In this document: piece by piece, positions 1 through 64,000 of the stretch | How positions within the stretch are numbered: the first letter of the stretch is position 1 | How the letters are laid out: the number at the start of each line of letters is the position of its first letter | Notes under the pieces: model-generated | Seen by the model: only the letters and a program-made list of their open reading frames with translations | The model's database searches: none | Told to the model about the DNA's origin: nothing | Position numbers and translations under genes: made by a program | Assembly: GCA_016125045.1 (NCBI GenBank) | Contig: WGML01000004.1 | Coordinates: 1 to 64,000, forward strand | Direction: 5' to 3' | DNA length: 64,000 bases | DNA from: a bacterium | GTDB lineage: Bacteria; Pseudomonadota; Alphaproteobacteria; Caulobacterales; Hyphomonadaceae

Positions 1-157
1 GCGGTTACGGAAAAACTGGGTCCCGGACAACGGCTTCGCCGTTTCCGGGATGACAGGCTGGAAGGTCCGCGAAAACTGGCGGCGCCCGCGTTCCTCACCA
101 GAAGGCCCTCACCCCCGGCCCCTCTCCCGCGGGCGGGAGAGGGGGGAGGCTGCGGCG
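1..157. repeat. Direct repeat copy 1 (palindromic intergenic element)
   Basis: This block is repeated almost exactly at 284-440, a spacing of 283 bp. It contains two inverted repeats. The first has CCGG arms around a perfect AACGGC-TTC-GCCGTT hairpin (about 23-52) and includes the GGGATGACA sequence common in alphaproteobacterial interspersed repeats. The second has arms CCCCTCTCCCGC (119-130) and GCGGGAGAGGGG (133-144). The second palindrome recurs at 35773-35798. No gene is visible in 1-478. The copies differ by only a few bases, for example near 100-107 versus 383-390. Confidence 0.85.
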
Positions 158-283
158 AAGCCTCGACCGGGGTGACAATCACCTCGGTTGACGCCGGACT
201 GTCATCCCGGACGCGCCACCGGCGCGATCCGGGACCGAGACCGTTCAGTGCGGGCGAGCGATAAGCAGACCTGAGACCCCACA

Positions 284-440
284 GCGGTTACGGAAAAACT
301 GGGTCCCGGACAACGGCTTCGCCGTTTCCGGGATGACAGGCTGGAAGGTCCGCGAAAACTGGCGGCGCCCGCGTTCCTCACCTGAAGTCCCTCACCCCCG
401 GCCCCTCTCCCGCAGGCGGGAGAGGGGGGAGGCTGCGGCG
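284..440. repeat. Direct repeat copy 2
   Basis: Second copy of the 157-bp block at 1-157. Between the copies (158-283) is another TGTCATCCCGG-type segment that is the inverse of the GGGATGACA arm. The near-identity suggests a recent tandem duplication of an interspersed palindromic element. It lies downstream of the leftward-reading sufE gene. Confidence 0.85.
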
Positions 441-478
441 GTGGTTGTTGTCCTCCCGTGCGAAGCGAGAGATGAGAG

Positions 479-916
479 TCAGGCGGCGGCTTCGGCCGCG
501 GCGCGGATGCGGGCGATCATCGATCGCAGCCCGTTCGAGCGCTGCGGCGTGATGGCGTCGGCGACGCCGACATCGGCGAGGAATCCCTCGACGTCGAAGG
601 CGAGGATGCGGTCCGGCGTCTCATCCGAATAGAGGCGGAGCAGCATGCCGATCAGGCCGGAGACGATCATGGCGTCCGACGCGCCGCGGAAGGCGAGGCC
701 GCCCTCGACGAGGCGTGAGGGCTCCGACACCAACCAGACCTGGCTGGCGCAGCCGCGCACGCGGTTCACCTCCGACATCTCGGCGTCGGTGAGGGGCGGC
801 AGCGATTTGCCGAGATCGATGAGGTGCTGGAAACGGTCGTCCCATTCGCCGAGGAAGGCGAATTCCTCCGCGAAGTCGCGGGCGCGGTCGTCGATGGTGG
901 GCGGGCGGTTGGTCAT
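479..916 (-). CDS. sufE: SufE-type Fe-S cluster assembly sulfur acceptor
   Basis: About 145 aa. SufE accepts persulfide sulfur from the cysteine desulfurase SufS and passes it to the SUF scaffold in the cytoplasm. The family hallmark RVRGCASQVWL is present, with its cysteine as the sulfur-carrying residue, preceded by the helical WDDRFQHLIDLGKSLPPL segment. The ATG at 916 (MTNRPPTIDD) is chosen because the open frame upstream is Pro/Ser/Arg-rich and unlike SufE. No other suf gene is in the window, so it is an isolated copy. Ends just before the repeat region. Confidence 0.93.
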   Translation of the reverse strand: MTNRPPTIDDRARDFAEEFAFLGEWDDRFQHLIDLGKSLPPLTDAEMSEVNRVRGCASQVWLVSEPSRLVEGGLAFRGASDAMIVSGLIGMLLRLYSDETPDRILAFDVEGFLADVGVADAITPQRSNGLRSMIARIRAAAEAAA

Positions 917-989
917 GGCGCAGGAGATGGGCCGAACCGCCGGCGAGGGCAAGACGCTGCGGCGTTTGGGGGGCGTTTGGGGGGGGGGC

Positions 990-1376
990 TCAGCTCTTGG
1001 GTTCGATGATGAGGTAGATGGAGGTGTCCTCCCCGATATTCTCGGTGATGTGCCAGCGGACGCCCGGATTCCAGAAGCCGGTCCCGGTGGGCGTGGCGAC
1101 CTCGCGGACGCCGGTTTCATCGGTGATGCGCGCCCGCCCGCCCTGGATGGCGTAGCCGTAGTGCGGTGCGTGGAAATGGCGCTCGTGGCCGACGCCGGGC
1201 GGGAAGGTGCAGCGCAGGACCCGCAGGGCGGCGTCCTCGTGGAGACGCTCGCAGACCGTATCGCCCTTCCATCCGGCGGCGAGCGGGTCCGGCAGGCCGG
1301 TCGGCGGCGCGGGCGGATGCGCGCAGGCGGCGGCGAGAGCCGCGACGGCGACGGGAAGGCGGGAGATCAGACGCAT
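990..1376 (-). CDS. Small exported cupin-domain protein
   Basis: About 128 aa. An N-terminal hydrophobic signal runs into ALAAAC at residues ~11-16, a lipobox-like sequence, so export and possible lipidation are likely. The rest is a single cupin barrel: a GHERHFHAPHYGYAIQGG segment gives His residues typical of metal-binding motif 1, and a later GVRWHITENIGEDTSIY segment resembles motif 2. The substrate is not predictable. Start taken at the ATG before MRLISRLPV, since the upstream extension lacks signal-peptide character. Lies 73 bp upstream of sufE on the same strand. Confidence 0.75.
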   Translation of the reverse strand: MRLISRLPVAVAALAAACAHPPAPPTGLPDPLAAGWKGDTVCERLHEDAALRVLRCTFPPGVGHERHFHAPHYGYAIQGGRARITDETGVREVATPTGTGFWNPGVRWHITENIGEDTSIYLIIEPKS

Positions 1377-1471
1377 GGCACGGCTCGCAGTTGACGGGAG
1401 CGGCGGGGTAGCGCGTCGCGAGACCAGGAGCAATCGCGGTGGTTCAGGCGCGGCGGTTCAGGGGTGGTGGT

Positions 1472-2254
1472 TCAGGGCAGGTTGAGGCGCTGGCGCTCGG
1501 CCCGCGTGAACCGGCGCATGGACACGGCGTAGACGCCCTCGGCGCCGTAGAGCCGGTCTGACGGCAGGGGCGGCGCGGGGAGGAGGCCGGAGGCGGCGAG
1601 CACGTCGTCGACGGCGAGCGCAACCTCGCGCGTGCGGACGGTGTTGGCGCTGTCGCGGTAGGTTTCGGTCGCGGTGGGAACGGGCTCCAGCACCACATCC
1701 CACCATGCGCCGTCGCGCAGGCGGTGCGCCTGGCGGAAGGGGCCAAGATCACGGCGGCGCGCGGCGACATCGTCGGGCGTGCGCCTGAACCGGGCGCGGC
1801 GGGATTTGCGCGAAGCGGGGTTGCGCAGGAGGAGGCCGGACTTCGGGTGCACGAAGTAGTCCGCCCAGTGCTGGTCGATCGGCAGCTCGGCGCCGAAGCG
1901 GGAGCGCCCGATCACCACCCCGTCGCGCACGCAGGTGTTGATGACGACGATGTCGGTGAGGTGGTCGAGCACGTGTTGCTGGACCGTCGAGCGGGGGTTC
2001 AGATGCTCGGCGATCTCTGCGTGCACCTTGTTCCAGGGCCGCCCGGTGCGCGAGCCGATGAAGCGCCGGAGCGGGGCGAGGTTTTCGTTGAGGAATTTGG
2101 AGCCCGGCGTCCAGCGGGGCGCGACGTCGGAGGGGCGCGCGGCGCGGTAGGGCGCGCCGTCATCGTCGGTGAGCGGCCGGGTGCGGCCCTTCCGCCGCCA
2201 GCCGGCTCCCTTTCGGGGACGCTCGACGATGACCTTGAACATATCCCGCCGCAT
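1472..2254 (-). CDS. Conserved hypothetical protein
   Basis: About 260 aa, soluble, rich in Arg. I recognise the general pattern (MFKVIVERPR near the N-terminus, then FLNENLAPLRRFI, GRPWNKVHAEI and STVQQHVLDH) as a conserved bacterial family without an assigned function. No catalytic motif or membrane segment is seen. Start could be 2254 (MRRDMFKV) or the next Met at 2242. Downstream of the terminator-like hairpin at 2318-2350, so probably transcribed from its own promoter. Confidence 0.7.
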   Translation of the reverse strand: MRRDMFKVIVERPRKGAGWRRKGRTRPLTDDDGAPYRAARPSDVAPRWTPGSKFLNENLAPLRRFIGSRTGRPWNKVHAEIAEHLNPRSTVQQHVLDHLTDIVVINTCVRDGVVIGRSRFGAELPIDQHWADYFVHPKSGLLLRNPASRKSRRARFRRTPDDVAARRRDLGPFRQAHRLRDGAWWDVVLEPVPTATETYRDSANTVRTREVALAVDDVLAASGLLPAPPLPSDRLYGAEGVYAVSMRRFTRAERQRLNLP

Positions 2255-2317
2255 GACCGCAAGGCTAGCGCGGCGGGGCGGCTGCGCCAACCGCCCGGAC
2301 CGCTGGCGGCTGAAGAG

Positions 2318-2350
2318 AAAAGGGCCCCCGACCGTCGCCGGGAGCCCTTT
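2318..2350 (-). terminator. Intrinsic terminator hairpin
   Basis: Arms AAAGGGCCCCCG and CGGGAGCCCTTT pair with one mismatch around a short loop. Read on the minus strand the right arm gives a T-ended stem just past the stop codon of the gene at 2402-3445, so it most likely ends that transcript. Confidence 0.65.
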
Positions 2351-2401
2351 CAGACAGGGAGACTGATCAGCCGCCGCTTCGCGGCGACGGACAGTCCGGC
2401 G

Positions 2402-3445
2402 TCAGCGGGCGATGTCCGCAAAGCAGGCGCCGGCGTCGCCGATCGCGTGCTCGGCGAGGCAGAAGGAGAGATCGGACCGCGTGTAGGACGCGGAGACGCA
2501 CGCCTGGAGCTGGAGCTGCGACCAGTCGATGCAGTCGGTCGTTGGCTTGTCGCGCATGGCCGCCTTGACGTCCTGCTCGTGGGACGTTTCGGCGCCGAGC
2601 ACGTGGAAGGCAGCAAGGGTCGCCATGCGGTTGACCGTGCCCTCGCGGCGGGGGTCGACCTTCAGCTCGCGGGTCTCGCCCACGCCGGGGGCGATGGCGG
2701 AGATGGCCGAGCCGCTCGCGCTGGCGGTGAGGTTGGCGACGCGGTCCCAGACCGAGCCCTGCGCCGCGGAGGCGAGCACGACATTGTCGCCGCCGCCGAG
2801 GAAGAGCTTCTTGGCGGCTTCGGCGACCGGACGCGCGGTCCTGGAGGAGAGTTTGAGGTTGGAGGCCGCGGCGCCGGCGTCCTTCACCTTGGCCTTGCCC
2901 CAGGCGACTTTCTGGAGGCTGTAGGCCTGCTCCTTGACGAAGGCGGCGGCGCTGGAGATGCGCACCGCATCCCGCGAGTTGACGTTGAGGGCGGCCTGAA
3001 CCGCATCCTCGCCGCCCTTGAGCGTGCGGGCGTAGCCGACATCATTGCGCATGCCGGAGACCACGCGGTCGCGACCGTAGAAGGAGTCGATGTCGCGGAC
3101 GGCGGCGGCGAACTCCTTGTTCTGGGCGGCGACGAGGGCCGCATAGGAGATCCAGCCCGACGAGAGCTGGTCCGCGTTTTGCGCGCCGAACGTGTCGAGC
3201 GCGGAATCCAGCTCATCGGAGCTCGCGAGCGGTTTGGAGGCGATGGCGCCGACTTCGGACTGATAGTCGGCGTAGGCGGCGGCGGCGGTCGGCAGAAGGA
3301 CAGGGGCCGCCTGGGGCTTTGCGGAGATGGATGCGGGACTGGCGTCCAGTTTCACATCCGGAACGGCGGTTTGCTGGGCGGAGGCGGCGCCGGTGAAGGC
3401 GGCGAAGGCGAAGGCGGTCGAATGCAGAAGCGGCAGGACACGCAT
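2402..3445 (-). CDS. Secreted protein of unknown function
   Basis: 347 aa. The first ~23 residues form a signal peptide ending in AASAQQ, so export to the periplasm is expected. The mature protein is Ala-rich and largely helical, with an intermediate GGGDNVVLASAAQ segment and a C-terminal tail with four cysteines (DCIDW, QACVSA, SFCLAE, GACFAD) that could form disulphides. I do not recognise the family. Followed by a hairpin terminator at 2318-2350, so it looks monocistronic. Confidence 0.7.
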   Translation of the reverse strand: MRVLPLLHSTAFAFAAFTGAASAQQTAVPDVKLDASPASISAKPQAAPVLLPTAAAAYADYQSEVGAIASKPLASSDELDSALDTFGAQNADQLSSGWISYAALVAAQNKEFAAAVRDIDSFYGRDRVVSGMRNDVGYARTLKGGEDAVQAALNVNSRDAVRISSAAAFVKEQAYSLQKVAWGKAKVKDAGAAASNLKLSSRTARPVAEAAKKLFLGGGDNVVLASAAQGSVWDRVANLTASASGSAISAIAPGVGETRELKVDPRREGTVNRMATLAAFHVLGAETSHEQDVKAAMRDKPTTDCIDWSQLQLQACVSASYTRSDLSFCLAEHAIGDAGACFADIAR

Positions 3446-3616
3446 GCAGGAACTCCGTCTGAACGCACAACTTTAGAGGAAGCGAGCGGATGCTACCAGA
3501 CGCGGCCCGCAATGTGCTTCCAAAAATGACGGTGCACATGCAGATGTTGACGCGCAGTTAGGGCGAAGGATGGGATTACATGCTTTCCCGGCGTTTGCGG
3601 CCCTCCGGGGGCCCAA

Positions 3617-4993
3617 ATGACGCCGGGATCCGCCATCTGGCCGGCTATTGCAGCGATTGCGTGCTTCCTCGCTTTCGCGCTCGGCGCCCCAATCTGGGCC
3701 AGCGCAGCGGCGTTCATCGTCGCCTGCTCGCCCGTGGCGTGTGGAAGATTCTTGCGCGCGAGCGCCTGGTCGAGCGCCGCCGATGAGGTCGAGACCGTCC
3801 TCTGGGTGACGGCCGCGGCGGTCGGGGCGACGGCGACCGGAGGCGGGCTGTCGCCATTGTCGGCGGCGTTCGCCATTCCGGTGGTGCTGAATGCGGAGCG
3901 CGGCGGAACGCGGCTCGCGATCGAGGCGGCGGTGTTCGCGGTGATCGGCTATGGCGTCGTCCTCGCGGCGTCGGCCTGGTTCGAGACGCCGGGAGCGGGG
4001 CCGCAGACGGGGTTACAGATCGGGCTTATCGGGCCGCTTCTCGCGTTCGGCGTGTTTGTCTTCATGGCGTGGCGGATGTGGCGCGGGCGAGCAGAGCCGC
4101 GTCGCGCGGCGCCGCCCCTCCCCCGCGCCGAGGTCTCGCACCGGGTGCAGACGCCGGTCGTTCGGACCGCGCCGCCGGCGCCGGCGGCCGGCGACGCCGC
4201 GCGCGACGCGGCGGCCGCCCGGGCGGAAGCCGCCGAAGCGAGGGCGAAGGAGGCCGAGACCCGCTTTGAACGCCAGATGCTGTTCTTCTCGCAGATGACG
4301 CATGAACTGCGCACGCCGCTCAACGCCGTCCTTGGCTATTCGGAAATGATCCGCGCGGGCGTGTTTGGTCCGATCGGTCCGAAATACGCCGACTATGCGA
4401 GCCGGATCGAGGAAGGCGGCCGGATGCTCCTGATGATCGTCGACGATCTGCTTGATTTCGCCCGCATCCGGGCCGGGCGGTATGACCTCGATCGTGACGA
4501 AGCGAGCCTCAATGATATCGCGGCGGAAGCCGTTCGGCTGATGGGCGAGACGGCGGCGCGCCGGTCGGTCCGGCTGACGGTCGCGGCGGTCGAGGAGGTC
4601 GAGGCGTGGGTGGACTCCCGCGCCGTGCGGCACATGGCGCTGAACCTCGTCTCCAACGCGCTCAAGTTCACGCCGGAGGGCGGACGCGTGACCATCGCGC
4701 CGATGGCGGATGAGGACGGCGCGTGGCTGAGCGTGCAGGATACCGGGCCGGGGATGACGCAGGATGACGTCAAGCGGGTGATGTCTGACGTGTTCGAACA
4801 GACGGCGGCGGGGCGCAACAAGGGCGGCAGCGGGCTCGGGCTGTCGGTGGTGCGCCTGTTCGCGGACCTGCATCAGGGGCGGATGGTGATCGACAGCGCG
4901 CCGGGCGAAGGGACGACTGTCGCGCTGTTCTTCCCGGCCCGAGAGACATCGGGAGCGCCATCCAGTTCGGCGCCGAATCTTCAGCCCGAATGA
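3617..4993 (+). CDS. Membrane sensor histidine kinase (PleC/DivJ-like catalytic core)
   Basis: 458 aa. About four or five hydrophobic segments occupy residues 5-155, followed by an Ala/Glu-rich coiled coil (~195-220). The H-box FFSQMTHELRTPLN places the phospho-accepting His at ~229, and the following GYSEMI...FGPIGPKY resembles alphaproteobacterial cell-cycle kinases. N-box NLVSNALKF, G1 DTGPGM and G2 GSGLGLSVV complete an intact HATPase domain. No response regulator is adjacent, so it is an orphan kinase here. The ATG at 3617 has a G-rich stretch five bases upstream. The sensory region is not a named domain. Confidence 0.88.
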   Translation: MTPGSAIWPAIAAIACFLAFALGAPIWASAAAFIVACSPVACGRFLRASAWSSAADEVETVLWVTAAAVGATATGGGLSPLSAAFAIPVVLNAERGGTRLAIEAAVFAVIGYGVVLAASAWFETPGAGPQTGLQIGLIGPLLAFGVFVFMAWRMWRGRAEPRRAAPPLPRAEVSHRVQTPVVRTAPPAPAAGDAARDAAAARAEAAEARAKEAETRFERQMLFFSQMTHELRTPLNAVLGYSEMIRAGVFGPIGPKYADYASRIEEGGRMLLMIVDDLLDFARIRAGRYDLDRDEASLNDIAAEAVRLMGETAARRSVRLTVAAVEEVEAWVDSRAVRHMALNLVSNALKFTPEGGRVTIAPMADEDGAWLSVQDTGPGMTQDDVKRVMSDVFEQTAAGRNKGGSGLGLSVVRLFADLHQGRMVIDSAPGEGTTVALFFPARETSGAPSSSAPNLQPE

Positions 4994-5076
4994 ACGGCGG
5001 CTGACCGAAACAGCGGCGCGAAGTCCACACGGCGACTCAATCGATGCGCGAGTCTCCACAAACGTCAAGAAAGCCG

Positions 5077-5091
5077 CTAATAAAGACTTAA
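5077..5091 (+). promoter_or_regulatory. Possible CtrA box (CTAA-N7-TTAA)
   Basis: CTAA, seven bases, then TTAA: one mismatch from the TTAA-N7-TTAA recognition pattern of the alphaproteobacterial cell-cycle regulator CtrA. It lies in an unusually A/T-rich patch about 185 bp before the TIR-MORN gene. A single near-match is weak evidence. Confidence 0.25.
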
Positions 5092-5274
5092 CGTTCGGGC
5101 TTGCGACCTTTGCACGCCCGAGCGGATGTCATTATCGGGGCGTCGCGCCCAGGTGTGGACCACCGCGATGCGGTGATGCGAAAGGGAGCATTGCCGGCGT
5201 ATCCGTGTGGATGAAGGCGGCTGGTGGTGTCGCGGGTCCGGGCCGAGCGTCGCGCGCGTCTGCAGGGGCACGCT

Positions 5275-7830
5275 ATGGTGGATGTCTTTATATCATACGC
5301 AAGCGCGGACCAGGCGCGGGTAAGCCCGATGGTTGCTCGCCTGAAAGCCGAGGGCTGGAGCGTCTGGGATCATGCGTCGGATGATCCGTCGGTGGACGCC
5401 GCGGATGCGGAGCGCCAGCTCGGGTCAGCCGGCGCGGTGTTTGTGGTCTGGTCGGCGACGGCGCGCATGTCCGAGCGGATGCGCTCGGAGGCCGGATCGG
5501 GCCTTTACAAGAACAAGCTGGTGCAGGTGCGCGTCGATGGTTCGCAGCCGCCGCGCCCTTTCGATCAGGTCGAGGTTGCCGAGCTCGGTACATGGGACGA
5601 CGATCCTGATGACGGCCGCTGGCGCAGGGTGGTTGCGGCGATCCGGGTTTATGCTGGAACGCCAGGCTCCGCCCGGCCGCAGGTCGTCCGGGTCGCAGCC
5701 GCCGCTTCGCCGGCGACGGCCTCCGTGATGTCCTCAAGGTCGCCGGCGGCGCAAGGACCGGCGGCGCAGGGGCAGGCGGCGCTGGCTTCGGATCGGCGCG
5801 AGAACGAGGTCGACCGCCGGGTCGCGGGCGGCCATGTCGGTGGCCGGATCGAGACGCGCGAGCGGCGCATCGCCGCGGGCGAACGCAGGGTTGAAACCAC
5901 GAGCAGGGTCGAAACGACGGGTCGGGGGGCGGCGAGTGAGCGCGCGCGGGTCGAACAGATCCACGCCAAATCAGTAGAGGACGCCATGATCTCAACGCGT
6001 GAATCCGAACGCCGCGCCGCGGAGGTGCGGGCGGCGGGCTATCACCCGACATCGAGCGAAATCGGCGGCGGGATGGTCCTGGACGATGCGGATGCGGAAC
6101 GTCCGCGCCTCAGACTGTCGGTTGTCGCGGTCGCGGTGGCGGCGGTGGCCGGACTTGCATGGGCGTTCAATCCGTTCGGCGAGGGACGCAGCGGGTCCGG
6201 GGCGGCCTCGGCGAGTTCGGGCGCGAAGGTGATGGTGGATTCGGCCGCGGCGGACGCGGCGTGGGGCGAGGTGGACCGGACGAACCCTTCCGCGCTGCGG
6301 GCCTTCATCGCGAATTTTGGCGGGGCGCCGGCGGCGGAATCGGCGCGGTCGGTGCTGCGGGTGCTCGATGCTCAGGCCTGGGCCGAGGCGGTGATCTCCG
6401 ACACGGAAGCGGCGTATTCGGCGTATCTTGCGTCCTTCCCGCATTCGGACACCACGCCCGGCGTGATGGCGAAGGACGCGACGGAGCGGCTGAACTCGCT
6501 CGGTCTCGAGCGTCAGCAGGCGATTTCGGCGATCCAGTCGGCGCTGCAGGCGATGTCGCGTTACAACGGGGCGCAGGACGGCGCGCCCAACGCCGCGACG
6601 GTTTCAGCGGTGCGGGCGTTTTCGGCGGACATGGACATTCCGACGCCGGATCTGGTGCTCGGCGCGCCACGCGACATCCGCGCTTACGCCGATCGGGTGA
6701 TGCTGTCGCTGCCGGAGGACGCGCGGGCGCGTCTGGCCTCCGGTGCGGCGCCGGCGGGCGGCGCGGTGCAGCAGGCCTCCGTCGACACCACCGCCGCGGC
6801 GCGGGCGCAGGCGGAGGCGCAGGCCGCCGCACGGGCTAAAGCGGCGGCGGACGCCGCGGAAGCGGAAAGCCGGCGGATCGAGGACGCCCGCCGCGCGGTC
6901 CAGCAGGCGGAAGCGGAGCGCACGCGCGTCGAGACGGCGGAACGCGTGGCGGCTGAGCGGGCGGCGGCTGAGCGGGCGGAGCCTCGCGTCGACGCATCGG
7001 CGGCAGCGCCGGCGCCGGCGCCGGCTGAAGCGAGCGCCGATACGCTGGCGCTGGAACAGCTCCAGCGGGCGGAGGCGGCGGGATGGGCGAGCGCGCAGGC
7101 GCAGAACACCCTCGCCGGCTTCCAGGCCTATCTGCGCAACTTCCCAAATGGCGCGAACGCCGCGACCGCCCGGACGGAGGTCGCTCGGCTCTCACGGCCG
7201 GCGCCCTATAGTGCGGCGCAACTGCCGGCGCCGTTGCGGACCGCGGTCGAGGCGGCGCGCGCGGCGCGAACGACCGCCGAGGCACGGGCGGCGGCGGCCC
7301 GCAGCACCGCCCAGCAGGCTGATCGCATCGCGCAGGCCGCGGCGACCGGCGCGGGCGGCGCGGCGACCATCGTGGCGCCGGACGGCGATCGCTACGACGC
7401 CCAGGTGTCGAACGGGGTCGTCAACGGGCTTGGCGTCCGGGTGAGCGGCGATGAGGTGTCGCGCGGCGACCGCTATCGCGGTCAGCTGCAATCGGGCCTC
7501 AGCCAGGGTCTCGGGGTGTTCGAGTTCGCGGAGAACCCGAACAACGCCGCGGCGGGCGCCCTGCGCTATGAAGGCGAACATGCGCGCGACGCGGCGGCGG
7601 GTCTCGGCGTCACCTATTGGCGCAACGGCAATGTCTACGCCGGCGAGGACGCATCGAGCGGTGAGGCGCGCGGCGTGATGACCTTCGCGGATGGCCAGCG
7701 CTATGACGGCGAACTGCGCAACGGGCAACGCAACGGCTTCGGCGTCGTGTGGTCGGCGACCGGCGAGCCGGTGATGGCCGGCCGCTGGGAGAATGGCGAA
7801 CTGGTGGAGCCGGTTCCCGTCGCTCCCTAG
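5275..7830 (+). CDS. TIR domain - transmembrane - MORN-repeat protein
   Basis: 851 aa. Residues 1-~130 form a bacterial TIR domain: VDVFISYASADQ, WSVWDH, VFVVWSATA and RSEAGSGLYKNKL, the Glu in RSEA matching the usual catalytic glutamate of TIR NAD-cleaving enzymes. One transmembrane segment lies at ~278-297. After it come a W..A..YL.SFP repeat (~325-400), a stretch resembling a peptidoglycan-binding-1 helix bundle (~414-478), a long Ala/Arg/Glu coiled coil (~505-590), another YLRNFPNG repeat, and C-terminal MORN-like repeats (~702-851; YRGQL, YEGEH, YDGEL, GRWENGE). The start at 5275 is preferred because AGGGG lies seven bases upstream and MVDVFISYAS is the natural TIR start. NADase activity is inferred, not shown. 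Confidence 0.82.
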   Translation: MVDVFISYASADQARVSPMVARLKAEGWSVWDHASDDPSVDAADAERQLGSAGAVFVVWSATARMSERMRSEAGSGLYKNKLVQVRVDGSQPPRPFDQVEVAELGTWDDDPDDGRWRRVVAAIRVYAGTPGSARPQVVRVAAAASPATASVMSSRSPAAQGPAAQGQAALASDRRENEVDRRVAGGHVGGRIETRERRIAAGERRVETTSRVETTGRGAASERARVEQIHAKSVEDAMISTRESERRAAEVRAAGYHPTSSEIGGGMVLDDADAERPRLRLSVVAVAVAAVAGLAWAFNPFGEGRSGSGAASASSGAKVMVDSAAADAAWGEVDRTNPSALRAFIANFGGAPAAESARSVLRVLDAQAWAEAVISDTEAAYSAYLASFPHSDTTPGVMAKDATERLNSLGLERQQAISAIQSALQAMSRYNGAQDGAPNAATVSAVRAFSADMDIPTPDLVLGAPRDIRAYADRVMLSLPEDARARLASGAAPAGGAVQQASVDTTAAARAQAEAQAAARAKAAADAAEAESRRIEDARRAVQQAEAERTRVETAERVAAERAAAERAEPRVDASAAAPAPAPAEASADTLALEQLQRAEAAGWASAQAQNTLAGFQAYLRNFPNGANAATARTEVARLSRPAPYSAAQLPAPLRTAVEAARAARTTAEARAAAARSTAQQADRIAQAAATGAGGAATIVAPDGDRYDAQVSNGVVNGLGVRVSGDEVSRGDRYRGQLQSGLSQGLGVFEFAENPNNAAAGALRYEGEHARDAAAGLGVTYWRNGNVYAGEDASSGEARGVMTFADGQRYDGELRNGQRNGFGVVWSATGEPVMAGRWENGELVEPVPVAP

Positions 7831-7937
7831 GGCGTCGAGGCGCCCGCGCGGAGGCGCTTGGCGTCTCCGGTCCGCCGTGCCACGGTTTGGCCGGTCACGG
7901 CTTGCGTGGCCATGACCATCCAGCGGAGCATTCGCGC

Positions 7938-8831
7938 ATGACTGAAGGCGGCAGGTTGAAGAACAAGGTCGCGGTGATCACCGGCGCGGCCTCGGGCATC
8001 GGGCTTGCGACGCTGGAGCGCTTTGTCGCCGAGGGCGCCTCGGTGCTGGCGGCGGACATCCAGGACGAGAAGGGCGCGGGCCTCGAACACCGGTTCGGGT
8101 CGCGCGTCGTCTATCGGCACTGCAATGTCATGGATGAGTCCGACATCAAGGCGGCGGTGGAGACCGCCGCGGCGCATTTCGGGGGCCTCGACATCCTGTT
8201 CAGCAACGCCGGAGCGGTCGGCGCGCGCGGCACGATCGAGGAGGTGTCGGTCACCGATTTCGACGCCACCATGCGGTTGCTGCTGATGTCGGTGGTGGCG
8301 GGGGCCAAGCACGCCGCGCCGCTGATGATGGCGCGGGGCGGCGGATCGATCATCAACACGGCGTCGGTGGCCGGCGTGCAGGCGGGATATGGTCCGATCG
8401 CCTATTCGACCGCCAAGGCGGCCGTGGTGCATTTCACGCGGTGCGCGGCGGCGGAGCTGTCAAAACACCGGATCCGCATCAATGCGATCTGTCCCGGCAT
8501 GATCGCAACCTCGATCTTCGGGGATGCGTTCGGCCTCGCGCGGCCGGTCGCCGATCAGATGGCTGCGATGCTGGCGGAGCGGTCGTCGGTGATGCAGCCG
8601 ATTCCGAAGCCGGGGCTGCCGGAGGACATCGCGGCGACGGCGGCGCATCTTGCAAGCGACGATGCGGCCTTCATCACCGGCACGCATGTGATCGTGGACG
8701 GCGGACTGACCATCGGTCCCCGAAACGCCTGGGATGAGAAGGCGGTGAGCCCCTTGCTCGACGTGCTCGGCATCTCGCAGGAACAGGCCGATGCGATGAT
8801 CGCGGCGCGCAAGGCGCAGGGCGAGTTCTGA
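7938..8831 (+). CDS. Short-chain dehydrogenase/reductase
   Basis: 297 aa. NAD(P)-binding Rossmann fold with ITGAASGIGLAT near the N-terminus, AADIQD after strand beta-2 (an acidic residue favouring NAD), NAG in FSNAGAVGA, and the YSTAK catalytic Tyr/Lys pair with Ser upstream in TASVAG. A ~25-residue C-terminal extension follows the usual GTHVIVDGGLT end. Substrate unknown. Begins 107 bp after the TIR-MORN gene. Confidence 0.9.
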   Translation: MTEGGRLKNKVAVITGAASGIGLATLERFVAEGASVLAADIQDEKGAGLEHRFGSRVVYRHCNVMDESDIKAAVETAAAHFGGLDILFSNAGAVGARGTIEEVSVTDFDATMRLLLMSVVAGAKHAAPLMMARGGGSIINTASVAGVQAGYGPIAYSTAKAAVVHFTRCAAAELSKHRIRINAICPGMIATSIFGDAFGLARPVADQMAAMLAERSSVMQPIPKPGLPEDIAATAAHLASDDAAFITGTHVIVDGGLTIGPRNAWDEKAVSPLLDVLGISQEQADAMIAARKAQGEF

Positions 8832-8843
8832 GCGGCCCTTGCG

Positions 8844-9920
8844 TCAGTCGCTCGCGGCGTTTGCCGGATAGGTGGGCGCCGGGATCGCGACGAAATCGCT
8901 CGCGGCGGCGAAGTCGCCCGCCTCGAAGAGGATGCGCGTCTCGCTCGGACCGTCTGCGCGAGAGGAGGTGGAGATTTCGAGCACGACCGCCTCGCGCGGG
9001 TCGAGGGCTGCAAGCCTTGCGACCGTCTCGTCGGAAAAGAGCATCAACCGCCAGACTTCGCGTCCGGGACCGGTGTCGGTGCGGAACTCGCCCGCCCATG
9101 CGACATGGGACGCCGATCGCGGCGGCGCCGTCAGTGTGGGAGAGCGCGCAAACAGCGGTCCGAGCCACGGATCCTCGAGCGCCGCGGGATCGCGCATGAG
9201 CAGGCGGGCGGAGGTCGGCTGGGCGCTTGTCTCGGCCGGAAGGGCGGCGGCGAGGCGGAGCACGCTCTCGTCCGGGCCGCGAAGGAGGCCGAGGCGGGCG
9301 CCGGTGGCGGGGTCGGCGGTGAATACGGCCCATCTGTCATGGATGGAGCGTGAGGCCGCCCAGTGTCCGTTGACGCCGGCGTATTCCATGTACACCGAGC
9401 CAGCGAACGCCTTGTAGGCGTCGCGGACCATTTTCGAGGTGTCGACGATGAGCGCATGGGTGCAGGGCAGGCTCGCCGCATGGGCCCGGGCCTCGGCTTC
9501 CGCCGCGTCGATGCGGACGCGGGTGTAGTCGGCGCGCAGGAGTTCGTTGCGGACCTGCGACAGGCCGGACCGCAGGGCGATGCGTTCGCCCTCGCCGAAC
9601 AGGTTGCAGCGCCGGTCGGCCTCGGAAATGGCGGCGCGCTCGAGAAAGACACGCTCGACGGCCCTCGTGCGCTGTTCCAGCGAGAGTTCGGGCGTGGGAG
9701 CTGGAGCGGTGGAGGGTTTCGCGGTCGCCTTGGGGGTCACGGCCCGCGGCTGCGGCGCGCCGACAATCACGCGGTCGGATTGCGCAAACGCCGCCGAAGG
9801 GGTCGCGGCGGCGAGGATCGCGACGAGAATCGGGGCGAGGATCGGGGCGAGAACGGCTCCGCGGCGCGCGGGGCGCGCTATGGTCCGGGCAGACGAAACG
9901 AGGGGGCGGCGAACAGGCAT
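8844..9920 (-). CDS. Secreted conserved hypothetical protein
   Basis: About 358 aa. The N-terminus carries a signal peptide (hydrophobic stretch ending TPSAAFAQSD), then a Pro/Thr-rich linker. The mature part has a Cys in RRCNLFGEGER and another in SLPCTHALI, which could pair. I do not recognise a named domain. The ATG at 9920 (MPVRRPL) gives the signal peptide directly; the longer open frame upstream is low-complexity. Diverges from the DUF1491 gene at 10007. Confidence 0.65.
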   Translation of the reverse strand: MPVRRPLVSSARTIARPARRGAVLAPILAPILVAILAAATPSAAFAQSDRVIVGAPQPRAVTPKATAKPSTAPAPTPELSLEQRTRAVERVFLERAAISEADRRCNLFGEGERIALRSGLSQVRNELLRADYTRVRIDAAEAEARAHAASLPCTHALIVDTSKMVRDAYKAFAGSVYMEYAGVNGHWAASRSIHDRWAVFTADPATGARLGLLRGPDESVLRLAAALPAETSAQPTSARLLMRDPAALEDPWLGPLFARSPTLTAPPRSASHVAWAGEFRTDTGPGREVWRLMLFSDETVARLAALDPREAVVLEISTSSRADGPSETRILFEAGDFAAASDFVAIPAPTYPANAASD

Positions 9921-10006
9921 GGCGCGCAGTATCGGCGAGACGCGTTGACGGGCGGTGAATCCCGTGTCCTGAAACCAGTGGCTGAACCGGGCGGAAGGGA
10001 GGCGGC

Positions 10007-10378
10007 ATGAGGGATGTTCCAACCGGCCTCTGGGTGGCGGCGCTGATCCGGCGGGCGGAGCTTCAGGGCGCGTTCGCGCTGGTGGCGGCGCGCGGCGACG
10101 CCGAGCGCGGCGACGCGGTGGTGAAGGTTGTGCAGGCGGGCGGGCTCGCGCGCGTCTATGTGCGGGCGCCGGGATGGGGCGAGGAGGATTGTTTCGACGC
10201 CCTGCCCGAGGACGGCCCGGCCCCCGAAGCGGATATCGAGGCGCTGGTGCAGCGCAGGCGCGAGCAGGACCGCGACCTCTGGGTGGTGGAGATCGAGGAC
10301 GTCGGCGGTCGGCACTTTCTGACGGAACAGGTGAAGGACAAGCGGCCCCGAGGGCCGTTGGAGGGAGAGGGACGGTGA
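10007..10378 (+). CDS. DUF1491 family protein
   Basis: 123 aa. Matches the alphaproteobacterial DUF1491 pattern: GLWVAALIRRAEL at the start, VKVVQ in the middle, and the conserved ending QRRREQDRDLWVVEIED. No known activity. Its TGA overlaps the ATG of the nitroreductase gene (ATGA at 10375-10378 region), so the two are translationally coupled. Confidence 0.85.
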   Translation: MRDVPTGLWVAALIRRAELQGAFALVAARGDAERGDAVVKVVQAGGLARVYVRAPGWGEEDCFDALPEDGPAPEADIEALVQRRREQDRDLWVVEIEDVGGRHFLTEQVKDKRPRGPLEGEGR

Positions 10379-11064
10379 TGACGTATGACGAGGTGGTGCA
10401 GGGGCGGCGCAGCATCCGGGGCTACCGCCCGGACCCGGTTCCGATGGCGCTCCTGAAGGAGATCATCGCGCTCGCCATGCGGGCGCCGTCGTCGCTGAAC
10501 ACGCAGCCGTGGAATTTCTACGTGTTGACGGGCGAGCCGCTGGAGCGCATCCGCGCCGGCAATGTGGAGCGCAATCTCGCCGGCGTGCCCGACAGCCGCG
10601 AATTCCGGCGCGGCCCGGGTTATGAAGGCCAGCATCGGGAGCGCCAGATCGAGATCGCCAAGCAGTTGTTCGCGGCGATGGACATCGCCCGCGACGACAA
10701 GCCCAAGCGCCAGGACTGGGTGCTGCGCGGGTTTCGGCAGTTCGACGCGCCGGTGTCGGTGGTCGTGACGTATGACCGGTCGATCCATGGAAGCGACATC
10801 GCCCCGTTCGACTGCGGCGCGGTGACGAATGCGCTGGTGAACGCCGCATGGTCGCGCGGGCTCGGCTGCGTCATCAACAGTCAGGGCATCATGCAGTCGC
10901 CGGTAGTGCGCGAACACGCCGGCATACCCGACGACCAGGTGATCATGATCTGCGTCGCGATGGGCTGGCCGGACGAGAGCTTTCCCGCGAACGCGGTGGT
11001 CTCGCGGCGCAAACCGGTGGAGGAGGCCGCGGTGTTCGTCGGGTTCGACGGCGCGGCGGGCTGA
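10378..11064 (+). CDS. Nitroreductase-family oxidoreductase
   Basis: 228 aa. FMN-dependent nitroreductase fold: RRSIRGYRPDPVP, MRAPSSLNTQPWNFYVLTG (FMN-binding SxxNxQPW), and C-terminal IMICVAMGWPDE followed by ANAVVSRRKPVEE, all typical. Likely reduces nitro compounds or quinones with NAD(P)H; the true substrate is not predictable. Start ATG at 10378 overlaps the DUF1491 stop. Confidence 0.9.
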   Translation: MTYDEVVQGRRSIRGYRPDPVPMALLKEIIALAMRAPSSLNTQPWNFYVLTGEPLERIRAGNVERNLAGVPDSREFRRGPGYEGQHRERQIEIAKQLFAAMDIARDDKPKRQDWVLRGFRQFDAPVSVVVTYDRSIHGSDIAPFDCGAVTNALVNAAWSRGLGCVINSQGIMQSPVVREHAGIPDDQVIMICVAMGWPDESFPANAVVSRRKPVEEAAVFVGFDGAAG

Positions 11065-11150
11065 TCGGGCGAAGGCGGGAAGCGACGGTTTGTTTACCTT
11101 GCTGGGCGAGCCTGACCGCCTAGTGAGTGCAAACCCTTCCGGACCGCCGA

Positions 11151-11540
11151 ATGCTGTTCCTTCTCAATGACGAAGTGCTGGACCTTGGCGACCCGCCGAC
11201 GCGCATCGCCGAGGCGCGCGAGCTGATCCGACAGTCGGAGGCGCTGCGGATGTCGCGCCGGGAGACGCTCGATCTCGCCAAGACCGCGTACTTCAAGGCG
11301 ACGGTTCCGGGGCGTCCGCCCTTGCGCCTGCGGATGCTGATTTCGGCGCTGATCGCGGTGAAGTTCGAGGCGGATGCGGCGCTGTTCGTGAAGCCGGCGA
11401 ACGCGCGGGTGTCGAACGATGTGCTGTCGCGCCTTGCGACGACGCCGATGACGCTGCTTGCGCATCTCTATCAGATGCAGCGGCTGGGCCCGCTGGAGCC
11501 GGACTATGTAAACGACGCTGTGTGGCGTCACGCGGCCTGA
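11151..11540 (+). CDS. Conserved hypothetical protein
   Basis: About 129 aa, soluble, helical. The N-terminus MLFLLNDEVLDLGDP and the C-terminal half (LRMLISALIAVKFEADAALF) look conserved and natural, but I cannot name the family. A GTG at 11127 would add eight residues. Lies ~100 bp ahead of prfC on the same strand. Confidence 0.6.
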   Translation: MLFLLNDEVLDLGDPPTRIAEARELIRQSEALRMSRRETLDLAKTAYFKATVPGRPPLRLRMLISALIAVKFEADAALFVKPANARVSNDVLSRLATTPMTLLAHLYQMQRLGPLEPDYVNDAVWRHAA

Positions 11541-11640
11541 GTCGGGCCTGAGAGGGAACTGAGGCGGGGCGCGCCGCCCTTTCGCGATTCCCGCCGGTGC
11601 GGTATCGCGTCGGTTGTTCCATGCTGCAACGGACCGGTTC

Positions 11641-13236
11641 ATGACCCTCTCGCCCGAAGCGGAGGCTGCGCGAAGGCGCACTTTCGCGATCATCTCCCAC
11701 CCCGACGCCGGCAAGACGACGCTGACGGAGAACCTGCTGCTGGCCGGCGGGGCGATCCGGCTTGCGGGAGCGGTGCGGGCGCGGGGCGAGCGGCGGCGCA
11801 CCACTTCGGACTGGATGAAGATCGAGCGCGATCGCGGGATCTCGGTGTCGGCGTCGGTGATGACGTTCGAGCATGACGACCGGGTGTTCAACCTGCTCGA
11901 CACGCCGGGCCATGAGGATTTCTCCGAAGACACCTATCGCACGCTGACCGCCGCCGATTCGGCGGTGATGGTGCTCGACGCGGCCAAGGGCATCGAGCCG
12001 CAGACGCTGAAACTGTTCGAGGTGTGCCGGCTGCGGGACATCCCGATCATCACCTTCATCAACAAGATGGACCGCGAAGCGCAGGACCCGTTCGCGCTGC
12101 TCGACGAGATCGAGCAGAAACTCGCGCTGACCGCCGCGCCGCTCTACTGGCCGCAAGGCTCCGGGGACCGTTTCAGGGGGATGCGCGACCTGCGCAATGG
12201 CGAGTTCGTGGGCTATCGGCGCGTGGTGGCGGCCGATGGCGGGGTCAGCTTCGAGACCGGGCGCGTCGGCGGCAATGTCGAGGCGGAGATCATGGACGAC
12301 GCCGAGCGGGCGGAGCTCGCCGAGCATGCGGAGATGGCGTCGGGCGTGTGCGCGCCGTTCGACCGGCGGTCCTTCCGCGAGGGACATCTGACGCCGGTGG
12401 TGTTCGGCACGGCGCTGCGGCATTTCGGCGTGCGGGAGCTGCTCGCGGTGATCGGCGAGGAGGCGCCCTCGCCGCGCGACCAGAAGGCGTGGGTGAAGGG
12501 CGAGGAGACGACGGTCGGGGCCGACCGCGACGAGGTGACGGGCTTCATTTTCAAGATTCAGGCGAACATGGACCCCAACCACCGGGACCGCATCGCCTTC
12601 CTGCGGCTGGTGTCGGGGCGCTTCCAGCGCGGCATGCGGCTGAAGACGGCGGCGGGCAAGCAGGTGAACATCCATGCGCCGGTGATGTTCCTCGCCCAGG
12701 ACCGGGAGATCGCCGAGGAGGCCTATGGCGGCGACGTGATCGGCGTGCCGAACCATGGCGCGCTGAGGGTCGGGGATGCGCTGTCGGAGTCCGGGACGTT
12801 GCAGTTTCAGGGCATTCCGAACTTCGCGCCGGAAATCCTGCGCCGGGCGCGGGTGAAGGACCCGATGAAGGCCAAGCATCTGCGCAAGGCGCTGGAGGGG
12901 CTCGCCGAGGAGGGGGTGACGCAGCTGTTCACGCCGACGCTGGGCTCGGACATGATTGTGGGCGCGGTGGGCCAGTTGCAGATCGAGGTGATGGCCGAAC
13001 GGGTGGCGACGGAGAATAATCTCGAAGTCGTGTTCGAGCCTGCGCCTTATAATGTCGCGCGGTGGATCGGCTGCGACGACCGGGAGAAGCTGGAGGCGTT
13101 CCTGGAGAAGAATCGCGGGGCGACGGGAACCGATCTCGACGGCGCGCCGGTGTATCTCGCCAAGAACGCCTGGGATGTGGGGTATGTGTCGGAGAAGAAC
13201 CCGGACATCCGCTTCACCAAGACGAAGGAGCGGTAG
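11641..13236 (+). CDS. prfC: Peptide chain release factor 3
   Basis: 531 aa, the usual RF3 length. A translational GTPase that removes RF1/RF2 from the ribosome after termination. G1 HPDAGKTTLTE, switch GISVSASVM, G3 DTPGHEDF and G4 NKMDRE are all present, followed by RF3-type domains II and III (GNLSEDTYRT-like switch, VGVLQFQ-equivalent VGQLQIEVM). The ATG at 11641 follows a non-conserved 27-bp open stretch. Appears monocistronic. Confidence 0.96.
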   Translation: MTLSPEAEAARRRTFAIISHPDAGKTTLTENLLLAGGAIRLAGAVRARGERRRTTSDWMKIERDRGISVSASVMTFEHDDRVFNLLDTPGHEDFSEDTYRTLTAADSAVMVLDAAKGIEPQTLKLFEVCRLRDIPIITFINKMDREAQDPFALLDEIEQKLALTAAPLYWPQGSGDRFRGMRDLRNGEFVGYRRVVAADGGVSFETGRVGGNVEAEIMDDAERAELAEHAEMASGVCAPFDRRSFREGHLTPVVFGTALRHFGVRELLAVIGEEAPSPRDQKAWVKGEETTVGADRDEVTGFIFKIQANMDPNHRDRIAFLRLVSGRFQRGMRLKTAAGKQVNIHAPVMFLAQDREIAEEAYGGDVIGVPNHGALRVGDALSESGTLQFQGIPNFAPEILRRARVKDPMKAKHLRKALEGLAEEGVTQLFTPTLGSDMIVGAVGQLQIEVMAERVATENNLEVVFEPAPYNVARWIGCDDREKLEAFLEKNRGATGTDLDGAPVYLAKNAWDVGYVSEKNPDIRFTKTKER

Positions 13237-13349
13237 GGTGGGGGCTTGCGGGTTCCAGCTTCCTGCGGTTTGCGTCTGAGGAATTGTCTGGCTCAAGAGT
13301 GCGCCGCAAGCAGACCCGCCATCAGCCTGTCGGAGACGAGGGACCAGCC

Positions 13350-13709
13350 ATGACCACCTATTCCGAAAACCTCGACAAGATGCTGCTGATCTGGAACACG
13401 ACCGACCCGGCCAAGAAGGCCGCGCTGTGCGCGGAGGCGCTGGAGCACAACGTCCACTTTGTCGATCCGAACCACAACATCGTCGGCCACAGCGCGTTTC
13501 TGAAGATGGTTGACGAGGTGCAGAAGCGGATCCCAGGTGCGCGATATTCGCGTGCGAGCAAGATCGACGTGCAGAACAATCATTGCCGGTATCACTGGGC
13601 GATCGAACACAATGGCGCGCCGCTGATGGCCGGGTTCGATGTGACCGAAGTGAATGACGCCGGAAAGATCGTGAAGGTGATCGGCTTTTTCGGCGAACTG
13701 GAGCGCTGA
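13350..13709 (+). CDS. NTF2-like (SnoaL-type) protein
   Basis: 119 aa. Predicted small cone-shaped NTF2-like fold: an N-terminal helix (DKMLLIWNTTDPAKKAAL), HFVDPNHNIVGHSAFL, then beta strands HYHWAIE-like (CRYHWAIEHNGAPLMAGFDV) and a final VKVIGFFGELE. Such proteins bind or isomerise small hydrophobic ligands; no substrate can be assigned. ATG at 13350. Confidence 0.75.
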   Translation: MTTYSENLDKMLLIWNTTDPAKKAALCAEALEHNVHFVDPNHNIVGHSAFLKMVDEVQKRIPGARYSRASKIDVQNNHCRYHWAIEHNGAPLMAGFDVTEVNDAGKIVKVIGFFGELER

Positions 13710-13787
13710 TCGGCGGAGCCTGGAAGGAGCGATTCCGCAAGGGGGCAGCGGCACATCAGCAGATGGCGTCTGCAACGACGCGGGGCC

Positions 13788-14288
13788 CTATAGGTGGGTG
13801 ACCGGGACCGGCCGACCTAACAACGCGCAGAGCAAGGCGACGTCTGCGCGATCGATTTCGCGCGGTGGATACGCGGTCTTGAATTCGAGCAGGAAATCCG
13901 CCTTGACACACTGAACAGGTACGCCAGCGATCACGCCGTCGCCGGTCAAAGACCCTGCTGGATACGCGATGCCATCAATTGGGTCCGCGTGAACTCCCTT
14001 GCGCGGATCGAGCATCACGACGTGGACATCGATTTTTCGTCCTTCCGGCTCGGCAAGCACGAAGTTCCATTTCGTTGGGCTCTGAGCGGGGACTTCGCGA
14101 TAACCTCGTTCCACCAAGGCTTGTCGCAACGAAGGGACAGATTTCGCCTCCACCGCAATATCGAGATCATCGTGCGAGCGTGTTTGGCGTCCGACCGCCG
14201 CGTCGACCGCCCAGCCGCCGTCGATCCAGATAGGGACGCCAGCCCGGTTCAAGGTCTCATATAGTTCGACGACATCCGTTTGGCGCAT
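13788..14288 (-). CDS. Nucleotidyltransferase (aminoglycoside/lincosamide-NTase-like)
   Basis: 166 aa. The N-terminal GGWAVDAAVG with downstream SHDDLDIAV gives the GG...D.D signature of the minimal nucleotidyltransferase fold (Asp at ~41 and ~43), and the arrangement resembles the ANT(2'')/LnuA-type families. A later HVVMLDPRKGVHADPI segment fits the same group. Whether it modifies an antibiotic is unknown; many chromosomal relatives have no resistance role. The gene and its 5' flank are visibly richer in A/T than neighbours, suggesting acquisition. Confidence 0.75.
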   Translation of the reverse strand: MRQTDVVELYETLNRAGVPIWIDGGWAVDAAVGRQTRSHDDLDIAVEAKSVPSLRQALVERGYREVPAQSPTKWNFVLAEPEGRKIDVHVVMLDPRKGVHADPIDGIAYPAGSLTGDGVIAGVPVQCVKADFLLEFKTAYPPREIDRADVALLCALLGRPVPVTHL

Positions 14289-14579
14289 GATCGCAGTCTA
14301 ACGAGTGCGCGCGGAGTTCTCCAACAGGAGGACGCAGAGGCACTTTCGTGCGGATGACCGCCCTACGCCTCCGATCGGAGCCACCCATTCTTGACGGGAG
14401 GAGCGGCGGGGCGCAGGGTTGGTTCAGGTTCAGCACCAGCGCAGGGAGACGCCAGATGACAGATCTTGTTTGCGCCGGCTTCCGCCGCGCTGCCTCCCTG
14501 CGCCCGGATTGACGCCTCAGCGCGGAACCCCGGGCGGGCTGGCGGCTCTCGTAGTCCCCATGCTGCTGGACCCGATTTC

Positions 14580-15674
14580 ATGATCGAACACTTCGGATGG
14601 AGCGATGCGCTCCGCAACGAGCTTGCGCCCTTCACCGCGCAAGGGTTTCTGCCCGCGCGCGTCACCGCGCATCATCGCGGCCTGTGGCGTCTCGTGACGC
14701 AGGACGGCGAACTGAACGGACGGCTGAGCGGACGCTTCGCGCTCGACGCCGGGCCGGGCGAGCATCCGGTCGTCGGCGACTGGCTCGCCGTGAGCCTTGG
14801 CGACACGTCCGGCGAAGCCACGATCCATGCGCTGGCGCCGCGCAAGAGCGCCTTCACGCGGCGGGCGGTGAGCGATGGCGGTGTGCAGGTCGTCGCGGCG
14901 AACGTCGATGTCGCGCTGCTGGTCGCGGCGCTGAATTCGGACCTCAATCTGCGCCGGCTGGAGCGCTATCTGGTGGCGACCCGGGACAGCGGCGCGGACC
15001 CGGTGATCGTGCTGACCAAGGCGGATCTGCATGAGGATGTGACGGACATGGTGCGGTCCGTGGAGGCGATCGCGGGCGGCGCGCCGGTGGTGAGCCTGTC
15101 GTCGGTGACCGGGGCGGGGGTCGAGGCGCTGGCGCGGTGGCTGACGCCCGGCGCGACGGCGGTGCTGCTCGGCAGTTCGGGGGCGGGCAAGTCGACGCTG
15201 CTGAACCGGCTCGCCGGCAAGGCGCTGATGGACACGGGCGAGATCCGCGAGGGGGATGAGCGCGGGCGGCACACCACGACGCATCGCGAGCTGTTCCGCC
15301 TGCCCGGCGGCGCGCTGCTGATCGATACGCCCGGCATGCGCGAACTCGGCCTGCTGGAGGTTGAGGAAGCGCTCGATGCGAGTTTCGAGGACGTGACGGC
15401 GCTGTTTCCGGACTGCCGCTTCCGCAATTGCTCGCACCATGTCGAGCCCGGCTGCGCGGTCGCCGCGGCGCTCGCGGACGGACGGCTGGGCGAGGATCGA
15501 TGGGGCGCCTATCTCAAGCTAGAGCGGGAACTCGCCTTCGCCGCCACGCGCGACAATTCGGCGGCGGCGGCCGCCAAGCGCGCGAAATGGAAGCAGATCG
15601 CCAAGGCGCAGCGGGCGAAATACCGTCACCGATACAGCGCCGGGCGCGGCGACGGGGATCGGGACGACGATTGA
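14580..15674 (+). CDS. rsgA: Ribosome small-subunit biogenesis GTPase RsgA
   Basis: 364 aa. A circularly permuted GTPase that checks 30S maturation. The G motifs occur in the permuted order: G4 LTKAD before G1 GSSGAGKSTLLN, then TTTHRE and G3 DTPGMRE. An N-terminal OB-like domain and the C-terminal zinc knuckle (FPDCRFRNCSHHVEPGC) are intact. ATG 14580 follows a 114-bp open but unconserved stretch. The C-terminus is basic (KRAKWKQIAKAQRAKYRH). Confidence 0.95.
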   Translation: MIEHFGWSDALRNELAPFTAQGFLPARVTAHHRGLWRLVTQDGELNGRLSGRFALDAGPGEHPVVGDWLAVSLGDTSGEATIHALAPRKSAFTRRAVSDGGVQVVAANVDVALLVAALNSDLNLRRLERYLVATRDSGADPVIVLTKADLHEDVTDMVRSVEAIAGGAPVVSLSSVTGAGVEALARWLTPGATAVLLGSSGAGKSTLLNRLAGKALMDTGEIREGDERGRHTTTHRELFRLPGGALLIDTPGMRELGLLEVEEALDASFEDVTALFPDCRFRNCSHHVEPGCAVAAALADGRLGEDRWGAYLKLERELAFAATRDNSAAAAAKRAKWKQIAKAQRAKYRHRYSAGRGDGDRDDD

Positions 15675-15718
15675 ATCGGGGGGGGGCTGAGGCGCCTTGC
15701 GCCTCGCCTCCCTGCGGA

Positions 15719-16495
15719 TCAGGGCAGCGTGAGCGCCGGCGGTGGGGCGACGCGGCCGTCGGGCCTTGCGGCGGCGAGCATTCGCTTGAAGGCGGGTCGC
15801 GACTCCGCTCGGTCGAGCCAGGCCTTCACATTGGGATAGGCCTCCATGTCCGCGACATTCATGCGCGTCGCATAGGCGACCGGAAACACCATCATGATGT
15901 CGGCTGCGGAGAAGTCCGCCCCGCCGAACCATTGGTGGCTCGCGAGGAAATCATTGGCGAAGCGCATGGCGCGCTGGCCCGCGGTCTCGTCGCCGCGCGG
16001 CGCCTTGCTGTCGGTGGCGCGGGCGACGCGGTAGTCCGCGACGGCGTCGGCGGCGAGTGTGCCCTCCGAGTAATGCATCCACATGAGATAGGCGGGGTAG
16101 TCCGGGGAATCGACCGCGGGGACGAGCCGTCCGCCACCATGGCGGTCGAGCAGGAGCTGGAGGATCGCGCCGGACTCCATGAGCCGTTCGCCATTGTAGA
16201 AGACGGTCGGCGCGACGCCCATGCCCGGATTGACCGCGCGGATGTCCGCGAAGGAGCCCGCGACATCGCCGCGGCGGTATTTCAGCTCATAGGGAAGGCC
16301 AAGCTCCTCGCAGAGCCAGACCACGCGCTCCGAGCGCCTGCCCTCGGCGTGGTAGATGACAATGGTGGGCGTCTGGGCCGGAGCCGCGGCGCGCGGCGCG
16401 GCGGCCGCGGACGGCTGAGCGGGGGCGGGCGCGCTGGTGCACGCGGCGGCTGAGACGAGGGCGAGCGCAAGCCCGATGGCGAGGACGGTCTTCAT
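15719..16495 (-). CDS. Glutathione S-transferase with an export/lipoprotein-like signal
   Basis: 258 aa. Residues ~50-125 are a GST N-terminal thioredoxin-like domain (IVIYHAEGRRSERVVWLCEELGLPY, the MGVAPTVFYNG cis-Pro loop, ESGAILQLLL) and the rest a helical C-terminal domain. Unusually, it starts with MKTVLAIGLALALVSAAAC, a signal sequence ending in a lipobox-like Cys at ~19, then an Ala/Pro linker. ATG at 16495 is preferred over GTG at 16504 because AGGAG lies eight bases upstream. If exported, glutathione would have to be available outside the cytoplasm. Confidence 0.82.
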   Translation of the reverse strand: MKTVLAIGLALALVSAAACTSAPAPAQPSAAAAPRAAAPAQTPTIVIYHAEGRRSERVVWLCEELGLPYELKYRRGDVAGSFADIRAVNPGMGVAPTVFYNGERLMESGAILQLLLDRHGGGRLVPAVDSPDYPAYLMWMHYSEGTLAADAVADYRVARATDSKAPRGDETAGQRAMRFANDFLASHQWFGGADFSAADIMMVFPVAYATRMNVADMEAYPNVKAWLDRAESRPAFKRMLAAARPDGRVAPPPALTLP

Positions 16496-16578
16496 GGGGC
16501 GCACTCCTGCGGCATCGCCAGGAGGCCGAGGTTAGCACCGTTCGCGGCCGCCGCCAGCCCGATGACGCCCCCGCCGGA

Positions 16579-17817
16579 TCAGGTGCGAACGATCAGCCGT
16601 TCGACGCCGTGGAAGAAGGGAAGCGCCGTGCGCCATTCGGGCTGAGCGTCGGGGTCGGCGAGGCGAAGGTTCGGGAAACGCTCGAACAGCCGGCCGAGCG
16701 CGACCTGGGCCTCCAGCCGCGCGAGCGGTGAGCCGATGCAGATGTGCGAGCCGCCGCCGAAGCTGACATGCGGCGTGCGCTTGCGGGTGATGTCGAAGGC
16801 GTGCGGGTTCTCGAAGACGTCGGGATCGTGGTTCGCCGCGCGAAGGAGGACGTTGATCGCCTGCGTCTTGCGGATCGGACAGCCGCCGATCTCCATGTCG
16901 CGGGAGGCGATGCGGCCGGTGAGGAAGATCGGCGGGTCGTAGCGCAGCGTCTCCTCGACCACGGCGGGGATGAGCTTCGGGTCCGCGCGCAGGAGGGCGA
17001 GCTGGTCGGGGTGGCGCAGGAGCGCGTTCACCGCATTGCCGATGAGGTCGGAGGTGGTGAGATTGCCCGCCACCAGCAGCGCGCCGAGATTGATGCGGAT
17101 CTCGGCGTCGGAGATGTCGGCGCCGGCGGCCTGGAGCTGCACCATGTCGGTGACGAGATCATCGCGCGGCGACGCGCGACGGTCGACCATGGCGGATTCG
17201 AGATAAGCGCCGAGCGCCTCGGCCGCGCGCACGAGATGGGCGGTCTGGTCGGGCGTGCGCATGGGGTTGAGCGTCTGGATCACGCCCTCCGACCAGTCAC
17301 GGAAATCGGCCGTGCGTTCGATGTCGACGCCGAGGATGCCGGCGATCACCTCGATCGGGATCTGGATCGCGAAAGTGGGGACGAGGTCGAATTCCGGCTG
17401 GCCGTCGAGCTCGTCGAGGATGCGGTCGACGATGGCCTCGACCATCGGCTTGGATTTGGCCGCGCGGGCGTAGAGCGCCTGGACGAGCGGCCCGCGCACC
17501 CGTGCGTGGTCCGGGTCATCGAGGAGGAGGATGCTGGTGATGTCGGCGGTGGGGTCGTCGATGAGGCCGACACGGTCCTCGCGCAGGCGCCGGGTGAGCA
17601 CGGCGGCGGGTTCGGCCTTCAGCGGATCGCGCCACATGTCGAGATCGGAGAGCACGGCGCGCACATCGGCGTAGCGGCTGAGCAGGAAATTGCCGGACAT
17701 GTCGTCGCGGTGGACCGGGCATTTGGCCCGCTGGGCGTCGAGGGCGGCGTCGGGGTCGGCTGCGAAGTCCGGGTTGAGGGCGGTCATCTGCAGGATGCCG
17801 AGCGGCGGTTCGATCAT
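16579..17817 (-). CDS. Cytochrome P450
   Basis: 412 aa, soluble bacterial class. Heme-ligand loop FGGGSHICIG with Cys at ~360; ExxR in VVEETLRYDPP. The I-helix reads LLVAGNLTTSDL, so the position normally held by Asp/Glu before the conserved Thr is Leu. Start at 17817 (MIEPPLGILQ); the upstream open frame is unconserved. Faces the MscS gene across a 185-bp divergent region. No ferredoxin or reductase is adjacent. Confidence 0.92.
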   Translation of the reverse strand: MIEPPLGILQMTALNPDFAADPDAALDAQRAKCPVHRDDMSGNFLLSRYADVRAVLSDLDMWRDPLKAEPAAVLTRRLREDRVGLIDDPTADITSILLLDDPDHARVRGPLVQALYARAAKSKPMVEAIVDRILDELDGQPEFDLVPTFAIQIPIEVIAGILGVDIERTADFRDWSEGVIQTLNPMRTPDQTAHLVRAAEALGAYLESAMVDRRASPRDDLVTDMVQLQAAGADISDAEIRINLGALLVAGNLTTSDLIGNAVNALLRHPDQLALLRADPKLIPAVVEETLRYDPPIFLTGRIASRDMEIGGCPIRKTQAINVLLRAANHDPDVFENPHAFDITRKRTPHVSFGGGSHICIGSPLARLEAQVALGRLFERFPNLRLADPDAQPEWRTALPFFHGVERLIVRT

Positions 17818-18002
17818 GGGGGACTCCCTGAAACGAGCGGGAGCGGTAGCACAGACCGCAGGCGCGCACGATGCGCGAATTGTCTCCTTGGCGCCTGATG
17901 GCGGCGGTTTACAGCCGAACGCGTTTGACGCGGCCGCGTCGCGCACTAGTGTCGCGCCGGGACGAGACATCTCGTCGACGCAGCGATCCATAGGGGATGA
18001 GG

Positions 18003-19235
18003 ATGGACGGCTTGCCGGAATGGATTCCCGACGACTGGACGATCCCGCCGTGGGCGGCGGACGCATGGGACTATTTCATGGTCGTGTGGTACACGGGCGT
18101 GTTCGGCCTGACCTATGGCCAGGTGTTCACGGCGATCGGGCTGTTCCTGCTGGCGCTGCTGGTGCGCGGCATCTTCGCGCGCACGATCGTCCGGGCGATC
18201 AGTCGCGCCGCGGCTGGCACGAAGACCAATCTCGACGACGCGCTGGTGAAGAGCATCGCAGAGCCGCTGAAGATGGTGCCGATCATCGTCGGCGTCTATG
18301 TGGCGATGGAGGTGATCGATCTCGGCGCGGACGCACGGGTGGCGGCCGACAAGCTTCTGCAATCCATGGTGGCGGTGTCGATCTTCTGGACGCTGAGCCG
18401 GGCGGTGAGCTCATTCTCCTTCCTGCTCGGCGGGTTTCGCGAGACGCTGAACTGGCTCCTGCGGACGCTGGAGGTGCTGTTTCTCGCGATGGGAGCGGCG
18501 GCCGTCCTCGAAATCTGGGGCGTGCCGATCCTGCCGGTGATCGGCGGCCTTGGCGTGTTCGGCATCGCGGTCGCCTTCGGCGCGCAGGACCTGGTGAAAA
18601 ACCTGATCTCGGGCGTGTTCATCCTGGTCGAGCGGCGGTTCGCGATCGGCGACTGGATCAAGGTCGACGGCGTGGTCGAGGGGGTTGTCGAGAAAATGGG
18701 CTTCCGGTCGATCACCGTGCGGCAGTTCGACAAGGCGCCGATCTATGTGCCGAACGCGGTGTTCAACGACAATCCGGTGGCGAATTTCTCGCGGATGTCG
18801 CACCGGCGGATCAAGTGGGTGGTCGGGGTCGAGTACCGCACCACGGTCGAGCAGCTGCGCTATATCCGCGACGAGATCGAGGCGTTCCTGTGGGTCGACG
18901 AGGCGTTCGCCATGCCGCCCGAGGCGGCCCTGATGGTGAATGTGGATTCGTTCAACGACAGCTCGATCGACTTTCTGATCTACACCTTCACCCGGACGAC
19001 GAAATGGGATGAATGGCTCGGCCACAAGGAGCGGCTGGCCTACAAGGTGATGGAGATCGTGAAGGCCGCGGGGACGGACTTCGCCTTCCCGAGCCGCACG
19101 CTCTACATGCAGCAGACCGATCCGCCGGAAATCTTCGCGCCGCCGGGCCGCAGCCCGCAGGTCGAGGAGGTGGCGAAGCTGAGGGCGGCCCGCAGGCTGA
19201 CGCAGGAGCGTTCCGGCGAAACCGACGGCGAGTAG
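18003..19235 (+). CDS. MscS-family mechanosensitive ion channel
   Basis: 410 aa. Inner-membrane channel with several N-terminal membrane segments (~30-150) and an MscS core: pore helix PVIGGLGVFGIAVAFGAQDLVKNL, then FILVERRFAIGDWIKVDG beta domain and the cytoplasmic vestibule VRQFDKAPIYVPN. The C-terminal ~35 residues are polar. The ATG at 18003 is favoured over 17997 because AGGGG lies six bases before it; the two differ by two residues. Confidence 0.92.
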   Translation: MDGLPEWIPDDWTIPPWAADAWDYFMVVWYTGVFGLTYGQVFTAIGLFLLALLVRGIFARTIVRAISRAAAGTKTNLDDALVKSIAEPLKMVPIIVGVYVAMEVIDLGADARVAADKLLQSMVAVSIFWTLSRAVSSFSFLLGGFRETLNWLLRTLEVLFLAMGAAAVLEIWGVPILPVIGGLGVFGIAVAFGAQDLVKNLISGVFILVERRFAIGDWIKVDGVVEGVVEKMGFRSITVRQFDKAPIYVPNAVFNDNPVANFSRMSHRRIKWVVGVEYRTTVEQLRYIRDEIEAFLWVDEAFAMPPEAALMVNVDSFNDSSIDFLIYTFTRTTKWDEWLGHKERLAYKVMEIVKAAGTDFAFPSRTLYMQQTDPPEIFAPPGRSPQVEEVAKLRAARRLTQERSGETDGE

Positions 19236-19263
19236 CGCTTCAGGCGCAGCTTCAGGGACAACT

Positions 19264-20361
19264 TCAGGCGACGGCTTCGCTGCGCGTGTTGGCCCGGACC
19301 TTCCAGAAACGGACGGCGCGCTGCGCCGCGAGCGGCGTCACCCGTTCATAGAGCTGGCCGAACGCCTCGGCCTTGGACATCCCGTAGGTGTCGCCGCCGA
19401 TGAGCATGCACAGCGTGACGAAGAGCGCGCGATCGAAGGAGGCGGACCGCGCAAGGATCGCGAGCGCGTCGAGATCCTTCGCGTCGATCAGGCGCTGGGC
19501 GGCGCCGAATTCGATGTCGACGAGCTTGGCGAAGGCGATGGTGAAGGCGGTCCTCTGGTTTTCGCGCAGCAGCATGACGAGGGCGGGCGGCTTCAGCCCG
19601 CCGCGCTTTTCGAGATCCGCGACGCGGGTTGCGCCTTCCTTGAAGTCGGTCGGCAGCGCGCCATAGGCTTCCGACAGCCGGTCGCGGCTGTTCCTGAGCG
19701 CTTCTTCGAGGGCCTCCGGGGAGACCTTGTCGAACTTCTTCATGATCTCCTGGCGCAGGCCCGTCTCCACCTGGAGGTAGACCTCGTTCAGGAGATCGAG
19801 CGGCACGTGCTGGTTGCGAACGAAGGGCGCATGGAGCACCGGGCTTTCCTTCGCTCGATCGGCGACGCGCTCGAATGTCTCGCGGCCGATCTTGGCGGAG
19901 TTGTTGGACAGGAGTGACGCGACGACGCGGTCCTCGCCGCGGTCGACGAGCGCGCTGGAGACGGCTTCGCCGATGTCGCTGCGCCGGGTGACCGACATCA
20001 TGTGTTCCTGCGAGGCGGCGGCGATGACTTCGAGAATGTCGGTCTCGGTGAGCGAGGCGGACTTCTCAAGCACGTGCTTGGCGACCTCGATCTTGTCGAA
20101 GGCGAAGCGGCGGGCGGTGCGCCGCAGCGGGGCTGGCGAGACGGCGATCTTCTTGGCGAGCTCGGCGCGGACCTGGAGCGCCATGTCCTGCGCGATCGCC
20201 CCGACGATCTCGTCGAACATCGCGGATTCATTCTCCGAGCGCTCGGTGGGCTGGGAGAGGAAGATATCCGTCACCTCGCGCAGAAGCTCACGCCGCTTCT
20301 CGCTGGACGGCTCCTTCGCAAGGTCGATGAGGAGCGAAAATTTTGATCCGGTCTCAGACAT
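19264..20361 (-). CDS. DUF2336 domain protein
   Basis: 365 aa, soluble and helical throughout, with HEAT-like repeat character (VADRAKESPVLHAPFV, DRGEDRVVASLLSNNSAKIG). DUF2336 is an alphaproteobacterial family of unknown function, and this protein has its typical layout: short acidic N-terminus SETGSKFSLLIDLAKEPS and a C-terminal SASFDRALFVTLCMLIGG segment. Convergent with the MscS gene. Confidence 0.85.
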   Translation of the reverse strand: MSETGSKFSLLIDLAKEPSSEKRRELLREVTDIFLSQPTERSENESAMFDEIVGAIAQDMALQVRAELAKKIAVSPAPLRRTARRFAFDKIEVAKHVLEKSASLTETDILEVIAAASQEHMMSVTRRSDIGEAVSSALVDRGEDRVVASLLSNNSAKIGRETFERVADRAKESPVLHAPFVRNQHVPLDLLNEVYLQVETGLRQEIMKKFDKVSPEALEEALRNSRDRLSEAYGALPTDFKEGATRVADLEKRGGLKPPALVMLLRENQRTAFTIAFAKLVDIEFGAAQRLIDAKDLDALAILARSASFDRALFVTLCMLIGGDTYGMSKAEAFGQLYERVTPLAAQRAVRFWKVRANTRSEAVA

Positions 20362-20475
20362 GCCTGCTGCTCCAACCCCCGTTGAGCGGAACCATGACCG
20401 ATGCGGGTTAATGAAAAGCTGGCGCGGGAGCGATTGCGCCTGCGGCGGGCGCGGGGGCGCTGACGATCGCCAGGG

Positions 20476-22311
20476 TCAGCCGTTTTCGAGCGCGTCGCGC
20501 CGTTCGGCGAGGTCCAGCCAGTCGGTCTCGGCCTGTTCGAGTTCCGCGCGCGCAGCCTCAAGGCGTGCGGCGAGACCGGAGAAGCGGTCCGGCGCGCGAG
20601 TGAAGAGGCCGGGGTCGGCGAGCGCGGTCTCGATATCGGCGATCTCGGCCTCGAGCCGGGGGATGCGCTTTTCGGCGTCTTCGAGGCGTCGCGCGTCCTT
20701 GAAGCTGAGCTTGCCGCGGGTGCGTTCGGGCGTCTGCGGCGCCTTCGCCGGGGGGGCGGGCTGGCGGGGCGGGGTCGCCGCGCCGGGCGGACGGGCGGAT
20801 GATTGCCGCGGCCGCTGCAGCAGATAGTCCGAATAGCCGCCGGGTGTTTCGAGCCATCGCCCGCCGCCGATAGGCGACAACACGGAGGTTGCGACCCCGT
20901 CGATGAAGGCGCGGTCGTGGCTCACAACGATGAGGGTTCCGGCATAGTCGGCGAGCATGTCCTCAAGCAGGTCGAGCGTCTCGATGTCGAGATCGTTGGT
21001 GGGTTCGTCGAGCACGAGGAGGTTTGAGTGTCTCGCAAGGGCGATGGCGAGCGTGAGGCGGTTGCGCTCGCCGCCCGACAGCGCGGAGACGGGCTGGCGG
21101 AGCTGGCGCGCGTCGAACAGGAAATCCTTGGCGTAGGACGCGACGTGACGGGGTTCGCCGCGCACCATCACCTGGTCGCCGCCGAGCGGGGCGAGCGCCT
21201 CCCACAGCGTCGCGTCCTCGGGCAGCGAGGCGCGGGACTGGTCGAGATAGGCGATCTGGAGGGTCGCGGCGCGGCGGATCACGCCTGCGTCCGGTTCGAT
21301 TTCGCCGAGCAGCACGCGCAGGAGGGTCGATTTCCCGGCGCCGTTCGCCCCGATGACGCCGATGCGGTCGCCGCGCATGATGCGGATCGACACGTCCGTG
21401 ACGAGGGGGGATGCGGGGTCGTAGGATTTGGCGACGCCCTTCGCCTCGATGACCAGCCGGGAGGACGGCGCGCCGGCGTCGGCTTCAAGGGAGGCGGAGG
21501 CGCGTCCCTCCGCGATCAGGGTGCGGCGCTCGCGGCGTTCGGCGCGCATGTCGGCGAGCTTGCGGACGCGGCCCATATTGCGGCGACGGCGGGCGGTGAC
21601 GCCGCGCGCCATCCAGCGCTCCTCGGCCTTGAGCTGGGTTTCGAGACGGTCGAGCGCCTTTTCCTCGGCGGTCTCCACCGTTTCCGCCCAGGCCTCGAAC
21701 TCGGTGTAGCCGCGGTTGAGGGAATGCATGCGGCCCTGGCGCAACCACGCCACCGAGGTCGAGACGGTTTCGAGAAAGCGCCGGTCGTGGCTGACGATGA
21801 GGGCGGCGCCGCGGAACTGGAGGAGGCGCTGTTCAAGCTGTTCGATGGCGTCGATGTCGAGATGGTTTGTCGGCTCGTCCAGCATGAGGATGTCGGGGGT
21901 TTCGGCGAAGGCGCGGGCGAGCGCGATTCGGCGCGCCTGCCCGCCGGACAGGGCTTCGAGCGACTGGCTTCGGTCGACGCCCCAGTCGTCGAGTTCGGCG
22001 TCGGCGCGCCAGAGATCGGCTTCGGGCAGGCCGGCGGAGACGAAGTCGATGGCGGTGGTGAAGCCGTCGAAGCCGGGCTCCTGGGTCAGATGGCGGGAGC
22101 GGACGCCCGGCTGGAGGAACACCTCGCCTGAGTCCGCCTCGATCGCCCCGGCGAGGATGCGCATGAGGGTCGACTTGCCGGCCCCGTTGCGGCCGACCAG
22201 CGAGATGCGCTCGCCGCGCGACAGGGCGAGGTCGACGCCGGAGAACAGCGGCGCGCCGCCGAGCGACAGACGGACGTCGCGCAAGGCGGCGATGGGGGCG
22301 GTTCTGGACAT
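20476..22311 (-). CDS. ABC-F family ATPase (Uup-like)
   Basis: 611 aa. Two ABC ATPase domains without membrane segments: Walker A GRNGAGKST and GANGAGKST, signatures LSGGQARR and LSGGERNR, Walker B LMLDEPTNHLD and LVLDEPTNDLD. A ~60-residue charged linker between domains and a C-terminal coiled-coil (KDARRLEDAEKRIPRLEAEI) resemble Uup, which acts on ribosomes or branched DNA intermediates. The start at 22311 (MSRTAPIAAL) lies 14 bp from the end of the penicillin-binding-protein gene, so the two are probably co-transcribed. Confidence 0.92.
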   Translation of the reverse strand: MSRTAPIAALRDVRLSLGGAPLFSGVDLALSRGERISLVGRNGAGKSTLMRILAGAIEADSGEVFLQPGVRSRHLTQEPGFDGFTTAIDFVSAGLPEADLWRADAELDDWGVDRSQSLEALSGGQARRIALARAFAETPDILMLDEPTNHLDIDAIEQLEQRLLQFRGAALIVSHDRRFLETVSTSVAWLRQGRMHSLNRGYTEFEAWAETVETAEEKALDRLETQLKAEERWMARGVTARRRRNMGRVRKLADMRAERRERRTLIAEGRASASLEADAGAPSSRLVIEAKGVAKSYDPASPLVTDVSIRIMRGDRIGVIGANGAGKSTLLRVLLGEIEPDAGVIRRAATLQIAYLDQSRASLPEDATLWEALAPLGGDQVMVRGEPRHVASYAKDFLFDARQLRQPVSALSGGERNRLTLAIALARHSNLLVLDEPTNDLDIETLDLLEDMLADYAGTLIVVSHDRAFIDGVATSVLSPIGGGRWLETPGGYSDYLLQRPRQSSARPPGAATPPRQPAPPAKAPQTPERTRGKLSFKDARRLEDAEKRIPRLEAEIADIETALADPGLFTRAPDRFSGLAARLEAARAELEQAETDWLDLAERRDALENG

Positions 22312-22324
22312 GGTCGTCGCCCGG

Positions 22325-24289
22325 TCAGAGGTTCGGTTGCGGCTTGTCGCCAGCAAACTGCCGCCCCGCGACCATGCCGAGCGCGGCCGACAGGCGGCGA
22401 TAGAAGGTGAGGCGGGCGAGTTCGCTGTCGGAGAGGAACTCCTCGGCCTCAAGCGCGCCTTCGAGGGGCACAGGCTCGACCCCCTCAAGGGCGGTGGTCA
22501 CCAGCTTCGACCAGAGGATGGCGGGAAGCTCCCCGCCCGTGGTCTTGCGCATCGCGGTGTCGTTGTCATTGCCGACCCAGACGCCGCCGACGAGGGTCGA
22601 GGTGTAGCCGATAAACCACGCGTCGCGCCATTCCTGGGAGGTGCCGGTCTTGCCCGCGACATCCCACCCCTCGACCCGGGCGGCCCGTCCGGTGCCCTGG
22701 ACGACGACGCGCGACAGCATACCGGTCATCACGTCGGCGAGGTCCTGCCGATAGACCTGAACCGGCTCCGGGTTGGGCTGGCGGTAGACGAGGTCGCCGC
22801 GGGAGGTGCGGATTTCCTCGATAATGTAGGGCGAGGCGGCGATCCCGCGCCGGGCGAAGACGCCGTAGGCGCCGGTGATCTCGATGAGCGTCACCTCGTC
22901 CGTGCCGAGGGCGAGCGCGGGAAAGGGCTGGAGCTGGGAGCGGATGCCGAACCGCCTTGCGAGGGCGATGACATTCTCGATGCCGATCTCGGCGCCGAGC
23001 TGGGCGGCGACGGTGTTGACGCTTTCGGCGAGCGCCTCCGACAGGGTCATGGCCCCGCGATAGCCCTCGGAATAGTTCCGCGGCCGCCAGTCGCCGATGC
23101 GAACCGGCTCGTCATACATGATCGTGGTGGGTTTCAGGCCGGCCTCCAGGGCGGCGGCGTAGACGAAGGGCTTGAACGAGGAGCCGGGCTGACGGCGCGC
23201 CTGCACCGCGCGGTTGAACTGCGACGTCGCATAGTCGAGCCCGCCGACCATGGCCCGCACGGCGCCCGAATGATCCATGATCACGGCGGCGGCCTCGCTG
23301 GCGTTGCGGTCCGGGCCGAGGAGGCGCACCTGTTCGGTGACGATGTCCTGCGCCTTCTTCTGCAGGTCGAGATCAAGCGTCAATGTGATGACGAGGTCCG
23401 GCGGCGCGTCGGGCGACAGGAGGCGGGCCTGATCAACCGCCCAGTCGAGCGCGTGGCCGGCGAACAGGTCGGCGGGCGGTTCGGCGAGCAGGAGGGGCTG
23501 ACGTTTGGCGGACTCGGCCTGGTCGGCGGTGATGAAGCCGCCCTCCATCATCTGGTCGAGGACATAGGCCTGGCGCGCCTTCGCCTCCGGCGAGGCGGTG
23601 CGCTGGCCGAAGCGGGACGGCGCCTTGGGAAAGCCGGCGATCAGCGCCGCCTGCGCGAGCGACAGGTCGCGGGCGTCGACGTTGAAATAGGTCCGCGCGG
23701 CCGCGCCAAGTCCATAGGAGGACGCGCCGAGATAGATGCGGTTGAGATAGAGTTCGAGGACTTCGTCCTTGGAGAGCATCTGCTCCAGATCGAAGGCGAG
23801 GCGGGCCTCCTGGAGCTTGCGCCGGAGGGTCTGGTCCGGGGACAGGAAGAGGTTCTTCACGAGCTGCTGGGTGATGGTGGAGCCGCCCTGCACGGTGCGG
23901 CCGGCGCGGACATTCTCGATGAGCGCGCGCAGGATGGCGGTCTGGTCGAAGCCGGTGTGATCGTAGAAGCGCTTGTCCTCGGCGGCGATGAAGGCCTGGA
24001 CGACGTGAGGCGGCAGTTCGGCGAGCTTCACCGCGCGGGCATAGCGCGGCCCGCGCACGGCGATGGTCTGGCCGGCGGCGTCCTGAAACTCCACGGCGGG
24101 CGGGCGGTGCAGCGTCCACAGCGAGTCCTTGGTGGGAAGGCTCGGCATCTGGGCGAACATGGTGTTCCACAACAGGCCGAGCGTCGCAGCGGCGACAAGC
24201 GCTGCGGAGCCCCCGAAGGCGGCGAGCGGATAGATCACCCGCCGAAAGAAGGACCGGGGCGGTGCGGCCTCGGCTTGTGGAGCGTTCAT
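22325..24289 (-). CDS. Class A penicillin-binding protein (PBP1A/PBP1C-type)
   Basis: 654 aa. Cytoplasmic N-terminus, one membrane anchor (~19-41), then a GT51 glycosyltransferase domain with AEDKRFYDH (catalytic Glu at ~104) and GGSTITQQLVKN, and a transpeptidase domain with SSFK (Ser ~370), AESVN and KTGTSQ motifs. Polymerises and crosslinks peptidoglycan in the periplasm. All catalytic residues are present. Upstream of the ABC-F gene on the same strand with a 13-bp gap. Confidence 0.94.
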   Translation of the reverse strand: MNAPQAEAAPPRSFFRRVIYPLAAFGGSAALVAAATLGLLWNTMFAQMPSLPTKDSLWTLHRPPAVEFQDAAGQTIAVRGPRYARAVKLAELPPHVVQAFIAAEDKRFYDHTGFDQTAILRALIENVRAGRTVQGGSTITQQLVKNLFLSPDQTLRRKLQEARLAFDLEQMLSKDEVLELYLNRIYLGASSYGLGAAARTYFNVDARDLSLAQAALIAGFPKAPSRFGQRTASPEAKARQAYVLDQMMEGGFITADQAESAKRQPLLLAEPPADLFAGHALDWAVDQARLLSPDAPPDLVITLTLDLDLQKKAQDIVTEQVRLLGPDRNASEAAAVIMDHSGAVRAMVGGLDYATSQFNRAVQARRQPGSSFKPFVYAAALEAGLKPTTIMYDEPVRIGDWRPRNYSEGYRGAMTLSEALAESVNTVAAQLGAEIGIENVIALARRFGIRSQLQPFPALALGTDEVTLIEITGAYGVFARRGIAASPYIIEEIRTSRGDLVYRQPNPEPVQVYRQDLADVMTGMLSRVVVQGTGRAARVEGWDVAGKTGTSQEWRDAWFIGYTSTLVGGVWVGNDNDTAMRKTTGGELPAILWSKLVTTALEGVEPVPLEGALEAEEFLSDSELARLTFYRRLSAALGMVAGRQFAGDKPQPNL

Positions 24290-24516
24290 GTGCAGAACCC
24301 GCGGCGCCGGACGCCAAGGAGGACGCCAAATATACAGCCGTTTCAGTATGTTCCGCCTCTAGCGGTCAGCCCGCACTGTCGACGCTGGTCAGGCGTGAAT
24401 GCTTCCCCGGCGGTGAGACCATAAGCGAGGCGGGGCCGGTTTGCGAGGAGAATTGTGACCTCGACGCATTAACGGATTGTAGGGTTTGGACGCATGGCGG
24501 CCCGCGGGAGGGAGGG

Positions 24517-25366
24517 TCAGTTGATCGGCGAGAGAAGCTCCGGCGCGGTCACCAGAGCGCGGACGCCGTGGGATTCATGTTCCTTGAAGGGATTGTCCGC
24601 CGCGGCCGCCCAGCGGTGAAGGGAGTTGATGTCGAGCTTGGCGCAAGCCGGACGCACGCTCCAGGTGACGTTGAGGGGCGAGCACACGTTGTGCGTGTAG
24701 CTCGGCCCGGTGGTCGAGCCGCGGAACACGACGGGCGCGCCCGTGTCCACCGGCAGCGCCCTGGCCTGGTGGAAGCCGCCGGGGGCGGGCGGTCCCGCGT
24801 AGGTGAAGTCGGCGAAATCGAGCGCGGCGGGATCGTTCACCAGCAGGAATGCCTGCGCCTCGACCCGCAGGAGCGGATCGGTGCAGGCGTCGTTGAGGCA
24901 GGCGCCGAGCCCCTCGCCCGGGCCGACATTGCAGGAGGAGTGCACCCAGTGCACCTCGATCGTGTCGCCGGGCCTGACATTGGCGAAGGCCGCTTCGCCC
25001 TCGATGGGCGTGAGTTCGGCGGCGGTGAGGGCGGCGGTTTCATTGCACCGGTAGCCGCCATGTTCGCCGTCCCCGGCGAAAACGGAAAAGCCGGGCGCCT
25101 TTGTGTTCGGCGTTGGTGTGCGTGTGGATGTTGCAGAGGTTCATCCCGCGCGGCGAGGCGGCGAGGGGAAAGAGGTCGGGGTTCGCGCCGGTGGGATTGG
25201 CGATGTCGCGCGGCGTCTGCGGCCCGAAGCCGACGCAGAGTTCGGCGGCGGCGGGTTCGATCGCCGCGGCATCCGGGGCGGGCGGGCTCGCCGGACTGCA
25301 CGCACCGAGGCCGAGCGCCGGCGCGACGAGAAGGGCGAGGAGCCGGGCGGGGCGGGTGTGGGTCAA
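24517..25366 (-). pseudogene. Delta-class carbonic anhydrase, split by a +1 frameshift
   Basis: Two frames together give one protein of ~282 aa. The 5' part has a lipoprotein signal (ALGLGAC), then CVGFGPQTPRDI and MNLCNIHTHTNAEHKG. The 3' part begins GFSVFAGDGEHGGYRC and continues through EVHWVHSSCNVG, RVEAQAFLLVND, FRGSTTGPSY, VTWSVRPACAKLDI and HGVRALVTAPELLS. These blocks match the diatom-type delta carbonic anhydrases and their bacterial relatives. Dropping one base within 25091-25099 (a GGGCGCC run) restores the frame with KGPGFSV at the join. TTG at 25366 has GAGGA upstream and starts the signal peptide. It is either a real frameshift or a sequencing error. Confidence 0.8.
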
Positions 25367-25639
25367 GGCGGGGCGTCCTCCTGGGGGCGGAGGCTCAGGA
25401 CCGCCGCGACGCCGCATTGAAGCGCGATTCGGCGCGCCGTTCCGACCTCTGACGTTGCGGCAGGTGGGGCGGCAGTGGGGGGGCTTTCGGGCGAAATCCC
25501 GGCCCGCGCGGTGGCCTTCGGCGGTCCGGGGGGGTATCATCCGCTGGTCAGACACGCTCCGGCCCTGCTCCGCACCGATCCGCCGCGAGCCGCCAACGCC
25601 GCGTTTCAGCGCGGACCTGACCCCGGAAAGCCGCCGTTC

Positions 25640-26923
25640 ATGATGACGCCAGCCAAGCAGCACAGCCCTAAACACCCGTTGAAATTCGACCTGACGAGCA
25701 CACAGGCGAAGGTCGACCCGTTCCCGATCTTCGCCGCCATGCGGGCGGAGGGAGAGGTCATCCCGGTGAAGCTGCCGCTGATCGGCGGCATCTGGGTGAC
25801 GACGACGCACGCGGCGACGCAGGCTGTGATGAAGGATCAGGGGCTGTTCGTTCTGGAGGGCAAGAATGCGGGCAAGTCCGGCGTGTCGGGCGTGCCGGTT
25901 CGGTGGATGCCGCGGACGCTGAAGATCCTTCTGAACAACATGCTGGCGAAGGACGAGCCGGACCATCGCCGCCTGCGCAAGCTGGTCGACCAGGCGTTTT
26001 CACGGGCGAGCATGAGCGCGCTGCGGCCGCGGATCGAGACGATCGCGGAAGGGTTGCTGGACGACATCGAGCGCCAGGCGGCGACCGGCGAGCGCATCGA
26101 CCTCGTGGACGCCTATGCGCGGCGCCTGCCGATCCTGGTGATCTGCGAACTGCTCGGCCTGCCGCCCGAGGACCATGACATGTTTTCGAACTGGTCCGGC
26201 AAGCTGACCACGGTGACCGGGCTGTTGAGCGTGTTCAGGGCGCTTGGGCCGATCAAGCAGCTGCTCGCCTATCTCGACCGGCAGATCGAGGCGGCGCGGG
26301 CGACGCCGCGTCCCGGGCTGATCAGCGATCTCGTCCGGGCGGAGGAGGACGGCGACCGGCTGAGCCATGACGAACTTCTCGCGATGGTGTTCGTGCTTCT
26401 GGTTGCGGGCTATGAGACGACGACCAACCTGATCGCGGGCGGCGTCGCGGCGCTGGAGGCCAATCCCGACCAGCGGGCGTGGCTGATGGAAGACCGCGCC
26501 GACAGGATGGAGCTGGCGGTGGAGGAACTCTGCCGGTTCGTCTCGGCGGTTCAGGGGACCAAGCCCCGCTATGTGTCGCGGGATGTCGATTTCTTCGGCC
26601 AGACGCTGAAACGCGGCGAGATCATGATGGCGCTGCCGGCGACGGCGAACGCGGACCCGGCGGTGTTCGAGGCCCCGGACCGGCTCGATCTGTCACGGTT
26701 TCCAAACCCGCATCTCGCCTTCAGCGCGGGGATTCATTTCTGTCTCGGCCAGCAATTGGCGCGCATCGAGACGCAGGTGGCGCTCGACCGGCTGTACGGG
26801 CGGTTCCCGGCGCTCAGCGTCGAGCAGCCGGGCGGGCTGGTCTACAGCGACCGGATCGGCATGCGCAGCATGCTGAAGCTCTGGGTGCACACCGGCCGCG
26901 AACAGGTGAGGCAGGCGGCCTGA
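25640..26923 (+). CDS. Cytochrome P450
   Basis: 427 aa. I-helix LLVAGYETTTNLI has the full acid-Thr pair; ExxR in VEELCRFVS; heme loop FSAGIHFCLGQQLAR with Cys at ~368. Canonical in all motifs, unlike the other P450 in this window. ATG 25640 has GGAAAG ~10 bases upstream. Redox partners are not adjacent and the substrate is unknown. Ends ~170 bp before the gene transfer agent cluster. Confidence 0.93.
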   Translation: MMTPAKQHSPKHPLKFDLTSTQAKVDPFPIFAAMRAEGEVIPVKLPLIGGIWVTTTHAATQAVMKDQGLFVLEGKNAGKSGVSGVPVRWMPRTLKILLNNMLAKDEPDHRRLRKLVDQAFSRASMSALRPRIETIAEGLLDDIERQAATGERIDLVDAYARRLPILVICELLGLPPEDHDMFSNWSGKLTTVTGLLSVFRALGPIKQLLAYLDRQIEAARATPRPGLISDLVRAEEDGDRLSHDELLAMVFVLLVAGYETTTNLIAGGVAALEANPDQRAWLMEDRADRMELAVEELCRFVSAVQGTKPRYVSRDVDFFGQTLKRGEIMMALPATANADPAVFEAPDRLDLSRFPNPHLAFSAGIHFCLGQQLARIETQVALDRLYGRFPALSVEQPGGLVYSDRIGMRSMLKLWVHTGREQVRQAA

Positions 26924-27093
26924 TCACGGGGATGCGCGCGCGGGTTGTCCATGCCCGCCGGAGGGGTTTGGCGCGTTGCGCCGCGGCGTCCGGCTCCTGA
27001 AGCGCGCAAACGATCCGACCGGTGCGGCGCGGCCGCTATACATCGGCACTCTCCCGACATGGGACTGAAACGGAGCGACGGAGGGCCGCGGAC

Positions 27094-27723
27094 ATGGCGC
27101 TGCGCGGTGAGGCTTTGGCGGATGCGGACGCAGATGGGGCGCCGGAGCCGCGGCGATCCCGGTGGGGCCGCAATGGCTGCGACTGGCTGGCGGCGGAGCT
27201 GCAGTACGCGCTCGGGATCGATGCGGACGAGATCGCGGTCCGGATGGGTGCGAGGCGGCAATGGGTGATCCAGCGGGCGCGCCTTGACGGGTGGCGCCGC
27301 GACCCCACTCCTGCCGACTGGACGCGGATGGTGACCGGCGTGGCGCGCGCGGCGGCGGCCCGGGAACTGGTCGGCGGCGCGGCGGCGGACCAGCGGGCGC
27401 GGAGCATCGAACGGCTCTTGCGGCTGGCGGCGCCGGAGGCGCTGGCGGGCGCCGGACGCCGGGGTTCGGCGGGTGTGGGAAAAAAGGGATCAGGTGATGC
27501 AGGGTCGCGCGACATGAGGGACCGACACGATGACGACGGGGTCGACTGGTGCGCCGAACTCCGGCGCCGGCTCGAAGTGCTGGTGGGTCCCCTCAAACTG
27601 GATGCCGGACCCGAACGGGGTGGCGACGGCGTTCTTCAAGAGCATAAATGCCGACCTCCTGGAGGGGCGGAAGGCGTGCTTCCGGTGGAGCCTGTGGCGA
27701 AGACCCGCCCAGACGGCGCCTGA
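27094..27723 (+). CDS. Small-terminase-like protein (GTA gp1 position), C-terminus uncertain
   Basis: 209 aa as read. Residues ~28-75 hold a helix-turn-helix-like stretch (LQYALGIDADEIAVRMGARRQWVIQRARLDGWRRD) matching proteins found immediately upstream of TerL in alphaproteobacterial GTA clusters. The frame continues ~190 bp into the TerL coding region, which is unnatural; the part after ~27480 (MRDRHDDDG...) is low-complexity and probably not original. The real product may have ended near 27480. DNA recognition for packaging is inferred from position only. Confidence 0.5.
   Translation: MALRGEALADADADGAPEPRRSRWGRNGCDWLAAELQYALGIDADEIAVRMGARRQWVIQRARLDGWRRDPTPADWTRMVTGVARAAAARELVGGAAADQRARSIERLLRLAAPEALAGAGRRGSAGVGKKGSGDAGSRDMRDRHDDDGVDWCAELRRRLEVLVGPLKLDAGPERGGDGVLQEHKCRPPGGAEGVLPVEPVAKTRPDGA
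27490..27645 (-). CDS. Possible small minus-strand gene overlapping gp1/TerL
   Basis: 51 codons on the strand opposite to the GTA genes. The ATG at 27645 is preceded by a perfect AGGAGG (27655-27660, nine bases away), the best ribosome site in this part of the window. The predicted peptide is balanced in composition, with a ...FGSGIQFEGTHQHF... core and a hydrophobic VDPVVIVSVPHV end, unlike the TrpTrp/Cys-rich sequence read for TerL on the other strand. No family recognised. It shares wobble positions with TerL, so codon bias cannot decide. Confidence 0.35.
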   Translation of the reverse strand: MLLKNAVATPFGSGIQFEGTHQHFEPAPEFGAPVDPVVIVSVPHVARPCIT

Positions 27724-28936
27724 GGGCGACTGGCGGTGCTGGCTGTTCATGGGTGGACGCGGCGCGGGCAAGACGCGTGCGGGGGCCGAATGGCTGCGCG
27801 AACAGGTGGTCGAGGGCGGCGCCCGGCGGGTCGCGCTGGTCGCCCCGACACTCGGCGATGCGCGGGAGGTGATGATCGAGGGGGTGTCCGGCGTCCGGCG
27901 CATCTCGCCGCCTGAGGAGCGGCCGGTCTATGAGCCGTCGCGCCGACGGCTGGTGTGGCCGAACGGCGCAGAGGGGTTCGTGTTCTCGGCGGAGGACCCG
28001 GATTCGCTTCGCGGCCCGCAGTTCGACGCGGCCTGGTGCGACGAAATCGCGGCATGGACGAGGGGGCGGGCGACCTTCGACACGCTGATGCTGGCGTTGC
28101 GGATCGGCGAGCGTCCGCGCTGTCTGCTGACGACGACACCGCGCTCGACCGAGCTTGTGCGGGGGCTGGTCGGCGAGGCGGGGCGAGCGGGGTCCGGCGT
28201 GGTGATGACGCGATCCGGCACGCGGGACAATTCACGATGGCTCGCGCCCGGTTTCGTCGACTCGATGGAGTCGGCCTATGCGGGCACGCGGCTCGCCCGC
28301 CAGGAGCTCGAGGGCGAGCTGATCGAGGATCCACCGGGGGCGTTGTGGACGCGGGAGATGATCGAGGCCGCGCGGGGCCGCCTCTCGGGCGAGACCGCCG
28401 GCGACGACGCCTGGGCGCGCGTGGTGGTGGCGGTCGATCCGCCGGCGGGGGTCGGGCCGGGGGCGGACGCCTGCGGGATCATCGCGGCGGCGCTTGGCGC
28501 GGATGGACGGGTGAATGTGCTGGCGGACGCCAGCGTGCGCGGCCTGCGTCCGCTCGACTGGGCGCGACGGGTGATCGAGGTCGCCGATGCATGGGGCGCG
28601 GGCGAGATCGCGGCGGAGTCCAATCAGGGCGGCGAGATGGTGCGCGATGTGCTGCGCGCGGCGGGATGCGGCGCCGGAGTGAGGGTGCGGCTCGTGCGGG
28701 CGGTGAAGTCGAAATACGATCGGGCGTCGCCGGTGTCGGCGTACTACAGCGCCGGCCGGGTGGTTCATCGCGGGGTGTTCCGCGAGCTGGAGGACGAGAT
28801 GTGCGCGTTTGGCGCCTCGGGGCTTGAAGCGCCGGCGCCGCGCGGGGCGAGCCCCGACCGGGTCGATGCGCTGGTCTGGGCGGTCACGCTGCTGCTGGAC
28901 GCTCCGGGCGCGCCGCCGAGAGTGAGGGAGCTTTGA
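27530..28936 (+). CDS. GTA terminase large subunit (gp2)
   Basis: 468 aa. Phage packaging motor with an N-terminal ATPase (Walker A GGRGAGKTRAG at ~76, Walker B-like FDAAWCDEIAAW, and TTTPRST coupling motif) and a C-terminal RNase H-like nuclease (VVAVDPPAG, AAESNQGGEM, SPDRVDALVWAV). From FRWSLWRRPAQTAPEGDW onward it is a normal GTA TerL; the first ~50 residues are not and may be spurious, since this DNA overlaps the small minus-strand frame. All catalytic blocks are intact. Confidence 0.9.
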   Translation: MTTGSTGAPNSGAGSKCWWVPSNWMPDPNGVATAFFKSINADLLEGRKACFRWSLWRRPAQTAPEGDWRCWLFMGGRGAGKTRAGAEWLREQVVEGGARRVALVAPTLGDAREVMIEGVSGVRRISPPEERPVYEPSRRRLVWPNGAEGFVFSAEDPDSLRGPQFDAAWCDEIAAWTRGRATFDTLMLALRIGERPRCLLTTTPRSTELVRGLVGEAGRAGSGVVMTRSGTRDNSRWLAPGFVDSMESAYAGTRLARQELEGELIEDPPGALWTREMIEAARGRLSGETAGDDAWARVVVAVDPPAGVGPGADACGIIAAALGADGRVNVLADASVRGLRPLDWARRVIEVADAWGAGEIAAESNQGGEMVRDVLRAAGCGAGVRVRLVRAVKSKYDRASPVSAYYSAGRVVHRGVFRELEDEMCAFGASGLEAPAPRGASPDRVDALVWAVTLLLDAPGAPPRVREL

Positions 28937-28946
28937 TGGGGAACGC

Positions 28947-29495
28947 TCAGTCCTCGGCGTCGAGATCGCGCAGGGCGATGAGGGCGTCGCGGGCGGCTTC
29001 ACAGGCCTCGTTGGAGACGCAAGGATAGGCGGCCGCCTCGACGAGTTCGGGATCGGCGTCGGCGCGTTCTTTCAGGAGGCACAACCGGTCCGGCAGACAA
29101 TGTAGGGTCAGGCGTCCGACGGTTTCGAAGAAGCCGAAGGATTCGACGCCGACCTCCAGCCGGGCCGGGTCCATCCAGGCGAGGTTGATCTGGTCGCGCG
29201 TCGTTTCGATGGTCGCGCCGGGTTCCTCGCAGGCGCTGACGGTGCTTCCGATGTTGTCGTGCCGGCAGATTTTCGTGTCGATCGCGATGTTGCGGTCGAG
29301 TGCGCTGACGTCGGTGACGAAGAAGCGAATACGCTCCGTGTTGCTGGCGGTCTCGGGTTCGACGCCGACAAGTGCGGAGCGGATGGTGTCGATGTGCGGC
29401 GCGCGGAGGTCGTCCGGCGCCTCGCTGCAGGACGCCGCCGCGATGACGGCGGACAGCAGGAAGGCGGCTCTGACAAGGGCGGCAGGCGCTGGCAT
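28947..29495 (-). CDS. Small lipoprotein-like protein inside the GTA cluster
   Basis: 182 aa. Signal sequence followed by AAASCSEAP, a lipobox-like Cys at ~22. The mature part has five further Cys residues (KICRHDN, SACEE, HCLPDRLC, PCVSNEACEA) suggesting disulphides in the periplasm. Family not recognised. It is transcribed against the GTA genes, between TerL and portal, together with the DUF3147 gene. GGAG lies ~10 bases before the chosen ATG at 29495. Confidence 0.65.
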   Translation of the reverse strand: MPAPAALVRAAFLLSAVIAAASCSEAPDDLRAPHIDTIRSALVGVEPETASNTERIRFFVTDVSALDRNIAIDTKICRHDNIGSTVSACEEPGATIETTRDQINLAWMDPARLEVGVESFGFFETVGRLTLHCLPDRLCLLKERADADPELVEAAAYPCVSNEACEAARDALIALRDLDAED

Positions 29496-29601
29496 GGCTG
29501 CGGCGCTCCGAAAATGTGTTGGCTCACGCGAGATGGAATACCGCAACGCCGCGTCGATCAACCCTTCAGGAGAGGGCTCGATTTCGGGACGCGACCCCGG
29601 A

Positions 29602-29955
29602 TCAGAACGCGACGCCGAACCGCCTGAGCAGGAGCGTGAACGCCCAGGTCGCGGCGAAGGTTCCGATCACGGCCACGGCGAAGGCGGGCCAGAAGCCGAG
29701 CCCGGCCCGTTGGGCGAGCGGCAGGGTGATGAAGAAGACGAGGCCCGGCCACACCAGCATGAAGGTGGAATTGGCGAAGGCGTTGGCCTTCTCCGGCCCC
29801 TGGGTTGCGTCCGAGGCGATGAAGCCGACCGTGAGCATGGTGGCGAGCGGCAGGGCGACCATGACGGCGGCGAGCCAGGTCGAGCGGCGCGCCACCTCCG
29901 AAAGGAAGACGATGAAGCCCGCCGTCGCGAGCGCCTTGAGAATGGTCATCAGCAT
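29602..29955 (-). CDS. DUF3147 family membrane protein
   Basis: 117 aa with about four hydrophobic helices. The pattern KALATAGFIVFLSEVARRS, ALPLATMLTVGFI and MLVWPGLVFFITLPLAQR is that of the DUF3147 family of small inner-membrane proteins. Function unknown. ATG 29955 is preceded by a GGGGGA run. Opposite in strand to the flanking GTA genes, so it cannot be part of their transcript. Confidence 0.75.
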   Translation of the reverse strand: MLMTILKALATAGFIVFLSEVARRSTWLAAVMVALPLATMLTVGFIASDATQGPEKANAFANSTFMLVWPGLVFFITLPLAQRAGLGFWPAFAVAVIGTFAATWAFTLLLRRFGVAF

Positions 29956-30086
29956 CGGAACGTCCCCCGGAGCGACGGGCCCTGCGGCCCGGCGGCGACA
30001 GTGCCTCGCCCGGGGCGTGAGTGGCAAGGCGGATGTGCGCGCAAGGCGGACGGAGCCGGCGCAAGGCAGCAGGGAGCAGACAAGGC

Positions 30087-31247
30087 ATGTGGAGCCCATT
30101 CAGGACCGCGTCGAAGCGACGGGAGCCGGCGCTCGGTGAGCGAAAGTCAGGCGGTGCGCTCGCGGCGCTGGCGGGATTGCCGGCGGCGCACTGGTCCGGC
30201 GCTGGGGTGCTCGCCCGCGAGGGATTTGAGCGCAATGCGGTCGGCTATCGCTGCGTGCGGATGATCGCGGAGACGGCGGCGAGCCTGCCGATGCGCCCGA
30301 CGGGTGCGGCAGGGGGTGGCGGCGCGCCGGGCGACAGGCTCGCGCGGTTGGTCGAGCGGCCGAACGCGTTCGAGGCGGGCGCGGACCTCATGGAGACGTT
30401 CTACGGCCACCTTCTGATCCATGGCGAAGCCTATCTTGAGGCGGTGCGGATCGACGATGAGGTGCGCGAGCTGCATGTGCTTCGGCCGGACCGGATGCGC
30501 GTGGTGAAGGGGCCAAGAGGCTGGCCCGCAGGATGGGAGCACCGGGTCGAGGGCCGCGTGCGGCGGCTTTTGCCGGACGGGGACGGGTTTTCGCCCGTGC
30601 TGCAGCTGAAGCTGTTTCATCCGTCGGACGATTATCGCGGCCATGCGCCGCTCGAGGCGGCGGCGCGGGCGGTCGACGTTCACAATTCGGCGGGGGCGTG
30701 GGCCAAGGCGCTGATCGACAACGCCGCCCGGCCCTCGGGTGCGCTGATCTATGGCGCGGGCGAGGCGCTGACGGAGGATCAGTATCAGCGGCTGAAGGAC
30801 GAGTTGGAGCAGAGCCATCAGGGCGCGGCGAACGCGGGACGGCCGCTGCTGCTGGAAGGCGGGCTCGACTGGAAGCCGATGAGCCTCACACCCGCGGAAA
30901 TGGACTTCATCGAGGCGCGCAACGCCGCGGCGCGGGAAATCGCGCTCGCCTTCGGGACGCCGCCGATGCTGCTCGGGATTCCGGGGGATGCGACCTATGC
31001 CAACTATCGGGAGGCGAACGCGGCCTTCTGGCGGCTGACGGTGCTGCCGCTCGCGCAGAAGGCGGGGCGCGCGCTGTCGCGCTGGCTGGGCGACCGGCTC
31101 GGCGGAGGCGTGGCGCCGGACGTCGAACACGCGCCGGCCTTTCAGGACGAACGCCAGGCGCAGTGGGCGCGCGTGGATGCGGCGAGTTTCCTCAGCGTCG
31201 AGGAGAAGCGCCGTCTGGTCGGGATCGGGGACGCGGATGCTGGATGA
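30087..31247 (+). CDS. GTA portal protein (gp3)
   Basis: 386 aa. HK97-type phage portal (Phage_portal family): NAVGYRCVRMIAETAASLP near the N-terminus, LLIHGEAYLEAV, HVLRPDRMRVV, DYRGHAPLEAAARAVD, MDFIEARNAAAREIALAFGTPPMLLGIPGDATYANYREAN. These are the standard blocks of RcGTA gp3. It forms the dodecameric DNA gate at the capsid vertex. ATG 30087 (MWSPFRTASK) is the first start giving a GTA-like N-terminus. Overlaps the next gene by 11 bp. Confidence 0.92.
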   Translation: MWSPFRTASKRREPALGERKSGGALAALAGLPAAHWSGAGVLAREGFERNAVGYRCVRMIAETAASLPMRPTGAAGGGGAPGDRLARLVERPNAFEAGADLMETFYGHLLIHGEAYLEAVRIDDEVRELHVLRPDRMRVVKGPRGWPAGWEHRVEGRVRRLLPDGDGFSPVLQLKLFHPSDDYRGHAPLEAAARAVDVHNSAGAWAKALIDNAARPSGALIYGAGEALTEDQYQRLKDELEQSHQGAANAGRPLLLEGGLDWKPMSLTPAEMDFIEARNAAAREIALAFGTPPMLLGIPGDATYANYREANAAFWRLTVLPLAQKAGRALSRWLGDRLGGGVAPDVEHAPAFQDERQAQWARVDAASFLSVEEKRRLVGIGDADAG

Positions 31248-31488
31248 ACGGGTGGAGGACAAGCTCGTGCTGGACCGGAAGGTGACGCTGGCGGTGCTGT
31301 TCGCCGTGCTCGTTCAGGCGGGCGGCGGACTGATGTGGGCGGGGGCGGCGGGCGAACGCCTGAGCGAGATCGAGGCGCGGGTGAGCGCCCAGGACGGCGT
31401 GTCGGAGCGCCTTGCGCGGGTGGAGGCGCAGCTCCATGCGACCTCGCAGCAATTGCAGCGGATCGAGGACAAGCTCGACCGGAGGTGA
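31237..31488 (+). CDS. GTA gp3.5-like small membrane/coiled-coil protein
   Basis: 83 aa. One hydrophobic segment (TLAVLFAVLVQAGGGLMWAGAA) then a coiled coil ending LARVEAQLHATSQQLQRIEDKLD. Its place, overlapping the portal stop and before the protease, matches RcGTA gp3.5. Function not established. No stop codons or gaps, so apparently intact. Confidence 0.7.
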   Translation: MLDERVEDKLVLDRKVTLAVLFAVLVQAGGGLMWAGAAGERLSEIEARVSAQDGVSERLARVEAQLHATSQQLQRIEDKLDRR

Positions 31489-31722
31489 GGTGAGCGTGAC
31501 CGGCCCCGGGCCTGCGTTGCCGAGGCGTCACGGGCTTCACGCAAGTGTGTGCGTTCGCCGGGCGTCCCGCCGGGGCCGGGGTACGTAACAGTCAGGCCGG
31601 CAAGCCGCGGGACACATGCGGAATCGGCGCTCGCGGGCCCCTGCAAGGCGGGACGGCGGGTCCGCGCTCCCAGAGACCAGCGGCGACGGCCACAGCCCGC
31701 CGCGTACCCAAAGAGGATGAAC

Positions 31723-32499
31723 ATGCGTAGCTTAGTTACAGCGGGACTGGTCGCGGCGATCACCGCGTTCACGGGGGCCGCCCACGCCCAGACCTGGTAT
31801 GTCGGCGGTTCGGCCGGCTATGTCTTCCAGAACGAGTCCGACAATTCAGGCGCGACGGGGGCCTTCACCACCGGCAATGGCGCGCCCGCCCTGCCGACCG
31901 GCACGCCGATCGCGGCGGGCACGCCCTATGGCTGGACCACCGAGTTTGAAGACGGCTACTCGCTCTCGGCGGAGGCCGGCTTCTACTATGAGTCGAATTT
32001 CCGCTCGGGAATCGAACTCGTCTATTCCCAGGCGGACGTTGACCGCCACTCCGGGGTGAATGTGGCCGGAACCAATATCGACGGCGTCGATGCGGCGGTG
32101 CTCACGGGCTCCGCGACGCAGCTTGGCGCGACGGTCGGCGCGGTGGTGGCGGATGGCCGGGGCGACATCACGAATACGGCGGTGTTTGCGAACGCCTACT
32201 ACCATTTCGACTTCGGGACGCCTGTTCAGCCCTATATCGGCGCCGGCATCGGCTTCTCGCAGGTCGATGTGACCTATGCGCCCTCCGGCGTCGGGATCAT
32301 CGACGGCGACGACACGCAGTTCGCCTATCAGTTCAAGGCGGGCGCCGAATGGCGGGTGAATGACCGTTGGTCGGTCTATGGCGAATACGCCTATCGCGCG
32401 ACCGACGACATCGATCTCGACAACCGGCTGTTCCCGGGCTCGCTGTCGATCGAGAACCAGCAAAGCGCGGTTCAGGTGGGAGCCCGTTTCCGGTTCTGA
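31723..32499 (+). CDS. Outer-membrane beta-barrel protein inserted in the GTA cluster
   Basis: 258 aa. Signal peptide ending GAAHAQ, then an OmpA/opacity-like eight-stranded barrel pattern: alternating aromatic residues (WYVGGSAGYVF, AEAGFYYESNF, ANAYYHFDF, YIGAGIGFSQVDVTY, VYGEYAYRATDDI) and a C-terminal VGARFRF ending in Phe, the usual BAM signal. AAGAGG six bases upstream favours the ATG at 31723 over 31717. It has its own downstream terminator and no relation to GTA structure. Confidence 0.85.
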   Translation: MRSLVTAGLVAAITAFTGAAHAQTWYVGGSAGYVFQNESDNSGATGAFTTGNGAPALPTGTPIAAGTPYGWTTEFEDGYSLSAEAGFYYESNFRSGIELVYSQADVDRHSGVNVAGTNIDGVDAAVLTGSATQLGATVGAVVADGRGDITNTAVFANAYYHFDFGTPVQPYIGAGIGFSQVDVTYAPSGVGIIDGDDTQFAYQFKAGAEWRVNDRWSVYGEYAYRATDDIDLDNRLFPGSLSIENQQSAVQVGARFRF

Positions 32500-32531
32500 C
32501 CGGAGGGACCAGACGACGACACGACGCAAGG

Positions 32532-32568
32532 GCGCGCGGAGGATGACACCTCCGCGCGTCTTCTTTTC
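32532..32568 (+). terminator. Intrinsic terminator after the beta-barrel gene
   Basis: GCGCGGAGG and CCTCCGCGC pair around a seven-base loop and are followed by TTCTTTTC. It sits between the beta-barrel gene and the GTA protease, so it should separate their transcription. Confidence 0.85.
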
Positions 32569-32582
32569 TGGAGGGGCGGCGG

Positions 32583-33107
32583 ATGCGGCGATCGGTGATG
32601 ATCGAGGGATATGCGTCGCTGTTCGGGGTCGAGGACCTCGCCGGCGATGTGGTGCGGGCTGGGGCGTTCACGCGGGCGCTGCGGTCCGGTCGGGAGATCG
32701 GGATGCTGCTCGCCCATGTCGGCGGACGCACGGCCGGGCGCTGGGCCGCGATCCGGGAGGACGGGCGCGGGCTTTATGTGCGGGGGCTCGTCGAGGATGC
32801 GACGCCGGCGGGGGCGCTTGCGCTCGACCTGATCGCTGGCGACCGGCTCGACGGGCTGTCGATCGGCTTCGTGGCGCGGGACTGGTCGCCGCGCAGCGCG
32901 GCGGGCGGCGGGGTCGGGCGGGAGCTTCGCGATATCGACCTGCGCGAGATCTCGCTCGTTGCGGCGCCGATGCTGCCCGCGGCCAGGTTCCGGGCGGTTG
33001 CGGGACATGCGGGCGCGCGGCCGGCGGAGAAGCGGTCAGCGGCGAGGAAGGCGGCGGTCGAAAATTTTCGTTACACACGGGTCGCAAACGCCGACGGAGC
33101 GCGTTAA
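32583..33107 (+). CDS. GTA prohead protease (gp4)
   Basis: 174 aa. HK97-family capsid maturation protease: EGYASLFGVEDLAGDVVRAGAF at the start, His in MLLAHVGGRTAGRW, and Ser in LDGLSIGFVARDW as the catalytic pair, then DLREISLVAAPML. GGAGGGGCGG immediately precedes the ATG. Because a strong terminator ends only 15 bp before, expression must come from read-through or a promoter within the hairpin region. The last ~15 residues run past the usual end. Confidence 0.9.
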   Translation: MRRSVMIEGYASLFGVEDLAGDVVRAGAFTRALRSGREIGMLLAHVGGRTAGRWAAIREDGRGLYVRGLVEDATPAGALALDLIAGDRLDGLSIGFVARDWSPRSAAGGGVGRELRDIDLREISLVAAPMLPAARFRAVAGHAGARPAEKRSAARKAAVENFRYTRVANADGAR

Positions 33108-33225
33108 GCTTTCCGCTGGAGGCGATGTATCCGGTTCGTGTTCGGACGAAGCGCGCCGCCCGTGGGATGAGAAACGCGACAGCCGCGGAGCCGATCGAAG
33201 GCTCCCGGCGCAAAGGAGGATCTGG

Positions 33226-34329
33226 ATGAGCACGACACATCGTATTGGCGGAACGCTGGGCTTTGACGGAACGCGGGGTTTTGGTGGAACGCGAGCTGGC
33301 CGGTGGATGGCCGGAGCCGCGCTCGCCCTCGTCATGGGTGCGGCGTCGGCCGGAGCAGCCGCCGCGCAGACCGCGCCCGGCTACACGATGCCGCGCACCG
33401 CCTGGGGCGCGCCGGATCTTCAGGGCACCTGGAACAATACCTCGATCACCAACCTGACCCGCCCGCGCGGTGTGACCGATCTCGTCGTCGACGAGGCGAC
33501 CGCGCGCGACATCGTGCGCAAGAATCCGCTGACCGTGCTGTCGGCCGAGGACAACGCCCGCCAGGATGATCCGCTCGACACCTCGCTTCTCGACGACAAG
33601 AACGCCGACCGCGGCTACAATGCTTTCTGGATCGACCATGGCAGCCGGCTCGCCGATGTGAAGGGCGAGCTGAGGACGTCATGGATCGTCGAGCCGGCGA
33701 ACGGCCAAATCCCGTTCAAGCAGGGCGCGCGGCGCAATCGCGGCGGCTTCTCGCCGACAAATTTCGACGGGCCGGAGACGCGTCCGCTCGCCGAACGCTG
33801 CCTGATGAGCTTCTCGGGGTCAGCAGGCCCGGTGATGCTGAACAGCATGTACAACAACTCGTTCGACATCGTGCAGTCGCCGGATGCGGTGGTGATCCTC
33901 GTGGAGATGAACCACGATGCGCGCATCATCCGGCTTGGCGACAAGCACGGCCCGTCGGAAATCCCGAAGTGGGCGGGCGACTCCATCGGCTGGTATGAGG
34001 GCGACACGCTGGTGGTCGAGACCCGCAACCCGCACCCGTTGCAGGGCGCGCTGATCTCCGATCAGGGCAAGGTGACGGAGCGGTTCACCCGGTGGTCGGA
34101 CAGCCAGATCCTCTATGAGTTCACGGTCGACGATCCGACGCTCTACACGCAGGCCTGGAAGGGCGAGATGGCCCTGAACGCCCAGGCCGAGCCGCTCTAC
34201 GAATATGCCTGCCATGAAGGAAACTACTCCTTCGAGGGCATTCTCGGCGGCGCGCGTGAGCTTGAGTCCCGCGGGATCAAGCCGTCGCTCGGGCCCGGGA
34301 TTTTCGCCGGGATCGATATTCCCGAGTGA
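33226..34329 (+). CDS. Secreted protein of an uncharacterised family
   Basis: 367 aa. A long N-region and signal peptide ending AAAAQT (~48), then a family I recognise only as widespread secreted hypotheticals: APDLQGTWNNTS, YNAFWIDHGSRLADVKGELRTSWIVEP, ERCLMSFSGSAGPVM, YNNSFDIVQSPDAVVILVEMNHDARII, EGDTLVVETRNPHP, KVTERFTRWSDSQILYEFTVDDP, YEYACHEGNYSFEGIL. Function unknown. AAAGGAGGA six bases upstream fixes the ATG at 33226. Lies between GTA protease and capsid with its own terminator. Confidence 0.85.
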   Translation: MSTTHRIGGTLGFDGTRGFGGTRAGRWMAGAALALVMGAASAGAAAAQTAPGYTMPRTAWGAPDLQGTWNNTSITNLTRPRGVTDLVVDEATARDIVRKNPLTVLSAEDNARQDDPLDTSLLDDKNADRGYNAFWIDHGSRLADVKGELRTSWIVEPANGQIPFKQGARRNRGGFSPTNFDGPETRPLAERCLMSFSGSAGPVMLNSMYNNSFDIVQSPDAVVILVEMNHDARIIRLGDKHGPSEIPKWAGDSIGWYEGDTLVVETRNPHPLQGALISDQGKVTERFTRWSDSQILYEFTVDDPTLYTQAWKGEMALNAQAEPLYEYACHEGNYSFEGILGGARELESRGIKPSLGPGIFAGIDIPE

Positions 34330-34382
34330 TCCGGGGCTGGCTCCGGCGCACCTGACGCCGACGCCTTGAACGACTGAGGAGA

Positions 34383-34420
34383 GGGCGCGCTTCCGGGAGG
34401 GAGCGCGCCCTTTGCTTTTT
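34383..34420 (+). terminator. Intrinsic terminator after the secreted protein
   Basis: GGGCGCGC...GCGCGCCC arms (34383-34390 and 34403-34410) followed by TTTGCTTTTT. It separates the secreted-protein gene from the GTA capsid gene. Confidence 0.85.
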
Positions 34421-34518
34421 CCTTGCCACGAATTCCAGCCTTCGCCCGGTCGTCCGCTCGCCGCGACCGGATCGCGACCCGTTGCGGCGATGCGTCAGTA
34501 AAGGGACGAAATGCAACC

Positions 34519-35730
34519 ATGACGATTGAAACCAAGATGACCGATCCGCGAACCGCCGACGAGATGCAGGCGGCGTTCGCGGCGCTGAAGGCGGCCGACG
34601 CGGAACGACTGGCGGAGATCGAGAAGCGCGGCGCGGCCGATCCGCTGATCGAGGCGCAGCTGGCCCGGATCGACCGGCAGCTGAGCCAGCACCGGGCGGC
34701 GCTCGACCGCATGGCGCTCGCGCAGGCGCGGCCCGCGATCGGCGATGACCGACGCGAGGGGGACCCTGAACACAAGTCCGCCTGGGGCGCATATCTGCGC
34801 AAGGGCGATGACAGCGGCCTTGCCCGGCTCGACCTGAAGGCGTTGACGCAAGGCACCGAAGCGCAGGGCGGGTATGTCGCGCCGCCGGAACTCGACCGGC
34901 TGATCGAGGCGCGGCTGATGCAGGCCTCGCCGATGCGCCAGATCGCGACGGTACGGCAGACGTCCGCCACGGTGTTCCGCAAGCCGGTGGGGCTCGGCGC
35001 GGCGGCGGCCTGGGCGGCGGAGACGGGCGGGAGAACCGAGACGGCGGCGCCGACGCTCGATCTGCTCGAGTTTCCCGCGGCGGAGCTTTACGCCATGCCG
35101 GCGGCGACGCAGACCCTGCTCGACGACGCCTACGCCGACATCGATGAATGGCTCGCCGACGAGGTTGAGGGGGCGTTCGCGGCCCAGGAATCGGCGGCGT
35201 TCATCAGCGGCGACGGGGTGAACAAGCCGAAGGGCGTGCTCGCGTCGACCATCGTGGCGGAGGCGAGCCACAGCTGGGGCAAGCTCGGCTATGTGGCGTC
35301 GGGCGCGGCGGGCGCGTTCGCGGCGTCTGATCCGGCCGACCGGCTGATCGATCTCGTCTATGCGGTGAAGCCGCAATTCCGGGCGAATGCGCGTTTCGTG
35401 ATGAACCGGCGCACCGTGGCGGAGGTGCGCAAGCTCAAGGACGGACAGGGGCAGTATATCTGGAGCCCGGGCGGCGCCAACGAGCCGGCGACGCTTCTGG
35501 GGTATCCGGTGAATGAGATCGAGGACATGCCGGACATCGCCGCGAACGCCCATGCGATCGCCTTCGGGGATTTCAGGCGGGGTTATCTGATCGTGGACCG
35601 GCAGGGCGCACGGGTGCTGCGCGATCCCTACTCGGCCAAGCCCTACGTGCTGTTCTACACGACCAAGCGCGTGGGCGGCGGCGTGCAGCATTTCGATGCG
35701 ATCAAGCTGATGAAGTTCGCCGAGAGCTGA
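34519..35730 (+). CDS. GTA major capsid protein (gp5)
   Basis: 403 aa. HK97 fold: a helical scaffold-like N-terminal domain (~1-95) normally removed by gp4, then the mature domain from about LKALTQGTEAQGGYVAPPELDRLI, with SPMRQIATVR, ELYAMPAATQTLLDDAYADIDEWL, FISGDGVNKPKGVL, NRRTVAEVRKLKDGQGQYIW, LLGYPVNEIEDMPDI and the C-terminal KRVGGGVQHFDAIKLMKF. All standard GTA capsid blocks are present and uninterrupted. Confidence 0.94.
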   Translation: MTIETKMTDPRTADEMQAAFAALKAADAERLAEIEKRGAADPLIEAQLARIDRQLSQHRAALDRMALAQARPAIGDDRREGDPEHKSAWGAYLRKGDDSGLARLDLKALTQGTEAQGGYVAPPELDRLIEARLMQASPMRQIATVRQTSATVFRKPVGLGAAAAWAAETGGRTETAAPTLDLLEFPAAELYAMPAATQTLLDDAYADIDEWLADEVEGAFAAQESAAFISGDGVNKPKGVLASTIVAEASHSWGKLGYVASGAAGAFAASDPADRLIDLVYAVKPQFRANARFVMNRRTVAEVRKLKDGQGQYIWSPGGANEPATLLGYPVNEIEDMPDIAANAHAIAFGDFRRGYLIVDRQGARVLRDPYSAKPYVLFYTTKRVGGGVQHFDAIKLMKFAES

Positions 35731-35760
35731 CGCCTGACGGCGGGTGGTTGTTTTGGGAGC

Positions 35761-35858
35761 CCTCACCCCCGGCCCCTCTCCCGCGTGCGGGAGAGGGGTG
35801 AAGGGGCTGCGGTGGTGCTGAGAGGCCGCACCATCGCGCGGGAGAGGGGTGAAGGGGG
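35761..35858. repeat. REP-like palindrome, related to the repeat at 107-144
   Basis: CCCTCACCCCCGG followed by a perfect hairpin with 12-base arms CCCCTCTCCCGC (35773-35784) and GCGGGAGAGGGG (35787-35798). A partial second copy of the right arm (GCGCGGGAGAGGGGTGAAGGG) follows near 35836-35858. The same element occurs twice in the first 440 bases. Here it separates the capsid gene from a convergent SDR. Confidence 0.8.
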
Positions 35859-35861
35859 GGG

Positions 35862-36644
35862 TCAGCGCGGCGCCATGCGGATGGCGCCGTCGAGGCGCAC
35901 GCACTCGCCGTTGAAGTATCCGTTGCGGATCATCTCCATGGCGAGGGAGGCGAATTCATCCGGCACGCCGAGGCGTTTGGGATAGGGAACCGAGGCGCCG
36001 AGGGCGTCGCGGACATTCTGCGGCGCGCCGGCGAGAAGCGGCGTGTCGAAGATGCCGGGCATGATGGTGTTGACGCGGATCGCCTCGCCGGAGAGGTCGC
36101 GGGCGATCGGCAGGGTCATGCCGAGCACCCCGCCCTTGGACGCCGAATAGGCGGCCTGGCCGATCTGTCCGTCCTGCGCGGCGACCGAGGCGGTGTTGAC
36201 GATCGCGCCGCGGTCGCCGTCCGGCAGAGGAGGCAGCGTCAGCATGCCGGCGGCGGACTTCGCGATGCAGCGGAACGTGCCGACGAGGTTGATCTGGATG
36301 ATGAGGTCGAACTGGTTGAGCGGGAAATGCTTGATCTCGCCCGTGTCCTTGGCGCGGGAGGCGGTCTTGGCGGCGTTGCCGGTGCCCGCGCAGTTGACGA
36401 GGATGCGCTCCTGACCGTTCGCGGCCCGGGCCTTCGCGAAGCCCGCGTCGACGGACGCCTCGTCGGTGACGTTGACCTTGCAGAAAACGGAGCCGGTCGC
36501 GGCGGCGGTCTTTTCGCCGGTCGCGTCGTTCATGTCGAAGATCGCCACCTTGACGCCGGCGGCGCGCAGGGCGCGGACGGTCGCCTCGCCGAGGCCGGAG
36601 GCGCCTCCGGTCACAATCGCGGAAACGGAGGAATCGAGCTTCAT
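35862..36644 (-). CDS. SDR oxidoreductase (HSD10 / 3-hydroxyacyl-CoA dehydrogenase type II-like)
   Basis: 260 aa. IVTGGASGLGEATVRAL coenzyme motif, IFDMND (Asp for NAD), VNCAG, Ser in TASVAAQDG, and YSASKGG. The layout MKLDSSVSAIVTGGASGLG...FPLNQFDLIIQINLVGTF...GFVPYPKRLG-type ending (SVPYPKRLGVPDEF) matches the HSD10-like branch acting on 3-hydroxyacyl-CoA or 2-methyl-3-hydroxybutyryl-CoA. Substrate is inferred. Minus strand, inside the GTA cluster between capsid and gp6. Confidence 0.88.
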   Translation of the reverse strand: MKLDSSVSAIVTGGASGLGEATVRALRAAGVKVAIFDMNDATGEKTAAATGSVFCKVNVTDEASVDAGFAKARAANGQERILVNCAGTGNAAKTASRAKDTGEIKHFPLNQFDLIIQINLVGTFRCIAKSAAGMLTLPPLPDGDRGAIVNTASVAAQDGQIGQAAYSASKGGVLGMTLPIARDLSGEAIRVNTIMPGIFDTPLLAGAPQNVRDALGASVPYPKRLGVPDEFASLAMEMIRNGYFNGECVRLDGAIRMAPR

Positions 36645-36819
36645 CTTCGGTGAGCCTCTCTCAAGCTTCGGGGTTCCGGATCGAACGTCCGGTCTGGATG
36701 CATCTGATAGTCCCGCCCCGGCCCCTCCGACAACCACCCACATGACCGGCGCGGGCGGCGCCGAGCCTTGAAGGGCTGGCGGTCGCGCGGGTCTTCACTC
36801 TTGTTCAGGACAGATACTC

Positions 36820-37413
36820 ATGATGGTAACGACGCTGATCGCGGCGGCGGCGGAGCCTTTGTCGCTCGCCGAAGCCAAAGCCTATCTGCGCATCGGATAT
36901 GACGACGAGGACGAGCTGGTCGGCCAGCTCGCCGGCGCGGCGCGGGCGCGGATCGAGGCGGCGGCGGGCGTCGCGCTGATCAACCGGACGCTGCGCTGGC
37001 GGATCGACGCCTGGCCGAAGGGCGCGGTCGAGCAGCGGGCGGTGCGGCTGCCGGTGCGTCCGGCGGCGCAACTCGTGGCGGTGCGGGTGACGGCGGGCGG
37101 GACGCAGGGCGACGTGACCGAACGGTTCACGCTCGATGGCGGCCGAGCGGCGCGGATCGTGTGGACCTCGGGGGCGTTTCCCTGGACGGATGCACGGGCC
37201 AGTGCACCGGCGGGTCCACAGGCGGGCGGCGTCGAAATCGACTGGGTCGCGGGGTTCGGGCCGGCGCCTGGTGATGTTCCGGCCGATCTGAAGCTCGCGG
37301 TGCGGCGGCTGCTCGCCCACGCCTATCATGCAAGGGACAGCGAAACGATCGCAGGTCCGCTGCCGGTGGACGTTGCGGGGCTGATCGCTCCGTGGCGGCG
37401 GGTGCGGCTGTGA
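36820..37413 (+). CDS. GTA head-tail connector (gp6)
   Basis: 197 aa. Typical gp6: SLAEAKAYLRIGYDDEDELVGQLAGAARARIE at the N-terminus, then a beta-rich part and a C-terminal ADLKLAVRRLLAHAYHARDSE...LIAPWRRVRL, the normal family ending. It binds beneath the portal. Its TGA overlaps the GTG start of gp8; no gp7 gene lies between. Confidence 0.88.
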   Translation: MMVTTLIAAAAEPLSLAEAKAYLRIGYDDEDELVGQLAGAARARIEAAAGVALINRTLRWRIDAWPKGAVEQRAVRLPVRPAAQLVAVRVTAGGTQGDVTERFTLDGGRAARIVWTSGAFPWTDARASAPAGPQAGGVEIDWVAGFGPAPGDVPADLKLAVRRLLAHAYHARDSETIAGPLPVDVAGLIAPWRRVRL

Positions 37414-37516
37414 GCGGGGCGGAACTCGAACTTGAACGCGCGGTGCTCGCGGTGATCCGCGCGGATGCGGGCGTGAAGGTGCTGCTCGGCGACCCGGTTC
37501 GGATCGGTGCGGGCGG

Positions 37517-37542
37517 TGAACCGCCCCGGGTTTGCCGGAGGC
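37517..37542 (+). repeat. IS3 left inverted repeat
   Basis: 26-base terminal repeat, identical in inverse orientation to 38815-38840. Confidence 0.95.
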
Positions 37543-37566
37543 TCCTGATCTTGAGAGGATGGAGCT

Positions 37567-37899
37567 ATGACGGATGGAACGGGGAAGCGGCGTCGGCCGC
37601 ATTATTCAGCCGAGCTGCGCGACCGCGCGGTGAGGATGGTGAAGGAGGCGGCGCCGGATCACGGCTCGCATTGGGCGGCGATTTGTTCGGTGGCAGCGAA
37701 GATCGGGTGTTCGGCGCAGACGCTTCAGACGTGGGTCCGCAAGGCTGAGGAGATCGACGGCCGTCAGGCCGCTGAGGATCGCGCTCGGCTGAAAGTCCTG
37801 GAACGGGAGAACCGTGAACTCCGCCAAGCCAATGAGATCCTGCGGAAAGCCTCTGCGTATTTTGCGGCGGCGGAGCTCGACCGCCGGTCAAAGACATGA
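37567..37899 (+). CDS. IS3-family transposase OrfA
   Basis: 110 aa. N-terminal helix-turn-helix (YSAELRDRAVRMV...IGCSAQTLQTWVRKAE) that binds the IS ends, followed by a leucine-zipper-like helix (RLKVLERENRELRQANEILRKASAYF). Its TGA overlaps the ATG of orfB (ATGA at 37896-37899). A classic A6G slippery run is not evident, so coupling by reinitiation is as likely as a -1 frameshift. Confidence 0.93.
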   Translation: MTDGTGKRRRPHYSAELRDRAVRMVKEAAPDHGSHWAAICSVAAKIGCSAQTLQTWVRKAEEIDGRQAAEDRARLKVLERENRELRQANEILRKASAYFAAAELDRRSKT

Positions 37900-38801
37900 T
37901 CGCCTTTATCGACGATCACCGCGGGGCCTACGGGGTCGAGCCGATCTGCTGTCTGATGCAGATCGCCCCGTCGACCTATTATGACCACCTCGCCAAGCGG
38001 AAGGATCCATCCCGGCGGTCAGCGAGGGCGCAACGCGATGAGGCGCTGAAGGCGAAGATCGCCGGCATCTTCGAGGAGAACTTCGGTGTCTACGGCGCCC
38101 GGAAAGTCTGGCGGCAACTTGCCCGGGAAGGTGAGACCGTCGCTCGGTGTACGGTGGAGCGGCTGATGAAGGCGATGGGCCTGGTTGGGGCTGTACGCGG
38201 CAGGAAGCTCAGGACCACCGTACCCGACAAGGCGGCGGTCTGCCCGCTTGACAGAGTGGATCGCCAGTTCAGGGCGCCTTGCCCGAACAGGCTTTGGGTC
38301 AGCGACTTCACCTATGTCGCCACCTGGTCGGGCTTTGCCTACGTCGCGTTCGTGATCGATGTCTTCGCCCGAAGGATCGTCGGCTGGCGGGTCAGCGGCA
38401 CGGCGCACACAAGCTTCGTCCTCGACGCCCTGGAGCAGGCCCTTCATGAGCGTCGTCCCGCAAAACAGAGCGGTCTGGTGCATCACAGCGACAGGGGCAG
38501 TCAGTACGTCAGCATCAAGTACACGGAGCGCCTTGCGGATGCTGGGATCGAGCCGTCGGTCGGCAGCGTGGGGGACAGTTACGACAACGCCCTCGCCGAG
38601 ACGGTGAACGGGCTCTACAAGACCGAGCTGATCCACGCGCGCGGCCCGTGGCGCAGCCTCGAAGCCGTCGAACTCGCCACACTCGAATGGGTGGACTGGT
38701 ACAATCACCGCCGACTTCTCGGCCCGATCGGCTACATCCCGCCTGTAGAGGCCGAAGAGCGATACTTCCAAAATCAAGAAGCCTACGCCATGGTGGCGTG
38801 A
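37896..38801 (+). CDS. IS3-family transposase OrfB (DDE integrase)
   Basis: 301 aa. HTH_21-like YGARKVWRQLAREGETVARCTVERLMK, then an rve integrase core with the DDE triad in WVSDFTYVAT, VHHSDRGSQY and YDNALAETVNGLYKTE. C-terminal WVDWYNHRRLLGPIGYIPP is the usual IS3 ending. Complete and probably active. Confidence 0.95.
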   Translation: MIAFIDDHRGAYGVEPICCLMQIAPSTYYDHLAKRKDPSRRSARAQRDEALKAKIAGIFEENFGVYGARKVWRQLAREGETVARCTVERLMKAMGLVGAVRGRKLRTTVPDKAAVCPLDRVDRQFRAPCPNRLWVSDFTYVATWSGFAYVAFVIDVFARRIVGWRVSGTAHTSFVLDALEQALHERRPAKQSGLVHHSDRGSQYVSIKYTERLADAGIEPSVGSVGDSYDNALAETVNGLYKTELIHARGPWRSLEAVELATLEWVDWYNHRRLLGPIGYIPPVEAEERYFQNQEAYAMVA

Positions 38802-38814
38802 CTCAAATAAACCT

Positions 38815-38840
38815 GCCTCCGGCAAACCCGGGGCGGTTCA
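38815..38840 (-). repeat. IS3 right inverted repeat
   Basis: 26-base terminal repeat, the exact inverse of 37517-37542, followed by the CGG target duplication. Confidence 0.95.
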
Positions 38841-39158
38841 CGGCGACGGGAAGCCTGCTTTCCCGTTCATCGAAATCGTGCGGCACCAGAGTGAGGACGC
38901 CGGGGCGGCGGGGATCGAGGCGCAGCGGCACAGGATCGATCTGCGGATCGAGACGCGACCTGCGGCGAGGGATGACGCCAAGGCGGCGCTGCAGGCGGTG
39001 CGGGACGCGCTGGCGGCGGCGACGGCGGCGCCCGCGGGCTGGCGCTGCGTGCTCATGATCCCGGTGTTTGCGGATGTTCTGGAGGCGCGCGCGGGCGCGT
39101 CGTTCGCGGCGGTGCTGCGGCTTGTCGCGGTCATCGAGCGCAATGCGGAGGTGGTGCA

Positions 39159-39330
39159 ATGAGCGGGCAAAGAGGGCGCGACGTCCTCATCAGGATCGGC
39201 GATGGCGGCGCGCCGCAGAGCTTCGTCACAGCGGCGGGGATTCGCACGAAGACCTTCCGGCTGACGACCGGTTCGGCGGATGCGACGAGCTGGGAGAGCG
39301 CGGGCGGCTGGCGGGAGCTGATCGCCGGCG
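39159..39330 (+). pseudogene. GTA gp9 (major tail protein), 5' fragment
   Basis: About 57 codons: MSGQRGRDVLIRIGDGG...AGIRTKTFRLTTGSADATSWESAGGWRELIAG. This is the start of the GTA major tail tube protein, normally ~130-140 aa. It stops matching the family at a GGCGGCGGCGG tract (~39326-39337), where the sequence switches to the end of gp11 in another frame. Translation from this ATG would not stop but run on in frame into gp12, giving a 334-codon fusion. ATG overlaps the gp8 stop. Confidence 0.82.
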
Positions 39331-39528
39331 GCGGCGGTCGCTTCGGCGGTGGCGGAACTCGCCCTTGCGCGGGCCTCCGGCGTAACGGAGGCGGGCGGCG
39401 GGTCCTCGCCGGTCAATGTGATGATGACAGTCGCGCCCGGGGCGGCGTCGCGAGACGTCGCCCGGTCCGGCAATCAGATCGCAGCGCTGGTCGCGCGCGC
39501 GGTTCGGCGGGGGGCGCGGTTCACATGA
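39331..39528 (+). pseudogene. GTA gp11 (tape measure), 3' fragment
   Basis: In the frame starting at 39331: AVASAVAELALARASGV...SSPVNVMMTVAPGAASRDVARSG..IAALVARAVRRGARFT, then TGA. The final ~35 residues have the usual GTA tape-measure ending (beta strand VNV.MTV.AP.A, then a helix .QIAALVARAV.RG). Its TGA overlaps the gp12 ATG, the normal gp11/gp12 junction. It has no start of its own; an upstream TGA lies at 39319. Confidence 0.75.
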
Positions 39529-40163
39529 GCGGCTTCCATGAGGTGAGATTGCCGTTGGCGCTGGCGCTTGGCTCGAGCGGCGGCCCTCAGATCGCGGTCG
39601 AGGTGGTGCGGCTTGCGTCCGGCCGCGAGGTGCGGGTGCGGCGCTGGGCGGGATCGCTGCGGCGATGGGAGATCGGCGGCGGTGTGATGGATGTTGCGGC
39701 GGCGGAGGCGCTCGCGGGGTTCTTCGAGGCGCGGGGCGGGAAGGCGTTCGGGTTTCGCTTCCGCGACCCGGTCGATTGGCGGAGCGCTGCTTCCGGCGCG
39801 CCGGTTACGGCGCTCGACCAGCCGCTCGGCGAGGGCGACGGTGTCACGGCGGCGTTCCAGCTGGTGAAGCGGTATGGCGCCGGGGATGGGGCCGGCGACG
39901 GGGCTGGCGATCGGCCGATCCGCAAGCCGGTGGTCGGTACGGTGCGCGTTGCGATCGATGGCGTGGAGACCGCGGGCTTCCTGCTCGATTCCGGCGCCGG
40001 CGTTGTGACGTTCGACGCCGCGCCGATGGCGGGCGCGGTGCTCACGGCCGGATATGAGTTCGATACGCCGGTGCGCTTCGACATGGAGTCGCTCGACCTT
40101 GCGCTTGAGGGACCGCGGGCGATCCGCCTGGGGCCTGCGGCGATCGTCGAACTGGCGGGCTGA
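39525..40163 (+). CDS. GTA distal tail protein (gp12, DUF2460)
   Basis: 212 aa. DUF2460 pattern: MSGFHEVRLPLALALGSSGGPQ, VVRLASGREVRVRRWAGSLRRWEIGGG, LAGFFEARGGKAFGFRFRDPVDWRS, KRYG, VRVAIDGVE, TFDAAPMAGAVLTAGYEFDTPVRFD. Complete, with an Asp/Gly-rich insertion (AGDGAGDGAGDRPIRKPV). Could be made from its own ATG, or as part of a gp9-gp12 read-through. Confidence 0.92.
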   Translation: MSGFHEVRLPLALALGSSGGPQIAVEVVRLASGREVRVRRWAGSLRRWEIGGGVMDVAAAEALAGFFEARGGKAFGFRFRDPVDWRSAASGAPVTALDQPLGEGDGVTAAFQLVKRYGAGDGAGDGAGDRPIRKPVVGTVRVAIDGVETAGFLLDSGAGVVTFDAAPMAGAVLTAGYEFDTPVRFDMESLDLALEGPRAIRLGPAAIVELAG

Positions 40164-40178
40164 CAGGGAAACAACCCA

Positions 40179-41063
40179 ATGAGACGGTTATCGGATCTGC
40201 TTGCGACGCGGCTGCAGGCGGAGGTGGCGACCTTGTGCGCATGCTGGCGGTTCGAACGTCGCGACGGCGCGGTGTTCGGGGCGACGGATCATGACCGGCC
40301 GATCGACTTCGACGGCGTGCGGTTCGAGCCTGCGAACGGGATCGCGGGTGCGCGGTTTGAGCATGGCGCGACGCTCGCTCCCGGCCGGGCGGCGGGGGAA
40401 GGCGCGCTCGATCTGGCGTTTCTTGATGAGGCGGACCTCGCCGCGGGCGTCTGGGACGGGGCGCGGGTGGATGTCTGGCGCGTCGACTGGAGCGCGCCGG
40501 AACACCGGGTGCGCATCTGGTCCGGGCGGCTGTCCGAAGTGGAGCGCAGGGGGCGCAGCTTCGCCGCCGAACTCGTGAGCCTGAAGGCCGATCTGGAGAC
40601 CATGATCGGCCGCATCTACCAGCGGACATGCGATGCTGAGGTGGGCGATGAGCGGTGCGGCGTCGATCTCGGCGCGGCGGCCTTTCGCGGGACGGGCGTC
40701 GTGAGCGAGGTGTTGGCGCCGGAGCGGTTTCGCGTATCCGGGCTCGATGGATTTGCGGGCGGCTGGTTCACGCTCGGCCGCCTTGCGTGGATGTCGGGGG
40801 AGAACTCCGGGGCGGTGCACCGCATCACCCGGCATGACGCCGTGGACGGCGAAGCGGTGATCGAATTGGGGGACGCGCCGCGACATCCGGTGCGTGCGGG
40901 CGACACGTTCGCCGTGACGGCGGGATGCGATCGCCGGTTCGAGACGTGCGGGGGAAAATTCGCCAACCGGGTGAATTTCAGGGGCTTTCCGCATCTGATC
41001 GGCAATGACGCGGTGGTGCGCGGCCCGTCGCCCCATGAGCCGAAGGACGGTGGGCGGCGATGA
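40179..41063 (+). CDS. GTA hub protein (gp13, DUF2163)
   Basis: 294 aa. DUF2163: CWRFERRDGAVFGATDHDRPIDFDGVRFEPANG, DLAFLDEADLAAGVWDGARVDVWRVDW, RIYQRTCDAEVGDERCGVDL, and the C-terminal VTAGCDRRFETCGGKFANRVNFRGFPHLIGNDAV. In RcGTA the Cys pairs hold an iron-sulfur cluster in the tail hub; the same Cys pattern is here. Intact. ATGA overlap with gp14. Confidence 0.93.
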   Translation: MRRLSDLLATRLQAEVATLCACWRFERRDGAVFGATDHDRPIDFDGVRFEPANGIAGARFEHGATLAPGRAAGEGALDLAFLDEADLAAGVWDGARVDVWRVDWSAPEHRVRIWSGRLSEVERRGRSFAAELVSLKADLETMIGRIYQRTCDAEVGDERCGVDLGAAAFRGTGVVSEVLAPERFRVSGLDGFAGGWFTLGRLAWMSGENSGAVHRITRHDAVDGEAVIELGDAPRHPVRAGDTFAVTAGCDRRFETCGGKFANRVNFRGFPHLIGNDAVVRGPSPHEPKDGGRR

Positions 41064-41521
41064 GCGCTTCGGGGAGCATGGCGCCCGGCGCTTCGATGGG
41101 CGAGCGCGTGGTCGCGGCGGCGCGGCGCTGGATCGGGACTCCCTATCGCCACCAGGCGAGCCAGATGGGGGCCGGGTGCGACTGCCTCGGGCTGGTGCGC
41201 GGCGTCTGGCGCGAGGTGAAGGGCGCCGAACCGGAAGCGCCGCCGCCCTACACGCCCGACTGGGCCGAAGTGCTGGGCGAGGAGACGCTGCTGAACGCGG
41301 CGCGCCGCTGGTTGGTCGAGATCGCGGCAGGCAATGCGGCGCCGGGGGATGTGCTGCTGTTCCGCATGGCGACGGGAGCGCCGGCGAAACATGCGGGGAT
41401 CGTGTCGGCGCGCGGGCGGATCATTCACGCCTATTGGGGACGCGCTGTCTGCGAGACGCGGCTCGTGCCGTGGTGGGAGCGGCGGATCGCCGCCGCGTTC
41501 AGGTTTCCGGAGGTAGGCTGA
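41060..41521 (+). CDS. GTA NlpC/P60 cell-wall peptidase (gp14)
   Basis: 153 aa. ARRWIGTPYRHQAS, GAGCDCLGLVRGVWRE (catalytic Cys), and KHAGIVSARGRIIHAYWG (catalytic His). Cuts peptidoglycan peptides so the tail can inject DNA. Intact. Its TGA shares a base with the ATG of gp15. Confidence 0.93.
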   Translation: MSASGSMAPGASMGERVVAAARRWIGTPYRHQASQMGAGCDCLGLVRGVWREVKGAEPEAPPPYTPDWAEVLGEETLLNAARRWLVEIAAGNAAPGDVLLFRMATGAPAKHAGIVSARGRIIHAYWGRAVCETRLVPWWERRIAAAFRFPEVG

Positions 41522-44500
41522 TGGCGGAACTCGTGCTTTCAAACATCGGCGCGGCGATCGGCGCGCGCGTGCTGCCGGCCGGCGTGTCGCTGTTCGGGCG
41601 AACCATCGCAGGGGCGGCGATCGGGCGGACGATTGGCTCGATCGGCGGGGCCGCGCTCGATGCGGCGCTGGCGCCGCGACGGGTCGCGGGACCGCGCATC
41701 CGCGATCTGCATGTGATGGAAAGCCGCGAGGGGGCCGGCGTCCCGGTGGTGTTCGGGCGGATGCGGGTCGGTGGCCAGGTGATCTGGGCGGCGCGGCTGA
41801 AGGAGAGTGTCTCGCGCGGCGGCGGCAAGGGCGGGCCGCGGACGGCGGAGCGGTCCTATACGTTGAGCTTCGCGGTGGGGCTTTGCGCGGGCGAGGCGGC
41901 GCGCGTCGCGCGGGCCTGGGCCGATGGCGAGCGGCTCGATCTGTCGGAGCTGACCTGGCGGTTCTATCCGGGGAGCGAGACGCAAGCGCCCGATCCGCTG
42001 ATCGAAGCGGTGGAGGGGACGGACGCCGCGCCCGCCTATCGTGGGCTTGCCTACATCGTGTTCGAGGACATGCCCGTGGACCGGTATGGCGGCCGGTTGC
42101 CGCAGCTTTCATTCGAGGTGGTGCGCCCCACGGGAGACGGCGGCGAGCGGCTCGAATCGATGGTGCGAGGGATCAATCTGATTCCCGGATCGGGAGAGTT
42201 CTCGCTCGCGACGGACATCGTGCGCAGATCGCTCGGGCCGGGTGCGGAGGCGGAGGAAAATCGTCACGGTTTCGATCGCAGGGCCGACCTTCTGGCGTCG
42301 CTGGACGAGATGGAGGCGGCGTTCCCGAATCTGCGGCGGGTCAATCTGGTGACGGCGTGGTTCGGCGACGATCTGCGCTGCGGCGCCTGCGCGATACGGC
42401 CGGGGGTCGAGCTCAGGGGGAAGGCGACCAAGCCCTGGAGCTGGCGCGTCGGGCCTATGGAGCGGGAGACGGCCTATCTGGTGAGCCAGACCGGAGGGCG
42501 CGCCAATTACGGCGGCACACCGGCCGACCGGTCCGTGATCCAGGCGATCAGGGAGCTGAAGGCGCGGAGCTATCATGTCACGCTCTATCCGTTTCTGTTG
42601 ATGGACCTGCCCTACGGGAACGCCCGCGCCGATCCCCATGGCGGCGGCGAGCAGGCGGCGTTTCCGTGGCGGGGTCGGATCACCTGTCACCCAGCGCCGG
42701 GGCAAGTGGGATCGCCGGATGGATCGGCGGTCGCAGCGGCGGAGGTGGCGGCGTTCTTCGGATCGGCGCAGCGGGCGGATTTTCAGGTCGCGGGCGAGAC
42801 GGTCAACTGGATCGGCCCTGGCCCCTCCGGCGCGCGCGACGAGGGGTATCGGCGGTTCATCCTCCACCATGCGGCGCTGGCGCAGGCGGCTGGAGGGGTG
42901 GACGGGTTCCTCATCGGATCCGAGCTTGTGGATCTGACGCAGGTGCGGGACGCCGGCGGCGGGTTTCCGGCCGTGGCGGCGCTGCGCACGCTCGCGGGCG
43001 AGGTGAAGAGCTGGCTCGGGCCTTCGACTGAGGTGAGCTATGCGGCGGACTGGACCGAGTATGGCGCGCGCTCGCTTTCGGGCGGCGATCTCGCCTTTCC
43101 GCTCGATACGCTGTGGGCGGACCCTGCGATCGATTATGTCGGTCTCGATTGGTATCCGCCGATGGGGGACTGGCGGGAGGGGGACGGGCACGCGGATGCG
43201 GGGTTCGCCGGCCCGGATGATCCTGCCTATCTGGAGGCGGGGGTCGCGGGCGGGGAAGCGTTCGACTGGTACTATGCCGACGCGGCGGGCCGGGCGGCGC
43301 AGGCGCGGCTGCCGATCACCGACGGGGCGTATGGCGAGCCCTGGGTGTATCGCCAGAAGGATGTCCGGTCGTGGTGGTCGAACGCCCATCATTCGCGGGT
43401 CTCCGGCGTGCGCTCGGCGACGCCGACCGGCTGGATCGCCGGGATGAAGCCTGTGCGCTTCGTCGAGATGGGCTGTCCGGCGGTGGACAAGGGAGCGAAC
43501 CAGCCGAACGTGTTCTTCGATCCGAAAAGCGCCGAAAGCGCCCTGCCGCATTTCTCGTCCGGCGCGCGCGACGATCTCATCCAGCGCCGGGCGATCGAGG
43601 CGTTTCACCGCTTCTGGTCGCCGGGAGCTCCGGGCAATCCGCTGTCGGCGGTCTATGGCGGGCCGATGACGCCCGAGGACGGCGTCGCCGTGTGGGCGTG
43701 GGATGCAAGGCCCTTTCCGGCGTTTCCCTCCCGCGAGGATGTGTGGAGCGACGGGCCGAACTGGCGGCTGGGGCACTGGCTGAACGGCCGCGCCGGCGCG
43801 GCGCTCCTGCCGGATGTGGTGCGCGAGATCGGCGCGGCGGCGGGAGCGGAGATGGACGCAACTCAGGCGGACGGCCTGATCGCCGGATACGGGTTTGAGG
43901 GCGTGGCGCCCGCGAGAAGCGTGCTCGACCCGCTGTTTGCGCTGCATGGTCTCTCGGCGGTGGAGCGGGACGGACGGATCGTTGTGGGCTCGCCCGGACC
44001 GGACGCCTTCACGCCCGATCAGGGCGACTTCGTGCAGGCCGAGGGCGACCCGTCCGGGGGGCTGTCGCTGACGCGGTCGGGGATGGATGACGGCGGGAGC
44101 GGCGTGCGCCTCACCTATATCGACGCGGATGGAGACTATGCCCCGGCGACCGCTGCGTCCTTGAATGCAGGGCCGGGAGGCGCGCTGGCGCTGGACGTTC
44201 CGGTGGTGCTCGATCGGGCTGAGGCCTTGCGGCGCGCGGATCAGTTGGAGGTGCAGGCTGCGGCGGCGCGCGAGTCGGTGCGGTTCGAGCTCGGCCCGGC
44301 GGGTCATGCGGTCGAGCCGGGAGATGTGGTCGCGCTTCCGGGTGGGCGATATCTGGTCTCCGAGGTGAGCGAAGGGCTGACCGTAGAGATCGAGGCGCGC
44401 CGGATCAGCGCCTCGGGGCTTGGCGCGCGTGGCGGCGTGCGGGCGCTCGCGCCGCCTGAAGCCGAGCGGGTCGACGCGGAGGGCGAACCGCTGGTGGTGC

Positions 44501-45402
44501 TGGTCGATGCGCCCGCCCTGCCCGGAGAGGAGGACGACGCACGACCGCTCGCGTTCGCGTTCAGTGAGCCGTGGACGGGACGGGTGACGCTGAGCGGGGG
44601 GCCGGCCGCCGGCGATGCGGGGGTGCGGGCGGTGATCGAGCGGCCGGCGACGCTCGGGTCACTCGCCGCGGCGCTCGAGCCCGCAGCGGCCGATCGGTGG
44701 GTCGGCGGTGAGCTGCTGGTGGACCTGACGGCGAGCGATCTTGCAAGCCGCGACGAGGCGGCGGTGTTGTCCGGCGCCAATGCGGTGCTAGTCGAGACGG
44801 CGGCGGGATGGGAGCTGATCCGTTTCGCCGTGGCCGATCTCGTCGCCGCGGGGCGCTATCGGCTCACGCGCCTCTTGCGCGGTCAGCAGGGCGGCGACGA
44901 CGCGGCGGGCGTTGGAGCGCCGGCGGGGGCGAGGGTGGTGGTGCTGAACGGCGCCGGGGTTCGGTTGGACGCGCCCCGGCATGAGGTCGGGCGCGCGCTG
45001 GAGCTGCGTGCATGGCGGCGCCGGCCGGACGAGGCGCAGGCGTGGATGGGGCCCTTCACGCATTTCGCGGCGGCGCTGCGTGCGTGGGCGCCGGCGCATC
45101 TCAGGCTCAGCCGGCAGGGCGGCGGCGTGGCCGCATCCTGGATCCGTCGCGCGCGGTCTGGCGGGGATGCGTGGGACGCCGCCGAACCGCCGCTGGAAGG
45201 CGTGGAACGCTACCGCGTCCGGGTGCGGGCGTCAGGCGGGGGCCTGGTGCGGGAGTGGGAGACGACGGACCCGTCGACCACCTATCCGGCGAGCGAGGTG
45301 ACGGCGGACTTCCCGGGCGGGGGCGAGATCCGGCTGGAGGTCGCTATGCTCGGGCCGGATGGCGCGTTCGGCGCGGCGACAGAGGCGTTGATCGTGGTGT
45401 GA
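41521..45402 (+). CDS. GTA host-specificity / tail tip protein (gp15, megatron)
   Basis: 1,293 aa without interruption. N-terminal membrane-like glycine-rich region (LSNIGAAIGARVLPAG...GRTIGSIGGAALDAAL), then a TIM-barrel glycoside-hydrolase-like GTA domain (VSYAADWTEYGARSLSGGDLAFPLDTLWADPAIDYVGLDWYPPM, FVEMGCPAVDKGANQPNVF), a phage-tail_3 domain, and the Rcc01698-type C-terminal part (LLRGQQGGDDA). Forms the tip of the tail and binds the recipient. The start at 41521 is MAELVLSNIG. Full length despite the damage upstream. Confidence 0.93.
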   Translation: MAELVLSNIGAAIGARVLPAGVSLFGRTIAGAAIGRTIGSIGGAALDAALAPRRVAGPRIRDLHVMESREGAGVPVVFGRMRVGGQVIWAARLKESVSRGGGKGGPRTAERSYTLSFAVGLCAGEAARVARAWADGERLDLSELTWRFYPGSETQAPDPLIEAVEGTDAAPAYRGLAYIVFEDMPVDRYGGRLPQLSFEVVRPTGDGGERLESMVRGINLIPGSGEFSLATDIVRRSLGPGAEAEENRHGFDRRADLLASLDEMEAAFPNLRRVNLVTAWFGDDLRCGACAIRPGVELRGKATKPWSWRVGPMERETAYLVSQTGGRANYGGTPADRSVIQAIRELKARSYHVTLYPFLLMDLPYGNARADPHGGGEQAAFPWRGRITCHPAPGQVGSPDGSAVAAAEVAAFFGSAQRADFQVAGETVNWIGPGPSGARDEGYRRFILHHAALAQAAGGVDGFLIGSELVDLTQVRDAGGGFPAVAALRTLAGEVKSWLGPSTEVSYAADWTEYGARSLSGGDLAFPLDTLWADPAIDYVGLDWYPPMGDWREGDGHADAGFAGPDDPAYLEAGVAGGEAFDWYYADAAGRAAQARLPITDGAYGEPWVYRQKDVRSWWSNAHHSRVSGVRSATPTGWIAGMKPVRFVEMGCPAVDKGANQPNVFFDPKSAESALPHFSSGARDDLIQRRAIEAFHRFWSPGAPGNPLSAVYGGPMTPEDGVAVWAWDARPFPAFPSREDVWSDGPNWRLGHWLNGRAGAALLPDVVREIGAAAGAEMDATQADGLIAGYGFEGVAPARSVLDPLFALHGLSAVERDGRIVVGSPGPDAFTPDQGDFVQAEGDPSGGLSLTRSGMDDGGSGVRLTYIDADGDYAPATAASLNAGPGGALALDVPVVLDRAEALRRADQLEVQAAAARESVRFELGPAGHAVEPGDVVALPGGRYLVSEVSEGLTVEIEARRISASGLGARGGVRALAPPEAERVDAEGEPLVVLVDAPALPGEEDDARPLAFAFSEPWTGRVTLSGGPAAGDAGVRAVIERPATLGSLAAALEPAAADRWVGGELLVDLTASDLASRDEAAVLSGANAVLVETAAGWELIRFAVADLVAAGRYRLTRLLRGQQGGDDAAGVGAPAGARVVVLNGAGVRLDAPRHEVGRALELRAWRRRPDEAQAWMGPFTHFAAALRAWAPAHLRLSRQGGGVAASWIRRARSGGDAWDAAEPPLEGVERYRVRVRASGGGLVREWETTDPSTTYPASEVTADFPGGGEIRLEVAMLGPDGAFGAATEALIVV

Positions 45403-45500
45403 GCGATCGCGGGGGCTGCTGGGGGCTTTCCGGTGGGGGGCTTTGTGGAGACTTCTGGCCAAAAATTCACTCGACGCGGCGTCCCGATGCGGCTTGGTCA

Positions 45501-45529
45501 TTGCATGCGGCATTGTTACAACAGTTAAT
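45501..45529 (+). promoter_or_regulatory. Candidate promoter for the DnaJ gene
   Basis: TTGCAT (45501-45506), 17-base spacer, GTTAAT (45524-45529), in an A/T-rich patch that contrasts with the surrounding GC-rich DNA. Confidence 0.35.
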
Positions 45530-45571
45530 CGGTTGGGACGGTTGGACTGGCCCCGGGACGGACGTGCGCAA

Positions 45572-46456
45572 TTGAGTTGGGACCCTTACGCCGCGCTCGG
45601 AGTGCCTCGCACCGCCAGCGTAGACGACATCCGCAAGGCCTATCGGAAGCTCGCCAAGGAGCTTCACCCGGACGTGCGTCCGAACGATCCGAAGACCGAT
45701 GAGCGATTCAAGCGGGTGACCGCAGCGTTCAATCTGCTGAGCGACGCTGATCAGCGGGCGCGCTATGATCGCGGCGAAATCGACGCTGACGGCAATGAAC
45801 GGGCGACCTTTCAGCCGGGCGCGGGCTTCGCAGGGTTCGGCGCCGGCCGTGGGCGCGGCCCGGCGGGGCAGCGGCCGGAAGCATTCGAGGACTGGTTCGA
45901 CGGCATATTCAGCCGCGGCCCGAGGGGGTTTACCGCCCAGCGCGGCGAGGATGTGCGCTACCGCATGGAGATCGACTTCCTCGATGCCGTGAATGGTGGT
46001 CGCAAACGGGTGACGGTCTCCGACGGGCGCACGCTCGATCTTTCGATCCCCGCGGGCGTGGCGTCGGGCCAGACGCTGCGGCTCAAGGGTCAGGGGCTGG
46101 CGGGACCGGGCAGGGGTCCGCCCGGCGACGCGTTGGTGGAGGTGACGGTCGGCGCGCATCCGAAATTCCGCAGGGACGGCGACGATGTGCGGATGGACCT
46201 TGCGATTTCCCTCGCGGAGGCGGTGAGCGGCGGCAAGGTGTTGGCGTCGACGCCGGCAGGCCAGGTGTCGCTGACTATTCCCGCAGGGTCCAACTCCGGC
46301 GACCTGCTGAAGCTTCGTGGACGCGGCGTGCAGGTGAAGCCCGAACCCGGCGACCTGATTGTTCGGCTGATGATCGTGCTGCCGGCGAAGGCGGATGAGG
46401 AACTCACCCGGTTTGTGCAGTCCTGGACGAAGCGCGACGTTGCGCCGGCGCGATGA
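45572..46456 (+). CDS. DnaJ-class co-chaperone (CbpA-like)
   Basis: About 294 aa. J-domain at ~1-70 with the HPD motif (ELHPDVRPND), a Gly/Phe-rich linker (GAGFAGFGAGRGRG), then DnaJ C-terminal domains I and II (DFLDAVNGGRKRVTVSDGRTLDLSIPAGV; AEAVSGGKVLASTPAGQVSLTIPAGSNSGDLLKLRGRGV). No zinc-finger domain, so it is CbpA-type. The TTG at 45572 (SWDPYAALGV) is chosen as the J-domain boundary; a TTG at 45443 would add 43 unconserved residues. Confidence 0.9.
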   Translation: MSWDPYAALGVPRTASVDDIRKAYRKLAKELHPDVRPNDPKTDERFKRVTAAFNLLSDADQRARYDRGEIDADGNERATFQPGAGFAGFGAGRGRGPAGQRPEAFEDWFDGIFSRGPRGFTAQRGEDVRYRMEIDFLDAVNGGRKRVTVSDGRTLDLSIPAGVASGQTLRLKGQGLAGPGRGPPGDALVEVTVGAHPKFRRDGDDVRMDLAISLAEAVSGGKVLASTPAGQVSLTIPAGSNSGDLLKLRGRGVQVKPEPGDLIVRLMIVLPAKADEELTRFVQSWTKRDVAPAR

Positions 46457-46483
46457 CGGATGGGGGCCGACTGCGCCGCCGGG

Positions 46484-46535
46484 TTGCGTGCGGTTGGTTG
46501 ACTGAAGATTATCCGCGCGTTCAGTCCGCGTTCAG
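46484..46535 (+). promoter_or_regulatory. Candidate promoter and OmpR/PhoP-type operator
   Basis: TTGCGT (46484-46489), 17 bases, GATTAT (46507-46512) could be a promoter. GCGTTCAG occurs twice, at 46517-46524 and 46528-46535, exactly 11 bases apart, the spacing of OmpR/PhoP-type direct-repeat boxes. It precedes the PepSY / response regulator / kinase genes, so autoregulation is plausible. The first gene has no evident Shine-Dalgarno. Confidence 0.4.
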
Positions 46536-46559
46536 CGATCCGGCCCTATCCCTCGCACC

Positions 46560-46841
46560 ATGATCCGAGCCATTTCCCTTCTGATGCTTCTGTTCGCCGC
46601 GGTGACGCCGGCGACTGCGCAACGTTTTCCGCAGTCGCAATGGGCGCCGCAGCAGGACGAGGCGCGGCGTATTCCGTTCGCACAGATCGAGCGCGATCTT
46701 CGCGGGCGGTTCGGCGGCGAACTCATCGACGTCAATGACGGCCGCGACGTCTACATCGTGAGCTGGATTACGGGCGATGGCCGCCGGATCGTGGTGGAAG
46801 TCGACGCGCGGACAGGCCGCATCCTGTCGACGCGCGGCTGA
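46560..46841 (+). CDS. Exported PepSY-domain protein
   Basis: 93 aa. Signal peptide ending VTPATAQ, then a single PepSY-like domain: IPFAQIERDLRGRFGGELIDVN and VYIVSWITGDGRRIVVEVDARTGRIL. Such proteins sit in the periplasm and may modulate proteases or sensors. Eleven bases ahead of the response regulator, so likely in one operon and perhaps acting on the kinase's periplasmic part. Confidence 0.85.
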   Translation: MIRAISLLMLLFAAVTPATAQRFPQSQWAPQQDEARRIPFAQIERDLRGRFGGELIDVNDGRDVYIVSWITGDGRRIVVEVDARTGRILSTRG

Positions 46842-46851
46842 GCGAGGCGAA

Positions 46852-47529
46852 ATGAGAATCCTTGTCGTTGAAGATGATCCCGACCTTGGCCGCCAGCTGA
46901 CTTCCGCGCTGGCGCAGGCGGGTTATGCCGTCGACCTGGCGACCGATGGCGAAGAGGGCCACTATCTCGGCGACGCGGAACCGTATGACGCGGTGGTGCT
47001 GGACCTCGGCCTGCCGAAGATGGACGGCGTGCGGGTGCTGGAGCGGTGGCGCGCCGCCGGTCGCGGCATGCCCGTGCTGATCCTGACCGCCCGGGACCGC
47101 TGGAGCGAGAAGGTGGCGGGGTTCGACGCGGGCGCCGACGACTATCTGACCAAGCCGTTCTACACGGAGGAATTGCTCGCGAGGCTCAGGGCGCTGCTGC
47201 GCCGCGCGGCGGGGCATGCGACGTCGGCCTTGGAATGCGGCGACCTGCTCGTGGATACGCGGTCGGGGCGGGCGTCGGTCGACGGCGAACCGATCAAGCT
47301 GACGGCGCACGAGTATCGGGTGCTGAGCTATCTGATGCACCATCAGGGCCGGGTTGTGCCGCGAACCGAGCTGGTCGAGCACATCTATGATCAGGATTTC
47401 GATCGCGATTCGAACACGATCGAGGTTTTCATCGGCCGCCTGCGCCGCAAGATCGGTTCGGACCGCATCTTGACGGAACGTGGTTTGGGCTATCGGTTGA
47501 TCGACCCGAAAGTCGACGCGACGCAGTGA
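46852..47529 (+). CDS. OmpR/PhoP-family response regulator
   Basis: 225 aa. Receiver domain with acidic pocket VVEDDPD, phospho-acceptor Asp at ~51 (VLDLGLPK), TA at switch (LTARD), and TKPF Lys. C-terminal winged helix (LTAHEYRVLSYLMHHQGRVV, RLRRKIG...ILTERGLGYRLI). Cognate kinase follows by one base. PhoP-like rather than OmpR-like by sequence feel. Confidence 0.92.
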   Translation: MRILVVEDDPDLGRQLTSALAQAGYAVDLATDGEEGHYLGDAEPYDAVVLDLGLPKMDGVRVLERWRAAGRGMPVLILTARDRWSEKVAGFDAGADDYLTKPFYTEELLARLRALLRRAAGHATSALECGDLLVDTRSGRASVDGEPIKLTAHEYRVLSYLMHHQGRVVPRTELVEHIYDQDFDRDSNTIEVFIGRLRRKIGSDRILTERGLGYRLIDPKVDATQ

Positions 47530-47530
47530 C

Positions 47531-48961
47531 ATGACGGCCGAGCCATCGGCGCCCAGCGAAACAGGTGTTCAAGACGAGCCGACCGAAAGTCGCGGGTCGA
47601 TCGCGCGGCGCATGCTCGTCATGGCGATCGCCTGGAGCGCGCTGGTGCTGGCGATCGCCGGGTGGTCGCTGCTGGCGCTTTATCGCGGCGAAACCGAACA
47701 GCGGCTCGACGAGACCGTCGATGCGACGCTCGGCACGCTGCTGACGGCGGTCGACTCCACGGACGCGGGGCAGATGAAGCTCGACGAGACGCGGCTGCCC
47801 AATGATCCGCGGTTCGATCGGGTGTTCTCCGGCTGGTACTGGGCGTTTCTCGATGTCGACGACACGCTCAAGGTGGTGGACACCTTCCCTTCGCGAAGCC
47901 TGTGGGACGCAAGGCCGGCCCTGCCGGCAAGCCTGATCGAGAGCGCAACCGCTGACCCCGGCGCGATTCAGCGGGCGACGGGCGTCGGTCCACAGGGCGA
48001 ATCGATCCGTATCGCGGTACGTTCGGTGAGCCTGCCCGATCGCGGCAGGCCGGTGCTGCTCTACGCGGCGATCGACCGCACGGCGGCGGACGCAGCGGCG
48101 AGCCGGTTCGCCTTCCGGCTGGCGGTTTCGCTTGCGGCGCTGGCGATCGGGCTCGCCGGCGGGGCGCTCGTGCTGATCCGGTTCGGGCTCAAGCCGCTCC
48201 TGTCGATCGAATCATCGCTCGCCGACATCAGGTCCGGGCGTCAGGAGCGGCTGCGGGGATCATTTCCGCGTGAACTCGCCCCGCTCGTGCGGGAGCTGAA
48301 CACGCTGATTGCGCATAACCGCAAGGTGGTGGAGCGCGCCCGCACGCAGGTCGGCAATCTGGCGCACGCCCTGAAGACCCCGCTCGCGGTGCTGATCAAC
48401 GAGGCGCGCGGCGACGACAAGCTGTCGGAGGTGGTGCGCCGGCAGGCCGACGCGATGTCGAGCAACGTCAACCACTATCTGAAACGCGCGCAGGCCGCGG
48501 CGCAGGCGGAGGTGCTGGGCGCGCGATCGGAGGTGGCTCCCGCGGTCGAGGATATCGGGCGGATGCTGGAGCGGCTCTACCGGTCGAAGGACTGCACGGT
48601 CGAGGTCGACGCTGATCCGAACGCGGTGTTTCGCGGGGAGCGAGGCGACCTCGATGAACTCGTCGGCAATCTGTTGGAAAACGCGGCCAAATGGTGCAAG
48701 TCGAGCGTGAAGGTGAAGGTGTCTCGGGCAGGAGCCGTCGTGGAGATCTGTGTTGACGACGACGGCCCCGGGCTCGCGCGAGAGGACCGGGCGAAGGCGC
48801 TCGAACGCGGACGGCGCCTCGACGAGTCGGAGCCTGGAACCGGGCTTGGCCTGTCGATCGTGCGCGATCTTGCGGAGATCTATGGCGGCCGGTTCCATCT
48901 CGAGGACAGCCCGCTCGGGGGCTTGCGGGCGCGGCTTGAACTGCCGGCGGCGGCGACATGA
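47531..48961 (+). CDS. PhoQ-like sensor histidine kinase
   Basis: 476 aa. Two membrane segments (~28-50 and ~195-215) bracket a periplasmic sensor of ~145 residues. The H-box GNLAHALKTPLAVL (His ~279) is of the PhoQ type. N-box LVGNLLENAAKW, G1 DDDGPGL and G2 GTGLGLSIV are intact. Its TGA overlaps the ATG of ccmI (ATGA), so the two-component genes and the cytochrome c maturation genes may be one transcript. Confidence 0.92.
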   Translation: MTAEPSAPSETGVQDEPTESRGSIARRMLVMAIAWSALVLAIAGWSLLALYRGETEQRLDETVDATLGTLLTAVDSTDAGQMKLDETRLPNDPRFDRVFSGWYWAFLDVDDTLKVVDTFPSRSLWDARPALPASLIESATADPGAIQRATGVGPQGESIRIAVRSVSLPDRGRPVLLYAAIDRTAADAAASRFAFRLAVSLAALAIGLAGGALVLIRFGLKPLLSIESSLADIRSGRQERLRGSFPRELAPLVRELNTLIAHNRKVVERARTQVGNLAHALKTPLAVLINEARGDDKLSEVVRRQADAMSSNVNHYLKRAQAAAQAEVLGARSEVAPAVEDIGRMLERLYRSKDCTVEVDADPNAVFRGERGDLDELVGNLLENAAKWCKSSVKVKVSRAGAVVEICVDDDGPGLAREDRAKALERGRRLDESEPGTGLGLSIVRDLAEIYGGRFHLEDSPLGGLRARLELPAAAT

Positions 48962-49647
48962 TCTGGCTGATTCTGGTCGGTGGGGTGGTCGCGGTCGCTG
49001 GATCGCTGTGGGTCGCGCGGACCATGCGCACGCGGAGCGCGATGGCCGTCGCGGTTCTGGTCGGCGTCGGCTGTTACGCGATCTTCGGCCGGCCGGACAT
49101 GCCGGACCAGCCCTACGCCGCCCGACTGGAGGCGCTCGAACGTATGGACCCGGCGCAGATGCGCGGCGACCAGGCGGTGGCCCTGTTGCAGAAGCGGGCG
49201 AAGGACGCCCCTGACGATCCGCGTCCGCACTGGCTGATGGGGCAGATCATGGCGGCGGCGGGCGATCGGGATCAGGCCTTGTTCGCCTATCAGTCGGCGC
49301 TGCGCCGCGACGCCGGGTTTGTGCCCGCCATGAAGTCGCTCGCCGACCTTCTGTTCATGTCGTCCGGCGGTGAGGTGAGCGGCGATGCGGCGCGGCTGTA
49401 TCGGCGCGCGTTCGAGCTTGAGCCGAACGACGCGAGGGTCGGTTTCATGGTCGGCATCGCCGATTGGCAGGCCGGAGACCGCGAGAGCGCGGAGGCGCTC
49501 TGGGCGCGGCTTCGGGCGAGCCTGCCGCCCGGAGACCAGAGGCTGCAGATGTTCGATGCTCTGCAGGAGGCGTTCGCGTCGGACAAGCCCGCAGGCGAGG
49601 GGCCGGAAGGAGCGGAGCCAGCGCCTCCGGAGCCGCCGGACCAGTGA
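48958..49647 (+). CDS. ccmI: Cytochrome c maturation protein CcmI (CycH-like)
   Basis: 229 aa. Two N-terminal membrane helices (~1-18, ~29-45) then TPR repeats (DPRPHWLMGQIMAAAGDRDQALFAYQSALRRD; AARLYRRAFELEPNDARV), and a Pro/Glu-rich tail. CcmI holds apocytochrome c for heme attachment at the periplasmic face. Overlaps the kinase stop. Confidence 0.85.
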   Translation: MIWLILVGGVVAVAGSLWVARTMRTRSAMAVAVLVGVGCYAIFGRPDMPDQPYAARLEALERMDPAQMRGDQAVALLQKRAKDAPDDPRPHWLMGQIMAAAGDRDQALFAYQSALRRDAGFVPAMKSLADLLFMSSGGEVSGDAARLYRRAFELEPNDARVGFMVGIADWQAGDRESAEALWARLRASLPPGDQRLQMFDALQEAFASDKPAGEGPEGAEPAPPEPPDQ

Positions 49648-49759
49648 CGCGATCGGGTTGACATGATCGTGAGCCCGATCTCGCGCCAAAGTGTCCTGTC
49701 GCGGATTTTGAACGCACGGCGTATCATGCAAAGCTGCGCGAGGATGGGAGTTCCTGACT

Positions 49760-50236
49760 ATGCGTGCACGCTCTCAAAGACTGTGGCTGATCGCGACCGC
49801 GGGCGTCCTGCTCGCCGGCGCCACCGCCCTCGCGCTCACGGCGCTGCAGGACAGCGTGGCGTATTTCTATGCGCCGTCTGAACTGGTGGCGAAGGACGCT
49901 CACAAGGAGGGAACGCGGGTGCGGGTCGGCGGCCTCGTTGAGGCGGGCAGCATCGAGCGGCGCGAGGGCGCGGAGGTGCGCTTCAAGATCACGGACGGCG
50001 CGAACGCGGTGCCGGTGACGTTCAGCCAGCTGCTGCCGGATCTGTTCGAGGAGGGTCAGGGCGTGGTGGCGGAGGGCCGGCTCGACCCGTCCGGCCTGCT
50101 GGTGGCCGAGCGCGTTCTGGCGCGTCACGACGAGAACTACATGCCCAAGGAAGTCTATGACGCCCTGCGCAAGGCGGCGCCTGCGAACGGGGAGTCCCCG
50201 GCGGGATATGGCGCCGCGAGTGGAGCCGGCGGGTGA
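49760..50236 (+). CDS. ccmE: Heme chaperone CcmE
   Basis: 158 aa. N-terminal membrane anchor (LWLIATAGVLLAGATALAL) and OB-fold periplasmic domain (VRVGGLVEAGSIERREGAEVRFKITDG). The heme-binding motif ARHDENYMP has the covalent His at ~123. Its stop overlaps the GTG of ccmF (GTGA). Confidence 0.95.
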   Translation: MRARSQRLWLIATAGVLLAGATALALTALQDSVAYFYAPSELVAKDAHKEGTRVRVGGLVEAGSIERREGAEVRFKITDGANAVPVTFSQLLPDLFEEGQGVVAEGRLDPSGLLVAERVLARHDENYMPKEVYDALRKAAPANGESPAGYGAASGAGG

Positions 50237-52251
50237 TCGCCGAAATCGGACATCTGCTGGCGTTCCTCGCCTTTGCATCCGCCCTGTCGCAGGTTTGGTT
50301 CGGGTTCACGGGCGGCGGCGAGACGGTTAAGCGGGCGGCGGTCGGCACGTTTGCGCTGACGGTTGCGGCTTTCCTGTTGCTGATCGTCGGCTTTGTGACC
50401 CTCGACTTCTCGATGGAGCTGGTCGCCAAACACTCCCACTCGGCGAAGCCGTTGCTTTACCGCATCTCCGGAGCGTGGGGGAACCACGAAGGCTCCATGC
50501 TGATGTGGTGCGTGATCATGGCGGGGTATGGCGGCGTCGCCGCGCTCACCATGCGCGCGGATGCGCTGAAGGAGCGCGCGCTCGGCGTTCAGGGCGCGCT
50601 CACGGCGGCGTCGATGGCGTATCTGTTGTTTGCGTCGAGCCCGTTTGCGCGGCTCGACCCGGCGCCGCTCGACGGGTCGGGACTGAACCCGCTGCTGCAG
50701 GACCCGGCGCTGGCGGCGCATCCGCCCTTTCTCTATCTCGGCTATGTCGGATTTTCCTTTGTGTTCTCCCTCGCGGCGGCCGGGCTGATGCTCGGCGTGA
50801 TCGACCGCGACTGGGCGAAGCGGACGAGGCCATGGGCGCTCGCCGCGTGGAGCGCGCTCACTGTCGGCATCGCGATCGGCTCGATCTGGGCCTATTACGA
50901 GCTTGGCTGGGGCGGATGGTGGTTCTGGGATCCGGTCGAGAACGCCTCGTTCATGCCGTGGCTCGTCGGGGCGGCGCTCGTCCATTCGCTGATCGTGACC
51001 CACAAGCGCGGCGGCATGGCGGCGTGGACGGTGTTCCTCGCGGTGCTCGCCTTCCTCCTGTCGCTGCTCGGGGCGTTCCTCGTGCGGTCCGGCGTTCTGA
51101 CCTCGGTGCATGCATTCGCGGTCGACCCGCAGCGGGGAATGCTGCTGCTGTCGGGGCTCGCGGTAGCGGGCGGCGTCGCGTTCGGGCTCTACGCCTGGCG
51201 GGCGCCCTTGCTGAAGAGCGGCGAGCCGTTCGATCCCGTGAGCCGGGAAGGCGCGCTGATCTTCAACAATCTTTGTCTCGCGGTCGCCGCTGGGAGCGTG
51301 ATGTTCGGAACCCTGCTGCCGCTTGCCGCGCAGATCTGGGGGCTGACGATCTCGGTAGGCGAGCCGTGGTTCGAGTTCGCGCTCGGACCGATGCTGGGCG
51401 CGCTGTTCCTGATCTTGCCGATGGCGCAAGGATCGACCTGGGCGCGAACGGAACCCGCGCCCATTCTCAAACGGTTGATCGTGGCGGCGGTGCTCGCTGT
51501 GGGGGCCGGCGTTCTGGCGTTCGTGCTCTACCGGCAGTCGCCATGGCTCGCGCCGGGGCTCGCGGTGGGCGTCTGGCTGGTCGCGGGCGTCGTCACGGAT
51601 GTGGCCCGGCGCGTCGGCCCGGGCGGGATCTCGCGGCTGTTCAAGCTGTCGAGCGCGGTTTGGGGCATGACCATCGCGCATCTCGGGCTTGGGGTGTTCG
51701 TCATCGGCGCGGTGGGGGAGCATGCCGGCCGTTTCGAGCAGACCTTCGTGGCCGAGCCGGGCGATGAGTTCACCTTCCGCGGCATGCAGTTCCGCTTCGA
51801 GGGCGCCAAGGCGGCCGAAGGTCCGAACTACACGGCGGACCAGGCGACGATTGAGTGGATTCGCGACGGCGGCGTGGTGACGCTCCGGCCCGAACGGCGA
51901 CTCTATCCGGCGTCCGGCACGCCGACCACGGAAGTCGCGATCCGCAAGACGATCGCGGGAGACGTCTATGTCGCGCTCGGCGATCCGATCCGCGACCGCC
52001 CGGGGGCGTGGTCGATGCGGGTGTCGCATCATCCGATGATCGACTGGGTGTTCGGAGGCGCGCTCCTGATCGCGGTCGGCGGCTTCGTTTCGCTGTTCTC
52101 GCTGCGTCGCCGCGCGACGCGGGAGGCGAGCGAGACCGAGACCGGGGACCGAGCGCAGCAAGGCTCGCCCGGCGCGGCGGCGGAAACGCCCCTGGGGCAG
52201 TCTGCGGGTCAGGCCGGGGGGCAACCGGCGACGCGAGAGGTTTCGACGTGA
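50233..52251 (+). CDS. ccmF: Heme lyase CcmF
   Basis: 672 aa, multiple membrane helices. The tryptophan-rich WWD motif WGGWWFWDPVENASFMPW lies at ~225-242, with conserved His residues in the flanking helices. Ligates heme from CcmE to cytochrome c. GTG start overlaps ccmE; its TGA overlaps the GTG start of ccmH. The C-terminal ~40 residues are polar and variable. Confidence 0.95.
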   Translation: MIAEIGHLLAFLAFASALSQVWFGFTGGGETVKRAAVGTFALTVAAFLLLIVGFVTLDFSMELVAKHSHSAKPLLYRISGAWGNHEGSMLMWCVIMAGYGGVAALTMRADALKERALGVQGALTAASMAYLLFASSPFARLDPAPLDGSGLNPLLQDPALAAHPPFLYLGYVGFSFVFSLAAAGLMLGVIDRDWAKRTRPWALAAWSALTVGIAIGSIWAYYELGWGGWWFWDPVENASFMPWLVGAALVHSLIVTHKRGGMAAWTVFLAVLAFLLSLLGAFLVRSGVLTSVHAFAVDPQRGMLLLSGLAVAGGVAFGLYAWRAPLLKSGEPFDPVSREGALIFNNLCLAVAAGSVMFGTLLPLAAQIWGLTISVGEPWFEFALGPMLGALFLILPMAQGSTWARTEPAPILKRLIVAAVLAVGAGVLAFVLYRQSPWLAPGLAVGVWLVAGVVTDVARRVGPGGISRLFKLSSAVWGMTIAHLGLGVFVIGAVGEHAGRFEQTFVAEPGDEFTFRGMQFRFEGAKAAEGPNYTADQATIEWIRDGGVVTLRPERRLYPASGTPTTEVAIRKTIAGDVYVALGDPIRDRPGAWSMRVSHHPMIDWVFGGALLIAVGGFVSLFSLRRRATREASETETGDRAQQGSPGAAAETPLGQSAGQAGGQPATREVST

Positions 52252-52652
52252 TCCTCGCCCTGGTGATGGCGATCGCGACCGCGGCTGAGGCTCCGCTGGA
52301 CGACCCCCGCGCGGAACAGAGGGCGCAGACCCTGATGCGGGAAATCCGCTGCGTGGTGTGCGAGAACGAACCGGTGTCGCAATCGACGGCCGATGTGGCC
52401 CGCGACATGCGCCGACTGATCCGCGAACAGATCGCCGAGGGCGCGACCAATGCGGAGGTGCGCGACTATTTTTCCGATCGCTATGGCGATTTCGTGCTGT
52501 TTCGTCCGCGGGCGGACGGAGCGCGGGTGCTGATCTGGGGCTTCCCGTTGATCCTGCTGCTGGGAGGGGCCGTGGTGCTCGGCATGCGAGCGATGCGCAT
52601 GCGGCGCAAGGATCTCGCGCCGGTGGGGGACGATCGGGACGCGGCGTCGTGA
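52248..52652 (+). CDS. ccmH: Cytochrome c maturation protein CcmH (CycL-like)
   Basis: 134 aa. Signal/anchor, then the MREIRCVVCENEPVSQS motif with the redox-active CxxC that reduces apocytochrome thiols, VRDYFSDRYGDFVLFRPR, and a C-terminal membrane helix (IWGFPLILLLGGAVVLG). GTG at 52248 overlaps the ccmF stop. Confidence 0.93.
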   Translation: MILALVMAIATAAEAPLDDPRAEQRAQTLMREIRCVVCENEPVSQSTADVARDMRRLIREQIAEGATNAEVRDYFSDRYGDFVLFRPRADGARVLIWGFPLILLLGGAVVLGMRAMRMRRKDLAPVGDDRDAAS

Positions 52653-52878
52653 CGCCGTCTCGACCGACCAAGCGCCCCGACTGCGCCACATGTTCGCCAA
52701 ATTGCGCGCCTTACGTCGGGTCCATGTCGCAAGGGCGTCGGGGATCCGGGCCTCCTCTTGACGCCAAGGCGACAAGTTGTGTCGGATAGACATGAGCGAT
52801 CTTTAATTTGGTGACGTGAGAGTCCATCTTAACGCCGAGTCTGGAACTCCTGGTGAAGAACCAGCGAGAGGAGTGGAA

Positions 52879-54411
52879 ATGCAGCCGCGAACGAAAACCT
52901 TTGTCCGAATTGCAACCCTGAGCGTGGGCCTCGCCTGCGGAGCCGCGATCGGAGCGATCGCGACGTCTCCGATTGTGGCGCAGACGGCAAGCGCGAAGCC
53001 GATCGTGGTCGCAGCCCCCGCGGGCGCGCCGATGAGTTTCGCCGACCTGATCGACAAGGTGAGCCCCGCCGTGGTCAGCGTGTCGGTGATCACCGAAGTG
53101 CCCGTGGCGGAACGCAGCCAACTGTTTGAACGCTTCCGGGGGCTGCCGGGGTTTGAGGATTATTTCCGCCGCCAGAACCCGGATGGCGATGATGGCGATG
53201 ACGGGGAGGATGGTCCGGAGACGGACCGCGAAGGCCGGGCGCTCGGGTCGGGCTTCTTCATCTCCGCCGCGGGACATGTCGTGACCAACAACCATGTCGT
53301 GGAGAACGCCCGCGAGGTGGTCGTGACGCTCGACAATGGCGATGAACTCGAGGCCGAAGTGATCGGCAAGGACGAGCAGACCGATCTCGCCGTGCTGAAG
53401 GTGAAGAAGCCGGGATCCTACCCGTATGTGGAATTCGGCACGCGATCCAAGCCGCGGGTCGGGGACTGGGTCGTCGCGGTCGGAAACCCGTTCGGGCTTG
53501 GCGGCACGGCGACCGCCGGCATCGTTTCGGCGGACGGACGCGAGATCGGCGGCCCCTACACCGACTTCATCCAGGTCGACGCGGCGATCAACCGCGGAAA
53601 TTCGGGCGGCCCGACCTTCAACCTCAACGGGCAGGTGATCGGCGTCAACACCGCGATCTTCTCGACGACGGGCGGAAGCGTCGGCATCGGGTTCGCGATC
53701 GAGGCGAACGCCGCGAAGTCGGTTGTGGACACGCTGATCCGCGACGGCAAGGTGACCCGCGGGTGGCTTGGCGTGTCGATCCAGTCGATCAGCCCGCAGG
53801 TGGCCGATGCGCTCGATCTGCCGGACGCAAAAGGCGCGATTGTCGCGGATGTGACCAAGGGCAGCCCGGCCTCCAAGAGCGGGTTCAAATCGGGCGACAT
53901 CATCGTCGGCATCAATGGCGACGCGGTGAAGGACAGCCGGGACGTGACACGCCGCGTCGGCGGCCTGCTCGCGGGCTCGAACAACACGTTCAAGATCATC
54001 CGGGACGGCAAGCCGACCTCGATTTCGGTCACGGTCGCCGAACGTCCGGCGGTGATCGACAATCCGAATGCGCCGGCGTCCGGCTCGCGGCCGAGCGAAC
54101 CCTCGCCGGAGGGATCGAGCTATCTCGGCGCGACAACGCGGCCGCTTTCGGCCGACGAGGTGAAGGCGCTTGATCTCGAGGCAGGCGCCGTCGGCCTGAT
54201 GATCACCAAGGTGGACCGCGGAACCGCGCTCGCCGAGGCTGGGATCAGGGCGGGCGATGCGTTGCTCCGCGCCAACAACCGCACGCTGAAGACCTCGAAG
54301 GACTTCGAGGACGAGGTGAAGGCGGCGAAGGCCAAGGGCGAGAAGAATGTCGTTGTTTCAGTGCGGCGCGGCGGCCAGACGTCGTTCCTGCCGATCGACA
54401 TCTCGAAATAG
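52879..54411 (+). CDS. degP: DegP/HtrA-family periplasmic serine protease
   Basis: 510 aa. Signal peptide (~1-38), trypsin-like domain with catalytic triad His ~139 (TNNHVVEN), Asp ~169 (TDLAVLK), Ser ~242 (RGNSGGP), and two PDZ domains (LGVSIQSISPQ..., LGATTRPLS...). An acidic loop DGDDGDDGEDGPE interrupts the N-terminal part. ATG 52879 is favoured by GAGAGGAG six bases before it over a GTG at 52816. Confidence 0.94.
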   Translation: MQPRTKTFVRIATLSVGLACGAAIGAIATSPIVAQTASAKPIVVAAPAGAPMSFADLIDKVSPAVVSVSVITEVPVAERSQLFERFRGLPGFEDYFRRQNPDGDDGDDGEDGPETDREGRALGSGFFISAAGHVVTNNHVVENAREVVVTLDNGDELEAEVIGKDEQTDLAVLKVKKPGSYPYVEFGTRSKPRVGDWVVAVGNPFGLGGTATAGIVSADGREIGGPYTDFIQVDAAINRGNSGGPTFNLNGQVIGVNTAIFSTTGGSVGIGFAIEANAAKSVVDTLIRDGKVTRGWLGVSIQSISPQVADALDLPDAKGAIVADVTKGSPASKSGFKSGDIIVGINGDAVKDSRDVTRRVGGLLAGSNNTFKIIRDGKPTSISVTVAERPAVIDNPNAPASGSRPSEPSPEGSSYLGATTRPLSADEVKALDLEAGAVGLMITKVDRGTALAEAGIRAGDALLRANNRTLKTSKDFEDEVKAAKAKGEKNVVVSVRRGGQTSFLPIDISK

Positions 54412-54451
54412 GGACGCCTGGGCGGGCGCGACGTGATCCAGGGATGGGGCT

Positions 54452-54494
54452 TGTGCGTTCCCTCCTTGCGGATCGAAGAGGAAAGGAACGCACA
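54452..54494 (+). promoter_or_regulatory. Inverted repeat across the ribosome site of the response regulator gene
   Basis: Ten-base perfect arms, TGTGCGTTCC (54452-54461) and GGAACGCACA (54485-54494); the last base of the right arm is the A of the ATG. The loop contains AGAGGAAA, the likely Shine-Dalgarno, which can also pair partly with CTCCTT. Could be an RNA hairpin that hides the start, or a regulator operator. Confidence 0.55.
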
Positions 54495-55165
54495 TGCGAG
54501 TCCTTGTAATCGAGGACGACGCGGATGCCGCGGTGTTCGTCCGGCGCGTGTTGAGCGAGGCCGGGCATACCGTGGATCTGTGTTCGGACGGTGAAACCGG
54601 TCTGCACCGCGCACGCGAGGGCGAATATGACGCGCTCGTCGTCGACAGGATGTTGCCGAAGCTCGACGGGCTCGCGCTCGTCAAGCGGTATCGCGAGGTC
54701 GGGGGGCGCGCTCATGCGCTGTTCCTGTCCGCGCTCGGCGATGTCGACCACCGCGTCGAGGGCCTGAAGGCGGGCGGCGACGACTATCTCGTGAAGCCCT
54801 ATGCGCCGAGTGAACTGGTGGCGCGGGTGGAGGCGCTCGGACGCCGGGCTCCGGGCGAGATGCCGGTGACGCGCCTGTTCGTCGGCGGTCTGGAAATGGA
54901 CCTGCTCGCTCGGACGGTGACGCGCGACGGCCAGAAGATCGATCTTCAGCCGCGCGAGTTCCGGCTGCTGGAGTTCCTGATGCGCCACGCCGGGCAAGTG
55001 GTCACCCGCACCATGCTGCTGGAAAAGGTGTGGGACTATCATTTCGATCCCCAGACCAATGTGATCGATGTGCATGTGTCGCGGTTGCGCGGGAAGATCG
55101 ACAAGGATTTCGTTAAACCCCTGCTGCACACCGTGCGCGGTGCGGGATATCGGCTTGAGGCATGA
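54494..55165 (+). CDS. OmpR-family response regulator (FeuP-like by position)
   Basis: 223 aa. Acidic pocket IEDDAD, phospho-acceptor Asp ~51 (VVDRMLPK), Ser at the switch (LSALGD), Lys in VKPYAPSE. Winged-helix domain (LQPREFRLLEFLMRHAGQVVTRTMLLEKVWDYHFDPQTNVIDVHVSRLRGKI). The order cyc/ccm-degP-regulator-kinase matches the cycHJKL-degP-feuPQ arrangement known in rhizobia. Overlaps the kinase gene. Confidence 0.9.
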   Translation: MRVLVIEDDADAAVFVRRVLSEAGHTVDLCSDGETGLHRAREGEYDALVVDRMLPKLDGLALVKRYREVGGRAHALFLSALGDVDHRVEGLKAGGDDYLVKPYAPSELVARVEALGRRAPGEMPVTRLFVGGLEMDLLARTVTRDGQKIDLQPREFRLLEFLMRHAGQVVTRTMLLEKVWDYHFDPQTNVIDVHVSRLRGKIDKDFVKPLLHTVRGAGYRLEA

Positions 55166-56676
55166 GGGTGGTGACGCAGTCGGGGCCTTCGCCAGCGATC
55201 GGCGAAGTCTTGGCTGCGCCGGTGCCCGCGCCGGTCCCCGACGCGACGGATGTGCGCAAGCGACGACACATCTGGGGCGTTGACCTCTCCCGCGTCGCAT
55301 CGCTGGTGCGCACGACGACCTTCCGGCTCGCGATGCTGCACGCGGCGCTGTTCATTCTGTTCGCTGCGATCTGCCTTGCCTATCTGTATTACGAGACCGC
55401 CGGGCATTTGCAGCGCCAGGCGCAGAGGGAGCTGAACACCGAGTTCGCGGCGCTCGCGGCGGCCTACCGGTCGGGCGGGTTCGACCGGCTGAACCAGTCG
55501 GTGATCGAGCGCTCTTCGGCGAGGGGCCGGTTTTTCTATCTTCTGACAGGCCCGGACGGTGCGAAGACAGCGGGTGATTTCGACGTGATGCCGGCTGAAC
55601 CGCTGCCGACGGGCGAAGTCGCCGACGTGCGCTTCGCCTACAGCGCGCGGACGATCGGCGGCGCGGAGACGCGGCGGTCCGCGCAGGGGCGCATTTCGCG
55701 GCTGATCGACGGCGGCGCGCTGTTGGTGGCATATGATGTAGGCGAGCAGGGCGACCTGTCGAACCGGGTGGGCAATGTCGTCTGGCGGTCCGCGATCGTG
55801 GGGCTGGTGCTGTCGCTGATCGGCGGCGCGCTGATTTCGCGATCCGCCGCCCGTCGCGCCGAGGAACTGGCGCGAACGACCGAGGATGTGATGGCGGGAG
55901 ACCTGTCGCGGCGGGCCCCGGTGCGGGCGCGCGGCGATGAGTTCGACCGGCTGTCGGAGCGCCTCAACGCGATGCTGTCGAAGCTGGAGCGGCTGATGAT
56001 CGCGTCCCGCCATGCGGGAGACGCCATCGCCCACGATCTGCGTTCACCGCTGACGCGGCTGCGCAACCGGCTGGAGGGGGGGCTGTCCGAAACCTCTCCG
56101 GAGGGGCGCATCCGCGCGATCGAGACGTCGATCGAGGATGTCGACGGCGTGCTGGACACATTCAACGCGATCCTGCGTCTGTCGCGCGTCCAGGGGGGCG
56201 CGTCCGGCGCGTTCAAACGCATCAATGCCTCCGCGATCACCGATGAGATCGCCGAGCTGTTCCAGCCGGTGTGCGAAGAGTCGGGGCTGTCATTTGACTA
56301 CAGGTATGACGGCGATCTCTATGTGAACGCCGACCGGGACCTGGTTGCGCAGGCGATGGCCAATCTCATGGACAACGCGATCAAGTACACGCCGCAGGGC
56401 GGCCATGTGCAGTTACGGGCGCTGCGCGAGGCGGATGGCGGGGTATGCCTTTCGGTCTCCGACAGCGGTCCCGGCGTGCCGGAGGAGGATCGCGAGCGCG
56501 TGATCGAGCGTTTTGTGCGCCTAGAACAGTCCCGCACGAAGCCCGGGAGCGGTCTTGGCCTGTCGCTGGCGTCGGCGGTGGCGGAGGCGCATGGCGGGCG
56601 GCTCACCCTGTCCGACGGCGTCCGGCAGGATGGACGGCCGGGGCTGAAAGTCGCGCTCTTCCTTCCCGCGCGTTAG
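55162..56676 (+). CDS. Sensor histidine kinase (FeuQ-like by position)
   Basis: 504 aa. A ~50-residue Pro-rich N-tail, two membrane helices (~58-75 and ~205-225) around a periplasmic sensor, a HAMP-like linker, H-box AIAHDLRSPLTRLRNRLE (His ~291), N-box NLMDNAIKYT, G1 DSGPGV and G2 GSGLGLSLA. Its start overlaps the regulator stop (ATGA). Confidence 0.91.
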   Translation: MRVVTQSGPSPAIGEVLAAPVPAPVPDATDVRKRRHIWGVDLSRVASLVRTTTFRLAMLHAALFILFAAICLAYLYYETAGHLQRQAQRELNTEFAALAAAYRSGGFDRLNQSVIERSSARGRFFYLLTGPDGAKTAGDFDVMPAEPLPTGEVADVRFAYSARTIGGAETRRSAQGRISRLIDGGALLVAYDVGEQGDLSNRVGNVVWRSAIVGLVLSLIGGALISRSAARRAEELARTTEDVMAGDLSRRAPVRARGDEFDRLSERLNAMLSKLERLMIASRHAGDAIAHDLRSPLTRLRNRLEGGLSETSPEGRIRAIETSIEDVDGVLDTFNAILRLSRVQGGASGAFKRINASAITDEIAELFQPVCEESGLSFDYRYDGDLYVNADRDLVAQAMANLMDNAIKYTPQGGHVQLRALREADGGVCLSVSDSGPGVPEEDRERVIERFVRLEQSRTKPGSGLGLSLASAVAEAHGGRLTLSDGVRQDGRPGLKVALFLPAR

Positions 56677-56741
56677 GTTGACCGGCGGCGGCTGACGTCC
56701 GATCCATGGGCGCGTTGGCTTCAGGAAGGCCGGTGCGCGAC

Positions 56742-59558
56742 ATGAAGAAAATCGAGCTGCCGAGGCTGCGGCCGCTGGCGGGCTGTGAGGGTGATCCCGC
56801 GGCGGCGCTGCGTCGGGCGGCCGCCGACGCGCCCTACCTTGCGCATCTTGCGCGCCGCCGCGCGGACCTCGTTTCCAGGCTTGAGACAGAAGCACCCGAC
56901 ACGATCATCGAGGAGGAGATCCGCGGGATGAGTGTCGACGGCGGTGTGGGCGGGGGACGGCCGGACATTGAGATGAAGGCGTTGCGGGACGCCAAGCAGG
57001 CCTCGCATCTCGTGATCGCGGGCGCCGATCTCGCCGGGGTTTCGACGGTTGCTCAGGTGACGGCGGCTCTGACGCGGTTCGCCGATGCGGCGGTCGAGGC
57101 GGCGTTGCGCGGGGCGGCGCGGCACGTCGCGACGCAGGGCCGGCTCGCGGCCGGGGACGCGGATCCGCTGAACGGCTTCTTCGTACTCGCGATGGGCAAG
57201 ATGGGTGCGCACGAGCTGAACTATTCGAGCGATGTCGATCTCATCGTCGTGTACGAGCCCGAAACGTTTCCGGTTCCGCCGGCCGAGGCGCAGGATGTGG
57301 CGGTGCGGCTGACGCGGGAGCTGGTGCGACGGCTCGAGGAGCGCACCGAGGACGGCTATGTCGTTCGCACCGACCTGCGCCTGCGGCCGGACCCCGCTTC
57401 GACGGCGGTCGCGGTCTCAACGACGTTCGCGCACACCTATTACGGCGCGGTCGGGCAGAACTGGGAGCGGATGGCGCACATCAAGGCGCGTATCTGCGCC
57501 GGCGACCGGGAGGCGGGGGAGCGCTATCTCGCGGAGCTTGAATCGTTCATCTGGCGCCGGCATCTCGACTACTGGGCGATCGCGGACATCCACTCGATCA
57601 AGCGGCAGATTCACTCGCACGGGCGGCACGCCCCGATCGGCGACAGGGCCTTCGATGTGAAGCTCGGGGTCGGCGGCATACGGGAGATCGAGTTCCTCGC
57701 GCAGGTGCAGCAGCTCATTCTGGGCGGCCGCTCGCCGGAGCTGAGGCTCGCGAGAACGACGGAAGCGCTCGCGGCGCTGGTGAAGGGCGCGGGCATGAAG
57801 CGTGGCGAGGCGCAGGCCCTCACCACCGCCTACGACTTCCTGCGGGGCGTCGAGCACCGGCTGCAGATGATCAATGACGAACAGACCCATATGCTCGCCG
57901 ACGATGCGGCGCGGCGAGAGGTCATCGCGCGCCTCTCCGGCTTTGACGTCAGGGACGAATTCGAGCGGGGGCTGGCGCAGGTCCGGCGCACGGTGCACTC
58001 GGCCTATTCGGACTTGTTCGCGCAGGAAGAACGGCTCTCGGGCGAGGCCGGCAATCTGGTCTTCACCGGCGTTGACGACGATCCGGGCACGGTTGAAACG
58101 TTGACCGCGATGGGGTTCAGCGACCCGTCCCATGTCATCGAGACGTTCCGGCGCTGGCATCGTGGCTCCATCCGCGCAACGCGGACGGCAAGGGGACGGG
58201 AGCTTCTCACGATCGTTGGGCCGCGCCTGCTCGCGGCGATGTCCGCGATGGGCGATCCGGATGGCGCGTTCGAGCGGTTCGCGGACTTTTTCGCCGCCTT
58301 GCCCGCTGGTGTGCAGACCATGTCGATGTGGGTGGCGCGCCCGGAACTCGCCGAGGACGTGGTCGAGACGATGTCGTTCGCGCCGCGACTGGCGCGCGAC
58401 CTGTCGCGGCGGCCGGCGATCCTCGACGCAATGACGGACGGCGCGTTCTGGCGCCCGATCGCGGAAGATGTTGCAGGGAGGCGCCGGGAGACGCTGCAGG
58501 CCTGGATCGCGCAGGAGGATGGTTTTGAGGGCGCGCTGAACGCCGCGCGGCGTTTCCACCGCGAAGAGGCGTTCAGGATCAGCTACCAGTTGCTGCGCCG
58601 GCGAGTGGATGCTGGCGAGGCGGGCGAAGCGTTCGCCGATCTGGCCGACGCCTGTGTGCAGGTGCTGGCGGATATCGCCAGCGCCGAAGTGGAGAACCGC
58701 TACGGCCAGCCGATCGGGCGGTGGCTGGTGTGCGGCCTCGGCAAGCTCGGCGGGCGGGAGCTCAGCGCCGCATCCGATCTCGACATGATGGTGATCTATG
58801 ATCCGGTCGAGGCGATGGCGGACGGACCGGCTGCAAGGTTCGTCCAGCGTCTGGTGGCGGCGCTGACGGCTCCGACGGAGGAGGGACGGCTCTATGAAGT
58901 CGACATGCAACTGCGCCCGTCGGGACGCGCCGGGCCCGTCGCCGTGAGGCTGCCCGCTTTTCAATCCTATTACGCAAAGGAGGCCTGGACCTGGGAGTTC
59001 ATGGCGCTCACACGGTTGCGGCCGATCGCGGGCGACCCCGGACTGCGCGAACAGGTCGCGGCGGCGCGGCTCGCCGCGCTAGCGATCAAGGCGGGAGACC
59101 CGAAACTCGGAGAGGATGTGCTGGACATGCGACGCAGACTCGCCCGGGAGAAGCCCGCGAAGTCGCACTGGGACCTGAAATTCACCGCAGGCGGGATCGT
59201 TGATGTCGAGTTCGTGGTTCAGCACGGGATACTGACCTCCGGGGACCGGATTGGCGAGGTGGCGAACCCCGGCACGCTTCCCGCGATCGAGGCCTTGCAG
59301 CGGGCCGGAACGTTCAGCGCCGAAGAGGCGAAGGCGCTGTCGGGGGCGTTGCGCCTGCAGCTGGACCTTCAGCAGGCGTTACGGGCGGCGATCGGGGACG
59401 GTCTCGATCCGCGGACGGCCTCGCCGGGCTTGCGGAGCTGGCTTGCGAAGCTTGCCGGGGCGGACGATTTTGAGCGGCTGGAAGCCCTTCTGGCCGAGCA
59501 TCAGGCGAACGCTGCGGCGGTTCGGGAGCGGCGGATCGGGTCGCTGGCGGGTGGCTGA
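56742..59558 (+). CDS. glnE: Glutamine synthetase adenylyltransferase / deadenylylase
   Basis: 938 aa. Two nucleotidyltransferase domains: GKMGAHELNYSSDVDLIV at ~150 (deadenylylating half) and GKLGGRELSAASDLDMMVIY at ~664 (adenylylating half), joined by a helical region with YWAIADIHSIKRQI and FRISYQLLRRRVDAG. Adds or removes AMP on glutamine synthetase in response to PII signals. ATG 56742 has AGGAAGG upstream; an ATG at 56706 would add twelve unconserved residues. Confidence 0.94.
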   Translation: MKKIELPRLRPLAGCEGDPAAALRRAAADAPYLAHLARRRADLVSRLETEAPDTIIEEEIRGMSVDGGVGGGRPDIEMKALRDAKQASHLVIAGADLAGVSTVAQVTAALTRFADAAVEAALRGAARHVATQGRLAAGDADPLNGFFVLAMGKMGAHELNYSSDVDLIVVYEPETFPVPPAEAQDVAVRLTRELVRRLEERTEDGYVVRTDLRLRPDPASTAVAVSTTFAHTYYGAVGQNWERMAHIKARICAGDREAGERYLAELESFIWRRHLDYWAIADIHSIKRQIHSHGRHAPIGDRAFDVKLGVGGIREIEFLAQVQQLILGGRSPELRLARTTEALAALVKGAGMKRGEAQALTTAYDFLRGVEHRLQMINDEQTHMLADDAARREVIARLSGFDVRDEFERGLAQVRRTVHSAYSDLFAQEERLSGEAGNLVFTGVDDDPGTVETLTAMGFSDPSHVIETFRRWHRGSIRATRTARGRELLTIVGPRLLAAMSAMGDPDGAFERFADFFAALPAGVQTMSMWVARPELAEDVVETMSFAPRLARDLSRRPAILDAMTDGAFWRPIAEDVAGRRRETLQAWIAQEDGFEGALNAARRFHREEAFRISYQLLRRRVDAGEAGEAFADLADACVQVLADIASAEVENRYGQPIGRWLVCGLGKLGGRELSAASDLDMMVIYDPVEAMADGPAARFVQRLVAALTAPTEEGRLYEVDMQLRPSGRAGPVAVRLPAFQSYYAKEAWTWEFMALTRLRPIAGDPGLREQVAAARLAALAIKAGDPKLGEDVLDMRRRLAREKPAKSHWDLKFTAGGIVDVEFVVQHGILTSGDRIGEVANPGTLPAIEALQRAGTFSAEEAKALSGALRLQLDLQQALRAAIGDGLDPRTASPGLRSWLAKLAGADDFERLEALLAEHQANAAAVRERRIGSLAGG

Positions 59559-59821
59559 ATGGCGATGGCTCGTCCAGCGGGGGCGACTCCGGGGATCGAC
59601 ACCATATCTGGCGGCGCATCCGGTCGCGGATGGGCGGCCTGCGCGGCCGCGCACGACGGACATGCCCGTCGCAGGCGTTGAAGGCGATGAATGGTTGAGA
59701 TTCAGAGGCCCGCCGCATGAGTCACCCCGAGGTCGTCGCCGGCGCCGGCGCGCGCCGGAACGCAGTGCGGTCAATTGCGACGCTTGACAGCGGGCCGGGT
59801 TGCGTGCGGGCATCGTGCGCC

Positions 59822-60412
59822 ATGACCACGGGATCACCTGAAGCAATACGGGATCCGGACGGAGACCTCGTCCGGCGTGTCGGCGAAGGAGACCGGCGCG
59901 CCGCCGCGGAGCTCGTTCGGCGTCACCTGCCGCGCATGGTGGGCCTCGCGCGGCGGATGCTTGGGGATGCAAGCGAGGCCGAAGATGTGGCGCAGGAAGT
60001 GTTTCTCCGCGTCTGGAAGCATGCGGCGAAGTGGAAACCGGGTCAGGCGAAGTTCGAGACCTGGATGCACAGGGTGGCGATGAATCTCTGTCTCGACCGG
60101 CTGCGTCGCGGTTCGCGAAACGGGGGAGAAGTGCCGGCCGACCTGCCCGACGAACATGCGTCCACGACTCGGGCGCTGGATGTCGAACAGCGTCGGGAAC
60201 GTGTCCAACGCGCGCTCGATCAGCTGCCTGAGCGGCAACGCGCGGCGCTTGTGCTTTGCTACTATCAGGAAAAGTCGAACATCGAAGCGGCGGAGATCAT
60301 GGACGTGAGCGTTGAAGCTTTGGAGAGTCTTCTTTCCAGAGCGCGTCGCGCCCTGAAAAGCGGGCTCGCTGCGGAGCGTGCTGAACTCCTCAATGGACTG
60401 GAGACGGGATGA
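59822..60412 (+). CDS. ECF-type RNA polymerase sigma factor
   Basis: 196 aa. Region 2: RHLPRMVGLARRMLGDASEAEDVAQEVFLRVWKHAAKW...WMHRVAMNLCLDRLRR. Region 4: ALDQLPERQRAALVLCYYQEKSNIEAAEIMDVSVEALESLLSRARRALKS. No C-terminal extension. The following membrane protein overlaps its stop (ATGA), as expected for a sigma/anti-sigma pair. Confidence 0.92.
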   Translation: MTTGSPEAIRDPDGDLVRRVGEGDRRAAAELVRRHLPRMVGLARRMLGDASEAEDVAQEVFLRVWKHAAKWKPGQAKFETWMHRVAMNLCLDRLRRGSRNGGEVPADLPDEHASTTRALDVEQRRERVQRALDQLPERQRAALVLCYYQEKSNIEAAEIMDVSVEALESLLSRARRALKSGLAAERAELLNGLETG

Positions 60413-60861
60413 GCATCAAGCAGATGACAGAAACCCGCTTTCTTGAAAGGCTTGCCGTGTACGGGGCGGACCTTCGCCGATGGCCGGCTGAAGAGCGGGA
60501 TGCGGCTGAAGACTTTCTCGAGGGTGCGCATCATCGGGCGCGCGACATCTGGGAAAGCGAACGGGCGTTCGACCGGTTGCTCGGCGTTGACGCAGATGAG
60601 GGTGTGTCGGACGCGCTGGCGTCCCGGGTGAGGGACTCGTTCCGCGCTCATGCCGCGGTGGAGCCGCGTCGGCGCTGGGTGTTTTACCTTCCGCGCTGGG
60701 CCGCCGGGGGGACGGTCGCCGCTTCGCTCGCGCTCGGCTTCGCGGCCGGATATGCAAGCGAGAGCGAAGTCGTGGACAATGACTATGCGCAGATGCTGAC
60801 CCTCACGGAGTCGGCGTCGGGCGGCGCCCTGCTGCTCAGCTTGCCTGAATTGAGCCGCTAA
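60409..60861 (+). CDS. Membrane protein, candidate anti-sigma factor
   Basis: 150 aa. Polar N-terminal half (MTETRFLERLAVYGADLRRWPAEERDAAEDFLEG), one membrane helix (~102-122, AAGGTVAASLALGFAAGYA), and a short periplasmic tail. No zinc-binding HxxxCxxC motif, so it would be a non-ZAS anti-sigma if it is one. The role is inferred from overlap with the sigma gene and topology. Confidence 0.65.
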   Translation: MSIKQMTETRFLERLAVYGADLRRWPAEERDAAEDFLEGAHHRARDIWESERAFDRLLGVDADEGVSDALASRVRDSFRAHAAVEPRRRWVFYLPRWAAGGTVAASLALGFAAGYASESEVVDNDYAQMLTLTESASGGALLLSLPELSR

Positions 60862-60865
60862 CGCC

Positions 60866-61465
60866 GTGATTACCAGCCGCACCTCCCTCCTTCTGATCGC
60901 CTCGCTCGCGCTCAATGCGGCGCTCGTGGGGATCGTGGGCGGCCGTTTCGTCAGCAAGGGGCCGCCGATCGAGCAACGCTATGTCGAGCGGTACCGGCCG
61001 ACATCGGAAACCGTACTCAGCGCATGGGCCCAGCTGCCCGACTCCGACCGGCAAAGGCTTCGGCAGGAGCTGCGGGACGCCTGGAACGGCGCCGAGTCCG
61101 AACGGGAGCTGCTGCATCTTGCTGGACGGGAAGTCGCGGACGCCGCGCGGGCCGAGCCATTCGATGAAGCCCGGCTGCGCAATGCGCTGTTCATATTTCA
61201 ACGACGCGAGGCGCTGCTTCAGCAGCGCGCCGAAGACATCCTGATCAGCCACATGTCGGGCATGCCGCCCGAAGCCCGCGCGATCGCGGCGGGCGGACTG
61301 CTCACGCCGTTCAACTCACGCGTGCGGGGAAGCAATCCGCGACCTGACGACCAGGCCGAGGGCGCGGCGACGAGCGTTCCCGCAGACGGTGGAGGCCGAC
61401 CGTTTCAAGGCTCGCGCATCGAACAGGCCGAGTCCGATCCTGCAAGGCCAGTGCAACAGCGCTGA
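60866..61465 (+). CDS. Periplasmic metal-sensor-like protein (CnrX/Spy-type)
   Basis: 199 aa. N-terminal anchor (LLLIASLALNAALVGIVGGRF), then a helical periplasmic domain (WAQLPDSDRQRLRQELRDAWNG...FDEARLRNALFIFQRREALLQQRAEDILI) of the heavy-metal-resistance/CnrX-like type, and a low-complexity tail. GTG at 60866, four bases after the previous stop. The trio sigma / membrane protein / periplasmic sensor resembles CnrH-CnrY-CnrX in layout. Confidence 0.75.
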   Translation: MITSRTSLLLIASLALNAALVGIVGGRFVSKGPPIEQRYVERYRPTSETVLSAWAQLPDSDRQRLRQELRDAWNGAESERELLHLAGREVADAARAEPFDEARLRNALFIFQRREALLQQRAEDILISHMSGMPPEARAIAAGGLLTPFNSRVRGSNPRPDDQAEGAATSVPADGGGRPFQGSRIEQAESDPARPVQQR

Positions 61466-61525
61466 GCGCGCGATCACCCGACGGACGTCGTCGGTCCGCT
61501 CTCAAACGGCCGCTCAAGGACGAAT

Positions 61526-63793
61526 TCAGGAGAGAATCGGCGTCCGCTGACCGCGAGGGGCCGGACTTGGCGCGGCCGGGCTCGCCGAGGTGATCGGCAG
61601 ATAGATCGAGACGGTGGTCCCGACCCCGAGCTCGCTTTCGATCCGCAGGTACCCGCCATGCATCTCCGCGAAGGATTTGGTGAGGGCGAGGCCAAGGCCG
61701 GTGCCCTGAACCGACCGGTCGTCCGACTGGCCCGCCTGCTCGAAGGGCTGGGCGAGACGGGGCAGGTCCTGCTTCGAGATGCCGATGCCGTTGTCCTTGA
61801 CGCGGATGACGATCCAGTCGCCGTCGACCGCGGTTTCGACGCGGATCGCGCCTCCGGCTTCGGTGAACTTGATCGCGTTGGCGACGAGGTTGAGCGTCAT
61901 CTGCTTGATCGCGCGGTGATCGCCGTTGATCTCCGGGAGGTCTTCGTCGGCGACAGCGGTGAGGGTGAGCCCCTTCACCTCCGCCCGGCGGCGGATCATG
62001 CGCACCGCCGCATCGACGGCGTCGAAGGGATCGATGGGGCGCGACACAATCTGCATCTTGCCGGCCTCGATCTTCGCCATGTCCAGGATGTCGTTGATCA
62101 TGTCGAGCAGGTGCTCGCCCGCAGCGTGGATGTCTTCGGCATAGCCCTTGTAGCGACGATCGCCGAGCGTACCGTGAACCTCGCGCATTATCATTTCGGA
62201 GAAGCCGTTGATGTGGTTCAGCGGCGTGCGCAGCTCGTGACTCATGTTCGCGAGGAAGACGTTCTTCGCGGCGTTCGCGCGTTCCGCCTTGGCCTTTTCA
62301 CCGGCGTGTTGCCGGGCGAGCTCCTGCGCCTGTCCGCTCACACGCTCAAGATCGATCACGGTGGCGGTCAGCCGGCGTTCCTTGCGGAGAAGGTCGCTCT
62401 CCTGCGCTTTCAGGGTGGTGATGTCGAGGCCGGCGGTGATGTAGCCGTCGGATGAGGTTTTCCGGTCGATGAGACGTAACCAGCGATCAGATGTGAGATG
62501 GATTTCGCGGGCGTGGCTGTCCTCCCCAAGCGGACGCTCGGTGCGGATGCTTCGCGCAGCCTCCGCCATGATGTGATCATAGCTCGCACCGACCTGAACG
62601 ATCGCGGGATCGAGACCGAAAATCGTCTGGAAGGCGCGGTTCCAGTGGGTGAGCCTGCGCCGCGTGTCCCAGATGGCGAACGGGCCCGGATAGGCGTCGA
62701 TCGCCGTGCGGGCGAGCGCCTCGGCGCGGCGGGAGCGGTTCTTGGCGGTCACACGCTCGGAAATGTTGATGATCACGCCGGCGAAGCCATCCTCGGTCGG
62801 ACCTCCGACGATTTCGAGATAGTGCTGGGCGTTCGACCCCACGCCGCGAAACGGAATGGAGAAACGCTCGATCGGGTTTGAGTGGGACAGTTCGGCAAGG
62901 ACGCGCGGGCGATCGGCTTCGGCGACGAAGGACATCATGTCGTCGAGCATCATGTCTCCCGGCGCGGGGGCACCCAGAAGGGCGGCGGCTTCGTGACCGA
63001 ATGACATCACGCCTTCGATGCGGTTCCAGCTCCAGAAACCAAGGACATTCGGCACCTCGTGTTCATGAAGCTGCCGGCCGAGCGGCGTTGCGCTGCCGAG
63101 CGCCCGTTTCGGGATGGGAGGCCGTTCGCCCGCGCGCAAAGCCTGGATGAGACCAAAGACTGCGAGCGCCGGCGCGGCGACGAGAAGGACATAGATCAGC
63201 AGCCGGTTGAGGTCGCCCAATCCGACGAGCGGGGCGGGCGTCTGGGTGCACACCGCCGCGCCGGCGCCGGAGACGGGCGCGCAGGCCGTCGCCAGTCGCT
63301 GTCCACCCTCGACCCGGAAGGCGCGATCCGGTCCGGCGATCTCCGCGATACGGACGGTGCGCGAGGGGCCTGTGTCCGGCAAGGCGATGGGCGTGGACCG
63401 TTCCGCCGCGACCCAGCGGCCCTGCTGATCGCGAGCGAATACGGTGGAGGCGCCGTCGGGGGCGATCTGCGCCCAGGAGCGGTCGCCGATCTCCTTGAGG
63501 TGGACGGATTTGAGCGACAGCGCCGCCCGGACGGCGTCGCGCGATGCGCCCGCCTGAAACATGCCCTCGATGCGTGACCGAAGGGCCACAAGGTCGGCGC
63601 CGACCATGTCGGCGGCGGACTGTGCCGCGAGCATTTCGTCATTGAGACGCGCCTTGTCCGCGGAGACGCGTTCCTCCCACGCCTTGAGGCCAAGGGAGCC
63701 GGTGAAGGCGATGAACAACAGGATGAGCGCCGGAACGGGAATCGCCTTCCGGTCGGTCTTGCCGGACGAACCCGACGGGCCGTGGGTATGCAA
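61526..63793 (-). CDS. PAS sensor histidine kinase, PleC-like
   Basis: 755 aa. Two membrane helices (~20-37 and ~195-213) bracket a periplasmic domain; then two PAS domains (~245-345 and ~370-470), a coiled coil, and a catalytic core with ANMSHELRTPLNHINGFSEM (His ~519), HLLDMINDILDMAKIEAGKM, NLVANAIKF, DNGIGI and GTGLGLALT. The H-box and DILDMAKIEAGKM stretch are very like the Caulobacter PleC/PdhS group that controls DivK. TTG at 63793 is the likely start, weakly supported. Confidence 0.85.
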   Translation of the reverse strand: MHTHGPSGSSGKTDRKAIPVPALILLFIAFTGSLGLKAWEERVSADKARLNDEMLAAQSAADMVGADLVALRSRIEGMFQAGASRDAVRAALSLKSVHLKEIGDRSWAQIAPDGASTVFARDQQGRWVAAERSTPIALPDTGPSRTVRIAEIAGPDRAFRVEGGQRLATACAPVSGAGAAVCTQTPAPLVGLGDLNRLLIYVLLVAAPALAVFGLIQALRAGERPPIPKRALGSATPLGRQLHEHEVPNVLGFWSWNRIEGVMSFGHEAAALLGAPAPGDMMLDDMMSFVAEADRPRVLAELSHSNPIERFSIPFRGVGSNAQHYLEIVGGPTEDGFAGVIINISERVTAKNRSRRAEALARTAIDAYPGPFAIWDTRRRLTHWNRAFQTIFGLDPAIVQVGASYDHIMAEAARSIRTERPLGEDSHAREIHLTSDRWLRLIDRKTSSDGYITAGLDITTLKAQESDLLRKERRLTATVIDLERVSGQAQELARQHAGEKAKAERANAAKNVFLANMSHELRTPLNHINGFSEMIMREVHGTLGDRRYKGYAEDIHAAGEHLLDMINDILDMAKIEAGKMQIVSRPIDPFDAVDAAVRMIRRRAEVKGLTLTAVADEDLPEINGDHRAIKQMTLNLVANAIKFTEAGGAIRVETAVDGDWIVIRVKDNGIGISKQDLPRLAQPFEQAGQSDDRSVQGTGLGLALTKSFAEMHGGYLRIESELGVGTTVSIYLPITSASPAAPSPAPRGQRTPILS

Positions 63794-63798
63794 CGCCT

Positions 63799-63903
63799 TC
63801 AGTGTCGCCTCCCGTCCTGAAGCGCCACCTTCATGGATTCGCCGGAGGACAAAAGGGACGCCGTCGCCGCGGGTATCTCGGCGACCGCTTGAAGCGCCGT
63901 CAT
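63799..63903 (-). CDS. Possible small protein between the partial gene and the PleC-like gene
   Basis: 34 codons: MTALQAVAEIPAATASL...MKVALQDGRRH. The ATG overlaps the stop of the upstream gene (ATGA) and GGGAGG lies just before it, the mark of a translationally coupled gene. Ends six bases before the TTG of the kinase. No family recognised. Confidence 0.4.
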   Translation of the reverse strand: MTALQAVAEIPAATASLLSSGESMKVALQDGRRH

Positions 63904-64000
63904 CCTCCCGCCTTCATGACCTCGTTGACCGGGACCATATTCTTGGAGAAGCCTGTCGACTCGCGCCGCTCCTCGCCCTTGAAGCCCGCGGGATTGTGGC
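63900..64000 (-). CDS. C-terminal end of an unidentified protein (runs off the window)
   Basis: Frame open from the window edge to TGA at 63900-63902, reading HNPAGFKGEERRESTGFSKN then MVPVNEVMKAGG. Too short to identify. Same strand as the PleC-like kinase and coupled to the small frame at 63799-63903. Confidence 0.5.
   Translation of the reverse strand, partial: HNPAGFKGEERRESTGFSKNMVPVNEVMKAGG

Follow-up and report, generated by a model that had tools for sequence, protein, structure and literature searches.

A one-base frameshift in the gene of a bacterial delta-class carbonic anhydrase lipoprotein from the Hyphomonadaceae, with a possible relation of its family to the alpha class

The gene considered here lies on the minus strand of a 64,000-nucleotide stretch of DNA (the window) from a marine-type alphaproteobacterium of the Hyphomonadaceae, whose 2.96-Mb genome is assembled in 13 contigs and is 82% complete. 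It raises two questions: whether it truly belongs to the delta-class carbonic anhydrases (delta-CAs), which are best known from diatoms though common in bacteria, and what is to be made of the single base that breaks its reading frame. Our reading, held with a probability of about 0.9, is that this is the gene of an exported, lipid-anchored delta-CA, of which the allele as written is split by one base and would yield an inactive fragment of 108 residues, the lesion being either very recent or a lone error. The relevant features are as follows.

25366-24517, minus strand: whole delta-CA gene (PF10563 lipoprotein), frameshifted, opening at a TTG behind a ribosome-binding site.
25375..25380 (approximate), minus strand: AGGAGG, Shine-Dalgarno-like, some 9 bases upstream of the TTG, as read from the sequence.
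25097..25366, minus strand: N-terminal part, with the TTG, a signal peptide with lipobox LGAC, the CxGxGPQTPRDI block and the HTHTNAEH block (PF10563, E 5.6e-6).
25093..25099, minus strand: interval of the one-base frameshift, in the HKG/PGF block of the family, from comparison with intact relatives.
24517..25095, minus strand: C-terminal part in the next frame, with EVHWVH, GSTTGPSY, VTWSVRP, SHGVRxLVTAPELLS and the stop (PF10563, E 5.2e-39).
25040..25366, minus strand: truncated 108-residue product that a correct sequence would give in the absence of recoding; it is without EVHWVH and all that lies downstream.

A preliminary description, made from the sequence alone, had assigned the gene to the delta class on the strength of the blocks EVHWVHSSC, AFLLVND, GSTTG and TWSVRPACAKLDI, all of which are found on the minus strand as claimed, and profile searches bear the assignment out. 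PF10563, the Pfam model on which the literature relies for delta-CA (PMC8119650), matches both halves of the gene separately, with 134.6 bits for the C-terminal part and 27.0 bits for the N-terminal part by hmmscan (E values as listed above) and with 175.8 and 26.7 bits, respectively, in the profile search of the genome; both halves are thus above the curated cut-off of 26.3 and far beyond chance. No NCBIfam model scored above its cut-off, either for the window fragments or for intact relatives. The histidines of the family (in the HxH...EH block, in ExH and in the C-terminal SHG) and its cysteines are all kept, but are divided between two frames, and the continuous open reading frame through the PF10563 domain that all relatives examined possess is absent from the window copy. 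The gene as sequenced is a broken copy of a delta-CA family member.

The type delta-CA, TWCA1 (TweCA-delta) of the diatom Thalassiosira weissflogii, for which use of zinc and cobalt is reported (PMC6776030), shares its Pfam family, PF10563, with the window gene over the whole domain. The conserved histidines, the cysteines and the GSTTG and VTWxVRP blocks of the TWCA1 family are kept in the window gene, which differs from TWCA1 in being bacterial, in carrying a lipoprotein signal and in having its frame broken by one base. Further counterparts are the RefSeq 'delta-class carbonic anhydrase' proteins of Shewanella baltica conjugative plasmids and a homologue from Henriciella mobilis, which are homologous along the full C-terminal fragment; these are intact, whereas the window copy is frameshifted. 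Since RefSeq already gives this name to bacterial plasmid homologues, and 484 stretches of prokaryotic DNA encode relatives (see below), the surprise at a bacterial delta-CA implied in the preliminary description is reduced: the window gene adds an ordinary new member to a bacterial branch of the delta-CAs that is known and has already been named.

The break itself can be followed through both frames. The first opens with TTG at 25366, passes through the lipobox LGAC and reaches ...CNIHTHTNAEHKG; it continues to ...MNLCNIHTHTNAEHKG, after which the homology picks up one frame over as PGFSVFAGDGEHGGYRCNE. The second frame, PGFSVF...LLSPIN, carries in order PGFSVFAGDGEHGGYRCNE...EVHWVHSSC...GSTTGPSY...VTWSVRPACAKLDI...ELLSPIN, with a stop that ends at 24517. 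Intact relatives read HTHTNAEHKGPGFSVF in a single frame, which places the extra base within 25093-25099, inside the interval of about 25091-25099 first proposed for a single-base shift. The GC content of codon position 3 is 0.89 before the shift and 0.88 after it, each in its own frame, which is like that of neighbouring genes, and no second stop or frameshift was seen in the roughly 850 bases of the gene. With the ribosome-binding site and signal also intact, the view that the rest of the gene is undamaged holds, and the lesion should therefore be of very recent date or else an isolated error of one base.

The preliminary description had also proposed a lipoprotein, and an N-terminal signal peptide that runs up to the cysteine of a lipobox, LLALLVAPALGLGAC, is indeed recognizable by eye; most relatives carry comparable lipobox motifs (LAGC, LVGC or LAAC). 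From this signal we infer a membrane-anchored enzyme on the envelope side, where a lipid-anchored delta-CA would speed the reaction CO2 + H2O <-> HCO3- + H+. One H. mobilis strain has two divergent delta-CA paralogues, the second with an AxA-like signal peptide and no lipobox. An alignment of 21 diverse members shows five invariant histidines: the HxH pair, that of EH five residues further along, the first in ExHxV and a last one close to the C terminus. The zinc ligands are likely the HxH pair and the ExH histidine, as judged from conservation, i.e. in the window gene both histidines of NIHTH and the first of EVHWVH would hold the metal, two of the three predicted ligands lying in the HTHTNAEH block of the N-terminal part and the third in the EVHWVH of the C-terminal part. 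Because the shift separates the conserved HxHxxxEH block from the conserved ExHxVH block, the predicted zinc site is complete in neither fragment, and an extra base in this position would leave the sequenced allele with an inactive product of 108 residues. We found no report in the literature of an assay of a bacterial delta-CA; with the genome 82% complete, a second delta-CA copy could be missing from the assembly.

The wider distribution of the gene is patchy, and it is mobile. The 484 stretches mentioned above came from scanning a collection of 84,980 species genomes of prokaryotes; those kept, 80 in number, are from alpha- and gammaproteobacteria and Acidobacteriota, and many belong to metagenome-assembled genomes. 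Delta-CA genes are present in 16 of 385 genomes sampled across the Alphaproteobacteria and in 17 of 105 Hyphomonadaceae genomes (4 of 10 genera); they also occur on seven plasmids of Shewanella, Pseudoalteromonas and Piscirickettsia, four of which are typed as conjugative. No delta-CA relative was found on viral contigs. In the tree, the sister of the window gene is an intact gene from the same family, Hyphomonadaceae (support 99/93), and the C-terminal fragment of the split gene is 67% identical to the nearest same-family relative and 47% identical to the S. baltica plasmid copy. Four S. baltica strains have delta-CA on plasmids; on one of these, the conjugative pS19502, an intact delta-CA gene lies between IS6 transposase and recombinase genes, whereas the window copy has a PBP1A gene on one side and a cytochrome P450 gene on the other. 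These two neighbours are absent beside the named delta-CA loci compared, and genomic context thus gives no functional clue.

A separate observation concerns an uncharacterized exported protein family encoded directly after intact delta-CA genes in seven alpha- and gammaproteobacterial loci (L012, at 7060-7824, and, at similar positions, L018, L042, L046, L062, L084 and L090) and upstream of the gene in L033. Most of its members end in a C-terminal aromatic residue, as outer-membrane beta-barrels do; the one member scanned had no Pfam or NCBIfam match, and two homologues are encoded elsewhere in the genome of the window.

As to what caused the frameshift, two of the three readings offered in the preliminary description still stand, loss in the very recent past and an isolated base error, with real loss slightly ahead. 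A genuine, recent inactivating mutation, in a lineage that is losing its delta-CA as another carbonic anhydrase covers the need, has in our view about an even chance of being correct. The patchy presence in the family (17/105 genomes) indicates frequent gain or loss, and a search for alpha- and beta-CAs in the genome detected a beta-CA (PF00484) and no alpha-CA. Loss of the envelope enzyme would leave that beta-CA, of one other class, in place and would therefore be tolerable. The terminal branch leading to the C-terminal half is among the longest in the tree (0.47 versus a median of 0.072), and that half also shows the most mismatches in strongly conserved columns (6 of 88, one being at the shift itself; the next highest value is 4), which is a weak hint of relaxed constraint, or may simply mirror a lack of close relatives, the host genus being represented by one genome here. 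Further decay in the window, namely an IS3 element in a tail-completion gene and an apparent deletion in the same gene transfer agent (GTA)-like cluster, fits with loss, but a second lesion within the roughly 850 bases of the gene is lacking.

That the shift is instead an error of sequencing, consensus or assembly, and that the delta-CA gene of the organism is normal and intact, is a serious contender that falls somewhat short of even odds. A single one-base indel is a common form of error, and beyond that one base there is no decay, the ribosome-binding site, signal, catalytic-type residues and codon bias all being preserved; moreover, every relative examined is open through the shift site, including those in 16 other Hyphomonadaceae genomes, 15 genomes of the class and about 80 named loci. 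Against an error, the site is not a long homopolymer, and the long branch and conserved-column mismatches described above weakly suggest relaxed constraint. The low general density of frameshifts likewise speaks for real loss: when the open reading frames of 854 kb of this genome were compared, in both directions, with those of 1.2 Mb of one complete relative, 2 frameshift-like events were seen across 108 genes (115 kb) in this assembly, one of them being that in the delta-CA gene, and 3 across 84 genes (97 kb) in the complete same-family control. A generally frameshift-ridden assembly was rejected on these figures. Control of the enzyme by programmed +1 frameshifting or phase variation, the third reading offered, is very improbable, since, although both halves are well conserved and free of stops, no mononucleotide run longer than 4 occurs near the shift (the only short repeats of the gene lie elsewhere), no slippery sequence is recognizable by eye, no repeat tract or conserved recoding signal was found and none of the relatives examined is shifted.

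The GTA-like cluster in the window has features of its own. The IS3-family element (37513-38844) has 30-base terminal inverted repeats, orfA and orfB, and an ALIL frameshift pseudoknot (RF01497) at 37854-37970; it sits in a gp17-like tail-completion gene of the GTA/prophage-like cluster, where CGG seems to have been duplicated as its target. In the open reading frame at 39159-40163, the N-terminal ~57 residues of a phage tail tube protein (PF06199) are fused to a DUF2460 protein, which suggests that an internal deletion has taken away the remainder of the tail tube gene together with the intervening part, which in complete GTAs is the tape measure. With this fusion and the IS3 insertion, the cluster looks defective.

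Returning to the delta-CA family, the arrangement of its motifs raises the further question of how it relates to the alpha-CAs. Bacterial alpha-CAs carry HFHxPSEH ... MExHxVH ... GSLTTPP..(C)..V.W.V, and delta-CAs carry HTHTNAEH ... IEVHWVH ... GSTTGPSY..C..VTWSV, with matching order and secondary structure. The ordered signature HxHxxxEH / ExHxVH / GS(x)TTxP, the motifs of which were written after seeing both families, occurs in nearly all of the delta sequences (49 of 50) and most of the alpha sequences (14 of 17); of 7,942 background open reading frames, a single one has it, itself a delta-CA. The alpha-CAs (PF00194) and delta-CAs belong to different Pfam families and are set apart by a longer insert between the first two motifs; around the signature, however, the order of strands and helix is similar, the known strand order of the alpha-CAs serving as reference. 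We consider it rather probable that the delta-CAs of bacteria, and by extension those of diatoms, form a divergent part of the alpha-CA superfamily and are not an independent invention; on this hypothesis the two classes would correspond in their zinc ligands, in the Glu-Thr gate and in the order of the strands.

An AlphaFold2 model built from 80 relatives has a mean pLDDT of 81.8 and a pTM of 0.84; an earlier model from 43 sequences was weaker (pLDDT 70.7, pTM 0.75). With both models, Foldseek against the PDB gave alpha-CAs or the alpha-CA-like vaccinia protein D8 at all 50 listed ranks (best E 2e-4); in a viral library, the highest named ranks went to OPG105 proteins, which are likewise alpha-CA-like. 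Global superposition of the model on alpha-CAs is poor, with a TM score of at most 0.34, so the similarity is local. Comparison of delta and alpha profiles by hhalign was not significant (P 0.03-0.05; the best of 24 decoys gave 0.057, and 4 of 60 column shuffles scored as high), and hmmsearch with delta-CA against PDB sequences recovered no alpha-CA. Given the poor superposition and the profile result, shared ancestry of the two classes is suggested only. The idea of a common superfamily is partly prior art, because alpha and delta have been listed together under carbonic anhydrase among families with a predicted 3_1 knot (PMC11184937); the eight CA classes were called structurally unrelated in 2026 (PMC13098186).

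The window thus adds one more, apparently broken, copy to an already named and seemingly unassayed family of bacterial enzymes. In marine alpha- and gammaproteobacteria and Acidobacteriota, delta-CAs are widely distributed and are carried by conjugative plasmids too, whereas the literature consulted treats the class as mainly algal. As of 2018, neither a structure of a delta-CA nor its proton-transfer residue was known (PMC6009927), and we found no PDB chain with a meaningful sequence match to the family, which would make a small bacterial homologue a practical structural target, both for the metal site and for the relation to alpha-CAs. The resemblance of the catalytic motifs of delta-CAs to those of alpha-CAs is, as a hypothesis, the more interesting lead.

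Follow-up and report, generated by a model that had tools for sequence, protein, structure and literature searches.

The window (the whole 64,000-nucleotide stretch of DNA that was analyzed) carries a collinear series of RcGTA-type structural homologues, of which gp2 to gp6 and gp12 to gp15 are recognized with Pfam models and gp8, gp9 and gp11 are present as remnants (Table 1). No other RcGTA-like head-tail cluster was found in the assembly of this genome, G000 (2.96 Mb in 13 contigs, 82.05% complete), and the portal gene of the cluster is the single portal match there. The start of gp15 was placed by eye at the ATG that overlaps the gp14 stop codon within an open reading frame (ORF) at 41005-45402. 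A gp7 profile matched three of 47 loci, and the absence of gp7 from the window is therefore uninformative. Several genes of cellular appearance stand among the GTA genes: a DUF983-like gene (below cut-off; 29602-30099, minus strand), an outer-membrane beta-barrel gene (31549-32499, plus strand), an ORF with no Pfam match (about 33220-34329, plus strand) and a short-chain dehydrogenase gene (35862-36743, minus strand).

Table 1. Features of the GTA cluster in the window, with the matches or sequence marks by which each was recognized
Feature	Position	Strand	Evidence
gp2-like large terminase, open	27530..28936	+	Pfam Terminase_6N, Terminase_6C
Portal (gp3), open	30021..31247	+	Pfam Phage_portal, 3.7e-80
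Prohead protease (gp4), open	32583..33107	+	Pfam Peptidase_S78
Major capsid protein (gp5), open	34423..35730	+	Pfam Phage_capsid, 1.7e-90
gp6 connector/adaptor, open	36820..37413	+	Pfam Phage_connect_1, 1.6e-6; relatives-only profile, E 6.7e-66
N-terminal part of gp8 (tail terminator), ahead of the IS	37398..37516	+	Relatives-only profile, 2-40 of 141 at 37398-37514
IS3-type insertion sequence within gp8	37517..38840	+	OrfA 37567-37899, OrfB 37896-38801
gp8 remainder after the IS	38841..39162	+	Relatives-only profile, 43-140 of 141 at 38848-39141
N-terminal remnant of gp9 (tail tube), with about 57-62 codons kept out of ~138	39159..39338	+	Pfam, PDB, relatives-only profile
Junction tract GGCGGCGGCGG, GGC-type, 11 nt	39327..39337	+	Sequence, codons
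gp11 (tape measure), C-terminal remnant, ~64-66 codons and stop	39328..39528	+	Relatives-only profile; sequence
gp12 (distal tail), open	39525..40163	+	Pfam DUF2460, 1.3e-62
gp13 (baseplate hub), open	40179..41063	+	Pfam Phage_phiJL001_Gp84_N, Phage_BR0599
gp14 (NlpC/P60 peptidase), open	41060..41521	+	Pfam NLPC_P60
gp15 (megatron), open	41518..45402	+	Pfam GTA_TIM 8.8e-134, Phage-tail_3, Rcc01698_C

Two lesions in the tail genes

The tail terminator gene gp8 is split by an insertion sequence (IS). Its downstream part matches Pfam Tail_completion_gp17 over positions 29-124 of 124 (E = 5.3e-12), with no match among the PHROGs and none in the PDB better than E = 0.33. IS3-type elements are marked by overlapping frames encoding first an HTH and then an rve domain, by inverted ends of the form TG...CA, and by a 3-nt target duplication. 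All of these marks are present in the window: OrfA carries HTH_Tnp_1 and OrfB rve/HTH_21, both transposase frames are open, the ends form an exact 27-nt inverted repeat (37516-37542/38815-38841) of which 26 nt lie inside the element, and the trinucleotide CGG is duplicated at 37514-37516 and 38841-38843. Across the assembly, no match other than the copy in the window covers the full element, and a search with a short IS pattern returned this copy alone; on contig C3, the first 125 nt of the element have a match of 72% identity. As a separate observation, five loci of genus g5 (L032, L033, L034, L052, L053) have, upstream of gp9, an ORF of 558-576 aa whose start is similar among them; in those loci where gp8 is also visible, the ORF stands between the two genes.

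Immediately downstream, the beginning of gp9 runs into the end of gp11. Profiles built from relatives only were run against 1243 six-frame pieces of the window of at least 20 aa, and gp9 and gp11 each gave one match, at 39156-39338 (residues 2-62 of 139, E = 3.4e-21) and at 39328-39525 (residues 61-128 of 128, E = 3.2e-13), respectively. The two matches overlap at 39328-39338 and lie in different reading frames, and the exact breakpoint cannot be placed inside the tract. The gp9 remnant, in which 39159-39335 accounts for the first ~59 residues of the protein, also matches Pfam Phage_tail_2 (positions 2-57 of 132, E = 2.8e-10) and residues 1-58 of 137 of the solved RcGTA subunit Rcc01691 (chain 6tba_5A, E = 1e-8), so that less than half of that subunit is left. 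Downstream, the gp11 stop codon TGA at 39526-39528 overlaps the gp12 ATG at 39525-39527 (ATGA). The gp9 frame stays open across the gp11 remnant and into gp12, giving a single ORF of 334 codons (39159-40163). Such openness is unremarkable, since nine of 46 relative loci also have 64 or more open codons ahead of gp12 in its frame.

These results bear out most of what the initial annotation had read at this site, namely an intact gp9 start (~57-62 codons kept, by Pfam, Rcc01691 and the relatives-only profile) that switches frame at GGCGGCGGCGG to the last ~65 codons of gp11 (~64-66 by the profile, 61-128 of 128) with the ATGA overlap to gp12, a fusion of the deletion type to which the complementary profile pieces in different frames conform, and the retention of gp12-gp15, which are all open by Pfam. 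It had also suggested a search for a separate gp9-gp11 and a comparison with the clusters of relatives. No second match to gp9 or gp11 was found in the 82.05%-complete assembly in searches at E up to 0.001 and up to 0.1, and the gp9-gp11-gp12 fusion was not seen in the 46 relative loci examined, none of which belongs to the same genus; neither lesion was met in a second genome. In all 38 distinct relative loci with gp9, the gene covers nearly the whole profile in one open frame. An exact 28-mer across the junction had no match in viral contigs, where the scans met no close relative of the cluster (best identities of 62% for gp12, 66% for the capsid protein and 39% for gp13).

Size of the deletion and the chaperones gp10 and gp10.1

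The comparison drew on genomes outside the genus of G000. A gp12 match was obtained in 63 family relatives; 35 of these were fetched, together with five genomes from the same order, and profile matching covered 46 relative loci and the window. The count of 38 distinct loci drops L052 and L053, which lie on contigs equal in length to those of L214 and L215 and have the same match coordinates as these; L133, L076, L216, L228, L229 and L230 gave no gp9 match and stand outside it.

The stretch that begins with the gp9 start and ends with the gp11 stop measures 370 nt in the window, as compared with 699-737 nt in six relative loci lacking gp10 and gp10.1 and 1228-1365 nt in nine family relatives in which the gap is filled. 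The differences correspond to a deletion of about 0.33-0.37 kb if the ancestor was chaperone-less, or of about 0.86-1.0 kb otherwise. A kilobase-scale loss of a long tape measure of the phage type was considered and rejected, as gp11 in the family loci measured is only 91-134 aa long (the 134 aa being counted from an upstream start; 124 aa from the ATG); two loci from other families encode one of 176-177 aa. The window has thus lost roughly 40-60 codons of gp11. The remnant has no match in Pfam or the PHROGs and was recognized through the relatives; the short gp11 of L052 likewise has no PHROGs match, that of L036 has a weak match to a tape-measure PHROG (E = 2.2e-4), and that of L043 matches several (best named E = 5.5e-9). 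The designation of gp11 as a tape measure is based on gene position and on these longer relatives. The model PF06791 found nothing in G000 and is probably too distant from so short a gp11 to be informative.

The chaperone genes gp10 and gp10.1 were both found in 28 of the 38 distinct loci and neither in the other ten (L032, L033, L034, L035, L046, L047 and L212-L215). One of the chaperone-less relatives is G009, which the GTA trees place nearest to the window. In 15 genomes searched in full with the Pfam models, PF11836 and PF09550 came out above cut-off in G022, G021 and G005 only, the three genomes known to have gp10/gp10.1; in G124, PF11836 matched once, away from the locus and below cut-off (21.7 bits). 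Neither model matched anywhere in G000, which is 82% complete and in which the locus itself is deleted, and gp10/gp10.1 profiles run against the window gave nothing convincing (best E = 0.13). The ten genomes of the chaperone-less loci likewise have no PF11836 or PF09550 match above cut-off genome-wide, and a portal was found in nine of them, the exception being G125 (73% complete). Both models do recognize gp10 and gp10.1 of L132 (IMG/VR 3300041409_000677), which indicates adequate sensitivity for that form. This chaperone-positive locus sits among chaperone-negative ones, grouping with G013 (support 0.975 in one tree and 94 with IQ-TREE), so that gp10/gp10.1 were either lost several times or regained by L132.

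L132 keeps its chaperones with a gp11 of about 94-100 aa, and the gp11 remnant of the window retains a segment that is missing in its chaperone-less relatives; a coupling of chaperone loss to gp11 shortening, which we considered, is therefore not clean. Between G026 and G120, both chaperone-less, dN/dS is 0.19 for gp8, 0.11 for gp9 and 0.12 for gp11 (a Nei-Gojobori type estimate from our own script, by which G015 versus G006 was saturated for gp9, gp11 and gp12), indicating that the tail genes of this pair are under purifying selection. A conserved tail module without chaperones could surprise a specialist. In the portion of the literature available to us no published report of chaperone loss in GTAs was found, which is not proof of absence.

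In the light of these figures, the initial annotation names the right kind of event and overstates its extent: it had most of the tape measure removed, where roughly 40-60 of 91-134 codons are missing, and it had expected gp10/gp10.1 in the missing part, genes that 10 of the 38 relative loci, that of the neighbor G009 included, do not have.

Phylogenetic placement and age of the damage

The grouping of the window with relatives' GTA clusters is supported in both trees, beside G009 in each, with support of 0.93 from seven concatenated proteins (FastTree; loci with fewer than 250 aligned residues left out, rooted on the Ruegeria locus L076, itself without a gp9 match) and a bootstrap of 88 from gp12-gp14 (IQ-TREE). 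Protein identities to relatives were compared between the window and G009. For gp14 the window is equal or higher in nine of nine comparisons and for gp13 higher in five of nine; it is lower for gp12 in six of nine (by up to about 3 points) and for the capsid protein in three of four (by about 1-2 points). The gp9 remnant retains 48-60% identity to the six relatives aligned. Taken together, these values for gp12-gp14, the capsid protein and the gp9 remnant give little sign of drift since the damage and favor a recent origin without strong acceleration, as far as such a comparison, which is not a formal rate test, can suggest. "Recent" is a judgment made on sequence comparison, and two observations point the other way: the terminal branch is longer for the window than for G009 (0.305 versus 0.231 in one tree; 0.34 versus 0.31 with IQ-TREE), and gp6 is less similar to relatives in six of seven comparisons, by up to 9 points (for example 52.4% versus 61.0% to G120). 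Some relaxation before or since the damage is thus possible.

Decay is also seen elsewhere in the family. Of 105 family genomes, some of them fragmentary assemblies, 64 gave a gp12 match, and whole loss of the GTA may be common. In the locus of G100 (L228), what is preserved of gp11 is its last part (profile 42-133), and gp12 is kept as far as profile position 160; apart from these, the stretch that was fetched gave a single weak match, to 37 positions of the portal (E = 8.5e-5), overlapping the gp11 remnant. This locus apparently represents the same direction of decay as the window at a later stage. Beyond gp12 position 160, L228 reads by eye as gp15-like in another frame. In G122 (L216), gp6, gp11 and gp12 are partial, gp8 is nearly full and no gp9 match was found.

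Interpretation and comparison with known systems

We consider it likely that the window holds an RcGTA-like cluster whose tail module was inactivated, probably recently, by a deletion and an IS insertion. Both lesions are read directly in the sequence, and the other structural genes examined are open. In the proposed course of events, an internal deletion would have fused gp9, at about codon 58, with the final ~65 codons of gp11, which lie in a different frame, and an IS3-type element would have inserted into gp8. The deletion probably arose by slippage during replication or by joining at short homologies in a GC-rich region, and the sequence is compatible with either. A functional GTA requires gp8, gp9 and gp11 to be intact, and in the window they are not; the IS in gp8 strengthens the conclusion that the tail is inactivated. 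According to the available text of PMC7296036, the RcGTA tail is built from a terminator hexamer (gp8), five hexamers of gp9 and a gp11 trimer filling the tube, and by these roles three tail parts are hit in the window. By analogy with that structure, the expectation of the initial annotation that no normal tail would form appears sound. Lacking tail tube, tape measure and an intact terminator, heads would presumably be unable to join a normal tail or deliver DNA, and the cluster would then be headed for loss. That all head and baseplate genes are open is also consistent with retention of the cluster for a different purpose.

The same genes can be read in other ways. The clade may pare its GTA tails stepwise, with working, chaperone-less, siphovirus-like tails in the relatives and, as the end point, a window that has shed its tail and belongs to a recent non-producer or makes a head-only particle. 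The basis for this is the existence of several lineages that lack both chaperones but otherwise have their head and tail genes, with a tape measure of ~91-101 aa, and the purifying selection in the one measurable pair; we regard it as unlikely. It is improbable that the junction is an assembly artefact, with full gp9 and gp11 genes in the true chromosome misjoined at the GC-rich tract. Its location in an 11-nt GGC tract, in an assembly of 13 contigs and 82% completeness, would suit such an error, but usual assembly word sizes are far longer than the shared tract, which counts against it, and the nearby IS in gp8 is an independent sign that the tail module is decaying.

Very improbable, in our estimate, is a supply of tail proteins from elsewhere in the genome that would leave the remnant harmless: the assembly may lack about 18% of the genome, yet the genome-wide searches found one place for gp9 and one for gp11, both at the junction, along with one gp12 and one portal. 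We give the least credence to a working 334-codon gene, a gp12 with a gp9-derived N-terminus that would serve a very short or tailless particle. The gp9 start, the shifted gp11 segment and gp12 do share one open frame, and gp12-gp15 and the head genes are open as well; however, the linking ~65 codons are out-of-frame gp11, an upstream-open gp12 frame occurs in nine of the relative loci anyway, gp8 is broken too, and the arrangement was not seen in the 46 loci examined, none of the same genus.

Inactivation of the tail module by deletion and IS insertion is the reading we retain. It is a new instance of GTA pseudogenization, a phenomenon itself already in print in the part of PMC10883770 available to us, and represents decay of an ordinary sort, in a lineage that has been little studied. 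Its value is that of a base-level example of GTA switch-off, with two separate events in tail genes and head and baseplate genes still open. If the organism is culturable, it would offer a natural tail-minus strain for testing the rise and spread of non-producers, along the lines proposed in PMC10883770 as far as seen. The chaperone-less relatives with open gp8, gp9 and gp11 also make the need for chaperones in short-tailed GTAs directly testable.

The window has the same order as RcGTA of Rhodobacter capsulatus (terminase, portal, protease, capsid, gp6, gp8, gp9, gp11-gp15), and the gp9 of a relative has a match to Rcc01691 that takes in residues 1-136 of 137 (E = 8.3e-37). It differs from RcGTA in that gp8 is split by the IS, gp9 and gp11 are remnants, gp10 and gp10.1 were not found, and cellular-looking genes lie between the GTA genes. 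The gp11 of the family is about half the length of that of RcGTA, for which the accessible part of PMC7296036 describes segments of 113, 83 and 20 residues (216 in total). The clusters of G009, G013, G026, G120, G006 and G015 resemble the window in being spread out by intervening sequence and in lacking gp10/gp10.1, but unlike the window they have gp8, gp9 and gp11 open and near full length. Pseudogenized and lost GTA clusters have been reported in multiple alphaproteobacterial lineages, which the authors suggest may be recently emerged 'cheaters' (PMC10883770, in the sections available). Those pseudogenized clusters share with the window the partial loss of an otherwise recognizable cluster, and beside them (PMC10883770, same sections) the lesions of the window, a short tail deletion and one IS, are placed at base level.
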